Origin: a virus
Virus record (IMG/VR): IMGVR_UViG_3300045921_000010
Span: 1-43,325 of that record
Reading direction: 5' to 3' (one strand)
Length of the DNA: 43,325 nucleotides
Numbering within the stretch: position 1 is the stretch's first letter; every line of letters starts with the position of its first letter. Below are positions 1 through 43,325 of the stretch, piece by piece. The translations under genes and the position numbers were made by a program. The notes beneath the pieces are model-generated. The model had not been told where the DNA came from, ran no database searches, and saw only the letters and a list, made by a program, of their open reading frames with translations.

Positions 1-103
1 GAACGGATGATTAACACTTCTTGATCCTGACTTACGCTAGTATCCTCTTCTAGTCCCTTTAAGTAGTTAGAAAGACGTTTAAGCGTATATTAAAGGATTA
101 TGT

Positions 104-120
104 TTTAAGAACTTCTTAAA
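104..120. promoter_or_regulatory. Perfect inverted repeat, possible operator
   Basis: TTTAAGAA and TTCTTAAA flank a single C, giving a 17-bp perfect dyad. In the leftward direction it lies about 20 bases beyond the promoter-like motif at 140-163, a position typical of an operator. No regulator gene is visible in the window, so the role is unproven, and AT-rich dyads arise by chance fairly often. Confidence 0.3.
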
Positions 121-139
121 GATATAAAATACACATACA

Positions 140-163
140 CATATCGCGATAATTTAACGGTAT
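140..163 (-). promoter_or_regulatory. Promoter-like motif, copy 1
   Basis: On the minus strand this reads ATACCGTT, ten bases, then GATATG, followed two bases later by TAT. The same arrangement with a nine-base gap occurs at 40042-40064 upstream of the terminase operon. Both copies lie just beyond an intrinsic terminator and point leftward. It may be a promoter for a phage-encoded polymerase or a host sigma factor with weak consensus. Inferred only from two copies. Confidence 0.3.
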
Positions 164-253
164 TTTTAACTTTTGCGAGACTTCGAAGGAAGCAAAAATT
201 CAGGCTACTAAATACGCATTAAGCAATAGGGTGAAACTTCCAAAAATAAGTAC

Positions 254-333
254 AAAAAAGCGGCCCAGAGTGCCTCGCGACGCCCACCGATGGGGGCAGC
301 GATGGGCACCTCGCGGTTGGAGCACTCCGGACC
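254..333 (-). terminator. Large compound intrinsic terminator ending the tail operon
   Basis: On the minus strand a 12-bp outer stem (GGTCCGGAGTGC with GCACTCTGGGCC, positions 333-322 and 273-262) is perfect if two G-U pairs are allowed. Those pairs form only in the minus transcript. Inside it, CGCGA/TCGCG and GCCCA/TGGGC form further stacked stems. A T6 tract (259-254) follows after GC. It begins about a dozen bases after the acetyltransferase stop codon. The element is much more GC-rich than its surroundings and larger than a usual terminator, so an additional RNA role is possible. Confidence 0.75.
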
Positions 334-344
334 AGTTTGCATTG

Positions 345-818
345 CTAGCGGGCAAACCTGTCTATGCTTTTCAGGGCAACATGACCGTGCCTAATCCAGC
401 CAAGCTTTTCGAGAGAACGTGATAAGACTTGCCTAGAATCCGTAGGAGAGCAAGTTGATATACAGAAGTCAGCTTTAGTATGAATCGAAGCCGTGTACAT
501 CTCAGTATGTAATAATTGTAACGCCTTCACGGCTCTATAACCTTCAAGGTCTGATGCATAGTACTGCTGCTGAAAAATTAAAGATTTAGAATGCAATAAC
601 GTTGCTATATCTGCAAAAATCCATGCAACAATTCCTCCGGAATCTTCTCTTAGTAACTTTACAAACTTTTTTCGTTTTACTGCATAGGTCAGATTTGCGA
701 TAGCAATTGCATCATCCTTAGGTATTTCATACACGTTCTTATAGAGCTCGACGCATTCTTTTATGTCGTGCATTGATTCTATATTTGATAAATGCATGTT
801 AGATCTACCATTAATCAT
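345..818 (-). CDS. GNAT-like acetyltransferase
   Basis: 157 residues. The pattern resembles a compact GNAT fold: an N-terminal helical part (about 15-55), strands around GGIVAWIFADI (60-72), a segment QQYYASDLEGYRAVKALQLLH (83-103) that sits where GNAT proteins bind acetyl-CoA, and a C-terminal LEKLGWIRHGHVALK typical of the last strands of the fold. The classical Q/RxxGxG/A loop is degenerate (DLEGYRA), so the assignment rests on overall pattern. Short acetyltransferase-like proteins are common at the end of phage tail operons and may modify a host or virion protein; the substrate cannot be told. The start is uncertain because a second ATG (797) has an equally plausible ribosome site. It is the last gene before the compound terminator. 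Confidence 0.55.
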   Translation of the reverse strand: MINGRSNMHLSNIESMHDIKECVELYKNVYEIPKDDAIAIANLTYAVKRKKFVKLLREDSGGIVAWIFADIATLLHSKSLIFQQQYYASDLEGYRAVKALQLLHTEMYTASIHTKADFCISTCSPTDSRQVLSRSLEKLGWIRHGHVALKSIDRFAR

Positions 819-845
819 TAACTTACGTTATCCAGGTTAGTCTCG

Positions 846-1442
846 TTACCAAATGATGCTATTTAATTCGGTCTCGTCTTGAGCTGCTAGTATTGCTGCT
901 CTCTTGTTTTCAAGTTTTTCTTTTAAAGTCTGCGTACGTTGTCTTACAGCCTTATGTAATCTAAGAATTTGAGTAGCATTCAAAGTTATAAACGAGTTAT
1001 CTAATAAAAACCATTTTACAGAGAATGTCTCATTTTCTATCTTGGCTGTAGCCGCTTCTTGAGCAGCCTCTAGTATTAATGCTTTAGAAGCTGCATTTGC
1101 TTGAAATGCAACAGAATTATAGGTAATAGGCTCTTCATTTTCTTTTTCAGCTAACTTCTTAAATTCAAAAAGCTTATCTCGCTTTTTCTCATTTAAATCT
1201 CTGAGATCTTGCCAGGTTCTAGTTTGTGGGTCCCATTTGTGACCAAGACGAGCCTCTCTTTTCAAGAGCAACTCAGAAGCAGTATACTCAAACACCTGTC
1301 CATCTTTTACATAATAGTTTTCTATTTTACAATCTTTTGGCAAGTCTGCAACTATATGAGGTTCAAGCAAAAGAACCATTGGACTAACTGGAGTAATTGA
1401 TAAAATATGACCATCTACATCGTGTCTAACATAGTGTTCCAT
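846..1442 (-). CDS. DUF4376-type tail-associated protein
   Basis: 198 residues. The C-terminal two thirds (about 75-198) match the pattern I associate with DUF4376: charged helix of the form R/KxxKL, then PITYNSVAFQANAAS, VKWFLLDNSFITLNATQILRLHKAV and a closing ELNSIIW. The N-terminal 70 residues look like the short beta segment found in phage tail-fibre assembly or tail-tip accessory proteins. Its ATG lies one base after the stop of the J-like gene (TAATATG), so the two are translationally coupled. Likely a fibre accessory or chaperone-like protein; molecular function is not established. Confidence 0.65.
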   Translation of the reverse strand: MEHYVRHDVDGHILSITPVSPMVLLLEPHIVADLPKDCKIENYYVKDGQVFEYTASELLLKREARLGHKWDPQTRTWQDLRDLNEKKRDKLFEFKKLAEKENEEPITYNSVAFQANAASKALILEAAQEAATAKIENETFSVKWFLLDNSFITLNATQILRLHKAVRQRTQTLKEKLENKRAAILAAQDETELNSIIW

Positions 1443-1443
1443 A

Positions 1444-4400
1444 TTAAACTTTTATAAATTGTAATGAGCCATACCCTACATAACTCAAACCAATAGCTCC
1501 TACTTCTATAGTTATATACGTATCGAGTTGGTAAAAGATTGGGAATATTCTTATACCCATCTCAATATAATCAAAATCTGCTGGATTGACATCAAAAGAA
1601 GCAACATTTCCAAATGGAATATTCCATTTTCTATTAGTTGCACCAGGTATTGTCAACGTCTGTGTAACCGTATTTGTAGCGAACCATTGAGTCCAGTTTT
1701 GAGTCGCTCTCTCTCTCAAACGCCATGCCACAGCTGTACTAAGAAAGAATTTATACCATCCGTGCAAACTTGCACTATCTGTCCAAGCTACGTAACCTTG
1801 CTGCTCTATCAGTACATTATCTCCCGCTATTGCTCTTGGCAAGCCACCAGTGTCAAACCAAATAGCATTTCCGCTTCCAAAAGTAGTCAATACATTTGGT
1901 GTGGCAGAGCCATAACTGAAAGAGCTGTTTAAGGAATTTACAACTTGATTTACTTTTAATTTATCCGTAGTAATAGTATTTGCAATTAGCTTGTCAGCAT
2001 GTAAACTGCTTATCTGCGCATTTCCAACAGCAAGATTTGCAATGTATGTCGAGGCTGTTTCTGGTTTAATAGGATTTCTACCACTTATAGCACCACCAGC
2101 CAGAAGTGCATCCATAGGAGTTTCTTTACCATCAATGACTTCTACTCTAGGATCATAGAAAGCTGTTACAGAGGCATCTTGCGTAGTATAGTATTGATAA
2201 ACACGTAAACGTAATTGGTTCTTGCCATTATAATTTCTTTGTCTAAAAGCAAAATTATTATTAAAGATTTTGGTTCCTGCTGTAGTATCCCATACACCAC
2301 CATGATCTGCTATATTTGTTCTATTAGTATCATTGAAAGGAAAAACATAACCGGTAACAAGATACCAACGACCAGGAACAAAACTACTTCTATTCCATGA
2401 GCCAAAGTACACATTAAACTCTTTCTCTACACCATCAGCTGCATTTAATAAGCGTACTCCAGCAACATCTTCCGCCGCATAAAGACCAAAGAATATAGAA
2501 CCAGTAGAAGAAGCCCCAGAAACTTGGAAATAAATACTAAATCTGTATAACTTGGTTGGGTCTGCAGGAAAGTATGGTGTATGAAACCCGCCTTCTGCAT
2601 TCTCCGAGGTTGCAGCACCAGACCGTGCGTACCATACTTGTACAGGAGTGCTTTGACTTGGACCATAAAGAATACCTATATTATTATATCCATTAGGTCC
2701 ACTAGTTGGGTTTATAAGATAATCAGAAGGTAAAGTTCCTGGATTATTGTTGTAACCTATTGCATTATTCTTCCAGCTATTAGTGCTTATTAAGTTGCCT
2801 TCAGTTACAGGAACCAGCGTTTGAATATTAAGGTTAGAAACAATTGTATTAAGATGAAAAATTGGAATTTTTACATAAACTCCATTAGGAAAAGAAATAC
2901 CTTGTTGCCAAACAAGGCTACCATTCTTGTATAAGAATACTGCACGCCCGTTGTATTCAAAACAAAAAGTATCATTATCAGCTTGCGTTGTTACAGGATA
3001 AATAAGTGAGCCGCTCTGATTGTAAATAGCTACTTGAGTACCAGAAGGGTGTACTGCAAAATGATTAGATTCATTCCAGCCTGAATTTGTCACAGCTTCT
3101 GTAAACATTATCATGAATCCATTGCTAAGGTTTCCTGAATTTACAGTCCAAGTAACAGACACAGCTTTATATCTTATAGGACTATACATAACGGCGTCCC
3201 AAGCAGCTGCAGCACCGCTCGTTTTCTTTACATTAGGGCCGTATTGAGTACAGTTGCTTAAATTTATTAAATAAGTATAAGTCGCAAATGCAAGTCCACC
3301 TGGTGTATTCCCTGCAACAAGAATTGGTGTACCATCCGAAGAATAAATATTTAGACCTGTACCATTAATTCGATCTGCAGTAAGCTGTCCTGTAGTAATT
3401 TTTCCTGCATCTAAATTTGGTATATACGCACTTGGTAGCTGATTGGTATCTCCGGACTTAGTACTTAGAATTATATTTCCAGACTCATCTCTTACTCTAA
3501 GACCTCGAAATTCAGCGTATCCATCTGAGCCAATTATTGTCTTATTAGTACCAATAGTAATAGAACCTGCGGTAATTGCGCCAAGATTTGCACTAATTGC
3601 AGATAAAGAACCAACTTTAAAAGATGATAGGTATGGTGCCGTCCATACGGTATTACCAGTAGCTGGGTTGTAAATACCATCAATCTGAAAAAGCTTTTCT
3701 CCAGCAACTAATGCATGTACGGTTGCTGAAAAGCCTTTTCCACTCACTACAGTACCTCCCCAAACACTATCTAGAGGAAATGTAGAAGAACCGGAAGTAG
3801 TGCTAGTTGTAGGTGTAGTTCCAGGGTCTGCCGTATATACTATATAAGCAGTACGATAAGAATTTCCAGCTGTACCTGTACTACCCGTAGTACCTTGAGT
3901 ACCTTGTCGAGCTTTAGCAAATGTCTGCGTTAAAACCAATGATATAGCGGAACCGTCCGCTCTCTTACCAGTTATCGTATAATTAATAGAAGCTGTGTCT
4001 GCCGTAGCGGCTGAGTGCGCACCATAGACAGCATGAGCACCACCATCTGACTTAGTACCAACAGTTATTGAAGTACCTACTGCAGTAACGTTCCATGTAC
4101 CATTAGCTGTTCCAGTGCCATCATACTCTAAAGCTGTAGCTCCTTCATACAACCAAACTTGTGTACCAGAATTAGCATAGGAAGAAACAGTACCAGCACT
4201 ATCTGCGGGCAATACATGAGCACTATTTGTTAAGAATGCTGTAAGAGCGTTTTTTCCGTTTGTACCAGGAGCACCTGCTGTACCTGTAGCACCATCGGCT
4301 ACTGCAGGAATGATTTCCTGATCAAGTAATGTAGTAAAGCCACCAGCTTGATACAATTGTACTCTTATTAATTTAGTATTAGCTAATACAGTATAAGATC

Positions 4401-7400
4401 TTGAAGATTCATTAACAGTTGAATCTGTATTAGCTCCGTATGTTGTACCGTCTGTTGATGTAGCTATTCGGAATCTACCAGAGTACGCTGTAGGTGCGCC
4501 ATTACCTGTTACTTGATAAGCATTCGCTGTAATAGATGTTGGTATAAAGTTACCGTTGACATCTTTAACTACAGCACTTGGCGTAACAGTGACATAATAG
4601 ACAGTTGCAGGGAGGCCAGACGCGCCGTCTTGAATCTTTATAATTGTCAACTTGTCAGTAAATGTTCCACCATCAGTAAGTGTGCCGGTAATAGTAACTG
4701 AAGATTGTCCATTAAAGTCAGCCTCATGCAAATACACTATATCACCAGTAGTTACAATAGTTGAACCTGGTGTACTGGTTTGTCTAAAGTTAACAGAGGG
4801 CGTCGCTGACCAAGTAACTGCAGCTGTAGTATTCTGCTTGGCGGCTGTTAAGGCAATAAACTGTCCTGGGACAGCTTGTCCATCGCCAGCGTATTTAAAG
4901 ACTTGGGCAGTTCCAGCAATAGATAGAGTCTTAGCATTAACACCCTGTTTACTCTTTGCAATAGTGTATACTTTAGAGATTGTTGTGCCATTATATGTAG
5001 CAGATAATGTCCAGGCTTCACTATCGGTATTCCAACTTGCACCACTTAAAGAGTAAACACCTGTAGTACTGTTTATCGTTAATGTTAGATTGCTCTTTAC
5101 AGAACCACCAGTAAATGTACTTAAAGTAGTTACATCAGTAATTCCACTATAAACCTTAAAAATACCACCAGCAGATGTTAAACTATATCCTGCACCTAAA
5201 GCATCTGCTGTGACAACAACTGCTTCATTTGTCAGGATACCGCTTAAGGCGTTAATACCAGGAGCTCCTGCAGCACCGTCTTCACCTGCGTAGCCAATGG
5301 AGAATATTTGTGCTGTCGTCCAGGTGATAGTAGAGGTAACAGAGTTTGTGGTGTCTACTAAACGAACTCTAGCTGCATATAACGTAAAGCCAGGAGAAGG
5401 TGAATTACCAGGGGTAGTTGACCAGCCGGCAGGGGTATTCGTAAATGTACCAGCACTCCAAGTGTAAACAGAAGTACCAGTAGGACCTGCAGGAATCGTA
5501 ATTGCCCATTGGTATACTTCAGGTTCTGCAGTGCTAACGCCAGGAACACCATCTAAACCATTTTTAGAAAGAGCATTAACAGTATAACCAGATTCCCAGC
5601 TAATAAGCGTAGAAGCCGCTCCACCTGTTTCACTGATGCTTTTCGTAGCAACCCAAAGATTTATATTGGGTGTACCAGGGTTAGCACCCGGAGCTGTTAA
5701 CCAACCATTAGTGCCAGTATAGCTAGAATGAGAAGCAGAACTCCATGTATACGTACTGTTATTATTTGGATTACCTGGTTGAGAAGTGCTCCATTGGTAC
5801 AGGTAAACAGTTGCGGTCTGTATACCAGGAGTGCCTGCCGGACCAGGCGGACCTGCAGGACCTGTAGCGCCAGGACCGCCCTCTTTTACAGAGTATAAGA
5901 CTAAAAGATCTTGAGAAACTGTTGATAGCTCTAAACCCGTTTCTGCACACTCTACTCTATAAACTCTAGAGACACCTGTCGTAAAAGGAGACACAGTCAA
6001 AGTATTAGTACTGTGTGGTACACCTGGACTATCTTCAATAGGTACATTATTTAAGAACCACCTGTACACGGGTACAGTATAACCACTAGGGGTTGCAGTT
6101 ATTGTAATACTTGTCGGTAAGAAACTTGTATCTAATTTTTCAGTAAATATTAAAGAATCTGCAGAGAGTTTTACAGCTTTTTTATCAAAGATTACTGCGC
6201 TAGACATTGTCATTGTTGACACTCTAACACCAGAGTATGCAACAACACCTACCATGCCACTTCTAAAGGAAAGCCACGGTAAGTCAAAAGGTGGTTGTTT
6301 TACACGACCTACTTCTACCCAGTTTAAACTACCATCTGCATTATACCTGCCGGATTCATGTACATAAATGATATAACCAGATAAAGAAGGATTTTGGACC
6401 TCTGACCAAGTTACTCTACCGGATGAGTTATTTATAAGACGTGTATTAGTGTCTACAGTAACACTGCTTGGAGGAGCAATACCTGAATCATATACAGAGT
6501 ATGGCAATGCGTAGTAATCGTCTGCTACATTCCAAGCTAATTGTAAATAACTAAAGCGTTCTCCACTAACCTCTGCTACAACATTGTCTTTGACTTCAAC
6601 ACTATTAACTCTAATAATTGCGTTTGTTAAACCTAAAGTTGGGCTTGTAATACTAACAAAATCACCTGGTTCTAAGAACTTGTCTTTTATTGCGTATTGG
6701 AACTTAATAGTAAAAGCACTTCGGCTAGTACGTACAAGTTCTTCTGCCTTAGCCATTGCATGATAGAAATCTGTGACACCTTCTGCAAATATATCAGTTT
6801 CAAGTTGGACACCACCATCTTCTTCAAGCATTGCAGCATAGATAGCATCTGACTTGACTACTGTTGCAAATCCAGTATAAGCAGGAGAACGGCTTGTCCA
6901 CATGACTTGATTAGCACTATCAGTGATAATGCCAGCAAAACCCTTGGGTGTAGTATAGTCTGAATTAGTTGCATTAACTACAATAGATACTATAGTGTCT
7001 TTCGTTCTGGTAAATGTATATTCATAGACGCCATTTACATTATTTGCAGCAGGAATAGAGACACCGTCAATAGTTATTGTTGCACTATTGTCTGCGGTAT
7101 ACCGCATTGTATGCAAGCCATTACCAGCAAGAAACTTCCAAGAAAGCACACAAGTAGTTTCAGTACCACTCCAGACACCATAAGCATCTAATAGTCTAAA
7201 ACCTGCATTAGTATTGCCCCAACCATTTACAACAGGATATAAACTAGCATTCAACCCTTTCAGTAGTGTGCCACCTTTCTTAGTAGGCCAAGAAACTGTA
7301 TCTTCCTTGAAATCCATCGACTCATTGTGAAATCTCACTGTAACATAATTAAGCCTTTGGGAAGCAGAAGGCCAAACAATTTCAACTGTATCGCTTTGAA

Positions 7401-8616
7401 TAAGGTCGTCGTCTGTAAGAGTTGCTGCTAAAGTCACTGCGGCATCACTCGCTGGATATTGTAGCAAAAGTTTATATTTACCTTGTGACCATACCAATCG
7501 AGCATCGCCCATTGTTGAAAGCAATGTTTCAACATTTTCTCGTACAGGTTTGTTTGGGTTTAGAATAGTATTACATTCATATAACGGAAGATTTCTTGTA
7601 GTAACACTACGACCACTTGGTGTTGTAGATTGCCAGATTTTGCCTCCGACAGGCACATTAGTTCTTACTATAGTGTTGCATATTGCTGCAGCTGCTTCAA
7701 AAGAAGGTATATCTATCTCTGTAATAGACAGGCCTTTAGAATTAATAGGATCCATTAAATAGTCTAAAAGACACCATGCAGGATTATTAGTGTATACCTT
7801 ACTAGCGCTGCGAACGCCACCGCTGTAAGTGTAAACTTTTCTACCCTCTATCAAATATTGTACTTGAGGTACATTGTTGAATTGTGGGTTGTCTCTGTCA
7901 AGTCTAATAAATGTACTTGCATATGCTACTCCAGGAAATTTAGCATTACCACGTCGAGCATCATTCTTTGTAGTGATACTGTCTTCTTCAGGGGTATCTC
8001 CGTAATGAACATCTGTTCTGAAAGCAGCTAAAACCTTGTCTATTTGATTAGTTTTACTATTTCTAGAATACGTTCCTAGTATAGGGTCATTTAAAGTTAC
8101 ATTCTCATCTATAATAACGTCATAAACACCCTGTATAGGTCCTTGACATAGTACTTGTTGAAAGAATAGAAACTCATTTTTACTACCCTCTAGAGTTTGA
8201 TTTAATAGGCCTGCTGGTGTAGCTGGGTAATTCTTTGTTACAGCGACTGGAATAGCTTCCATCCAACCTTCGACCCAATTATTAGTCGAGACCCATTCAT
8301 AATCTATATACGTTCCTGCAGGAGAGCCTGGAGGGCCTACAGAAAAAGTCTTTTGTGCGTTAGTTTCAGTATATAAAAATTGATTAGCTGTTTTATGCCA
8401 TACGCGAACACCACCTACTAAAGCACGACCATAAACAATAGGTGCTTCTGTAACTGTAGCATCAACAACAACTTCGTAGCCTTTTCGAGCTTCTTCTGCC
8501 GCTGATGCAGCAGCTCGCATTTTCTTAGCTTGCTTTATTTGATATGCTATAGACGCAACAGTAATAGCTACTTGAGCTATGAATGCCCAAGTTGCACCCG
8601 TCATACCTAATAACAT
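1444..8616 (-). CDS. J-like tail tip / host-specificity protein
   Basis: 2390 residues, about twice the length of lambda J. The N-terminal ~850 residues carry the J-type core: a hydrophobic start (8-25), VYGRALVGGVRVW, and NPAWCLLDYLMDP...LSITEIDIPSFEAAA (about 290-320). Fn3/Ig-like beta domains follow. Short collagen-like Gly-X-Y linkers lie near 912-930, 1110-1120, 1440-1453 and 1570-1583 and separate repeated beta domains. Around 1672-1690 SANLGAITAGSITIG resembles the trimerising fibre region of J homologues. The C-terminal ~700 residues are beta-rich and probably bind the receptor. A GGAGATATT ribosome site precedes the ATG. Its place last in the tail-assembly order is classical. Confidence 0.9.
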   Translation of the reverse strand: MLLGMTGATWAFIAQVAITVASIAYQIKQAKKMRAAASAAEEARKGYEVVVDATVTEAPIVYGRALVGGVRVWHKTANQFLYTETNAQKTFSVGPPGSPAGTYIDYEWVSTNNWVEGWMEAIPVAVTKNYPATPAGLLNQTLEGSKNEFLFFQQVLCQGPIQGVYDVIIDENVTLNDPILGTYSRNSKTNQIDKVLAAFRTDVHYGDTPEEDSITTKNDARRGNAKFPGVAYASTFIRLDRDNPQFNNVPQVQYLIEGRKVYTYSGGVRSASKVYTNNPAWCLLDYLMDPINSKGLSITEIDIPSFEAAAAICNTIVRTNVPVGGKIWQSTTPSGRSVTTRNLPLYECNTILNPNKPVRENVETLLSTMGDARLVWSQGKYKLLLQYPASDAAVTLAATLTDDDLIQSDTVEIVWPSASQRLNYVTVRFHNESMDFKEDTVSWPTKKGGTLLKGLNASLYPVVNGWGNTNAGFRLLDAYGVWSGTETTCVLSWKFLAGNGLHTMRYTADNSATITIDGVSIPAANNVNGVYEYTFTRTKDTIVSIVVNATNSDYTTPKGFAGIITDSANQVMWTSRSPAYTGFATVVKSDAIYAAMLEEDGGVQLETDIFAEGVTDFYHAMAKAEELVRTSRSAFTIKFQYAIKDKFLEPGDFVSITSPTLGLTNAIIRVNSVEVKDNVVAEVSGERFSYLQLAWNVADDYYALPYSVYDSGIAPPSSVTVDTNTRLINNSSGRVTWSEVQNPSLSGYIIYVHESGRYNADGSLNWVEVGRVKQPPFDLPWLSFRSGMVGVVAYSGVRVSTMTMSSAVIFDKKAVKLSADSLIFTEKLDTSFLPTSITITATPSGYTVPVYRWFLNNVPIEDSPGVPHSTNTLTVSPFTTGVSRVYRVECAETGLELSTVSQDLLVLYSVKEGGPGATGPAGPPGPAGTPGIQTATVYLYQWSTSQPGNPNNNSTYTWSSASHSSYTGTNGWLTAPGANPGTPNINLWVATKSISETGGAASTLISWESGYTVNALSKNGLDGVPGVSTAEPEVYQWAITIPAGPTGTSVYTWSAGTFTNTPAGWSTTPGNSPSPGFTLYAARVRLVDTTNSVTSTITWTTAQIFSIGYAGEDGAAGAPGINALSGILTNEAVVVTADALGAGYSLTSAGGIFKVYSGITDVTTLSTFTGGSVKSNLTLTINSTTGVYSLSGASWNTDSEAWTLSATYNGTTISKVYTIAKSKQGVNAKTLSIAGTAQVFKYAGDGQAVPGQFIALTAAKQNTTAAVTWSATPSVNFRQTSTPGSTIVTTGDIVYLHEADFNGQSSVTITGTLTDGGTFTDKLTIIKIQDGASGLPATVYYVTVTPSAVVKDVNGNFIPTSITANAYQVTGNGAPTAYSGRFRIATSTDGTTYGANTDSTVNESSRSYTVLANTKLIRVQLYQAGGFTTLLDQEIIPAVADGATGTAGAPGTNGKNALTAFLTNSAHVLPADSAGTVSSYANSGTQVWLYEGATALEYDGTGTANGTWNVTAVGTSITVGTKSDGGAHAVYGAHSAATADTASINYTITGKRADGSAISLVLTQTFAKARQGTQGTTGSTGTAGNSYRTAYIVYTADPGTTPTTSTTSGSSTFPLDSVWGGTVVSGKGFSATVHALVAGEKLFQIDGIYNPATGNTVWTAPYLSSFKVGSLSAISANLGAITAGSITIGTNKTIIGSDGYAEFRGLRVRDESGNIILSTKSGDTNQLPSAYIPNLDAGKITTGQLTADRINGTGLNIYSSDGTPILVAGNTPGGLAFATYTYLINLSNCTQYGPNVKKTSGAAAAWDAVMYSPIRYKAVSVTWTVNSGNLSNGFMIMFTEAVTNSGWNESNHFAVHPSGTQVAIYNQSGSLIYPVTTQADNDTFCFEYNGRAVFLYKNGSLVWQQGISFPNGVYVKIPIFHLNTIVSNLNIQTLVPVTEGNLISTNSWKNNAIGYNNNPGTLPSDYLINPTSGPNGYNNIGILYGPSQSTPVQVWYARSGAATSENAEGGFHTPYFPADPTKLYRFSIYFQVSGASSTGSIFFGLYAAEDVAGVRLLNAADGVEKEFNVYFGSWNRSSFVPGRWYLVTGYVFPFNDTNRTNIADHGGVWDTTAGTKIFNNNFAFRQRNYNGKNQLRLRVYQYYTTQDASVTAFYDPRVEVIDGKETPMDALLAGGAISGRNPIKPETASTYIANLAVGNAQISSLHADKLIANTITTDKLKVNQVVNSLNSSFSYGSATPNVLTTFGSGNAIWFDTGGLPRAIAGDNVLIEQQGYVAWTDSASLHGWYKFFLSTAVAWRLRERATQNWTQWFATNTVTQTLTIPGATNRKWNIPFGNVASFDVNPADFDYIEMGIRIFPIFYQLDTYITIEVGAIGLSYVGYGSLQFIKV

Positions 8617-8632
8617 AATATCTCCAAAGTTC

Positions 8633-9220
8633 TCATAGCTTGCCCCATCTGAGATTTACTGGGCCGGCGCCTTCGTAAACTTGTTCATATGAAACATCTC
8701 CTGGATAATTATCTTCCATATAGGAGTTACTAACTACATATCTCATTGTTAAGTCTAAATCACTCATAGGACTACTACAAGCAATTCCAAAACCAGCCTC
8801 GCCATCGGATGCAGTATTTAACATATAGCTTGTTGTATCAACACGCCCTGCATATATCATTAAGACCTCTGGCGATGTAAGAACTGGTTGTTTAGTTGTT
8901 TGATCTACAAAACCAATATAAACCTTTACAGGAGTCCCAACTGCACCACTCTCAGCCCAACTTCCAAAACTCATGGTTGGATCTGCGAATGTTATTTTAA
9001 AAATGTTTCTGTCAACTGTAGATGACAATCTAGGTAAATCAATACCCAAAAGCATTCCATCAGATAAGTAAGTATCACCATTGAATATAAGGTCTCTGTA
9101 GTAATTTGTTTTAAGAAACACAGTAGAGCTACCTGCTCTTGGTCCAATTTTTACCAGATGAAAGGACTCTGTAACAGGCGAAGCTAATAACGCTTGTAAA
9201 TTTGCTGAAAAGGTTATCAT
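8633..9220 (-). CDS. Minor tail / tail-tip hub protein (DUF2163-like)
   Basis: 195 residues. The sequence is a beta-rich tail-hub pattern: FHLVKIGP (about 20-27), YYRDLIFNGDTYLSDGMLLGI (40-60), LPRLSSTVDRNIFKITFADP (62-81) and MIYAGRVDTTS (about 125-135). This resembles the family of siphoviral hub proteins encoded between the tape measure and the J-like protein (DUF2163-like). The start overlaps the preceding gene by four bases (ATGA), indicating coupling. By position it should help connect the tail tube and tape measure to the tip. The exact family name is uncertain, but a tail-tip role is well supported by context. Confidence 0.7.
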   Translation of the reverse strand: MITFSANLQALLASPVTESFHLVKIGPRAGSSTVFLKTNYYRDLIFNGDTYLSDGMLLGIDLPRLSSTVDRNIFKITFADPTMSFGSWAESGAVGTPVKVYIGFVDQTTKQPVLTSPEVLMIYAGRVDTTSYMLNTASDGEAGFGIACSSPMSDLDLTMRYVVSNSYMEDNYPGDVSYEQVYEGAGPVNLRWGKL

Positions 9221-9801
9221 AATCTCTCCACAAATTTTAAAGTACCTAGATCTTGCAAGATACCATCTCTATAAGACATACCAGCTATAACCTCTGGGTC
9301 TAATAGAAACGAACCGACAACATCGTCACCATGATACATTGTGCCTGATACACTTGCTCTTAACTCCGGCACTATCTGTAATGAACCGCTACCAGCTAAA
9401 TCTGCTGTACTTAAATATATCTTAGAATGAGAAGCAAACTTTATAAAAGTCCCTTTGGGAATAAAGCCACCAGAGGAAGCGCTCACAGACGTGGCTCCAG
9501 CTGAGCCAGATGCAGTACCAGGTCCTACAGTCGTTCTTGCAACTACAGCCCCATAATTTTGAGGCATTAATATTTGTATTTCTCCAAAATGCCCGCTCTT
9601 TACAAGCATCGCAAACAAATCATTACTTCCAAAACTGAGAGGTTCAACTGTAGCTGAAATCTCCCATCTTTGAGTAGGTCGTTTACTTACTAGTCGCTTT
9701 AAAGAGAGGGCATCTGAAACAAATACAGGTACATTGCTACTCACAGATAATGGTGCCGTGAATTTAGCAATTACCTTTGTTCCGTCCCAGATGCCATACA
9801 T
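9217..9801 (-). CDS. Minor tail protein next to the tape measure
   Basis: 194 residues. It is a beta-rich protein with a Gly/Ala/Ser stretch (TASGSAGATSVSASSGG, about 97-113), and near the N terminus SLKRLVSKRPTQRWEISATVEPLS, which resembles the start of distal-tail-type proteins. It follows the tape measure by two bases and overlaps the next tail gene by four. In lambda-like phages this slot holds gpM-type or distal tail proteins that cap the tape measure. I do not recognise a specific family. Confidence 0.6.
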   Translation of the reverse strand: MYGIWDGTKVIAKFTAPLSVSSNVPVFVSDALSLKRLVSKRPTQRWEISATVEPLSFGSNDLFAMLVKSGHFGEIQILMPQNYGAVVARTTVGPGTASGSAGATSVSASSGGFIPKGTFIKFASHSKIYLSTADLAGSGSLQIVPELRASVSGTMYHGDDVVGSFLLDPEVIAGMSYRDGILQDLGTLKFVERL

Positions 9802-9803
9802 AC

Positions 9804-12800
9804 TTAACCCCTATAACCAGTCTCACGGTTGTGCATATTAACACCACTTGCAATTTGAGGAAGCATTTCGTAAATTTGAGCCTTAGTCTGTCGACTTATA
9901 TCTCCAGTAATATTTATATTAATTACTTGTGAAGGTTCTCTTCTACTTGAACTTGATTCACTTATTGAAGCTATTGAAGGTCTAGAAACAAAACCACCTT
10001 CTGATAACTTAGAAATTGAACCGTTGTTTATACTAGACAGCAGTGGTCCGAATTTTCTAGCGGCCTTTGCATTTACTACAAACTCACCAACAGACAACAT
10101 TGCAGGTATTGAGTCTGATGTTGAAGTGCCAGGACCATTAACCCAACCACCAGTTGCAAACATTGAAAACAACCGTTTAGCACCGGAGATTACTGAGTCA
10201 AACATCCCTGCAAAATCAATCTTACCTAAAGCATCTGGTATTTTCTTAAACCAGGAAGCTATGTCTAAGCCATCAATAGCACTATTTATTGCTGAACCTG
10301 CTGTGTCTACTATTGTAGCAACACCTTCACCAAAGCCAACAAGCCCACCTTTCTTGGGTCTTGCTTCTTTAGTATCCTTGGCATCAGTAGTTTCATCTAA
10401 TGTTTTAAATAAAACAGCTGCGGCATCAGCTACAGGAGACGTCGTTGCAGTACTAGCATCAGCAGTTTTCTTCTTTTCACCACCGGCACCAAAAATGTCT
10501 TTTATAAACTTAGAGCCCAATCCAAAGATTTTAGCGCCAAAAGATTTCATGTTTTCCTGAATGCCTTGCCCTAATACAGACTCAGCCATACCTTCAACAA
10601 AGGCTTCTATAACATTCTTAGTGACATTATCCAGTATTCTATCAACATATGTCTTAGCAATACTCTTGTCTATGCCATTTGCGTCCTTATCAACTTCACC
10701 CTTAAAAGCACCCTTAGTAGACTCTTTAAAAGACTGTGTAATATTATTCCCAAAAGCTTCAGCTATCTCTGTCAGTTTGTCAGTCTTTAGCTTCTCAATA
10801 TCTCTTTTTATTCTTTTAGAAAGGGCATCAACTCTCTGTTGTGCTGCTATTCGAATACTTTCTACAGAAGACTCCGTTTCCATTCTAGCATCTTCAAGCT
10901 TGTTTAACATGTCATCAAAAGATTTCTGCTGTGCATCAGTAAGTTTATTATAGAAACTAATATCAACTATAGCATCAATCCCTGAAATTTTCTTTTCAAA
11001 GACTGCCCATGCGTATCTACCACCCAGTCCCTCGCCTGCACGTGCTTTTGCTTTTTCAACTTTGGCTTTAATTGCGTCAAGAGAGGCAGCAGCCATTTTC
11101 TTAGCATCGTCAGAACTATTATCTTCAAGAACTGTTTTGCTTTTCCTAAATTCTTGCTCTAAGTTAAGTACATAATTCTTAACGCTATCACTAAACAGTG
11201 CAAAAACAGCTTCAGAGATGCCAATTTCTGGGTCTTCTAAGAAATTCTTATTTTGATCAAATGTATTTCTAAAAGGTTTAAGCTGCGGGATAAGATTCGA
11301 TAACGCCGCTTTACGATTTGTCTCAATAGTAGCATATGCCTCAGTTGCTTTTAGGTTAGTCTCTGTCCCTAAAGGACCAATAGGTCTGTCGTTTAATTTA
11401 TTCAATTCAGCTTGGCTCTTGGCAGCTGCATTATACAAAGCATTTCTAATATCATCTGGTAACTTAAGGAATTTATCTTCAATAAGTCCTAGTTCTGGGA
11501 ATACATTTGAAACAGTATTGAATTGTTGTCCAAATTTCTCAATGTTACCTTCTTCTTTATCTTTACTATCAGTAGTTGCCTTCCAAGCGTCAACTTCACC
11601 AGATAAGACCATTTTACTAACAATATTCCCTAAATTATCACGACCTTCAGTAATCAATTTTCCAAGCATATTCTTCATAAACTCAGGTGTCGCTGGAGAC
11701 TTTCTTTCTCGCTCCAGTCTTCTAATATTGTCTAAAGCGTCTATCAAAGCTTGTTGACTACTTCCTTTGAGTTCTAAGATATCTTCGGCCTTTACACCTT
11801 CAATACCATTGTCTTTAAGAGTTTTTGCAAACACATTTGCATAGTCTTTTCCAGCTCGCTTTAATGTTGTTTGAAACGGTGTACTATCAACTTCACCAGT
11901 ACCACCGGTGGGTACTACAGGTTCTTTCCAACCTATGGCATTCTTAACCGATTGCATCAAGGTTGGCAATGCTGTACTAACAGCTGCTGATATTTTAGAA
12001 GCATCAAAAGACTTAATAGCCTCCCATATTTCACCAAAGGCACCTTTTGCGCTACTTGCAACGTGTACTTGTATTATATCTTTACTACGGCTAGGGTCTG
12101 CATACTCTTTGCCTTTCCAGATAGCATCCTTATTAACTGCACCACCATTTTGGAAAACAAGACCACCTTGGGCATATTTACCAACACCATTTATATATTC
12201 TAAAGTTTTCCTGTGCTTTGCCGCAGAGCGTGCATTTATTACAAACTCACCATTAGAAAGAAGCGCTGGAATAGAATCTGAAGTACCAGTCCCTTGTCCT
12301 CTAATCCATCCCCCTGAAGCAAATCTAGAAGCACTCTTAAATCCTTTATAGAGATTATTTGTTTTTTCTAATTCCAAAAGCTCTGCAGGTGAAATCCCAA
12401 AGTATTCTGAAGCATTATATGTTTTCGAAGTCTTCCAAGGTAAGAAAGATATCCAATTTCTTATGTAACTTATTTGGTCTTTTAACTTATTATTTTCAAA
12501 CAAACCTAATTGCTTAAGGGTGTCAATAGTTTGATTAGGCAGATCAGTTGGACGTATATTTTTAAGACCGTCTTCAATAGCTAGAATAGCCTTTGAGGCT
12601 TTCTTATTTATACCACCCTTTGTAAATTGTGAAATGTCAGAGAAATTTATATATAAGGAACGTGCTAAGGTAGGCAGTGGGTAGGCGTTTGAACTGTTTT
12701 GGTATGGAAGACGCGTATTCAGTATCTTTATTGGTGATTTTTCAGATGTAGTAACGCCATGCGCATAAGTATAAAATGCATTATAAGCGTCTTCTACCAT

Positions 12801-15800
12801 CCCTACTGCAGCTCTTGCAGCAGCCTGGAATGTTCCATCTTTCAAAGACCTCTTAATAAGTTCTGGATCTACGTTAAAAGGTTTGGTTTCACTAAAGCCT
12901 TCAAAACTTTTTGGATTGAAAGAATTAAATAAACCGCCCTTCGCGAACTTAGCTCCAACTATTTTAAAGTAGCTAGCAACAGTAGCATCTGTAACAGATC
13001 GCCACGGTAATGACTCTATTTTATTAGAAGCTTCCGTAGCTTCGCTTAAAAATTCAGGACTAGATAGCAATTCTTTCTTGAGACCGTCTGGTATCAGACT
13101 TTGTTCAGATATAGTCTTTGCTAATTGCTCTTTTGTAAGCTTGGCACTCTGGTTGCTCTTAAGACTTTTTAATTCAGAGATTGCATTGCTCTTGTAAGTA
13201 CCACCAGATGCTTTTACCTTATTTAGCAACTCTACAATGTGTGCAGCCGATGCATCCAAGAATGTGATACCATCACCCTTGGCAAATGGTAACTTAGAAT
13301 TGTATAAAGCACCCCAAGTGTCATAATCAGAAATGTCTGTATTATTTATAAAGCTATCTAAGTACTTATTTATATGCGATGCCCATGCAGTAAGATTCTT
13401 TGCAGAACGAAGCTTACTAAAAGGATTCACCATTTTTAATAATAAACTCTTAAAGTCACCTAAGTAGCCTTGGACATCTGCAGGAGGCATTACAACACCA
13501 CCCTTAGAAAACTTTTGAGCAGTATTTGCGTTTATTACGTACTCACCATTAGAAAGTAAGGCTGGAATTTTATCATCACGAGGCCCACCAGGTCCACGCA
13601 CCCAACCACCATTAGCATATTTTTGCGGGAAAATAAATGTCGAGTCTGAAGTGCTTGTCAAGGGCACAACATTCTTAAGATTTTGCTCAAATTGTTGTTT
13701 TAACTTTGCATTATGTTCTTTTCGAAGTCTGATCTCTTCAGCACGTTGCTTTTCTTCTTCCTCTATTTTCTTTTCTCTAATCGCCTGTTGAATTAGTAAG
13801 TTTTTATCCCAAGTAGCTAGACGTGAAAAGAAACCACTACTATCAAGATTTGCCTTTTCTGAAGCTAGTTGCTCTGGTGTTAGGGTACGGTAATAATCTA
13901 TATTACCCCTCCACTTAGAAATAAATTCTGTAAATGTTTCTTTGAGTTTAGATACTAAGTAAGTTGCACCAACTGTAATACCAGCGGCTAATAACACTGC
14001 ACCAATCTGCCCAATAAGCGGGAAAGCTGCAAGTAATGCAGGTATCCCTGCTATTAAAGCTGTTACAGATACCTTAAAGATAGTAAAAGCGGCACTTAAC
14101 GCTGCACCCGCCTTGGAGAAGAAAGCTAACAGACCGGATGTAACAAGTGCCTTACCTAACATAAATGCTGCACGATTAGCAAAGATACCCCCAAGTGCTG
14201 CAATAGGCGCCGTCAGGAGGCCAACAATACTAACTACAAAATTTGTTGCTAACAAGCCTAATGAAGCACCAATAAATTGTCCGACAAAAGACGTTGCAAG
14301 AGTGACACCAATTTTCTTCCAGGCTGGCTGGTTTTCCATACCTCTGGCAATTTCCATACCGACTTGAAAACCACCAACACCGCCTATGATACCGCCTAGA
14401 CCGGCGCCTATACCAATAAAACCTTGAGTAACAGCCGCTTTTGTTTCATTGAGTTTCTTGGTAAGACCAGTATAAGCCTCTTTTGCAGAATCTAATTTTT
14501 CATTTACAGCCTTTTGAGTCATCAGATGTTTGTTTAAGGACGCCTCGGCAATCTTGACAGAATCTTGCATAGACTTGACTTGAGACAGCAGTACAGCAGC
14601 AGGTAACCCTGTTGAGCTAGTTAAATTAGTAGCATCTTTCCTATTTGCACGAGACTGCAATTCACTAGGTCTTAAATTACGTGTAGTACCAATAGACGGG
14701 TCAAACACCTTTAAATTTCTACCGACATCAGCAGAAACTTTTCTTAAGTCATCTGCTGCAGCCTTTACAGATCTCTCTTGGCCCTTAACAACTTTGTCTA
14801 TTACATTTGCAGCATCTTTAGCATTATTGTAAACCATCTTCAAATACTTCTTATCGACAGTATGCTTCCAAACAGTATCGCTAACTATTGTAGGGGCTGA
14901 TAAAACACCTTTTATAACCTTCATCCACATCTCACGACCAGCTTGGAAGAGTAATAAAGTTTTAGCAATAAGACCAAGGAATGCAGCAGGATCGTCCCAA
15001 GCTTTCTTACCAGACAATAGTTTTGTAAAACCCATCTCAAAGATGTTCAGGATACTAAAAGCAATACGTTTGAAAAGATCTGATGTAGCTTCAGAGCCTA
15101 CGACCTTAACCATCGAGATAAGCAAAGCACTGCTAAATAAGCTGACTGCAACAGTTCTTACCATGCCTTCTGCCATTGCAGCTCTTAAAGCTAAAGTCAG
15201 ACCTGTTACAAGACCTAAGTAAATTGGTGCTCTAGCTTGCTCCGGAAACATTCCTATTGCATCATGTAAGAATGGTCTACTTTCTTTTTGGCGACGCACA
15301 CCTCGACCAACTTTAGCATTTGTGTCGATTGTCTCACCATAAATCTGTCCAGGATACTTATCCTGAATACCAAAGAATTGTTTTAAGTTTCTTGTAATAT
15401 TATTTGTATGAAACCACTTTTTAAAATCATCTGCGAATTTAGAAAGCTTATCATCAACAGTACCTTTTTGTGGTGCACCTAAATTAGTCTTCTTATTTTT
15501 AATTATTTCGTATGCAGCAATGCCACTTAAAGCGCCTAACCCGCCTAGAGCTAACCCCTTTAAGCCAGCCTTTAATAAGCTTAATTGTTTCAAGGCAAAA
15601 GTAAATGGTGCAACAACTGCTAACTTAGCAAAGAGCCCGTTTGCACTACCTACAAAGCTCTTGATAAATGCAAGAGGTGAACCTAATAATTTCTTAAGCC
15701 AAGCACCGACTTGAGTTACAAGGTCTGGTATCCATGAGTTACCAACAACTTTGTCATATAACCATTTAAACCAACCTTCTACAGCTCTAGCCCAACTCTT

Positions 15801-17027
15801 TACTTTTTCTAATATAGGTTTGAGACTATCAAAGAATTTGCCCATATTAATAGAGGGCATTTTAAGTTTGATACTATTCCAGACTTTAGTAAAAGTATCT
15901 CTAATCCACATAGCAGCATTACTTACTGCATTAGCAAATCTTTGGAATAAAGATGAGCTTGTTATAAAGTCTTTCAACTTCATAAAAGCATTGCCTAATG
16001 CATTTGCTGCAGTCTTTCCAAATGCTACAATTGCAGCACCTGCAGCTGCTAATTCTGGTTTAAGCTTTTCAAAGATGCTACCAAGCTTTTCTCCGATCTT
16101 ACTTAGAACTGTTTTTAATACTTGCCAAAGATTGGTAAAGAATTGAATGACATTGACAACAAACAATGCCGCCTTAACCTTGGCATTATATAAATGCAAT
16201 TCAAAGTTTAAAGCAAATTGCCCAATACTCATGGCAATTTTATTCAACCATGTTGCAATGTAACTACCAGAACCAAGAAAGGTTTTAACAACGGAGTCAT
16301 ATAGAAGCTTAAAAGAAGTTCCTAGATTTAGAAAAGCTTGTCCATACGTTATTTGCAGGTTAGAGAAAACGCTATCAAGTTTGTCTCCTTGCTTTAATAA
16401 GGCTTTTATAACGACAGGTGCGGTTAGCTTGCCTGCCTCACCTAATTCTTTCAGCTTTCCAATAGCAACACCTAAACCATCTGCTAATGCCTTTGCTAAT
16501 GCGCCATTGTTCTCTAACACAGAGCGCAACTCTTCACCGCTCAGCCTGTTAGAGCCAATTGCCTGCGCAAACTGTTGCATGGAACCTGCGGCTTCAGCAG
16601 CATTTGCACCGGAAATCTTTAAAGTCTTAGAAACAAGTTCTGTAACTCGAAGTGTTGATCTCTGGCTAATACCAATATCGTTGCTTACAAGAGCAATTCT
16701 ACCGTATAATCTTGCCACACTATCTAAGTCAGCTCTAGTATTTAAAGCGATTTCTTTAGTCCGATATAGTGCCCTCTCGAATTGCTTTTGTGTACTAGTA
16801 AGTGCTCGTAACTTATTTCCGTAATTTGTTAACTCATCGGAAATTTTAACAAAAGAATTAACAAGTACTCCGCCAGCAACCGCTAGCCCAATACTTCTAC
16901 CTATGGAAGCTAGTGATTTGGATGTATTATCTACCGAATTTTTTACATCATCTACAGAAGCTCTTAATTTAGATAGATCCTGTCTAGCTTGTGCGGAGTC
17001 AGATACTGTTTTTACTATCAGTGACAT
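9804..17027 (-). CDS. Tape measure protein
   Basis: 2407 residues, the longest gene here. The N terminus (about 60-220) matches the tape-measure N-terminal domain: LRALTSTQKQFERALYRTKE, then GEELRSVLENNGALAKALADGLG. Hydrophobic stretches that could enter membranes lie near 590-660 and 870-1040. Three copies of a Gly-rich motif (GGW-[VI]-x-G...IPALLSNGE[YF]VINA) occur at about 1136-1168, 1566-1598 and 2289-2321; such motifs recur in tape measures. At roughly 1.5 angstroms per residue, the usual rule, a tail near 360 nm is expected. I see no lysozyme or peptidase motif. It starts directly downstream of an intrinsic terminator, which may lower its dose relative to the major tail protein. Confidence 0.95.
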   Translation of the reverse strand: MSLIVKTVSDSAQARQDLSKLRASVDDVKNSVDNTSKSLASIGRSIGLAVAGGVLVNSFVKISDELTNYGNKLRALTSTQKQFERALYRTKEIALNTRADLDSVARLYGRIALVSNDIGISQRSTLRVTELVSKTLKISGANAAEAAGSMQQFAQAIGSNRLSGEELRSVLENNGALAKALADGLGVAIGKLKELGEAGKLTAPVVIKALLKQGDKLDSVFSNLQITYGQAFLNLGTSFKLLYDSVVKTFLGSGSYIATWLNKIAMSIGQFALNFELHLYNAKVKAALFVVNVIQFFTNLWQVLKTVLSKIGEKLGSIFEKLKPELAAAGAAIVAFGKTAANALGNAFMKLKDFITSSSLFQRFANAVSNAAMWIRDTFTKVWNSIKLKMPSINMGKFFDSLKPILEKVKSWARAVEGWFKWLYDKVVGNSWIPDLVTQVGAWLKKLLGSPLAFIKSFVGSANGLFAKLAVVAPFTFALKQLSLLKAGLKGLALGGLGALSGIAAYEIIKNKKTNLGAPQKGTVDDKLSKFADDFKKWFHTNNITRNLKQFFGIQDKYPGQIYGETIDTNAKVGRGVRRQKESRPFLHDAIGMFPEQARAPIYLGLVTGLTLALRAAMAEGMVRTVAVSLFSSALLISMVKVVGSEATSDLFKRIAFSILNIFEMGFTKLLSGKKAWDDPAAFLGLIAKTLLLFQAGREMWMKVIKGVLSAPTIVSDTVWKHTVDKKYLKMVYNNAKDAANVIDKVVKGQERSVKAAADDLRKVSADVGRNLKVFDPSIGTTRNLRPSELQSRANRKDATNLTSSTGLPAAVLLSQVKSMQDSVKIAEASLNKHLMTQKAVNEKLDSAKEAYTGLTKKLNETKAAVTQGFIGIGAGLGGIIGGVGGFQVGMEIARGMENQPAWKKIGVTLATSFVGQFIGASLGLLATNFVVSIVGLLTAPIAALGGIFANRAAFMLGKALVTSGLLAFFSKAGAALSAAFTIFKVSVTALIAGIPALLAAFPLIGQIGAVLLAAGITVGATYLVSKLKETFTEFISKWRGNIDYYRTLTPEQLASEKANLDSSGFFSRLATWDKNLLIQQAIREKKIEEEEKQRAEEIRLRKEHNAKLKQQFEQNLKNVVPLTSTSDSTFIFPQKYANGGWVRGPGGPRDDKIPALLSNGEYVINANTAQKFSKGGVVMPPADVQGYLGDFKSLLLKMVNPFSKLRSAKNLTAWASHINKYLDSFINNTDISDYDTWGALYNSKLPFAKGDGITFLDASAAHIVELLNKVKASGGTYKSNAISELKSLKSNQSAKLTKEQLAKTISEQSLIPDGLKKELLSSPEFLSEATEASNKIESLPWRSVTDATVASYFKIVGAKFAKGGLFNSFNPKSFEGFSETKPFNVDPELIKRSLKDGTFQAAARAAVGMVEDAYNAFYTYAHGVTTSEKSPIKILNTRLPYQNSSNAYPLPTLARSLYINFSDISQFTKGGINKKASKAILAIEDGLKNIRPTDLPNQTIDTLKQLGLFENNKLKDQISYIRNWISFLPWKTSKTYNASEYFGISPAELLELEKTNNLYKGFKSASRFASGGWIRGQGTGTSDSIPALLSNGEFVINARSAAKHRKTLEYINGVGKYAQGGLVFQNGGAVNKDAIWKGKEYADPSRSKDIIQVHVASSAKGAFGEIWEAIKSFDASKISAAVSTALPTLMQSVKNAIGWKEPVVPTGGTGEVDSTPFQTTLKRAGKDYANVFAKTLKDNGIEGVKAEDILELKGSSQQALIDALDNIRRLERERKSPATPEFMKNMLGKLITEGRDNLGNIVSKMVLSGEVDAWKATTDSKDKEEGNIEKFGQQFNTVSNVFPELGLIEDKFLKLPDDIRNALYNAAAKSQAELNKLNDRPIGPLGTETNLKATEAYATIETNRKAALSNLIPQLKPFRNTFDQNKNFLEDPEIGISEAVFALFSDSVKNYVLNLEQEFRKSKTVLEDNSSDDAKKMAAASLDAIKAKVEKAKARAGEGLGGRYAWAVFEKKISGIDAIVDISFYNKLTDAQQKSFDDMLNKLEDARMETESSVESIRIAAQQRVDALSKRIKRDIEKLKTDKLTEIAEAFGNNITQSFKESTKGAFKGEVDKDANGIDKSIAKTYVDRILDNVTKNVIEAFVEGMAESVLGQGIQENMKSFGAKIFGLGSKFIKDIFGAGGEKKKTADASTATTSPVADAAAVLFKTLDETTDAKDTKEARPKKGGLVGFGEGVATIVDTAGSAINSAIDGLDIASWFKKIPDALGKIDFAGMFDSVISGAKRLFSMFATGGWVNGPGTSTSDSIPAMLSVGEFVVNAKAARKFGPLLSSINNGSISKLSEGGFVSRPSIASISESSSSRREPSQVININITGDISRQTKAQIYEMLPQIASGVNMHNRETGYRG

Positions 17028-17041
17028 CTGACTTCTCTCTT

Positions 17042-17071
17042 AAAAAAAGCCCAAGGCTATTGACCTTGGGC
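17042..17071 (-). terminator. Intrinsic terminator/attenuator before the tape measure gene
   Basis: In the minus transcript GCCCAAGG and CCTTGGGC form a perfect 8-bp stem with a seven-base loop, followed at once by T7. The 5' arm lies in the last codons of the preceding gene and its stop codon TAG is in the loop. The tape measure ATG follows about 15 bases after the T tract. Since the whole tail module is otherwise one operon, this probably lets only some transcripts through. Confidence 0.85.
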
Positions 17072-17395
17072 AGAGCCATTTGTTGGCTCGACGATGGCAC
17101 CCTTAGGTGTGCCGTATTTTAAAGCTGTCTGTTCTATGAAGAAAGCAGGAGCCTGTTTAGAGGAACCAGCATTAAGCCTGTCTATATAAGGTGCTGTATT
17201 CTCAATAACTGCACCTTGCGCATTATTCTTAACAGACCAAGATGCTTTTGCAAACCCAGTATCTACTGGTGTCTTATTAGCAAGTTCTGTTTTAAGTAAT
17301 GCTGCGATTTGTTGTGTATATTGTACATGTCTTTTAACGACACTCTGCGTAATACCATCTATTTCTTTTCTAGCATTAAGTAATAGCATCTTCAT
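17057..17395 (-). CDS. HK97 gp10-like head-tail/tail completion protein
   Basis: 112 residues. The segment TPVDTGFAKASWSV (about 43-56) followed by IENTAPYIDRLNAGSSKQAPAFFIEQT (about 65-91) is the typical pattern of HK97 gp10-like proteins, in which small residues and a PVDTG turn precede the paired strands. Family members act at the neck or tail completion step. The position after the tail chaperones rather than among the head connectors is unusual. The gene ends inside the hairpin of the terminator at 17042-17071, so its last codons are constrained by RNA structure. Confidence 0.7.
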   Translation of the reverse strand: MKMLLLNARKEIDGITQSVVKRHVQYTQQIAALLKTELANKTPVDTGFAKASWSVKNNAQGAVIENTAPYIDRLNAGSSKQAPAFFIEQTALKYGTPKGAIVEPTNGSAQGQ

Positions 17396-17404
17396 ATTAC
17401 ACCT

Positions 17405-17740
17405 TTACAAAAAGTCTAGCTTATCGCCGTTTGCAGCATTCAACATCAGCTGATGTAACTTTGAACCTTTTAAAGTCTCTACAGGATCGTTTGCTTTCTC
17501 AGTATCAAGCAATCTCTTAAGAGCAGGGAATATCTGATGAGGTTTACGTTTTTCACCTTGCGACTGGAGGAGATAATACGTACGTAAATCTTCTCTCCAG
17601 CCTTCTGGATTATACCGTAAGTAATACTCTGTCCACATGATAAACTCATCATGCGGCATTTCTTCGATTAATCTGTACACAGGTATTTGAAACTTATGTG
17701 CCAGTTCGAATAATAACAACTCCTCATCAGATATCTTTAT
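17405..17740 (-). CDS. Tail assembly chaperone T part, made by -1 frameshift (GT fusion)
   Basis: This is the -1 frame extension of the upstream chaperone. From the re-read A at 17740 it runs ATA AAG ATA TCT ... without a stop to 17405, giving 111 residues and a fusion of about 221 residues. Residues from LLFELAHKFQIPVYRLIEEMPHDEFIMWTEYY resemble lambda gpT-like domains, which pair a short helix-turn-helix-like segment with an aromatic motif. There is no good independent start; the first candidate is a TTG. In lambda, GT recruits the tail tube protein to the tape measure. Position and frame strongly support the same arrangement. Confidence 0.85.
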   Translation of the reverse strand: MKISDEELLLFELAHKFQIPVYRLIEEMPHDEFIMWTEYYLRYNPEGWREDLRTYYLLQSQGEKRKPHQIFPALKRLLDTEKANDPVETLKGSKLHQLMLNAANGDKLDFL

Positions 17741-18069
17741 TTTCCCGCTTCTGCAGGAGCATTAAGCCCAGAGTACTTCATGATTTCATTTGAAAGCTTT
17801 GACAGATCGTCAATAGGATTTGTATCAAAGTCTTCATCTGTGAGGTCTGCTGCACCCTCTGCACCAAGCCTGATTACCTTCTTAAGCAGTTCAAGACCAT
17901 TTGAGCTCTCAGTAACCGTCTTAGCCAACTCTTGAATTTCGACAACTTCAGCAATAGTAAGTTTATAGATTTCAATTTCTGTATCCATAAACTTAGTCTT
18001 CTTCTTAGCTCTACGATTAAGTAGCGCCCGCAACCCACGAGCGGAATCTTTAATTTCAGGACCCGACAT
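17737..18069 (-). CDS. Tail assembly chaperone (lambda gpG-like)
   Basis: 110 residues. The pattern FMDTEIEIYKLTIAEVVEIQEL (about 27-48), GLELLKKVIRLGAEGAADLTDEDF and LSNEIMKYSGL is typical of G-type tail chaperones, which coat the tape measure before tube polymerisation. Its end carries the slippery heptamer that yields the GT fusion. The start overlaps the preceding small gene by 14 bases. As in lambda, the unshifted protein should be the major product and the fusion a minority. Confidence 0.8.
   Translation of the reverse strand: MSGPEIKDSARGLRALLNRRAKKKTKFMDTEIEIYKLTIAEVVEIQELAKTVTESSNGLELLKKVIRLGAEGAADLTDEDFDTNPIDDLSKLSNEIMKYSGLNAPAEAGK
17740..17746 (-). other. Programmed -1 ribosomal frameshift site
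   Basis: The last codons of the G-like gene are GCG GGA AAA TAA. In frame, G GGA AAA is an exact X XXY YYZ slippery heptamer (GGGAAAA), close to lambda's GGGAAAG. After slippage the next codon is ATA at 17740 and the frame is open into the T-like region. No strong downstream pseudoknot is evident by eye. The stop directly after the heptamer may help the slip by pausing the ribosome. Confidence 0.85.
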
Positions 18070-18268
18070 TTATTTCACCTATTTGCTTGCGCAACATGTG
18101 TAAATCTGAGAGTGTTTGCAAAACTTCCGCAGATTTTCCTGAATCGTTATCGAAATCAGAAATTCTGGCAATTGTTTTTGCGATACTCATATCTATGCAC
18201 TTAAGCATGTGTTTGACAGTCGTTGAAACGACATATGACCTGTCAAACGGTTTGAGTTTGTCGTTCAT
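18056..18268 (-). CDS. Small tail-module protein of unknown function
   Basis: 70 residues, mostly helical in appearance (SIAKTIARISDF, SAEVLQTLSDLHMLRKQIGEI). It lies between the major tail protein and the G-type chaperone and its 3' end overlaps the chaperone start by 14 bases, so the two are probably coupled. I do not recognise a family. Its size and place suggest a tail assembly accessory protein, but this is only context. Confidence 0.55.
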   Translation of the reverse strand: MNDKLKPFDRSYVVSTTVKHMLKCIDMSIAKTIARISDFDNDSGKSAEVLQTLSDLHMLRKQIGEINVGS

Positions 18269-18317
18269 ATATTTTTTATAGAGGTTTCTTGTTTAAACCT
18301 TGCAGTCCTCTAGTCAA

Positions 18318-18917
18318 TTAGACAGTGTTGCTGGTATACGCACCGTAAAGCGGCGATTGCAGAGTCATCGTAAGAGTGGCAGTATTAGCATCATTAAGTT
18401 GCGGCGATACCAGAAGGGCATCAAGTTTGCCAATCCAGAACCACTGACTGTTCATGACAGTACCAAGACCTACAGCCGAAGAAGCGAACTTAGTTGCGCC
18501 AGAACCCGTAGGCTCGACGTTCATAAGAGTAAATCTAAAGATGTACTGCTTTCCGTCGCCAACCGCATTACCTAAGAGGCAACCAGCCTCCTTGGACCAT
18601 TCACTAGGAACAAAGTTCAGCGTGACTTCCATTGTAGGAGCGTCAGACTGACCTTGAATTTGCTGTGTAGTCTTCTGACCATAAGTAGGTACGTTTACAA
18701 CGTTCGGTGGAATACCCATGGCAGGAAATTCACGAACATTGAGTACGCGTACAAAAGCCCCTGCACCCTTCGTACCGCCTACCGATGGGATTTCAGTTGC
18801 AAATGCGGGAGAAAATTCCGAAAAAGTATCTAAATCAACAAATGACGGCGGGGTCGCAGGCATCGCGATCGAAAGATCGGAATACATCCCTGCGCCGATG
18901 GAATTGATGTGCGACAT
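18318..18917 (-). CDS. Major tail tube protein
   Basis: 199 residues, a normal size for a siphoviral tube protein. The sequence is strand-rich with a central segment APTMEVTLNFVPSEWSKEAGCLLGNAVGDGKQYIFRFTLMNVEP, a pattern common in tail tube proteins where strands surround a short helix. It directly precedes the chaperone genes and follows tail terminator/connector genes, which is the standard slot. Multiple copies stack around the tape measure to form the tube. Confidence 0.8.
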   Translation of the reverse strand: MSHINSIGAGMYSDLSIAMPATPPSFVDLDTFSEFSPAFATEIPSVGGTKGAGAFVRVLNVREFPAMGIPPNVVNVPTYGQKTTQQIQGQSDAPTMEVTLNFVPSEWSKEAGCLLGNAVGDGKQYIFRFTLMNVEPTGSGATKFASSAVGLGTVMNSQWFWIGKLDALLVSPQLNDANTATLTMTLQSPLYGAYTSNTV

Positions 18918-18922
18918 CTTTG

Positions 18923-19324
18923 TTAAACCTCAAAATATTTGAACTGGATTGAAAACGTAGACTTGACTAATGCACTGTTATCGGCATCTAGGCCGTTGTA
19001 TGTTAAAACACTATCAAACAACTGAGTCATTCCAGATCCAGTTTTTAATGTCTTTTTTGAAAAGTGCTTATCAAGTGCGTCTGCAATAACGTTTGCTCTA
19101 TTAGGTCCTTTACCTGCTTCAGTAAAGATTTCAACAAGCATAACCCCATTGACAGACTTCGTATTTACACCTTCACTTGGAGTTAAAACAGAGACTCTTA
19201 TAAATTCGGAGGATAAACCGCCTTGTACAAAGTCTCTTGGGTACGTTTTAATATTCTCCGCTAGCCATTCGGGCGATGCAAACACACTAAAGACATCTTT
19301 TGTAACTGCTGTAAACTTGCCCAT
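18923..19324 (-). CDS. Tail terminator / tail completion protein
   Basis: 133 residues. The pattern WLAENIKTYPRDFVQ, VLTPSEGVNTKSVNGVMLVEIFTEAGKGPNRANVIADALDKHF and a final strand pair fits siphoviral tail terminator (lambda gpU-like) proteins, which have a mixed alpha/beta fold and a mid-protein GxxRAxxIADAL helix. It shares bases with the end of the upstream connector gene and directly precedes the tube gene. It would cap the growing tail. Confidence 0.65.
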   Translation of the reverse strand: MGKFTAVTKDVFSVFASPEWLAENIKTYPRDFVQGGLSSEFIRVSVLTPSEGVNTKSVNGVMLVEIFTEAGKGPNRANVIADALDKHFSKKTLKTGSGMTQLFDSVLTYNGLDADNSALVKSTFSIQFKYFEV

Positions 19325-19692
19325 TAGCCTTCCTTATTTAGCTCTAGATAATACAGAAACCCATCATTCTTAATAACAGGTCCTATATTCCAATTGACAC
19401 CGTCAATCGTAATACTAGAGTAAAGACTAATATCACCTACACCATTATACTGGATAAGAGCTTCTTTCTTTGCAGAGTTTCGGTCCTCGGCTTTCTTAAG
19501 GGCATCTAAAAGAATAACTTTTACTTGTAGAGTAGCTGCAGCAGTTTCAATAGGTAATACGTCTGTAAAATTGAAACTACTAGTAGTTCTTTTATTTAAA
19601 GTTGCATCTTTTGCGAGATCTTTTACAAGCTTAAAGACCATCGTTATATTTTTGTGAATAAGCTTAGCATAGCTCAATTTGCCCTCCACCAA
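19324..19692 (-). CDS. Head closure / head-tail joining protein
   Basis: 122 residues. The start overlaps the connector gene by 19 bases and the end overlaps the next gene by one. The C-terminal half (YNGVGDISLYSSITIDGVNWNIGPVIKNDGFLYYLELNKEG) resembles the beta barrel of head-closure or stopper proteins. No diagnostic motif is visible, so the call rests on gene order between the adaptor and the tail terminator. Confidence 0.5.
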   Translation of the reverse strand: MVEGKLSYAKLIHKNITMVFKLVKDLAKDATLNKRTTSSFNFTDVLPIETAAATLQVKVILLDALKKAEDRNSAKKEALIQYNGVGDISLYSSITIDGVNWNIGPVIKNDGFLYYLELNKEG

Positions 19693-20150
19693 CTTTTAGC
19701 TCCGCCATATTTTAATAACGCGGATATATTAGCCTTAACTGAAGAAGGAACAACATTAGCGTTAGTAATACCTTTAAGAGTGATTGGACCGACAGATATC
19801 TCTCTAACAGAAGAAGTGCTCTCCAACAAATCAGTATTATTAATTAAATGCAATGCAAGTTCGTATGTAGCTACTTTAATTTCTTTAGGTGTTTCGTTTT
19901 CAAAGTATACAACTGTACCAAGCTGCTTACTATAGTATTCGCCCGTTCTAGGAAAGGCAAGATGTTGCATGTCACTTACGGCGACACCAGTCCATTCGTA
20001 GTCATCTAATTTACGCGTCGCTGTTATTAACGCATTTGTCTTTGTTGCAAGACTAGCACTAATCCAGCTGCTTCTATTGAGATGGTGTTCGAAATAGGAG
20101 TCTGCCTCAGCGACAGAAACATAGGAATTAGTCCCTACCACTAAAGCCAT
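19674..20150 (-). CDS. Head-tail adaptor (DnaT-like/gp6-like connector)
   Basis: 158 residues. The N terminus ALVVGTNSYVSVAEADSYFEHHLNRSSW and the helices that follow are the typical start of proteins annotated as DnaT-like ssDNA-binding proteins in phages, which in this position serve as head-tail adaptors docking under the portal. The C-terminal VPSSVKANISALLKYGG is the usual final helix. It lies straight after the capsid gene. The DnaT name is historical and I do not infer DNA binding. Confidence 0.7.
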   Translation of the reverse strand: MALVVGTNSYVSVAEADSYFEHHLNRSSWISASLATKTNALITATRKLDDYEWTGVAVSDMQHLAFPRTGEYYSKQLGTVVYFENETPKEIKVATYELALHLINNTDLLESTSSVREISVGPITLKGITNANVVPSSVKANISALLKYGGAKSWWRAN

Positions 20151-20164
20151 AAGTGACCCCTAGA

Positions 20165-21352
20165 TTACGAATGGAAAACGGGAAGAATGCCTAACCCAAG
20201 TGCCGAAGTAGCCTTACGCTTCCAAATACCAGATGTAGACGCAAGTGTTCCGGAAACAACAGCAGTCAGAGCAACCTTATTTGTGGATTCCATTACGCTC
20301 ATGTAGTCAGCATTGGCCGGGAAAGCATCTTCTGGACCAGCCCAGTCATAGCCCGCCGGATGGAGCACATAACCCCAACGGTACCAAATCGACGTAGTAC
20401 CACCGCCCTTGTAAGCAGCAGCAGAACGATCAATTTCCGTAGGATCAGGGACAGCCAGAGGCTCCATCGCAAGAGCACCAGGAAGCACAATAAACGTAGT
20501 CTTTGTACCAACAATGTCAACACCAGCACCGGTATTGATCTTTGTAAATTCAGCACCAGACAGGCTCTGAGTAGCGCGTGTTTGAATAAGACGGAACTTG
20601 CCTTGGAACAACGTGTTAAATTCTACATTACCATCGACGACACGATCAGCATCAACGAGGTTAGCAGAACGGAACGACGCCATCATTTCAGGCGAGGTAA
20701 TCAGGTAGTAGTAAGGCGCTTCATAGTCCTTCCAGGCCATGCCGACAGCACGCAAGAAGCCTTCAGCTCTAGCAGCGCCTTGAACGCTGGAACTAGCATC
20801 AACAACAGCCTTAGAAGCACCAAGATCGACGTAGAAACCGTACTTGGGATCTGTAGGGTCGTTGTTGAAAGTTTGACCGCCAAGACCCGTAGCACCAGAA
20901 CCAGCAGCAGCGCCGTTCAGAAGTTCCGAAATAGCAACACCACGCAGAACAGCAAGAACAGCATCATGCTCATCCTGAGCGCGAGTCTCACCAAAGTCAC
21001 GACCAATCTTGGCAAGACCATCTTGCTGAGTGACCACTTGCTGCATGTTGATCTTGGTAGCACCATGCGTACGAACAGTCTTGATATACCGAAGGTATTC
21101 AGAACTGTATGTGGTCGTCGAACCAGCAGTAGAGTCTGTAAGAGATGCGACGTTGATAGTCGGGTTTAAAGGCTTAAACCAGCGCATCTGACCCATAAAG
21201 GTCTCAGTGCTAGTATCAATCTGCGGATTGCTACTTACAATACCGGTACCAGAAAGCTTCCTGGCAGTGGTGTAAGCTTCGTCCGAATAAGCATTCAGGG
21301 CTTCTTGCAGAACAAAGTTTGTAGCGCCTGCAAGGTTAGTCTTAACCGTCAT
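20165..21352 (-). CDS. Major capsid protein
   Basis: 395 residues. The composition (Ala, Gly, Thr rich, little Cys) and local GC content, higher than neighbours, fit a highly expressed coat protein. Segments consistent with an HK97-like fold include a long N-terminal region, RFGETRAQDEHDAVLAVLRGVAISELLNG-type spine helix (about 118-146), and PYYYLITSPEMMASFRSANLVD followed by a strand-rich P-domain. It directly follows the scaffold gene with an AGGA ribosome site. The specific coat family is not identified. Confidence 0.85.
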   Translation of the reverse strand: MTVKTNLAGATNFVLQEALNAYSDEAYTTARKLSGTGIVSSNPQIDTSTETFMGQMRWFKPLNPTINVASLTDSTAGSTTTYSSEYLRYIKTVRTHGATKINMQQVVTQQDGLAKIGRDFGETRAQDEHDAVLAVLRGVAISELLNGAAAGSGATGLGGQTFNNDPTDPKYGFYVDLGASKAVVDASSSVQGAARAEGFLRAVGMAWKDYEAPYYYLITSPEMMASFRSANLVDADRVVDGNVEFNTLFQGKFRLIQTRATQSLSGAEFTKINTGAGVDIVGTKTTFIVLPGALAMEPLAVPDPTEIDRSAAAYKGGGTTSIWYRWGYVLHPAGYDWAGPEDAFPANADYMSVMESTNKVALTAVVSGTLASTSGIWKRKATSALGLGILPVFHS

Positions 21353-21360
21353 TTAAAATC

Positions 21361-22038
21361 CTACCGTTTGTTTAATTTTCCTTCTGCAGCAAGTTTAAGA
21401 ACATCCTCTTGTTTCATAGTGAACAAGCTTCCTTTCTTACCGCCATCATCAGCAGACTTACCACCCGTATTTGTGCCTGACCCAGAAGAAATCTTTTGCT
21501 TTAGCAGAAAAGCATTGTCCTCATTAGATACAAAAGCTTGGACTAAGTCTGCGATAGGTCGCCCGTCCTTAGCAACCCACACATCCTGCTCGTTGCGTAC
21601 AAGGTTGCTCACAAGCTCTCTAAACGCCATTTCACGTGCGTTATCATTCCTGAACTCATGAGTATTAAGGGCATTCCGAAGACTCATATCGCGAGACAAT
21701 TCAAGATTTTGTTTCTTGAGAATGTCTTTTTCTTCTTCAGCTTGTTTTAGCCGAAGTGCGAGAGCTTCTTCTTTCTTGCCTTGCTCTTCTAAGCGCCGGA
21801 GTTCTTCGGCCTTTTTAAGTTCCTCTAACTCCTTATTACGCTTAAGTACCTCATCACGCTTACCGTAAGCTTCGTCTAACTTCTGTTTAATAGGCTTAAG
21901 CTTTTCTTCAGCCATTTTCTCGGCTAAAGCTTGAACAGCCTTTTTAGTATCAGCATCTAGCTTTTCAAGATCAAAGCCTTCATTGCTGTTACCACTGTTT
22001 TGACTGTCGTCATTGTTTTCGTCTGTGTTATCTGGCAT
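21361..22038 (-). CDS. Capsid scaffolding protein
   Basis: 225 residues. An acidic N terminus (PDNTDENNDDSQ) precedes a long charged coiled coil (about 28-115, rich in E, K, R, L) and a C-terminal basic tail ending KLAAEGKLNKR. This is the usual build of a siphoviral scaffold, whose C-terminal end contacts the coat protein. A strong GAGGAAATC ribosome site precedes the ATG. Two hairpins lie upstream in the gap after the MuF-polymerase gene and could protect or process the mRNA for high expression. Confidence 0.85.
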   Translation of the reverse strand: MPDNTDENNDDSQNSGNSNEGFDLEKLDADTKKAVQALAEKMAEEKLKPIKQKLDEAYGKRDEVLKRNKELEELKKAEELRRLEEQGKKEEALALRLKQAEEEKDILKKQNLELSRDMSLRNALNTHEFRNDNAREMAFRELVSNLVRNEQDVWVAKDGRPIADLVQAFVSNEDNAFLLKQKISSGSGTNTGGKSADDGGKKGSLFTMKQEDVLKLAAEGKLNKR

Positions 22039-22049
22039 GATTTCCTCGA

Positions 22050-22069
22050 GTACAACTCGTTAATTGTAC
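22050..22069 (-). other. Hairpin directly upstream of the scaffold gene
   Basis: GTACAA and TTGTAC form a perfect 6-bp stem with an eight-base loop in the minus transcript, ending a few bases before the scaffold ribosome binding site. It may be an mRNA stabiliser or processing site. Function inferred only from position. Confidence 0.35.
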
Positions 22070-22084
22070 AAAACATTTATTGGG

Positions 22085-22115
22085 CGTGGTCTATACGAAC
22101 TTCATATAGACCACG
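22085..22115 (-). other. 31-bp near-perfect palindrome between polymerase-fusion and scaffold genes
   Basis: CGTGGTCTATA and TATAGACCACG form a perfect 11-bp stem around a nine-base centre that itself reads as an inverted repeat (GAA-G-TTC). A T-G pair next to it makes the minus transcript pair slightly better than the plus. No T tract follows, so it is not a standard terminator. Candidates are an RNase III site, an mRNA 5' stabiliser for the capsid genes, or a protein-binding dyad. Confidence 0.5.
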
Positions 22116-22135
22116 GGTTAATAAAACGATATCAG

Positions 22136-25100
22136 TTAGCCCACACCATACCAACCATAGTCTTTTTGGAAGTCGAATTCTAACTCTTTAAGAATGTCTT
22201 CTTTAGTTAGAATATCTGAGTTTTTCAAAACCTTGTTACCTACTTTAGAAATACCAGGCACAGGTATAAGCCCCTTCTCAATGGCTTCTTCTAAATATTT
22301 TTCATATATGTCCTTAGGCAGACCTCTTGCACGCATCTCGTCAAGTGTCATTTTTACAACATTTTTATCTAGAGTCTCAGCATAGATTTCTCTAAGTGCT
22401 TGTCTAGCCTTTAACATATCTGTAGTATTTGTAAAGAAGGCATCATGAATGGTGGATGTGGGTATCTTATTTTTCTTACCCCATAGGTGAAATTTCTTTA
22501 CTAAGACGGCGTCATTAGAGTGATTACCGTTAACTGCATATGCGGTACGTGCTTTAGTAAGATCTGCAATATCATTTATTTTTCCGCTCTTGTTTGCCAT
22601 CTCTTCCCACCATGAGGAAGATGTCTTCTGCGGAATCTGGACGATATTTACCATCCATTCACCCTGGGCATTTTTATAGACTAATCTTTCTTCAAAACTC
22701 TGAGTAAAATTTTGTTCAATAATTTTACCATCAAAATTTATCCAGGGCACATTTGTCCATGCCTTAGGCAACTTGTTGGCATAGAACAATTCAATTTCCG
22801 AAAGCTTTTTCTCTTGGAAATAAATTCCTTTTGCCAAGTTTTCAAGCGTAGGCAAGGCTGGTGTAACAATTTCTACTTTTAGGAATTTACCACCTGTTCT
22901 ACGTGCTTCCGGAGATTTTACACCATATATAACTTCAGAAAGGGTTCCGTTAGGCACCCAAAATCCGAAGCGCTTTAAAAGCTTCTCAGAAACAGGTTCT
23001 CCACGTTTCAAACCTAAAATTCTGGAAGCCCAGTCTGGCAGTATATAACCTTTTTCTTTATTTCCTCGCAAAGCTATCTTACCAATACTTTTCCAATCGA
23101 AGTCCGCATTTGAGGGTTTTGCGTAAGCTAAATAATCTTGAGCAAGCCTACCAAAGTACCTGGTAAAATCTTTTAGAATTGGCACCTCTTCAGCAAGATG
23201 CTCACTCATAATCATAGCAACCTTTTTGAAATCATCAGGTGTAACAACTCTGTCATATGACATTGACATCTTTTCAAGTATATCTCTAGTTTTAGGGTCT
23301 AGGAACCATAACTGTTCCATAATCTCTTCACCGGGGTCTGCACCCTTATTAAAGATATCTCTAACGTTTTGTCGAAGTTGTCTGAGCTCTTCTGCTGTTT
23401 CAGGGTCAAATCGCTCATACATCGCCGCTCTGGCTGATATTTCATTTAGTACAATATCTCTATCTGACGCTTTAACAACTAATGTATTTGCATCTTTTCC
23501 TAAAATTTTACTTAATTTGCCTTCAACATTTAATGCTCCAGTCCTTTCACCAGCACCGTAGAACGTAACCATGTTCTGTGCTTTAGCCGCTTTTCTTAAA
23601 TCTTTTTCAGTAAGTCCTAATTTCTTGTTTATTTCTTTGAACTTTGGGTCTCTGAACGTTTTTCCAGCAATTTCGTCATAAAGTCTTTTCTTATATTCAG
23701 TAGGTATTACATTACTAAGCTCTGCAAGTTGTTTATTTTTTGTTGTCAATGCTATAATCTGAGCACCTGATGAAGATGCATCTTGCTCTAATGCTAGGCC
23801 AGTTTTATAACTATTAAGAGTTTCCAAAGCTTTCGGAGAATAATTACCTTTCAAATGATTATCAATCTTAGCCATTTCTAATGCTAATCTAAAAAACTTA
23901 CCTAAGTCTTCTCCATCAACATAACTAATCATATCATCTTCTAATATTGCTCGAATATCATTAGGCTTTCCACTAAGCATATGCCTCCCAATCTTGACCA
24001 GATTAGGTCGCCATTTAGCGGCGATCTTTTGACGTCCAGTAAAGCTTAAAGAGTTGTAATTACCTTCAAAGTGATCATTAAGACCACCTAAGAACGAACC
24101 TAACTGGTCTTGTAGATTGACAAAATCTATTTTACTAAAATTCTTTTCAACTTCTGTATTTAGGAATGGTCGAAATGTTTCACCTGATTGTGGTGATATA
24201 AGACCTCTGTCATAGATACGAGCTCTATGGTCTATAAAAGCATTATTACTAAATGCGGAATTTCTTTTTCGTAACCATTCCATTGCCTTTATACGCTCGT
24301 AGGAGTCACCACGAGAAGATATATACTTCTTATATGTATTTAAATTATCATAGAATTCGGCTTTACCTTTGTCATCTTTGAAGTACATAATTTTCTTAAT
24401 AAAGTCAAAGTAGTCGCCGTCAATTCTATATTTTGTTTGACTAGCCCAATTAAGGGCATCAGCAAATTCCTTATCAACAAATGTAGTAGGAAATTCACTG
24501 AAGCTAGAAGTAGATGTAATAGGTATCCTAGTATCTTCCCATCCAAGAATACCTCTATCCAAGAAATAGGTTTTATAACCTTCTCTTACATAAAGGCGAT
24601 TCTTATCATTGACGACAGGAACACGCATACCAAGATCAATGCTACGCTGTAACTTAGCATAGTCCATAATCTTGGGATCGGTGATCCTAATAAAATATGT
24701 TGTAGTATCATATTTAGGGCCAAAATAAGCTCCGCTCATGCGGCTTTTCATGCGCCTCTTCTGTACCCCGAACGTTTCAATCTTATAGTATTTGTTGACT
24801 CGGTCGCTTTCCAGTATAGCTTTACCAAGTTCAAACCATTCTCTTCTATTCCCATTATAATTGGCTAAATTATGTAAGTCTCTTCCAAGCTGCACAGCTA
24901 GCTGGTCAAAGTCAGGTCCTTCTGACATACAAAGTCTGTTTGCAAATTTAAGATAAAACTCTTGCAAGTCTCTATCACTAAGTCTCATCCAAACTTTAGG
25001 AGCGCTTTTTGCAATAGTTACGTCAAAAGTACTTCTTAGTTTAGAAGCAAGCTTTGGTGCCTCAGTATCTTCCCACTTATTCTTTGCTAAAACATTGTCT

Positions 25101-26824
25101 ACGAATTTATCATGCAACTCATCTAATTGTACAGGACCTAAGACTGGGTCAATATAGTTGCTGTCTAATAGTTTCTTGAGTATGTCTGAGTCCTTTCGAA
25201 GCTGTGTTTCCATAGCCTCTGAAATGTTCATAATATCAAACTTTAGCTGGGCTTGTGTAACAGCCTTAAAGTTACCCCACGGCTCTGGGTTACGTCTGTA
25301 TCTAGTGAAAAGTATTCTAAGGTTATCAATAATGACTGCTGTTTCATTCATGCCTATTTTAGTAGCCATGTCTAAAGAAAAGTCCTTAATAAATTTCTTA
25401 TCTCTATCTTTTAAGTCTACGGACTCATCAACGAGTCTTAAGGCGTTGTTGAACACTGCAGGATTAGGTTGATACATTCTTGCATCTTCATACCTATTTG
25501 TTATAGGATTGAATTTAATCTGGTCTTCTCTAGGCGGTGTAGTTAAAACACGTCTTTTCTGAGTTCTCTTAGTATTTAATAAAAGTCCTCGATAGTTTGT
25601 TAGCGAAAGATTACCGTCTAAGTCCTTTGATTGAAGTTTATAATATTCTTCTAGGTTCTTAACAAGTGTTGGATTATCGAAGAAGTCATCAGGTGTAGTT
25701 GCTGGAAGATGTAACGAATCTAGCTTTCTTTTAGCATTAGCAAAGCGCTGTACGTCACTAGCATGTGTGAATTCTGAATCTGTTAATTGTTTAAGTTCAT
25801 TAATACCTATAGCAACCCCTTCAGGTGTAGTAAATCTATCTAATGTAATTTGCTGTTTATTAAATAGTTCTACTTTACGCCAATCGCCAATATGCTTTAG
25901 CTTTACTTCCTCTGACTGACGTAATAGCCAATCGTTGTAAGGCTCTCTAAGAGGTGTCTGACCATCATAGAATGCCTTCTGGCTGTCAGTAAGCTTCTCA
26001 AGATTACGTCTTCGAATAGCTGATAGGTTTTCAAGTTCAGCTAAGTCAGACCAAGACTTAAATACAGGAACAGTTGTTGATCTACAGTTAAAATGTGCAG
26101 GCGGTAAATGAACATAGTCACCAATAGGAAAAATTTTACCGTCTCTATGAGCACAAATCCAAGTAGTTCTAGAATCAAGCACAGCTACATATTGATAGCC
26201 TCTTATTGCCTTTTTATTAGCTTCATAAACAGATTGATCAGCCTGGTTGACTACACTTGTTACACTAGTAACAACTAAAGCCCTAGCCTGATTCCTGGTG
26301 ATGTTATGAACGTTCCCTTGACGAACTTTTAATGCCATTTCATCTATAGACAAACCTTCAGCAATACCTTTCCGAATACTAGCTTCAATTCTTTTACGTT
26401 CATAAGCTCCAATGTTTTGCCAACCAATTTCTAGTGTCTTGTCACCGTACAAAGGACGCTTAAGAACGACTTCTTCTGCTAATCTGACTGATGGTCTTTC
26501 TGTCTTCCATACTTTACCATAAAGCACTTCAATATTCTGGTATGCGTAAGATACTTGATCTACAAACAAGTCTAACAGCGATCTGCTATGGACATTGAAG
26601 GCTTCTTTGTAATTTCTCAAGGTTAGCAACCTTAGCTCTTCCATCAGATCTTTGCGACCCTTGGCAGTAAGGTTGCTACTCTTCAATAGCTCTTGCACAT
26701 CAACTTCATGACCATCAATGATTAACGCAACCTTGTCATTAAGACGCCTTTCATAGAGGCGATTCATTGCTGCTCTATCAATTACTTTATCGTAGAGCTC
26801 GGTATTTGCGTTTATAGGTTTCAT
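22136..26824 (-). CDS. MuF head-morphogenesis domain fused to a single-subunit RNA polymerase
   Basis: 1562 residues. Residues about 80-256 form a MuF/SPP1-gp7 domain, ending in C224-A-H-R-D-G and PPAHFNCRSTTVP (241-253), the family signature. The remainder carries T7/N4-type polymerase motifs in order: D865-H-R-A-R-I-Y (T7 DWRGRVY); motif A D1015-A-S-S-S-G (T7 D537); motif B R1077-x3-K1081-x3-M1085-x3-Y1089-G (T7 R627, K631, M635, Y639); motif C H1460-D1461-A-F (T7 H811, D812). All catalytic residues are present. The gap between B and C (about 380 residues) is far longer than in T7 (about 180). The ATG overlaps the portal stop (TAATG). Inference: incorporated in the capsid through MuF and injected to transcribe early genes, as N4 vRNAP does. 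Confidence 0.9.
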   Translation of the reverse strand: MKPINANTELYDKVIDRAAMNRLYERRLNDKVALIIDGHEVDVQELLKSSNLTAKGRKDLMEELRLLTLRNYKEAFNVHSRSLLDLFVDQVSYAYQNIEVLYGKVWKTERPSVRLAEEVVLKRPLYGDKTLEIGWQNIGAYERKRIEASIRKGIAEGLSIDEMALKVRQGNVHNITRNQARALVVTSVTSVVNQADQSVYEANKKAIRGYQYVAVLDSRTTWICAHRDGKIFPIGDYVHLPPAHFNCRSTTVPVFKSWSDLAELENLSAIRRRNLEKLTDSQKAFYDGQTPLREPYNDWLLRQSEEVKLKHIGDWRKVELFNKQQITLDRFTTPEGVAIGINELKQLTDSEFTHASDVQRFANAKRKLDSLHLPATTPDDFFDNPTLVKNLEEYYKLQSKDLDGNLSLTNYRGLLLNTKRTQKRRVLTTPPREDQIKFNPITNRYEDARMYQPNPAVFNNALRLVDESVDLKDRDKKFIKDFSLDMATKIGMNETAVIIDNLRILFTRYRRNPEPWGNFKAVTQAQLKFDIMNISEAMETQLRKDSDILKKLLDSNYIDPVLGPVQLDELHDKFVDNVLAKNKWEDTEAPKLASKLRSTFDVTIAKSAPKVWMRLSDRDLQEFYLKFANRLCMSEGPDFDQLAVQLGRDLHNLANYNGNRREWFELGKAILESDRVNKYYKIETFGVQKRRMKSRMSGAYFGPKYDTTTYFIRITDPKIMDYAKLQRSIDLGMRVPVVNDKNRLYVREGYKTYFLDRGILGWEDTRIPITSTSSFSEFPTTFVDKEFADALNWASQTKYRIDGDYFDFIKKIMYFKDDKGKAEFYDNLNTYKKYISSRGDSYERIKAMEWLRKRNSAFSNNAFIDHRARIYDRGLISPQSGETFRPFLNTEVEKNFSKIDFVNLQDQLGSFLGGLNDHFEGNYNSLSFTGRQKIAAKWRPNLVKIGRHMLSGKPNDIRAILEDDMISYVDGEDLGKFFRLALEMAKIDNHLKGNYSPKALETLNSYKTGLALEQDASSSGAQIIALTTKNKQLAELSNVIPTEYKKRLYDEIAGKTFRDPKFKEINKKLGLTEKDLRKAAKAQNMVTFYGAGERTGALNVEGKLSKILGKDANTLVVKASDRDIVLNEISARAAMYERFDPETAEELRQLRQNVRDIFNKGADPGEEIMEQLWFLDPKTRDILEKMSMSYDRVVTPDDFKKVAMIMSEHLAEEVPILKDFTRYFGRLAQDYLAYAKPSNADFDWKSIGKIALRGNKEKGYILPDWASRILGLKRGEPVSEKLLKRFGFWVPNGTLSEVIYGVKSPEARRTGGKFLKVEIVTPALPTLENLAKGIYFQEKKLSEIELFYANKLPKAWTNVPWINFDGKIIEQNFTQSFEERLVYKNAQGEWMVNIVQIPQKTSSSWWEEMANKSGKINDIADLTKARTAYAVNGNHSNDAVLVKKFHLWGKKNKIPTSTIHDAFFTNTTDMLKARQALREIYAETLDKNVVKMTLDEMRARGLPKDIYEKYLEEAIEKGLIPVPGISKVGNKVLKNSDILTKEDILKELEFDFQKDYGWYGVG

Positions 26825-28419
26825 TACATCACATCTTTCCGTGTAAGGTTAGTATTTTCAAGTTTCTTCAAATAGGAAACTTGTTTAGATTCTACAGTAA
26901 AGACATTCCTATCTTCTTCGTTAATTTCTTTAATGCCATCTTCATCGTTATACTCTGACTTAAGCATATCATTTCTTTTAAGAATTTCCAGCCATGCACT
27001 TCTTGGAATAAGGCTTTGTTGGTACCATTCGGTAGCAAGACGCAGCCAGTCAGCACCAAGTGGGGTATGATCGAAGTCTTCAGACAATGTAAACGATACT
27101 TCATCATCAAAGAATTCAATGTCATATCGCCATCTAAGCATGAATGCTATGACTTGAGCGATAGTAGAGCTAACACGGTTATTAAGTAAGCCAAGACGAG
27201 CTGTTTGAGAGGCATTACGTAGCTGTAATGCAATTCCTGACTGTCCAGCTTCAGGACTCAACATACGAATACCTAATTTAGCAAGCTCTTCAATATTAGC
27301 AGCAATTGCTTTTTCCATATTTGCTAGCGCGTCAGTAGGTGTAGCAAGAATGGTAGCCTTACAACCTGCAGGTATGTTCAACCAAGAACCAAGACCTGAA
27401 TCTACGATTGCTTGAAATTGGTCATCTGAAAGATCTCCTTCAATAACTGGCGTATACGTGGAAGCACCATACAGAAGGTGATTACGTCGGCTGGTCTTAT
27501 TATAAAGAGCGCATTCTTTGTCCATAATAGCGCCTAAGATAGGCTCTACTGGATCAATATAGCCATTCAAAGGCCATGCAGGAATCATATCAAGGCGAGC
27601 TCCATGCATTAGAATATTCTTGTTAGGAGACGTTAAGTCTTCAACAAGTTGGGATCTGTTAGCCTCATTATTAACCTTTTGACCGTTAACAAATTTAGGA
27701 GTATTAGTAGCTTTGGCTTCCTTAAAGGTTCTTACTTGATAGTAACCTTCTTCGTCAAGCTCATGTACATACACGTACATGACGTATTCTGGATGGTACT
27801 TTCCTTCTGGAATTTCTTCAATAAATTCTTTAAGAATAACTCGAGTCAGGACTGTCTTACCATTCTTATTTTTACCTGTCTGCCAGTTAATAACAGATTC
27901 CGCAGGCCAAATTACAGGATATGGCTTAATATTCTTACGCTCTTCTGGAGTAAGTTCTTCAGCATTATCAACGACAGGATGATCAACAAAGACCCATGCG
28001 CGGCTTGTAATGATTTCTTCGTTAAGAATTTGATCTAGAAATGAAACCAATGAAGTATCGTCTCTGTTGAAAGACTTTTGAATCCAGTCTGATGCTTCAT
28101 CGGGGATTTTGTCAGGAAGCTTTATAATAGGGGGCTTTCTAAGAAGACCACCTACTAGCATTTTAGAGAATTCAGCTGAGATCCCAGGAAATTCTGCTTC
28201 TGCTTTATAAAAATTGTACTGCTCTTGCGTCATTCTTGGAGAGAAGGGAATAAGGATATTAGTATAAGAGATCACATCTAGAGCACCGTCATAAGCTTTT
28301 ACATACTTCTCTCCAGAACAAATAGCACGAGCTCTCTCCCATAATGGTTTAAGAGTTTCGTAAGAAGCACAGGGATCTGCTACTGTCTTCCCTTGTGGAG
28401 AAGCATTAGCTACGGCCAT
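26824..28419 (-). CDS. Portal protein (DUF4055-type)
   Basis: 531 residues. The N-terminal third, with AYDGALDVISYTNILIPFSPRMTQEQYNFYKAEAEFPGISAEFSKMLVGGLLRKPP split over about 42-97, matches the DUF4055 portal pattern (a conserved aromatic-rich segment, then a GLxxRKPP turn). Later GIRMLSPEAGQSGIALQLRNASQTARL (about 390-416) fits the long portal helix region. The portal forms the dodecameric DNA channel. It is coupled to the MuF-polymerase gene by a TAATG overlap, which supports co-assembly of the two at the capsid vertex. Confidence 0.85.
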   Translation of the reverse strand: MAVANASPQGKTVADPCASYETLKPLWERARAICSGEKYVKAYDGALDVISYTNILIPFSPRMTQEQYNFYKAEAEFPGISAEFSKMLVGGLLRKPPIIKLPDKIPDEASDWIQKSFNRDDTSLVSFLDQILNEEIITSRAWVFVDHPVVDNAEELTPEERKNIKPYPVIWPAESVINWQTGKNKNGKTVLTRVILKEFIEEIPEGKYHPEYVMYVYVHELDEEGYYQVRTFKEAKATNTPKFVNGQKVNNEANRSQLVEDLTSPNKNILMHGARLDMIPAWPLNGYIDPVEPILGAIMDKECALYNKTSRRNHLLYGASTYTPVIEGDLSDDQFQAIVDSGLGSWLNIPAGCKATILATPTDALANMEKAIAANIEELAKLGIRMLSPEAGQSGIALQLRNASQTARLGLLNNRVSSTIAQVIAFMLRWRYDIEFFDDEVSFTLSEDFDHTPLGADWLRLATEWYQQSLIPRSAWLEILKRNDMLKSEYNDEDGIKEINEEDRNVFTVESKQVSYLKKLENTNLTRKDVM

Positions 28420-28421
28420 AA

Positions 28422-28652
28422 TTAAGCCTTAATAAACTTATTAAACTCTTCAACAGAGCCTTCAAAAGTTCTGCCAGTTTGAATATTCTTTGCAAAAATA
28501 CCATCACCTTGAGGAACAATATCCCAATTAGAGGGTACAGTTTCGACAGGTTTAAGGATTACCATCTGTTTTTCGGAAGCCTTTATGGCTGTTTCAGCTT
28601 CAAGCTTAGGGACCTGCGTTACGACAGGGACAACAGTGTTTTGTGTAGCCAT
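28422..28652 (-). CDS. Small protein upstream of portal, unknown function
   Basis: 76 residues from the ATG at 28652 (MATQNTVV). A longer reading from a GTG at 28709 would overlap the lipoprotein gene and has no better ribosome site, so I chose the ATG, which follows the lipoprotein stop by one base (TAACATG). The C terminus SNWDIVPQGDGIFAKNIQTGRTFEG recalls short phage head-region proteins of unknown role. It precedes the portal ATG by two bases. Confidence 0.65.
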   Translation of the reverse strand: MATQNTVVPVVTQVPKLEAETAIKASEKQMVILKPVETVPSNWDIVPQGDGIFAKNIQTGRTFEGSVEEFNKFIKA

Positions 28653-28653
28653 G

Positions 28654-28977
28654 TTATTGCGCACTCTCTTGTTCAGGGTTAGAAGGCTTCTCAGCCTTTT
28701 CAACTTCACGTCTTACAGCATCCAGAACCTTTTGAATAAAAGATTCCAGATCTTCTGTGGAGATTTCAATTTTCGGGGTATTCTCTAAGTCTTCTCTAAG
28801 CTGTACTCTGAACTTTTCTAAAGTAACTTCTAGAGACGCGGTATCAATTTCAATTTTGGTACCATTGAGTTGCTGAATAAGATCATTCTTAAATGCTTCT
28901 AAGTCTTTTGTATCAAATCGCACAACACTGCCACAACCAGCTACTAATATAGCCATTGCGACAATTAATGTCTTCAT
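28654..28977 (-). CDS. Predicted lipoprotein, possible outer-membrane spanin subunit
   Basis: 107 residues. MKTLIVAMAILVAGC is a short signal peptide with lipobox LVAG-C, so Cys15 would be acylated. The rest is charged and helical (LEKFRVQLREDLEN, DLESFIQKVLDAVRREVEKAEK), suggesting a coiled coil. Residue after Cys is Gly, compatible with outer-membrane sorting. An o-spanin role is plausible but these are usually proline-rich, and no adjacent i-spanin is obvious. Alternatives are superinfection exclusion or a moron-like surface lipoprotein. The ATG overlaps the preceding small gene by four bases and its AGGAG site lies in a short stem. Confidence 0.7.
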   Translation of the reverse strand: MKTLIVAMAILVAGCGSVVRFDTKDLEAFKNDLIQQLNGTKIEIDTASLEVTLEKFRVQLREDLENTPKIEISTEDLESFIQKVLDAVRREVEKAEKPSNPEQESAQ

Positions 28978-29111
28978 ATCTTACTCCTGTATATAGGATA
29001 TTTTACCAGATATTCTGGTAGTCTTGCAATCTTCCTGATTACCTTTAGTACTGCAGCAAAGCCCCAAGAATAAGACCAAGTATTTCCCCACGATTCACCC
29101 CAATGGTTCAT
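28974..29111 (-). CDS. Small Trp-rich protein hidden between the 83-residue protein and the lipoprotein
   Basis: 45 codons, start ATG at 29111, stop at 28974. The N terminus is MNHWGESWGNTWSYSWG, a spaced Trp-Gly/Ser pattern I associate with tiny phage proteins, followed by a basic, partly hydrophobic tail (VLKVIRKIARLPEYLVKYP). It shares ATGA with both neighbours, upstream (29108-29111) and downstream (28974-28977), which is strong evidence that it is translated. Function unknown. Confidence 0.7.
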   Translation of the reverse strand: MNHWGESWGNTWSYSWGFAAVLKVIRKIARLPEYLVKYPIYRSKI

Positions 29112-29359
29112 GGTGATGGCCCCCAAGGGTCTGTTTGCTGTCCTGTACCTATTATTTCAATGTCATTTACTTGAACAACATTGCTATCTAACACATGGTT
29201 TTCTAATAGTTGTTCAACTTTAGTTGCGACTTGTGATATTTCTTGTGGAGGAAGTACAGCTGAGATTGACTGTAACCCATTGACTATATGAGCAGCATAT
29301 TCATTAGCTGTATACACCCTAGGTAATCTTATAAGAATGTATTCACCTAATGAACTCAT
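29108..29359 (-). CDS. Small virion-associated protein sharing a C-terminal motif with the repeat fibre
   Basis: 83 residues. The C-terminal part (about 45-83, ending NDIEIIGTGQQTDPWGPS) aligns with the last residues of the 927-residue fibre encoded just upstream (NNVTITGAGIRGDHWRP): both have a helix, a V-x-V-N-[ND] turn, an I-x-G-x-G strand and a final Trp-x-Pro. The shared tail may be an attachment or trimerisation element. It is coupled upstream to a 9-codon micro-ORF and downstream to the 45-codon gene through ATGA overlaps. Confidence 0.65.
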   Translation of the reverse strand: MSSLGEYILIRLPRVYTANEYAAHIVNGLQSISAVLPPQEISQVATKVEQLLENHVLDSNVVQVNDIEIIGTGQQTDPWGPSP

Positions 29360-29385
29360 AAGGCTCCTTTATTAATTCGTTTCAT
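29356..29385 (-). CDS. Nine-codon linking micro-ORF (MKRINKGAL)
   Basis: ATG at 29385 overlaps the stop of the 927-residue fibre gene (ATGA) and its own TGA overlaps the ATG of the 83-residue gene (ATGA). Its codons AAT AAA GGA encode the ribosome binding site for the next gene. It closely resembles MKKIINKESL before terL. Probably a translational relay; a functional peptide is unlikely. Confidence 0.5.
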   Translation of the reverse strand: MKRINKGAL

Positions 29386-32165
29386 ACGGGTCTCCAGTGA
29401 TCACCACGAATTCCTGCGCCTGTAATTGTTACATTGTTAACCTTCTTAACATTAACGTCAAAAGTATGCGTCAGTAACGCATTCTTTATTGCCGACGTTA
29501 CTGTTTCTCTGTCAGTATTTGAAAGAGTAATGTTCAGGGGATTAGTTGCAAGGATACTAAGAACAGCATCTAATATCTCTTGAGGAGTTGGAATAGGACC
29601 ATAGTTTGAATTAATATAAATAATTGCCTCGTCAAGTATCTCTAGGGCTAGCGGAATTAATATTGCAGCGCCAGTAGAAGATACATTGTCTTGTACACAA
29701 TCTGCAATTGCGATTTTAACAACCTGCTCAATACCACCGATAGAACTTACACTACTCTGTATACATCCATCAGATGTAATATACAGGGTAAGCAATATAA
29801 ATGGCTGTGATGAGGAATTTCGCTGTAAATCATTAATCGTACCAAAATTATGTGCGCAAGTAATAATACCTGTACTTGACTTATTAAGTAAATTACAGTC
29901 TGCAGAGATTAGGTCTTGTATAAGTGTTATAGCAGATCCTGTTGATATCTTAGTTTCGTTTGATGCTTCACCAAACAATGTACTGTGTATCTGGTTGATA
30001 TATGCATAACTGCCTACATCGTTTTTATTAATCGAAATTGGTACAACGAAACTCTGATGTACTTGGCTAATAGATCCTGTGCTAGCTGTTTTACCAGAAG
30101 TACAAGGAGCCACTGCTAACATCAAGGAAGAGCTAATAACACCTACATCAGATGTATTATGCTGTACAGAAGGGGCTGCTATTAAGTTTATTATGTAGCT
30201 AATCGTCCCTGTAGAGGATATGTTGGCTTGTAATGCATTAGCAACAGACAATAGGTGTGTTTGTGTTATACTACCAGTGGAGCTTTGTGTTTTATTTAGC
30301 GAGGGCAATGCTACAAGACTATTATCTACAGAAATAGGTCCTGTACTAGAAAAGTTGCTTTGGGTGGCATTAGCTCCAACTAAAGTATGTATTTGAGAAA
30401 GAATATCAGTGGCTGACAGCGCCCGTTGGATTATATTTAAAATTATAATATTATGCGCCTGCCCAATCGTTGGTGCGCTAGACAAGTTAACTTGTACGGC
30501 GTTTAATATAGAGAGTGTTTGTGCTGTAGTTATAACGACACCGGAGGATACATTAGTTCCTACAGAATTTGCACCAACTATGAGATGTGTCTGTGAAATA
30601 GTACCAGGGGTGGACTGGCTTGCCTGAGTATTATTCACACCAAGCATCGTTAAGGCTATCACAATAGCGCCTGTGCCTGACGTTTTAGACTGTGTAGTAT
30701 CAGCTGCTTGAATTAAATGCACCTGGCTAATTGAGCCTGTAGTAGTTTGGTGTGCTTCTACTGAACTAGCTGCTATCAGTACTCCTGCAGTCGTAATAGA
30801 TTCCGAAGAGCTTGTATTGGATTGAGTACTATTTGCTGCGGATAAAACATGTGTTTGAAGGATTATGCCTGTAGAAGAAGTTTTAGGAGATGTATTCGTA
30901 GTACTTCCTAAGGTAGTGTGTATCTGTATCGTTCCTAGCCTTAGTTTTGCAGTACCATTAGTATACAACCAAGGTAACACATTACCATTACTCTGGATGG
31001 CTTGCCACCTATATGTACCATACGGATAATCATACCCATCAATTGTTATGCTGTGTATTGTAAGGTTACGATCTTGTACAGGAGGGCCTACTATATACTC
31101 ATCATTCTTGAAAACTACACCAATCTCAGATTCATCGGGTAATGGCTGGTTTAAAACAAAGTCCTCAGCTGTAGTATTGTCCACTTGATAACTAGCAACA
31201 ATGTTACCATTAATCTTGATGTCGACTGCAGAGCCTATCGAATTGACTAAACTAGAAGACATTCTTACTGTTATGGAACGTGTTAAGATTTTAAAGTTGC
31301 TCTGTGTGCTCGTAGTCGCAGTCACATTGTGTATTTGTGAGATTATACCAGTACTAGTAAGCTTAGAACCGACACTAGCCGCAGCAATTACGTTGTGAGA
31401 TTGCCCTATACTAGCAAAGGAAGCACTCTGTGATTGTACACAAGGTGCAGCAGCAAGTATATGCGATTGTAATACGAAATCTTGTTCAGAAGTAGCAGTT
31501 TGTGTTGCGTTAGCCCCAAGGAGCTGATGCACCTGCGTCACTATTGCAGTAGAGCTTAGCTTTGCTTGTAAACTAGCAGCAGCAATAAGCCCTTGATGTA
31601 CTTGGGTGATTAGTACGCTACTAGATAATGCAGGCTGGTTGCTCGAAGCAATAGATAGAGAAAGCGCTAAAGTCACACTTGCAGTGCTACTTAAATGTGC
31701 TTCAAGGCAGTTAGTACTAGTTATAGAGTGTACTTGAGTAATTGCCTCTGTAGAAGAAAGGTTAGCTTGTCTAGAATTAGCAGGTACAGGAACATGTGCT
31801 TGAGATATTACACCAGTCGAGCTTAGTTTGGATTGTGTAGAAGGAGCAGCTAGTACTAAATGTGTCTGTGTTATTACAGCAGTAGAGCTAGTTGATATCT
31901 GTACTACATTGGCCTGAGCTATAGTATGTACTTGAGTAATTGCACCTGTAGAAGATACTTTAGCTTGAGTAGTAATTGCCGAGGAAATTAGATGTACTTG
32001 GGAAACTACTCCCGTAGATGATATTTTAGCTTGAGTAGTAGTTGCAGCTGTAAGGTTTATAACTACAGTACCAGGTGGACCTAATTCGATCTGTATCCAT
32101 GCAACTTGAATCTTAGACTGTGGTGTTTGCGGTATTAGAACAGGTAGGTGCCATTGACCGAACAT
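29382..32165 (-). CDS. Repeat-fibre protein with carbohydrate-binding-like insert
   Basis: 927 residues. After a 40-residue head, eleven near-regular 22-residue repeats (41-283) follow the pattern A-x3-Q-x3-SSTG-x-I-x-Q-x-H-x-L-x-A. A globular insert (about 290-410) contains FKNDEY, then DRNLTIHSITIDGYDY, a pattern of CBM60-type calcium-dependent carbohydrate-binding modules (N-D and R-N/D...V/I-x-G). About 18 more degenerate repeats follow to residue ~845, then a C-terminal helix pair and the motif shared with the next protein. The repeats likely stack as a beta-solenoid. It is probably a virion fibre or capsid decoration that binds glycans. It lies with other adhesin-like genes. Confidence 0.75.
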   Translation of the reverse strand: MFGQWHLPVLIPQTPQSKIQVAWIQIELGPPGTVVINLTAATTTQAKISSTGVVSQVHLISSAITTQAKVSSTGAITQVHTIAQANVVQISTSSTAVITQTHLVLAAPSTQSKLSSTGVISQAHVPVPANSRQANLSSTEAITQVHSITSTNCLEAHLSSTASVTLALSLSIASSNQPALSSSVLITQVHQGLIAAASLQAKLSSTAIVTQVHQLLGANATQTATSEQDFVLQSHILAAAPCVQSQSASFASIGQSHNVIAAASVGSKLTSTGIISQIHNVTATTSTQSNFKILTRSITVRMSSSLVNSIGSAVDIKINGNIVASYQVDNTTAEDFVLNQPLPDESEIGVVFKNDEYIVGPPVQDRNLTIHSITIDGYDYPYGTYRWQAIQSNGNVLPWLYTNGTAKLRLGTIQIHTTLGSTTNTSPKTSSTGIILQTHVLSAANSTQSNTSSSESITTAGVLIAASSVEAHQTTTGSISQVHLIQAADTTQSKTSGTGAIVIALTMLGVNNTQASQSTPGTISQTHLIVGANSVGTNVSSGVVITTAQTLSILNAVQVNLSSAPTIGQAHNIIILNIIQRALSATDILSQIHTLVGANATQSNFSSTGPISVDNSLVALPSLNKTQSSTGSITQTHLLSVANALQANISSTGTISYIINLIAAPSVQHNTSDVGVISSSLMLAVAPCTSGKTASTGSISQVHQSFVVPISINKNDVGSYAYINQIHSTLFGEASNETKISTGSAITLIQDLISADCNLLNKSSTGIITCAHNFGTINDLQRNSSSQPFILLTLYITSDGCIQSSVSSIGGIEQVVKIAIADCVQDNVSSTGAAILIPLALEILDEAIIYINSNYGPIPTPQEILDAVLSILATNPLNITLSNTDRETVTSAIKNALLTHTFDVNVKKVNNVTITGAGIRGDHWRPV

Positions 32166-32174
32166 TTAGGCCCC

Positions 32175-32996
32175 CTACGTTACAAAACCGATTACGCCTA
32201 CATCTACTGTACGATCACCTGAAGTGTTGTCAGTACATTGAGCTCTTGCAGAAATTCTTGAACCAGCAGGGATAGATACAGTAATAGGTCCCCAATTCAT
32301 TGTAGGGCCGTCGCTAGTTGTAGTCCAGTAAGAGAAAAGATTAGGAACAATTGCAAATTCTTGACCTGATGCACCTATTCCAATATCCATAAGCATTCTG
32401 GCGGTAGCGGTTCTATTGACGTCAGCATTTTGACCCTGCATAACTATTATAGAATCGACATTAGTAGGGGTTGATGCTATAAGCTCTGTCCATGGACCCT
32501 TGGTATTGGTTGTTGCACCAGGGTCTATAGCAACACCTCGCGAAGTGCCTACCGTATATAGTGACACTGCTCTAGAATAGCCTGGCATACCCATCATACT
32601 AGAATGTGAACCCACTAAACCAATATCCAAAGTATGAGAAGCTGTAGAAGCTGCACATCTAGCTCCAATGTATTTTCCGGCAGGTACTCTAAGAGGCATG
32701 GTAAATTCTTCTATAAAGTCTGCATATTTTAAACCAGGTACTTTAAGATCAGGTGCAATGATCCACCAATTAGTATTGTCGTCAGAGATACCTATGTCAA
32801 ACACTTTATTACTTGCTGCAATATTGCATACAGAAATGATAAAGGAGTTCCACTCAAAAGTAGTTTGCCCAATAGAAGTCCAGCTACCTTTAGAATTTTG
32901 TGTTGCTGACGCCGTTATAGTAGTCCCTAGGGAAGTAGCCGTATTAACTCCTAGAGCTTCACATCTAGCATGTGCATAACCAGCAGGTACAGACAT
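32175..32996 (-). CDS. Duplicated beta-sandwich virion protein
   Basis: 273 residues built of two related halves (about 6-128 and 140-272). Both contain a GT...(T)NSKG/NTKG-x-W-T strand, an IIS/IIV-type strand, D-I-G-I, a W/F-x-I-x-P-x-L strand, [LI]-x-[VI]-PAG-x-[YI]-x-A-R and finally a D-[IV]-G-[LV]-[VI]-G ending. The arrangement suggests two jelly-roll domains from an internal duplication. Position among adhesin-like genes suggests a virion surface protein. No family name can be given with confidence. Confidence 0.6.
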   Translation of the reverse strand: MSVPAGYAHARCEALGVNTATSLGTTITASATQNSKGSWTSIGQTTFEWNSFIISVCNIAASNKVFDIGISDDNTNWWIIAPDLKVPGLKYADFIEEFTMPLRVPAGKYIGARCAASTASHTLDIGLVGSHSSMMGMPGYSRAVSLYTVGTSRGVAIDPGATTNTKGPWTELIASTPTNVDSIIVMQGQNADVNRTATARMLMDIGIGASGQEFAIVPNLFSYWTTTSDGPTMNWGPITVSIPAGSRISARAQCTDNTSGDRTVDVGVIGFVT

Positions 32997-33005
32997 ATTA
33001 TCTCC

Positions 33006-33341
33006 TTAAACAGTATAAACTGCCCAAGGATACGTCCTAACCGTACCCTGTATTTGTTGGATAGTATATCTAAGGAAATGTGGAGAGATTTCAGGGTTGG
33101 ATCTCCATAATACAGAGCCTTGATTCCCAATAAACTCCCACCTCTCCATAAGTCTTTCTGTATCCGATGTGCTAGCTTTGCCGTAAGACCTAACAATAAG
33201 TAAATCTGGAGTAGTACCGCCAACCATAGCGTTAAGATCCAACGCCAATTGGTAAACACCGGCGGCAGTTATAGTTGCAAGCGTGTGCTCAGTATTGATT
33301 ACTACTAGCTGTGCGCCGCTTGTATTAACAGCAACAGGCAT
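33006..33341 (-). CDS. Small beta-rich virion protein
   Basis: 111 residues: TSGAQLVVINTEHTLATITAAGVYQLALDLNAMVGG, then LLIVRSYGKASTSDTERLME and a strand-rich end. This is the pattern of a small phage structural protein found with fibre genes in other Gram-negative phages; no function is assigned. The start shares a base with the stop of the 813-residue gene, so it is coupled to it. Confidence 0.6.
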   Translation of the reverse strand: MPVAVNTSGAQLVVINTEHTLATITAAGVYQLALDLNAMVGGTTPDLLIVRSYGKASTSDTERLMERWEFIGNQGSVLWRSNPEISPHFLRYTIQQIQGTVRTYPWAVYTV

Positions 33342-35782
33342 TACACCTCCGTGATTCGTATCCTTAAGTTATTAAAATCTGAGATAGACGCTAGTTGTGG
33401 GGCTGTTAATAGTTGGCTATATGTCGTCCAATCAGTTGGTGCTGGATTATGTGTCCATGTCGCAATAACTGTTGTATTGCTTAGCAGTTCGACAGTACAG
33501 CCATTACCAGAAGAACCTTTTATCATATACTTAACACGATTCTTTTGTCCAGCTAAAGGTTCTACGGCAGAAGGTACAGCGAGATTGACAACATCTCCAT
33601 CTGTAAAGGTTTCAATGAATTCTGCTGTAGATGGGACTAGCTCATTAACACAGGATTGCAGTGTACCACTAGGGTTGCTTAACCAACTACCTGCAGATAC
33701 AACAGAGCTAGGACTTAATATCTGGTTATTTATAGATTCAGCTGAAGATACGTTAAATATAACTGTTGCAGCACCTACAAATAAAACTGCATATGGAAAG
33801 AATTCAACAGTAGATGTGAATCCTGTAGAAACACGAGTAGCATTATAAGTAGCATCACCAGTACCAAGATTAGTTTCTGTAGAAACTTCTCCACTACGGA
33901 ATGGAAGGTGTACTAAGCGATTAGATCTAACTGTAGCAATACTTTCACCCGCTGCTAGAGTAGTAATTTCAGATGTGCTAAGAGAATCATTAGTAAGAAA
34001 GAAAATTTCTCCAATCGGAAACCTAGCTGAAAAACCTCCCCCACCGGACCAATCACCAATTTTGCCAGTGCCGGAATTAATTATACCAGTAATAGCAGCA
34101 GTAGTTAAAACAGTGGCTGTACCACCTTTCTGAACAATAAAACCTTGTCTAGTCCCACTGCGTGATTGCATAACTACTAAGTACTCTTTAAAGCCATTTG
34201 GTGTTGAAGGATACCCTGCAGTTTGGAAAAGCTCACTGCTGCTAGTCGTCGTCCATGTCGAAAAGCCAATGCCATCCGAGTTGCCGGTGACAAGATAGAA
34301 TCCATTACCAGAAGTTGAATTTCCAACCGATACAAGTACACCAGACTCTACGCTGGTAGGTGGTCTGCACCAAACACCAATGCACCAATCCCCAGTACCA
34401 AGGGCAGGTGTGGTCAACGTGTAGTATCTAGGCGTACCATTGGTTCGGGTACCACCACCCCAATCTAACGCGTTAGATGAGCTAGGAGCATAAGCCTGTA
34501 TAGCAGCACCATATCGTCGTGCAACACTGAAAGTCCATGTAGCAGTTTGTATACCAGCTGCATTGCTTTCATCCCATACATGTGAAGTAACAAGAGAATT
34601 ACTACCAGCCTCGTTTTCTAATCTTTCAGAAAAACCTGTAGGAGTAGTAATAACTGTTGCGGTATTAACTTGGCTAGCTACTAACGCCGCAAGTACTCTA
34701 TTTGCTCCAAGTGTTGCACTACTAGTACTAACAGCAGGTGTTGTAGATCCAGTTCCGGAAGTTTTAAATGTACCACCAACCTCTGGTGTCCACTTTCCTA
34801 GCCACTCTTCTACGGAAACTTCATAAGAACCATTTGTTGCACCAGTGGCTAAGGTTATTTGGACAGCACTAGAGCCGTTTTCAACAACTCTATGCCAAAT
34901 GTAGAGCTGGCGTTGATTATCACCATCTACATCGGTAGCTTGTGCTAATGTTGCAGCAATGCCACCAATTAAACAGGATGCTGTAAGAGATGAACTACCA
35001 GGTGAATATAACGATGCTTTTACAATAACAGTATTACCTGAAGAAAAGTTAGAATTGGCATTAAGAGTGAAAGAATTAGTACCAACAGAAGCCCCGAAAG
35101 TCTTAGCCTGTACTAAGTTTTCTACTTCTGATACAACAAGGGCAATAGTCTGGTGAGTAGCCCACATATCTCCAGTAAATAGTGGAGTAACTGTAGCTGT
35201 AGATGTAAGCCTCTTGTCAATAACTCGACCGTATGTAGGTGACGCAGCATTTATTTGTCCACGATCTGTAAAACCAGTCCCGGCATAAGGCTGTACACCA
35301 TCATCCTGTGGTATAGTCGCTGCAAAGAAGAGGGCAGGTTGATTAGTAGGCGTTACAGGGTTGCCTTGAACGTTATCAGTGCCACTTGCACCATTAGCAC
35401 CACCTGCACGACCAGCAAAAGCCTGTATTGGACCAGGAGCTAAACCTATATATCTATAGTAATTCACTGCAGGTGCAGTATAACCACCACCACTTTTTGC
35501 CACTGTAATAGTAACAGTGCCTGCAAGAGCGTTTGTTACTCTCCAAACATAACAAGCTCCTTCATTAGAAGCTGGTGTTGTAGAACTATCAAATCTAGCT
35601 ACAAGTTCGTATGTATTTCCACCATTATCTGTACATACCCAGTTTGGGTTACTTGGTTCACCGTCCCAATTGAGTGCAACAACAAAAACAGTCTCACCAG
35701 CTCCATATGTTGCAGTAAGAGTTTTGTTATTACCAGTCTGAGTTGCTGTAGTACCTGAAGAACCGATGAACTTAAACGGCAT
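33341..35782 (-). CDS. Multi-domain adhesin-like protein with LamG-like domain
   Basis: 813 residues. Two tandem beta domains of similar build (about 1-220 and 222-430) each have a strand with G-[EN]-T-V-x-V, a following I/V-x-W-R/H-x-V and a final ALVVSEV/ALVAS-type strand. A LamG/concanavalin-like domain follows (about 436-640: LDWGGGTRTNGTPRYYTL, GDWCIGVWCRPP, GEIFFLTND). The C-terminal 130 residues resemble a carbohydrate-binding jelly roll (VKYMIKGSSGNGCTVELL, then TYSQLLT). All domains are extracellular-type, so surface or receptor binding is likely. No signal peptide is present, as expected for a virion protein. Confidence 0.65.
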   Translation of the reverse strand: MPFKFIGSSGTTATQTGNNKTLTATYGAGETVFVVALNWDGEPSNPNWVCTDNGGNTYELVARFDSSTTPASNEGACYVWRVTNALAGTVTITVAKSGGGYTAPAVNYYRYIGLAPGPIQAFAGRAGGANGASGTDNVQGNPVTPTNQPALFFAATIPQDDGVQPYAGTGFTDRGQINAASPTYGRVIDKRLTSTATVTPLFTGDMWATHQTIALVVSEVENLVQAKTFGASVGTNSFTLNANSNFSSGNTVIVKASLYSPGSSSLTASCLIGGIAATLAQATDVDGDNQRQLYIWHRVVENGSSAVQITLATGATNGSYEVSVEEWLGKWTPEVGGTFKTSGTGSTTPAVSTSSATLGANRVLAALVASQVNTATVITTPTGFSERLENEAGSNSLVTSHVWDESNAAGIQTATWTFSVARRYGAAIQAYAPSSSNALDWGGGTRTNGTPRYYTLTTPALGTGDWCIGVWCRPPTSVESGVLVSVGNSTSGNGFYLVTGNSDGIGFSTWTTTSSSELFQTAGYPSTPNGFKEYLVVMQSRSGTRQGFIVQKGGTATVLTTAAITGIINSGTGKIGDWSGGGGFSARFPIGEIFFLTNDSLSTSEITTLAAGESIATVRSNRLVHLPFRSGEVSTETNLGTGDATYNATRVSTGFTSTVEFFPYAVLFVGAATVIFNVSSAESINNQILSPSSVVSAGSWLSNPSGTLQSCVNELVPSTAEFIETFTDGDVVNLAVPSAVEPLAGQKNRVKYMIKGSSGNGCTVELLSNTTVIATWTHNPAPTDWTTYSQLLTAPQLASISDFNNLRIRITEV

Positions 35783-35802
35783 AAACCTCTCCTAAAAGAG
35801 AT

Positions 35803-36186
35803 TTACGTCGGCTGTTGAGATGTATAAGTAACTTGAGGGAAGTTAACCGTGTTACCAGAAGTAACAACCTGGTTAGACGTTTCGTCAGTTACCCAATAAA
35901 CAGTATCAACGTTATTTGTAAAAGCAATATGCAAGTCAGGAGAAGCTCCAGAACTGGTGGAGGCTGTAGCAGACTTACCTGCCGCAGTAGTCATAACACG
36001 GTCGTTACCCGAGCTTGTAATAACAAAGTCGCCAGATGCCATTGTAGCAGAAGCGACGATATTGCTAACAACAGTAGCGTAAGAATCGCCAGCAGTGTAT
36101 GCCTTGATGAGAAGCATACGAATTGCATTGTTCTTGATTTGGTTAAGCCCGTTATCAAGAACCGAAGAGTTTACCCATTTTGCCAT
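35803..36186 (-). CDS. Conserved phage structural protein of unknown role
   Basis: 127 residues. VNSSVLDNGLNQIKNNAIRMLLIKAYTAGDSYATV and the later GNDRVMTTAAGKSATAS, DLHIAFTNNVDTVYWVTDE and TVNFPQ are a pattern widespread in phages of Gram-negative bacteria, generally near structural genes. It is beta-rich and small and could be a decoration or fibre-base protein. It opens the adhesin cluster after the lysis-like cassette. The function has not been settled to my knowledge. Confidence 0.65.
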   Translation of the reverse strand: MAKWVNSSVLDNGLNQIKNNAIRMLLIKAYTAGDSYATVVSNIVASATMASGDFVITSSGNDRVMTTAAGKSATASTSSGASPDLHIAFTNNVDTVYWVTDETSNQVVTSGNTVNFPQVTYTSQQPT

Positions 36187-36195
36187 TTTATATTC

Positions 36196-36273
36196 TCAGT
36201 TAAGGAGAGTCAATACAAACCCACCAAACATAGCTACGGGGAAGCTTATAATAGCAATAATAGCTTCAATCAC
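36196..36273 (-). CDS. 25-residue membrane peptide coupled to the holin gene
   Basis: GTG at 36273 overlaps the holin stop (GTGA). AAGGAAG, inside the final holin codons, sits five to six bases upstream, an excellent ribosome site. The peptide is almost entirely one transmembrane helix (IEAIIAIISFPVAMFGGFVL). Such a peptide could act as an antiholin or pinholin partner, but it could also be a chance ORF; the ribosome site and overlap favour a real gene. Confidence 0.5.
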   Translation of the reverse strand: MIEAIIAIISFPVAMFGGFVLTLLN

Positions 36274-36515
36274 GATGCTTCCTTTGTATCAATCTTTTCA
36301 AGCTCCCTGTCGAACTGCTGCACGAATCTCAGGAATCCAGTAGCAACAAGCAACAGGATGGTTAAAACGGTGCCAATAGAGACACCAAACAGCTCGAAAG
36401 ACATAAACATTGTGGGGATTGCAGCTTTCAGCATCTCTAATGCAGCGACAGCCGACAATCCCCAGACAGTATATGTCTTAAACCATTTACGAACTTCCGG
36501 AACAAATTTAAACAT
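36270..36515 (-). CDS. Holin-like membrane protein
   Basis: 81 residues with an amphipathic N terminus (KFVPEVRKWFKTYTVWGLSAVAALEML) and two hydrophobic segments (about 17-42 and 46-65), ending FLRFVQQFDRELEKID. The build matches a class of small phage holins with a WF...W start and a Q-containing turn (DUF7940-like). It would permeabilise the inner membrane to release endolysin. It is preceded by a triplicated start region with two micro-ORFs that probably tune its translation. Confidence 0.65.
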   Translation of the reverse strand: MFKFVPEVRKWFKTYTVWGLSAVAALEMLKAAIPTMFMSFELFGVSIGTVLTILLLVATGFLRFVQQFDRELEKIDTKEAS

Positions 36516-36516
36516 A

Positions 36517-36546
36517 CTATCCTTTCAGTTGTTCTATCTTAAGCAT
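36517..36546 (-). CDS. Nine-codon micro-ORF before the holin gene (MLKIEQLKG)
   Basis: ATG at 36546, stop TAG at 36517-36519, one base before the holin ATG. The codons AAA GGA TAG include the holin ribosome binding site. Part of the 31-bp tandem repeat. Likely a leader for coupled or attenuated holin translation. Confidence 0.45.
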   Translation of the reverse strand: MLKIEQLKG

Positions 36547-36577
36547 ATTGTCCTTTCAATTGTTCTAATTTAAACAT
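36539..36577 (-). CDS. Twelve-codon micro-ORF before the holin gene (MFKLEQLKGQYA)
   Basis: ATG at 36577 with AAAGGACAAT as ribosome site. It ends at 36539, overlapping the start of the second micro-ORF by eight bases. First unit of the tandem repeat. Confidence 0.45.
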   Translation of the reverse strand: MFKLEQLKGQYA

Positions 36578-36593
36578 ATTGTCCTTTGTTCCT

Positions 36594-36839
36594 TTAACTT
36601 ACCTTCTTTACGGATTTAAGATACTCAATCTTATCCATAATACGAAAAACACGTTTCTGAGAGTCTTTAAAGAGGCTTTGCAAAGATTTATGATGGACAC
36701 TATTAGACGCCATTATTCGAATGTTACCGCCATTAGTGCCGTGATTTAAGTAACTAAAAAGCTCTTTACAGCTTTCTAATGCTTCTATAATCTCCTTTTC
36801 AGTAAGTCTTACGTTATCTCTTACTAATAAGGAGCGCAT
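36594..36839 (-). CDS. Small soluble protein in the lysis-like cassette
   Basis: 81 residues, mostly helical with basic residues (TEKEIIEALESCKELFSYLNHG, then SLQSLFKDSQKRVFRIMDKIEYLKSVKKV). No signal peptide or transmembrane segment. It lies two bases after the stop of a membrane protein gene and before the repeated holin leader. I do not recognise a family; a cytoplasmic regulator is possible but only by context. Confidence 0.6.
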   Translation of the reverse strand: MRSLLVRDNVRLTEKEIIEALESCKELFSYLNHGTNGGNIRIMASNSVHHKSLQSLFKDSQKRVFRIMDKIEYLKSVKKVS

Positions 36840-36840
36840 A

Positions 36841-37095
36841 TTATTCCATAAAGAGGCTATAAAGCGTTACAAGAAGACCTGGTGCAGTTGTTGCTACAAG
36901 ATCTACGACATCACCTGTAGACTTCTTAATAAATATATCATAAAGCTCTTTAAGAAGTCCAGCGGTAAAACAAGCGAGGTACGCTTGATTAATAAAACCA
37001 AAAAGTACACAAAGAATAGCTATAAAAACTCCTGCGAGAATATGTAATTGTTTATTATAGGGTATATACGTCTTTATTAACTCTATAACATTCAT
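36841..37095 (-). CDS. Small membrane protein, possible holin partner
   Basis: 84 residues with a hydrophobic helix pair (about 17-49: LHILAGVFIAILCVLFGFINQAYLACF) and another at 66-82. The motif GLLKELYD...TGDVVDLVATTAPGLL recalls a class of small phage membrane proteins with a conserved E-x-x-D in a loop and a D-x-x-A/D turn. Placed in the cassette before the holin, it is a second holin/antiholin candidate. AAAGGATAATAT precedes its ATG. Confidence 0.6.
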   Translation of the reverse strand: MNVIELIKTYIPYNKQLHILAGVFIAILCVLFGFINQAYLACFTAGLLKELYDIFIKKSTGDVVDLVATTAPGLLVTLYSLFME

Positions 37096-37121
37096 ATATT
37101 ATCCTTTAAATAAATTATTTC

Positions 37122-37493
37122 TTATGTAATAAAACCAGTTTTTTTGGCCATATACATACTTATAGCTGCCACAGTTGCCCAAGTAAGTCTATCCATCCAC
37201 AAATCTAATTTACCTTCAGATTTTTTAGAGTCCTCTTGCTTACTTTCTACAATAAGAACTCTCTGCGTTAAAGCTTGTAGACTAACATCCTGCTTGTCGT
37301 ACTCGGAAAGTAATCTATTTTGCATAGCCAGCATTTGTGACTGTCTTTCTTCTACAATTGCCAACTTAGAGACAGCATTGGTTAAATTATCAATAGAGGT
37401 TTTAACAGTACTCACGTCTTGATGGAGAGTACTTAATCTCAAGGCAAAAACACGTAGATCTGCACTATTTACATCATGTTCTTCATTTTCCAT
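37122..37493 (-). CDS. Membrane-anchored coiled-coil protein
   Basis: 123 residues. A long heptad-like coiled coil (about 11-90: LRLSTLHQDVSTVKTSIDNLTNAVSKL and onward) leads to a C-terminal transmembrane helix (TWATVAAISMYMAKK, about 104-118). This is the layout of XhlA-like holin-associated proteins, or of a tail-anchored inner-membrane spanin-like protein. The start overlaps the previous gene by 11 bases. With the lipoprotein at 28654-28977 it could form an unlinked spanin pair, though its orientation is unlike classical i-spanins. Confidence 0.6.
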   Translation of the reverse strand: MENEEHDVNSADLRVFALRLSTLHQDVSTVKTSIDNLTNAVSKLAIVEERQSQMLAMQNRLLSEYDKQDVSLQALTQRVLIVESKQEDSKKSEGKLDLWMDRLTWATVAAISMYMAKKTGFIT

Positions 37494-37791
37494 TTACTAA
37501 ATTCCTAACAGACGTTTTATATAACAACCTTTTGTTATACTTATGCGGGTTATCATACCCAAGGGCATAAGCGATTGCTTGAGCATCTGTGTATTTGTTT
37601 GAATTATAATTTAATTCAAACCAACTCAGTGCTAGATAAAAGTCTTTAACAGGAACTAATAAATAATTACTAGTAAAGATATCTATAAATTTAACTCTAA
37701 CACGTCCTTCTTCTACTCCAAAACATACTCCACTTATATATAACTCACAAGAAGATAAATCCTTCTTAAAGCAGATATACATAAAATACAT
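37483..37791 (-). CDS. Hypothetical protein downstream of terL
   Basis: 102 residues. The N terminus MYFMYICFKKDLSSCELYISGVCFGVEEGRVRVKFID appears beta-rich; the C-terminal part SNKYTDAQAIAYALGYDNPHKYNKR has a helix-turn-helix-like look (AxAIAYALGY) but no clear DNA-binding match. It overlaps the coiled-coil membrane protein gene by 11 bases, so it belongs to the same translational unit. Unknown function. Confidence 0.6.
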   Translation of the reverse strand: MYFMYICFKKDLSSCELYISGVCFGVEEGRVRVKFIDIFTSNYLLVPVKDFYLALSWFELNYNSNKYTDAQAIAYALGYDNPHKYNKRLLYKTSVRNLVNGK

Positions 37792-37809
37792 CCCTTTTAA
37801 GCAGAGACC

Positions 37810-39312
37810 TTAAAAAGTCTTCCCAGTTCTAACCTTAGCATCTCTACTAATAGGGAAGAGATATTCAGTAGCATATCTAACTCCGTCTGAATAATGTTCT
37901 ATTCCTTCGGATTTATCTATAATAGCCGTCTCTGGCTTATCTTCTACCCAACGGGTTCTCTCAATCGAGGTAATTAAGTTCTTACATCTAGGATGAAATC
38001 TCATAGAGACCTTCCCACTAGCTGTCTTAAGCTTTCTATTAACACATGTCACAGAATCTTTAATAGGTGGGCTGGATTGTCTTGCTAATACTTGTATACC
38101 ATACTCTGAAAGAATACTAAAGTCTGTTCTACCGACAGGCGCAGAAGACTTTCTAGCCTTACCTGTAGGATCTGGAAATGCATAAATCACATGTCCTTTA
38201 TATTTCTCTGTAATATACTTAGCAAGATTTTCTGTATCAGGGTGTCCTTTAGTTTCGTCTATAAATTCCATATCTCCATTTCTTAGTGCAAAGAAAGAAG
38301 TAGCCTGGATACCCACATTAAAGTCAATACAGCAGTAAACATCTTCACCACACAATTCAGGATGATTTTTAAGCCATTCTCTATTAGCACTAGATCTTAC
38401 ATCTCTATTTTTAGCGGCCTCTTTAGGAGGAGCAAAGTCAGCAACTACTGTTACATGCTCTTTTCTATTAAAACAATAAAAGACATTGTTACCAGATTCT
38501 GTAAAGGAAGCTAAATATTCAGAGGCAAACTCAAAAGGATCCATTGTATCACGATCTTTCTCAATTTCGCTAATACTAAGAAGAGGAGATTGTTTATAGT
38601 CATATGTAAAAGAACGCCAATCTTTATCTGTATCAGCGTTACAGTAAAGATCATAAAAGAAATCATAACCATCAGGTGTGCCTATAAACATAGCTCTACC
38701 AGCATTGGGAGCATTGAATATTTTAGCACGTTGTTCTGACCACCGTGTTGTTATACACGGCTTAATAATTCTATTCCAAGCCTCTTTAGGCTTCATACCA
38801 CTCTTACAAGAGGCTACTTCGTCCCATATGACTAGGTATGCACCCTTACCACGCATTCTCTCTACAGCTTCGTATGATAGTAATTTAAGTGTAGAATTGT
38901 TTTGGAAGATTAATCTTCCTTTATCTTTAAGAGACTTAATAGCTAAATCTTCTAAGCCTAATTCTATAGATAATAAAGGCCAATAGATATCCATAACCTG
39001 GTCATATGTAGGCCCAATTATATAGACATCTTTATTAGGTACTCTAACATCAAGCTCTAATAATTCCATAATACCTGCTTTAGCTATGTTAGCAGCAAGA
39101 AAAGATTTACCAAAGCCTCTAGAGCAACAGACGGTTATAAATTTACATGTCTTATCTATAAGGAATGTTTCATAGATATTGGATTGATTAGGGTGAAGAT
39201 TAACAGTGTAAGTATGTTCATCTTCTATATTAAGAGTATTAAAATCATCATTAGAGTTACTTATTAATTTTCCATCTTCTATAATATCATCATAATCATT
39301 ATACAACTTCAT
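37810..39312 (-). CDS. terL: Terminase large subunit
   Basis: 500 residues. Walker A-like C-S-R-G-F-G-K69-S70 and Walker B VIWD164-E165 mark the packaging ATPase, with a following FIGTPDG coupling motif (209-215). The C-terminal nuclease domain supplies D330 (CCIDFN), D381 (AFPDP) and D476 (HYSDGVRYATEY), a normal RNase H-like triad. It cuts and pumps DNA into the prohead through the portal. Its ATG is reached through two identical 10-codon micro-ORFs, each overlapping the next by ATGA. It is followed by the lysis-like cassette rather than by the portal. Confidence 0.95.
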   Translation of the reverse strand: MKLYNDYDDIIEDGKLISNSNDDFNTLNIEDEHTYTVNLHPNQSNIYETFLIDKTCKFITVCCSRGFGKSFLAANIAKAGIMELLELDVRVPNKDVYIIGPTYDQVMDIYWPLLSIELGLEDLAIKSLKDKGRLIFQNNSTLKLLSYEAVERMRGKGAYLVIWDEVASCKSGMKPKEAWNRIIKPCITTRWSEQRAKIFNAPNAGRAMFIGTPDGYDFFYDLYCNADTDKDWRSFTYDYKQSPLLSISEIEKDRDTMDPFEFASEYLASFTESGNNVFYCFNRKEHVTVVADFAPPKEAAKNRDVRSSANREWLKNHPELCGEDVYCCIDFNVGIQATSFFALRNGDMEFIDETKGHPDTENLAKYITEKYKGHVIYAFPDPTGKARKSSAPVGRTDFSILSEYGIQVLARQSSPPIKDSVTCVNRKLKTASGKVSMRFHPRCKNLITSIERTRWVEDKPETAIIDKSEGIEHYSDGVRYATEYLFPISRDAKVRTGKTF

Positions 39313-39341
39313 AGAGATTCCTTATTAATAATCTTCTTCAT
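39309..39341 (-). CDS. Ten-codon micro-ORF before terL, copy 2 (MKKIINKESL)
   Basis: ATG at 39341; its TGA overlaps the terL ATG (ATGA). The codons AAT AAG GAA carry the ribosome site for terL. Identical peptide to the preceding copy. Confidence 0.5.
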   Translation of the reverse strand: MKKIINKESL

Positions 39342-39382
39342 AGGGATTCCTTATTAATAATCTTCTTCATAGGGATTCCTTA
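39310..39382 (-). repeat. 29-bp tandem repeat of the terL start region
   Basis: Units begin at 39310, 39339 and 39368 (the last partial, 15 bp). Only one base differs between the two full units. Each has TAAGGAATC[CT]CTATGAAG, a ribosome site with an ATG, so three starts are spaced 29 bp apart and two micro-ORFs result. Confidence 0.9.
39338..39370 (-). CDS. Ten-codon micro-ORF before terL, copy 1 (MKKIINKESL)
   Basis: ATG at 39370, ten bases after the small-terminase stop, with AAGGA as ribosome site. Its TGA overlaps the ATG of the second copy. Confidence 0.5.
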   Translation of the reverse strand: MKKIINKESL

Positions 39383-39940
39383 CCGAGCAGTAAGATCTAT
39401 AAATTTCGTATGTACATAATTAGGAGGAAGCTTAAGATCTTTAACATTCTCTACAGCGTTAACAGGAGAATCTGAATTAAACATCTCTTCTTTACTTACT
39501 TTAGATAATTGTTCTACTCTTTCAGCTACTTTAGCTTGTCCTAATGCAAGCCTTTGATATTCTGCATTATCTTTAGTTAAGTTTACAATGTACTTAGGAG
39601 TAATATCTTTAATTTCAGCAGAGTCTTGATAATTTTCGGGCACTCTAGCATATGAATATCTTAAAAGAGCAACGTTAAGAGATTCTCTCATGCTTAATAA
39701 AGATAACAATGTTTCTACTCTAAAAGATCTTTCTCTTCCTGTAGGTGTAAGTTCTACAATCTCTCTTTTTCTAAGTTTACGTTGATATTCAATTTCTTCA
39801 TCTATCTCTTTAGCATGTTCTACTAATCTCTTTATAGGGTCATATCCAAGTGCCTTTAGCCTTTGCATTGCTTTTAATCCACCTAGTAATCCTCTCTGTT
39901 GAGGAGTTAAAGGTGCATATCCAGGAATATCTTGTGACAT
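39380..39940 (-). CDS. terS: Terminase small subunit
   Basis: 186 residues. A largely helical protein with KALGYDPIKRLVEHAKEIDEEIEYQRKLR (about 30-58), a central region SLLSMRESLNVALLRYSYARVPE (about 80-102), and a flexible C-terminal tail. It matches small terminase subunits that precede terL in DUF4055-portal phages, which bind the packaging site and form the oligomerisation core. AAAGGA lies 12 bases upstream of the ATG. First gene after the control region. Confidence 0.75.
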   Translation of the reverse strand: MSQDIPGYAPLTPQQRGLLGGLKAMQRLKALGYDPIKRLVEHAKEIDEEIEYQRKLRKREIVELTPTGRERSFRVETLLSLLSMRESLNVALLRYSYARVPENYQDSAEIKDITPKYIVNLTKDNAEYQRLALGQAKVAERVEQLSKVSKEEMFNSDSPVNAVENVKDLKLPPNYVHTKFIDLTAR

Positions 39941-40041
39941 AGATGGCGTGTTCCTTTATTGTGTAAATAAGAGTTTTCCTTTAGATGGATATCTCTTCCT
40001 ATGTGTTTATATATTTTATTTTACAATGTTTATATTATAAG

Positions 40042-40064
40042 CATATCAATATATTAAACGGTAT
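40042..40064 (-). promoter_or_regulatory. Promoter-like motif, copy 2
   Basis: ATACCGTT, nine bases, GATATG, then two bases and TAT, followed by a TATAAT overlap. Shared with 140-163. It lies about 100 bases upstream of terS, just beyond the terminator at 40246-40300, the expected site of the late promoter. Confidence 0.35.
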
Positions 40065-40144
40065 ATAAAAGGTATATTTAAAGGTTTATTTATAGAATTC
40101 TCTTTAGGTATATTTATATAGTACTTATTGTATTTTTTAAACAT
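40046..40144 (-). CDS. Possible 32-codon leader ORF
   Basis: ATG at 40144 to TGA at 40046, with a Lys/Asn/Tyr/Ile-rich product (MFKKYNKYYINIP...). The ribosome site is poor (AAAGA only two bases before the ATG), and it runs through the promoter-like motif. More likely an AT-rich chance ORF, but recorded because micro-ORFs recur in this genome. Confidence 0.2.
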   Translation of the reverse strand: MFKKYNKYYINIPKENSINKPLNIPFIYRLIY

Positions 40145-40245
40145 TATCTTTAATTACTACTTACGATAGAAATAAATTAGGGTAGGTTAAGGTAGTGTAG
40201 AAGGACAGGAAGGGTGGTGCTAATGCCAAAGGGAGATGGCTATAG

Positions 40246-40300
40246 AAAAAAAAAAAATAGGGTTCCCTCCAGAAGATCCAATTAAGGATCCTCCGGAGGG
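40246..40300 (-). terminator. Strong intrinsic terminator ending the upstream operon
   Basis: In the minus transcript a 15-bp stem (40300-40286 with 40279-40265, allowing two G-U pairs), a six-base loop TTAATT, and after AACCCTA a T12 tract. The two G-U pairs would be C-A mismatches on the other strand, so the leftward direction is favoured. It lies about 30 bases after the last gene of the 43217-40332 cluster. Confidence 0.9.
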
Positions 40301-40331
40301 AAGTGAGTAGAAATAGAGAGCTTATGCTCAG

Positions 40332-41075
40332 TTATTTGCCGTATTTAGGCTCTGTAGGCCTGTAACGCATGCTAAAGGAACCTTTTAACGTGTTAAAATA
40401 CTTGTTTAAGGGATATGTTTTATCAAAGGCCATAGCCGATTCTAGACTTGTTGCTGCCCTGATCTTTGTCATGAAGAATTTAAGAATATAGACAGGATCC
40501 TGCACAGTTACGTTGTAATAACCCTGCGTTGATCCATTGTCCAGATCTATAATATCTAAAACATGACAGACTTTCTTATCTTTCAAACTAAGTATTTTTA
40601 AATCGGGCTTAGCAAATTTCGTGTACTTTGCAGTCTTGTAGGGAGCAGGGATAGACATTGACTGATTATAGGCATGTAACGCTGCTATAAAGGCTGCTCT
40701 TGTCAAGCCTAGTTTCATCACTTCTTTGTGGTTGTTTTCATCTGAACTATCAAAAATCTCATGGTGGATGAAATAGAAAAGATTTGTATTGTAAGGACGA
40801 ATCTCATCGACACGATACGCAATCTTTACAATCTCTGGCACTTTACCGAACGAAACTCTTTCTACTATCGCTGACATTTCTTGGTATTCTGATACAACCT
40901 TCTTTGCTCTGATATTGTTGCCAAAGATCTTGTTTAGAGAATCTGAGACTGCGTAGGGTGCTCTTACATAATAATCTTGGTTTTCAAGACTTGCTCGCTC
41001 AAGTGCTTTTTTAAAGTAGCCGTAGAGCTGCAGAGTTGATTGTGTGAGAAGAATATTTGCGGAATAAATAGGCAT
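40332..41075 (-). CDS. Hypothetical protein, last gene of the upstream cluster
   Basis: 247 residues, no signal peptide or transmembrane segment. It has a basic, aromatic-rich composition with helices (STLQLYGYFKKALERASLEN; RAAFIAALHAYNQSM) and a strand-rich middle (FYFIHHEIF, DLKILSLKDKKVCHVLDIIDL). I recognise no family or catalytic motif. It is the longest of the cluster and lies just before the terminator, so its transcript separates from the late operon. Confidence 0.65.
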   Translation of the reverse strand: MPIYSANILLTQSTLQLYGYFKKALERASLENQDYYVRAPYAVSDSLNKIFGNNIRAKKVVSEYQEMSAIVERVSFGKVPEIVKIAYRVDEIRPYNTNLFYFIHHEIFDSSDENNHKEVMKLGLTRAAFIAALHAYNQSMSIPAPYKTAKYTKFAKPDLKILSLKDKKVCHVLDIIDLDNGSTQGYYNVTVQDPVYILKFFMTKIRAATSLESAMAFDKTYPLNKYFNTLKGSFSMRYRPTEPKYGK

Positions 41076-41089
41076 TTAAAGCCTCTACT

Positions 41090-41305
41090 CTATCGAGATG
41101 GAGAGATTCTTTCTCCGTTATTGAGAATATGTTGAAACTCGTGTTTCGTCTCTATATTAGATAAGTTATCAATAACCGGCATTCTGTAAAGTTTCTTGGC
41201 CTTAGCTACAGCTTCAACAGCGCTTGATGCAAGAACACTACCTACAACTTGTGTGTTATGCATGTCATAGACCTTATAACACTTAAGCTCTCTTTTACTT
41301 TTCAT
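41090..41305 (-). CDS. Small hypothetical protein
   Basis: 71 residues from ATG at 41305 (a TTG at 41320 is possible but less likely). KCYKVYDMHNTQVVGSVLASSAVEAVAKAKKLY resembles a small alpha/beta protein with a strand-turn-helix repeat. The start overlaps the previous gene by 11 bases. Function unknown. Confidence 0.55.
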   Translation of the reverse strand: MKSKRELKCYKVYDMHNTQVVGSVLASSAVEAVAKAKKLYRMPVIDNLSNIETKHEFQHILNNGERISPSR

Positions 41306-41546
41306 TGGTTTTCTTTGCAATCATAAGATCATGGTCACATTGCAGTGCAAGCAATCGGTCTTTCATTGACTGCACAACTTGCCTATACGATAGTTCAGTA
41401 CCCGCGTATGGTTTGTCATGATCTTTGACATTGCTACCATACTGCTCCATGATATTGATGTCGTCAGAAAGCTCTTTAATTGCCTTGTGCATGACCAAGA
41501 TAGTAAATTCAGAAACTTCCATTAATTTTTTAGGTTTCTCGTCCAT
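41295..41546 (-). CDS. Small helical hypothetical protein
   Basis: 83 residues, largely helical (FTILVMHKAIKELSDDINIMEQYG; RQVVQSMKDRLLALQCDHDLMIA). It starts at the base directly after the preceding stop (TAAATG) and overlaps the next gene. No recognised domain. Confidence 0.6.
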   Translation of the reverse strand: MDEKPKKLMEVSEFTILVMHKAIKELSDDINIMEQYGSNVKDHDKPYAGTELSYRQVVQSMKDRLLALQCDHDLMIAKKTNEK

Positions 41547-41750
41547 TTATGTTTCTTTCTTAGGATTTTTAATAACTATACTAATCTTTTCATTTTCAAA
41601 GTCGGCAGCAAGACGTCTGATTCTTGCCTTAATACCACTAAGTGTGCCAAACTCTTTGCTAGTCATAATAACTCTGTTATTACGCTCTAACGTGAACGCA
41701 AAGTTAGCACCTATAGCGTGGATCTCAAAAGTGTATTCAGTCTTATTCAT
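41547..41750 (-). CDS. Small protein, possibly DUF1508/YegP-like
   Basis: 67 residues. YTFEIHAIGANFAFTLERNNRVIMTSKEFGTLSGIKARIRRL resembles the strand-strand-S/T-x-x-[FY]-x-helix layout of DUF1508 (YegP-like) proteins, which are common in bacteria but functionally obscure. The similarity is moderate and lacks the usual Gly-rich turn. It overlaps the preceding coding region by eight bases. Confidence 0.5.
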   Translation of the reverse strand: MNKTEYTFEIHAIGANFAFTLERNNRVIMTSKEFGTLSGIKARIRRLAADFENEKISIVIKNPKKET

Positions 41751-42066
41751 TTCTAGTAGCCTTGAGCCTTACGAACTCTTCGTTGCAAAACGCCATTATA
41801 GCTTTGTACATCTCTTTTACAGTTTGAGGGTGAGTCGCTGTAAAAGGAGAACGCGTTGAGAGCAATCCAATGTCTTCATTAGAAAGCTGCATTGACATTT
41901 TCAGAAGCTCATGCTCTGCGGTTAAGCGTTCTAAATCCTTTGTCAGTTCTGTGCAAAGATCATTTACTGCTTTAACTTGATTTTCTTTGATTTTTACTAC
42001 ATCCTGAAGATCTTTGACTTTATGCGCAGGGACGTATCCCATCTTCTTAAAAAGTTTATTTATCAC
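41743..42066 (-). CDS. Small coiled-coil protein
   Basis: 107 residues from a GTG. The central part (VKIKENQVKAVNDLCTELTKDLERLTAEHELLKMSM, about 24-60) is a predicted coiled coil, followed by EDIGLLSTRSPF and a C-terminal helix. It overlaps the previous gene by 11 bases and the next by eight. No functional motif. Confidence 0.6.
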   Translation of the reverse strand: MINKLFKKMGYVPAHKVKDLQDVVKIKENQVKAVNDLCTELTKDLERLTAEHELLKMSMQLSNEDIGLLSTRSPFTATHPQTVKEMYKAIMAFCNEEFVRLKATRNE

Positions 42067-42253
42067 TATTTGTCTTTATCAAGAGTTGAACAATCTTGTT
42101 AGTACCCATGATATAGCGTTTTTCAAGCTTATCATATACTTCAGAATCTAACAAGGTCTCCGCGAATCGGACAGCAGCCTCACGCCTATGATAGACGGTC
42201 TTGACTGCTGCTTTCGATTCTTTGTGGTACCCTTTTACTTCATACCTAGACAT
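42056..42253 (-). CDS. Small basic hypothetical protein
   Basis: 65 residues, basic, with strand-helix-strand character (YEVKGYHKESKAAVKTVYHRREAAVRFAETLLDSEVYDKLEKRYIMG). It begins at the base directly after the preceding stop. Possibly a nucleic-acid or protein-binding small phage factor; not recognised. Confidence 0.6.
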   Translation of the reverse strand: MSRYEVKGYHKESKAAVKTVYHRREAAVRFAETLLDSEVYDKLEKRYIMGTNKIVQLLIKTNSDK

Positions 42254-42574
42254 TTAGAAGTTAATTTGATTGATGTGATCAAACGGTCCAGCAGAATTTG
42301 GTTTACACTCTTTTAAAGCACTAATAGGTTGCCACCAAAACGGTTGAGGTAACCTCTTTAAAGATTCATTTTCGACCAGCTTTTTAGACGTTTCATGCTC
42401 AAACTTGTTAGATTCCTCTAAGGCACGATAGTACTCATCAACGTTATTTATCTTTGACGGTTCTTTTTTAAAGTAACACCAAGCAGGAGCCTTCGCCTGT
42501 TCTAATTCACTCCATTTTTCAGAAATTACTTCAGTACTGTCTTTATTTAACGCATTCATGCTCGATTTTGGCAT
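42254..42574 (-). CDS. Hypothetical protein
   Basis: 106 residues, or 101 from the second ATG at 42559, which has a GAG closer to the usual spacing. Trp/Pro-rich middle (APAWCYFKKEPSKIN, LPQPFWWQPISALKEC). It overlaps the nucleotidyltransferase gene by up to 32 bases. No family recognised. Confidence 0.55.
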   Translation of the reverse strand: MPKSSMNALNKDSTEVISEKWSELEQAKAPAWCYFKKEPSKINNVDEYYRALEESNKFEHETSKKLVENESLKRLPQPFWWQPISALKECKPNSAGPFDHINQINF

Positions 42575-43217
42575 CTTTGCATTCCAAATGATACTCTTGA
42601 TTTGCGTCTTTTACCTGACACCTAAAGTTAGGGTACTTCTCTTTAAGTCTTTTGAGTCTATCAGGCTTTACTCTATTAGACCCGACATTTCTAAAGATCT
42701 TTTCAAAGCTGTCACGCCTAAATTCACTGGTTGCCTTCATTCGCCCACTTTCATCAATCCATGCTTGATTAATAGTAAGGTCAAAATGATCAATACACTC
42801 CTCTACTGTACCTCGGTACCCAATCAATTGTACTGGATATCCTATATTATTAGCTGTGTTTTCAATAACAAAACTAATTTTAGAAGAAGCCTTAAAGTAC
42901 TCACTTATCTTATGAAGCTCTTTAAAAGGCTTCAAATGTTTATTGTACTTATCGGACTCAGGTGCATCAAATGTTCTATTAAAGCCGACACTGCTGCAGA
43001 ACTTCTCAAATGTGTGGAAGCCCATGCTTTGAGCAAACTGGACATCTCGACAGCATAGAAAGATGTCAATATCTTTAATAGGCTTGTTGTGAAAGATATC
43101 TCGCAGTGCACCACCTGCGATGATAACATCAAAATCAATACTACTATAACCTTCTTTGAACTTGATTACCTCACTGGCATACAAGTTACGAATTTCAGCC
43201 AACTTAGCAATATTCAT
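42543..43217 (-). CDS. Nucleotidyltransferase-fold protein
   Basis: 224 residues. G35-G36-A-L-R39-D40 followed by D49-I-D51 (IIAGGALRDIFHNKPIKDIDIFL) is the hallmark of the polymerase beta-like nucleotidyltransferase fold seen in CCA-adding enzymes, poly(A) polymerases and several phage proteins; D49/D51 would bind metal. A later FDLTINQAWI (about 153-162) supplies the third acidic residue, as in phage members. The substrate is unknown: tRNA, another nucleic acid or a protein could be modified. The family size is short of full CCA enzymes, so tRNA-binding domains are missing. A good AAAGGA site precedes the ATG. Confidence 0.75.
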   Translation of the reverse strand: MNIAKLAEIRNLYASEVIKFKEGYSSIDFDVIIAGGALRDIFHNKPIKDIDIFLCCRDVQFAQSMGFHTFEKFCSSVGFNRTFDAPESDKYNKHLKPFKELHKISEYFKASSKISFVIENTANNIGYPVQLIGYRGTVEECIDHFDLTINQAWIDESGRMKATSEFRRDSFEKIFRNVGSNRVKPDRLKRLKEKYPNFRCQVKDANQEYHLECKDAKIEHECVK

Positions 43218-43325
43218 AACATTCCTTTCAAGGAAGTCTGACTATCAACACCACAACTTAGGGAAGTTCAACCCACAACGCTGTGCTAGCTGCGCTGTTG
43301 TTTACTACATCCCCTTGACTTTCAG
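43218..43325. other. Short upstream region at window edge
   Basis: About 108 bp upstream of the nucleotidyltransferase gene. It has a ribosome site (AAAGGA), and an imperfect inverted repeat (43281-43307, ACAAC...GTTGT with an inner GTGC/GCGC). No clear sigma-70 promoter is visible. The operon may begin outside the window. Confidence 0.4.

Follow-up and report, generated by a model that had tools for sequence, protein, structure and literature searches.

Introduction

In phage N4 (Schitoviridae) a single-subunit RNA polymerase (RNAP), gp50, enters the cell together with the DNA and starts early transcription, and the phage encodes another RNAP besides. The crAss-like phages are also thought to carry an RNAP in the virion, in their case an enzyme of another fold that is related to the multi-subunit polymerases. 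T7 RNAP is free of any head-protein fusion; the infected cell makes it once its gene has been transcribed by host RNAP. The N4 virion RNAP (vRNAP), 3500 aa long, has an injection region at its N-terminus and an encapsidation/metallopeptidase region at its C-terminus (PMC5512222). MuF proteins occur in phage heads as minor components, and when fused to enzymes they are seen as effectors that enter the host along with the DNA; the enzyme partners that a survey of the family names include PBECR RNase, 2H and RelA/SpoT domains, and no polymerase was found among them (PMC5512222).

The locus described here joins a MuF head protein and a single-subunit RNAP in the same protein. By family membership it combines two known parts, a MuF protein at the N-terminus and a T7/mitochondrial-type RNAP at the C-terminus. 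The initial annotation knew of no account of such an architecture, and no description was found in the open literature, where an earlier mention is nevertheless possible.

The MuF–RNAP gene and its surroundings

The window, meaning the whole stretch of DNA analysed, is a 43,325-base IMG/VR record. Its minus strand carries an open reading frame of 1562 codons (22136–26824, as first reported) encoding 1562 aa, in which the MuF and polymerase parts share a single frame that neither a stop nor a frameshift interrupts, in line with the original proposal. The gene's first base coincides with the final one of the portal gene (26824), and the scaffold and then the major capsid genes come next (Table 1), so that the portal and scaffold neighbours originally named are borne out by their PHROGs families. 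This slot between portal and scaffold/capsid recurs in the roseophage DSS3_VP1, and it is the one in which SPP1 gp7 and Mu gpF carry their MuF module. The families detected from portal to capsid in this window include no maturation protease. Assignment to a long-tailed siphovirus is likewise upheld by a set of long-tail genes comprising tape measure, distal tail protein, tail terminator and J-like central fibre. Elsewhere in the window (29382–32165, minus strand) lies the gene of a 927-aa protein with degenerate S/T/A-rich repeats of the SSTG-ISQVH type.

Table 1. Features of the MuF–RNAP locus, in window coordinates
Feature	Position	Strand	Basis or remark
Central tail fibre J-like protein	1444..8616	-	phrog_31 4.3e-24
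Tail tape measure protein, 2407 aa (long tail)	9804..17027	-	phrog_17300 5.2e-64
Major capsid protein	20165..21352	-	phrog_247 3.2e-17
Head scaffolding protein	21361..22038	-	phrog_206 2.8e-7
UGU-triloop hairpin CGAGT-TGT-ACTCG, just before scaffold ribosome-binding site	22047..22059	-	
Degenerate copy CGTTTTATTAACC of promoter-like box CCCGTTAAATTAACCC, right after MuF–RNAP stop	22116..22128	-	
MuF–RNAP fusion gene	22136..26824	-	1562 aa, uninterrupted reading frame
Single-subunit RNAP module, residues ~486–1562	22139..25369	-	AF2, Foldseek, phrog_414, PF00940
Motif C, H1460-D1461-A-F1463 (T7 H811/D812/F814)	22436..22447	-	120/120; T7-aligned
N1432-G-N-H1435-S-N-D1438 (T7 N781/H784)	22511..22531	-	conservation; T7-aligned
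Motif B, R1077-x3-K1081-x3-M1085-x3-Y1089-G1090 (T7 R627/K631/M635/Y639)	23555..23596	-	T7 equivalence by spacing
Motif A, E1013-Q-D1015-A-S-S-S-G1020 (T7 D537)	23765..23788	-	invariant; T7-aligned
D865-x-R-x-R (D865-H-R-A-R; T7 D421/R423/R425)	24218..24232	-	120/120 invariant; T7-aligned
Head-morphogenesis (minor head protein) module, residues 4–485	25370..26815	-	phrog_241 1e-63, phrog_115 3.7e-26
MuF core domain PF04233, residues 145–251	26072..26392	-	Pfam; 7 invariant residues in 120/120
Portal protein, directly upstream, 1-nt overlap	26824..28419	-	phrog_145 2.1e-62
Terminase large subunit	37810..39312	-	phrog_2 8e-30

The N-terminal part belongs to the MuF/SPP1 gp7 minor head proteins, both by its position between portal and scaffold/capsid and by the PF04233 domain (2.7e-15 and 57.5 bits, above the Pfam cut-off of 29.6). 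The MuF domain was thus placed correctly, although the head module does not end near residue 256 as first supposed, its PHROGs matches reaching ~485. Conservation was assessed in 120 fusions, chosen as full-length, including the window and extending down to ~31% identity, and among these seven residues of the MuF domain (D217, T220, C224, P242, H244, C247, R248) are unchanged throughout. The N-terminal module yielded a good AlphaFold2 model (pLDDT 85.5), for which a Foldseek search of the PDB with residues 1–393 gave no significant match.

The polymerase module

The remainder of the protein belongs to the single-subunit (T7/mitochondrial) RNAPs, with a PF00940 match in two stretches at residues 1408–1501 (2.3e-10 and 40.3 bits, Pfam cut-off 22), a match to phrog_414 (RNA polymerase, 2.4e-20 in a PHROGs search) at residues ~1003–1097, and the motifs D-x-R-x-R, A, B and C following one another in order. 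An AlphaFold2 model of residues 365–1562, built with 67 sequences, reached pLDDT 85.5 and pTM 0.81 and contains the right-hand palm/fingers fold that the initial annotation had suggested looking for. Compared by Foldseek with the PDB, the model gave 74 matches below 0.001, the best being human mitochondrial RNAP (POLRMT, 3.9e-17) and T7 RNAP (5.6e-17), enzymes of the same fold and motif order. The TM-scores (~0.35–0.39 by query, 0.57 at most by PDB target) are compatible with a predicted common core and large differences outside it. In BFVD the model matched A0A7S5FRK7 (6e-66), whose 1463 aa equal the length of the DSS3_VP1 fusion, as well as many phage RNAPs, the N4-type virion RNAPs among them from ~1e-13.

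At the level of sequence the relationship becomes visible through profiles. While phmmer of the whole protein against the PDB gave chance matches only, the family profile found T7 RNAP in motif order among PDB sequences (4e-4) and aligned to it by hhalign over 453 columns (2e-9). This alignment pairs T7 D421/R423/R425 with D865/R867/R869, D537 with D1015, N781/H784 with N1432/H1435 and H811/D812/F814 with H1460/D1461/F1463; motif B is left unpaired, and its assignment rests on exact T7 spacing and on its place between A and C. Against N4 vRNAP residues 998–2103, taken as a single sequence, hhalign gave a probability of 0.1% and an E-value of 0.39, and the match of the fusion to phrog_2166 (N4-like RNAP) is weak (E 0.022). 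Of the earlier designation as a T7/N4 polymerase, the T7/mitochondrial half therefore stands and the N4 half is not borne out by sequence.

All motifs originally listed, namely D865-x-R-x-R, D1015-x-S-x-S-G, R1077/K1081/M1085/Y1089-G with T7 spacing and HD1461-x-F, are present. Eighteen of the residues compared are invariant in 120/120 fusions: D865, R867 and R869, E1013, D1015, S1017, S1019 and G1020, K1081, Y1089 and G1090, N1432, H1435, N1437 and D1438, and H1460, D1461 and F1463. The motifs are thus no product of chance, M1085 (kept in 119/120) and R1077 being the exceptions to this invariance. At R1077, the position of T7 R627, arginine occurs in 54 members, alanine in 62, glutamine in three and threonine in one, so that catalysis may differ in detail in the roughly half of members with alanine. 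This variability, together with the distance of the sequence from T7 and the modest Pfam score, could be read as the mark of a catalytically dead module that plugs the head as a DNA-binding or structural element, a reading that we regard as very unlikely given that the fold is complete and the metal-binding aspartates and other tested motif residues do not vary in 120 of 120 members. As judged from motifs and model, the polymerase module is complete, of T7/mitochondrial type, and predicted to be catalytic.

Relatives and distribution

When 50,697 phage records were searched by tblastn, four covered no less than 80% of the protein: EBPR siphovirus 1 (58% identity) and three records of the roseophages DSS3_VP1 and DSS3_PM1 (Naomviridae, 31%), all of which encode the same fusion under the GenBank names ‘head protein’, ‘minor head protein-like’ or ‘head morphogenesis’. 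Relatives of the query, itself carrying both PF04233 and PF00940, were encoded in at least 511 and at least 522 IMG/VR stretches in two profile-guided scans, so that the search for the same fusion elsewhere proposed at the outset gave a positive answer. A large, mostly uncultured group of long-tailed phages, as delineated by these searches, carries the MuF–RNAP fusion.

That the fusion is an assembly chimera, or an annotation error joining two genes, might be thought from a single locus (L083) that is frameshifted near residue 450. However, over 100 contigs assembled independently of one another share the fusion, as do DSS3_VP1 and DSS3_PM1, a recurrence that refutes an artefact for all practical purposes. 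Among 80 IMG/VR loci (the matches listed), split members number four, three with introns and the one with the frameshift, which is most likely an error. As L083 is the sole case of apparently separate MuF and RNAP genes, an arrangement of two separate genes was rejected.

Two of the introns lie within motif B, between V1086 and T1087. One is a group I intron of EBPR siphovirus 1 (L001:11179–12039) that contains an HNH gene and scores 40.5 bits, below the Rfam gathering score of 50, and through which the fusion came to be annotated as two genes; the other (L084:5278–6412) scores 76.3 bits. A third group I intron (L061:14213–14935, 56.3 bits) is inserted at G1433/N1434, beside N1432–H1435. The positions of these introns inside or beside catalytic motifs, with the frame resuming afterwards, are as expected of a gene that is kept functional.

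Prophage carriers were sought in a genome collection with two conserved peptides. The only matches were a 74-kb viral contig and a fragment, both in one MAG, which, as far as this two-peptide scan reaches, points to mostly lytic phages. The two sequences (L085/L086), a 74-kb phage contig of the group and a fragment of another, are binned in a ‘Gammaproteobacteria bacterium’ MAG (JAOUJT01), probably as misbinned virus and possibly as a hint of the host.

A second RNA polymerase and promoter-like boxes

PF00940 was also searched in 16 large related contigs, all of which contain the fusion. In 15 of them a separate T7-like RNAP gene is present, with a stronger PF00940 match than that of the fusion (best E per contig 5e-33 to 4e-87) and ~14–50 kb away from it; the remaining contig (G016), a 40-kb fragment, has the fusion only. 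The stand-alone frames are mostly of 720–770 aa, some being interrupted, longer or cut by the contig end, and the stand-alone enzyme is plainly T7-like by hhalign (2.7e-54). DSS3_VP1 likewise has a stand-alone RNAP besides its fusion, annotated as ‘RNA polymerase’. A recent duplication of the fusion as the source of the stand-alone enzyme was considered and rejected, the fusion profile being nearer to T7 (2e-9) than to the stand-alone enzymes (1.3e-3). Following the stand-alone gene, five genomes of the window's cluster encode homologues of the DSS3_VP1 DNA polymerase, itself noted as T7-like, 5'-3' exonuclease and primase/helicase, so these phages combine a siphovirus head and tail with a T7-like replication and transcription set and with a head protein that incorporates a polymerase. 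The early region is missing from the 43-kb window, which is a fragment, and we infer the second polymerase of its phage from these relatives.

The same five genomes have in common a box with consensus CCCGTTAAATTAACCC, present in 4–7 pattern copies per genome that are mostly intergenic. Coding-strand matches number 26 against 1 on the other strand, with 0 in 10 simulated genomes for each. The box follows the stop codon of the fusion in 37/53 window-cluster loci; it is found at the late/early junction upstream of the stand-alone RNAP in 5/5 genomes (the copy in G001 departing from the strict pattern), and after the stand-alone RNAP in four. Judged by sequence pattern and placement, it may be a putative promoter of either phage RNAP. 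At the late/early junction the copies are followed by a CCTCCCC-like stretch. An early promoter specific to the MuF–RNAP was not identified.

Proposed role of the fusion

We consider it likely that the fusion is a virion-borne RNAP, made late, packaged in the head, ejected with the DNA and then transcribing early genes that include the second RNAP. It would be made with the structural proteins and brought into the procapsid by its MuF part, residues 1 to ~485 placing the polymerase inside the head near the portal, a packaging role that we infer from the MuF family. It would then pass down the long tail together with the DNA, presumably in an unfolded state, refold in the cell and transcribe the early genes, the stand-alone T7-like RNAP among them, which in turn would drive later genes. 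When a phage that already has one polymerase encodes another among its late genes, the latter is best understood as cargo destined for the next infection, and a virion-RNAP lifestyle predicts the second RNAP found in 15 of the 16 contigs. Points against this role are that a polymerase of ~1070 aa would have to unfold in order to pass the long tail, that no early promoter specific to the fusion was identified, and that R1077 varies.

The late block in which the gene lies, and the promoter-like boxes placed right after it and before scaffold and capsid, would also suit a polymerase acting late in the producing cell. Its attachment to MuF would then couple its dose to head assembly, or be a by-product of gene fusion, and the enzyme would be cleaved off or left behind rather than injected. 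Such a late role is conceivable, but the second RNAP of 15/16 contigs could already serve it, and no maturation protease is found among the portal–capsid families of the window. Moreover, the fusion is kept in 120/120 members across wide divergence (though these were chosen as full-length), and the 80 listed loci are split only by three introns and one frameshift. We therefore hold a late-acting polymerase to be unlikely. T7 uses polymerases for transcription-coupled DNA entry, and a packaged and injected polymerase might similarly have as its main job the internalisation of the genome by transcription, or else the priming of replication. The anatomy would be identical to that of the virion-borne RNAP proposed above, and either job is compatible with early transcription; no specific evidence for them was found, and as the main function we think them improbable.

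The layout of the fusion phages, with an RNAP among late structural genes and another RNAP elsewhere, is also that of N4, and by this analogy the fusion probably works like N4 vRNAP. It is not of N4 type, for its sequence does not align detectably to the N4 polymerase domain, whereas T7 aligns at 2e-9, and it lacks HExxH, the protein ending with the polymerase module. In place of a 3500-aa protein in a short-tailed phage, we find a 1562-aa protein with an N-terminal MuF carrier among long-tail genes. DNA-hairpin promoters of the N4 type were not identified, the triloop hairpins that were found being concentrated before the scaffold gene. T7 RNAP, unlike the MuF–RNAP, lacks a head-protein fusion, and the crAss-like enzyme, likewise thought to be virion-carried, differs in having no MuF part and another polymerase fold. 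On balance we lean towards the broader view that this lineage starts transcription without host RNAP by ejecting a MuF-anchored T7-type RNAP through a long tail. This would be an N4-like strategy of independent origin, in which both the polymerase and the packaging module differ from those of N4 and later genes are served by a second T7-like RNAP.

If this is true, it would add a further design of virion-borne transcription, seemingly independent of N4, and would mean that a long flexible tail allows the delivery of a polymerase. RNAP would become a further MuF partner, which agrees with MuF being a general adaptor for protein delivery, and the gene that hundreds of environmental phages carry under the label ‘minor head protein’ would gain a testable function, directly so in DSS3_VP1, an isolated roseophage. 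In Naomviridae DNA deoxyuridine replaces thymidine (PMC12697855), and an early polymerase of their own could help these phages to read it. Deoxyuridine DNA was rejected as a common reason for a virion RNAP; a dCTP deaminase homologue is found in only one of the five window-cluster genomes, so it cannot be the general one.

Probable RNA structures around the scaffold gene and other repeated elements

UGU-triloop hairpins occur in the scaffold leader of 92/111 loci, one to three in each; the two clusters have 26 and 35 different stems, respectively. More generally, tandem triloop hairpins with stems of 5–8 bp and 3-nt loops are concentrated in this leader, and where a stem has a single mismatch it is G.T in 38/53 cases (72%), compared with 16/254 (6%) in controls. 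Both the location and the G.T mismatches make the hairpins look like RNA structures rather than DNA promoters; the UGU-triloop hairpins are thus probably an RNA element, and perhaps a candidate translational operator.

In the window a long hairpin, CGTGGTCTATA...TATAGACCACG (22085–22115, minus strand), lies directly after the promoter-like box and before the scaffold gene; it might resemble a terminator or serve in processing. Members of the DSS3-type cluster have TTTGTAATAGCC after the MuF–RNAP stop and again, inverted, ~800–870 nt downstream (L120:14369 and 15171), with similar pairs in L103, L099, L142, L131 and L154; the pair seems to flank the scaffold gene and may perhaps form an RNA processing stem. 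Finally, DSS3_VP1 has a repeated motif around ACGATAGGGTGCGTTAAAGAG, at L187:12549 and at four approximate sites in the right half of the genome, which is a candidate promoter of its cluster.
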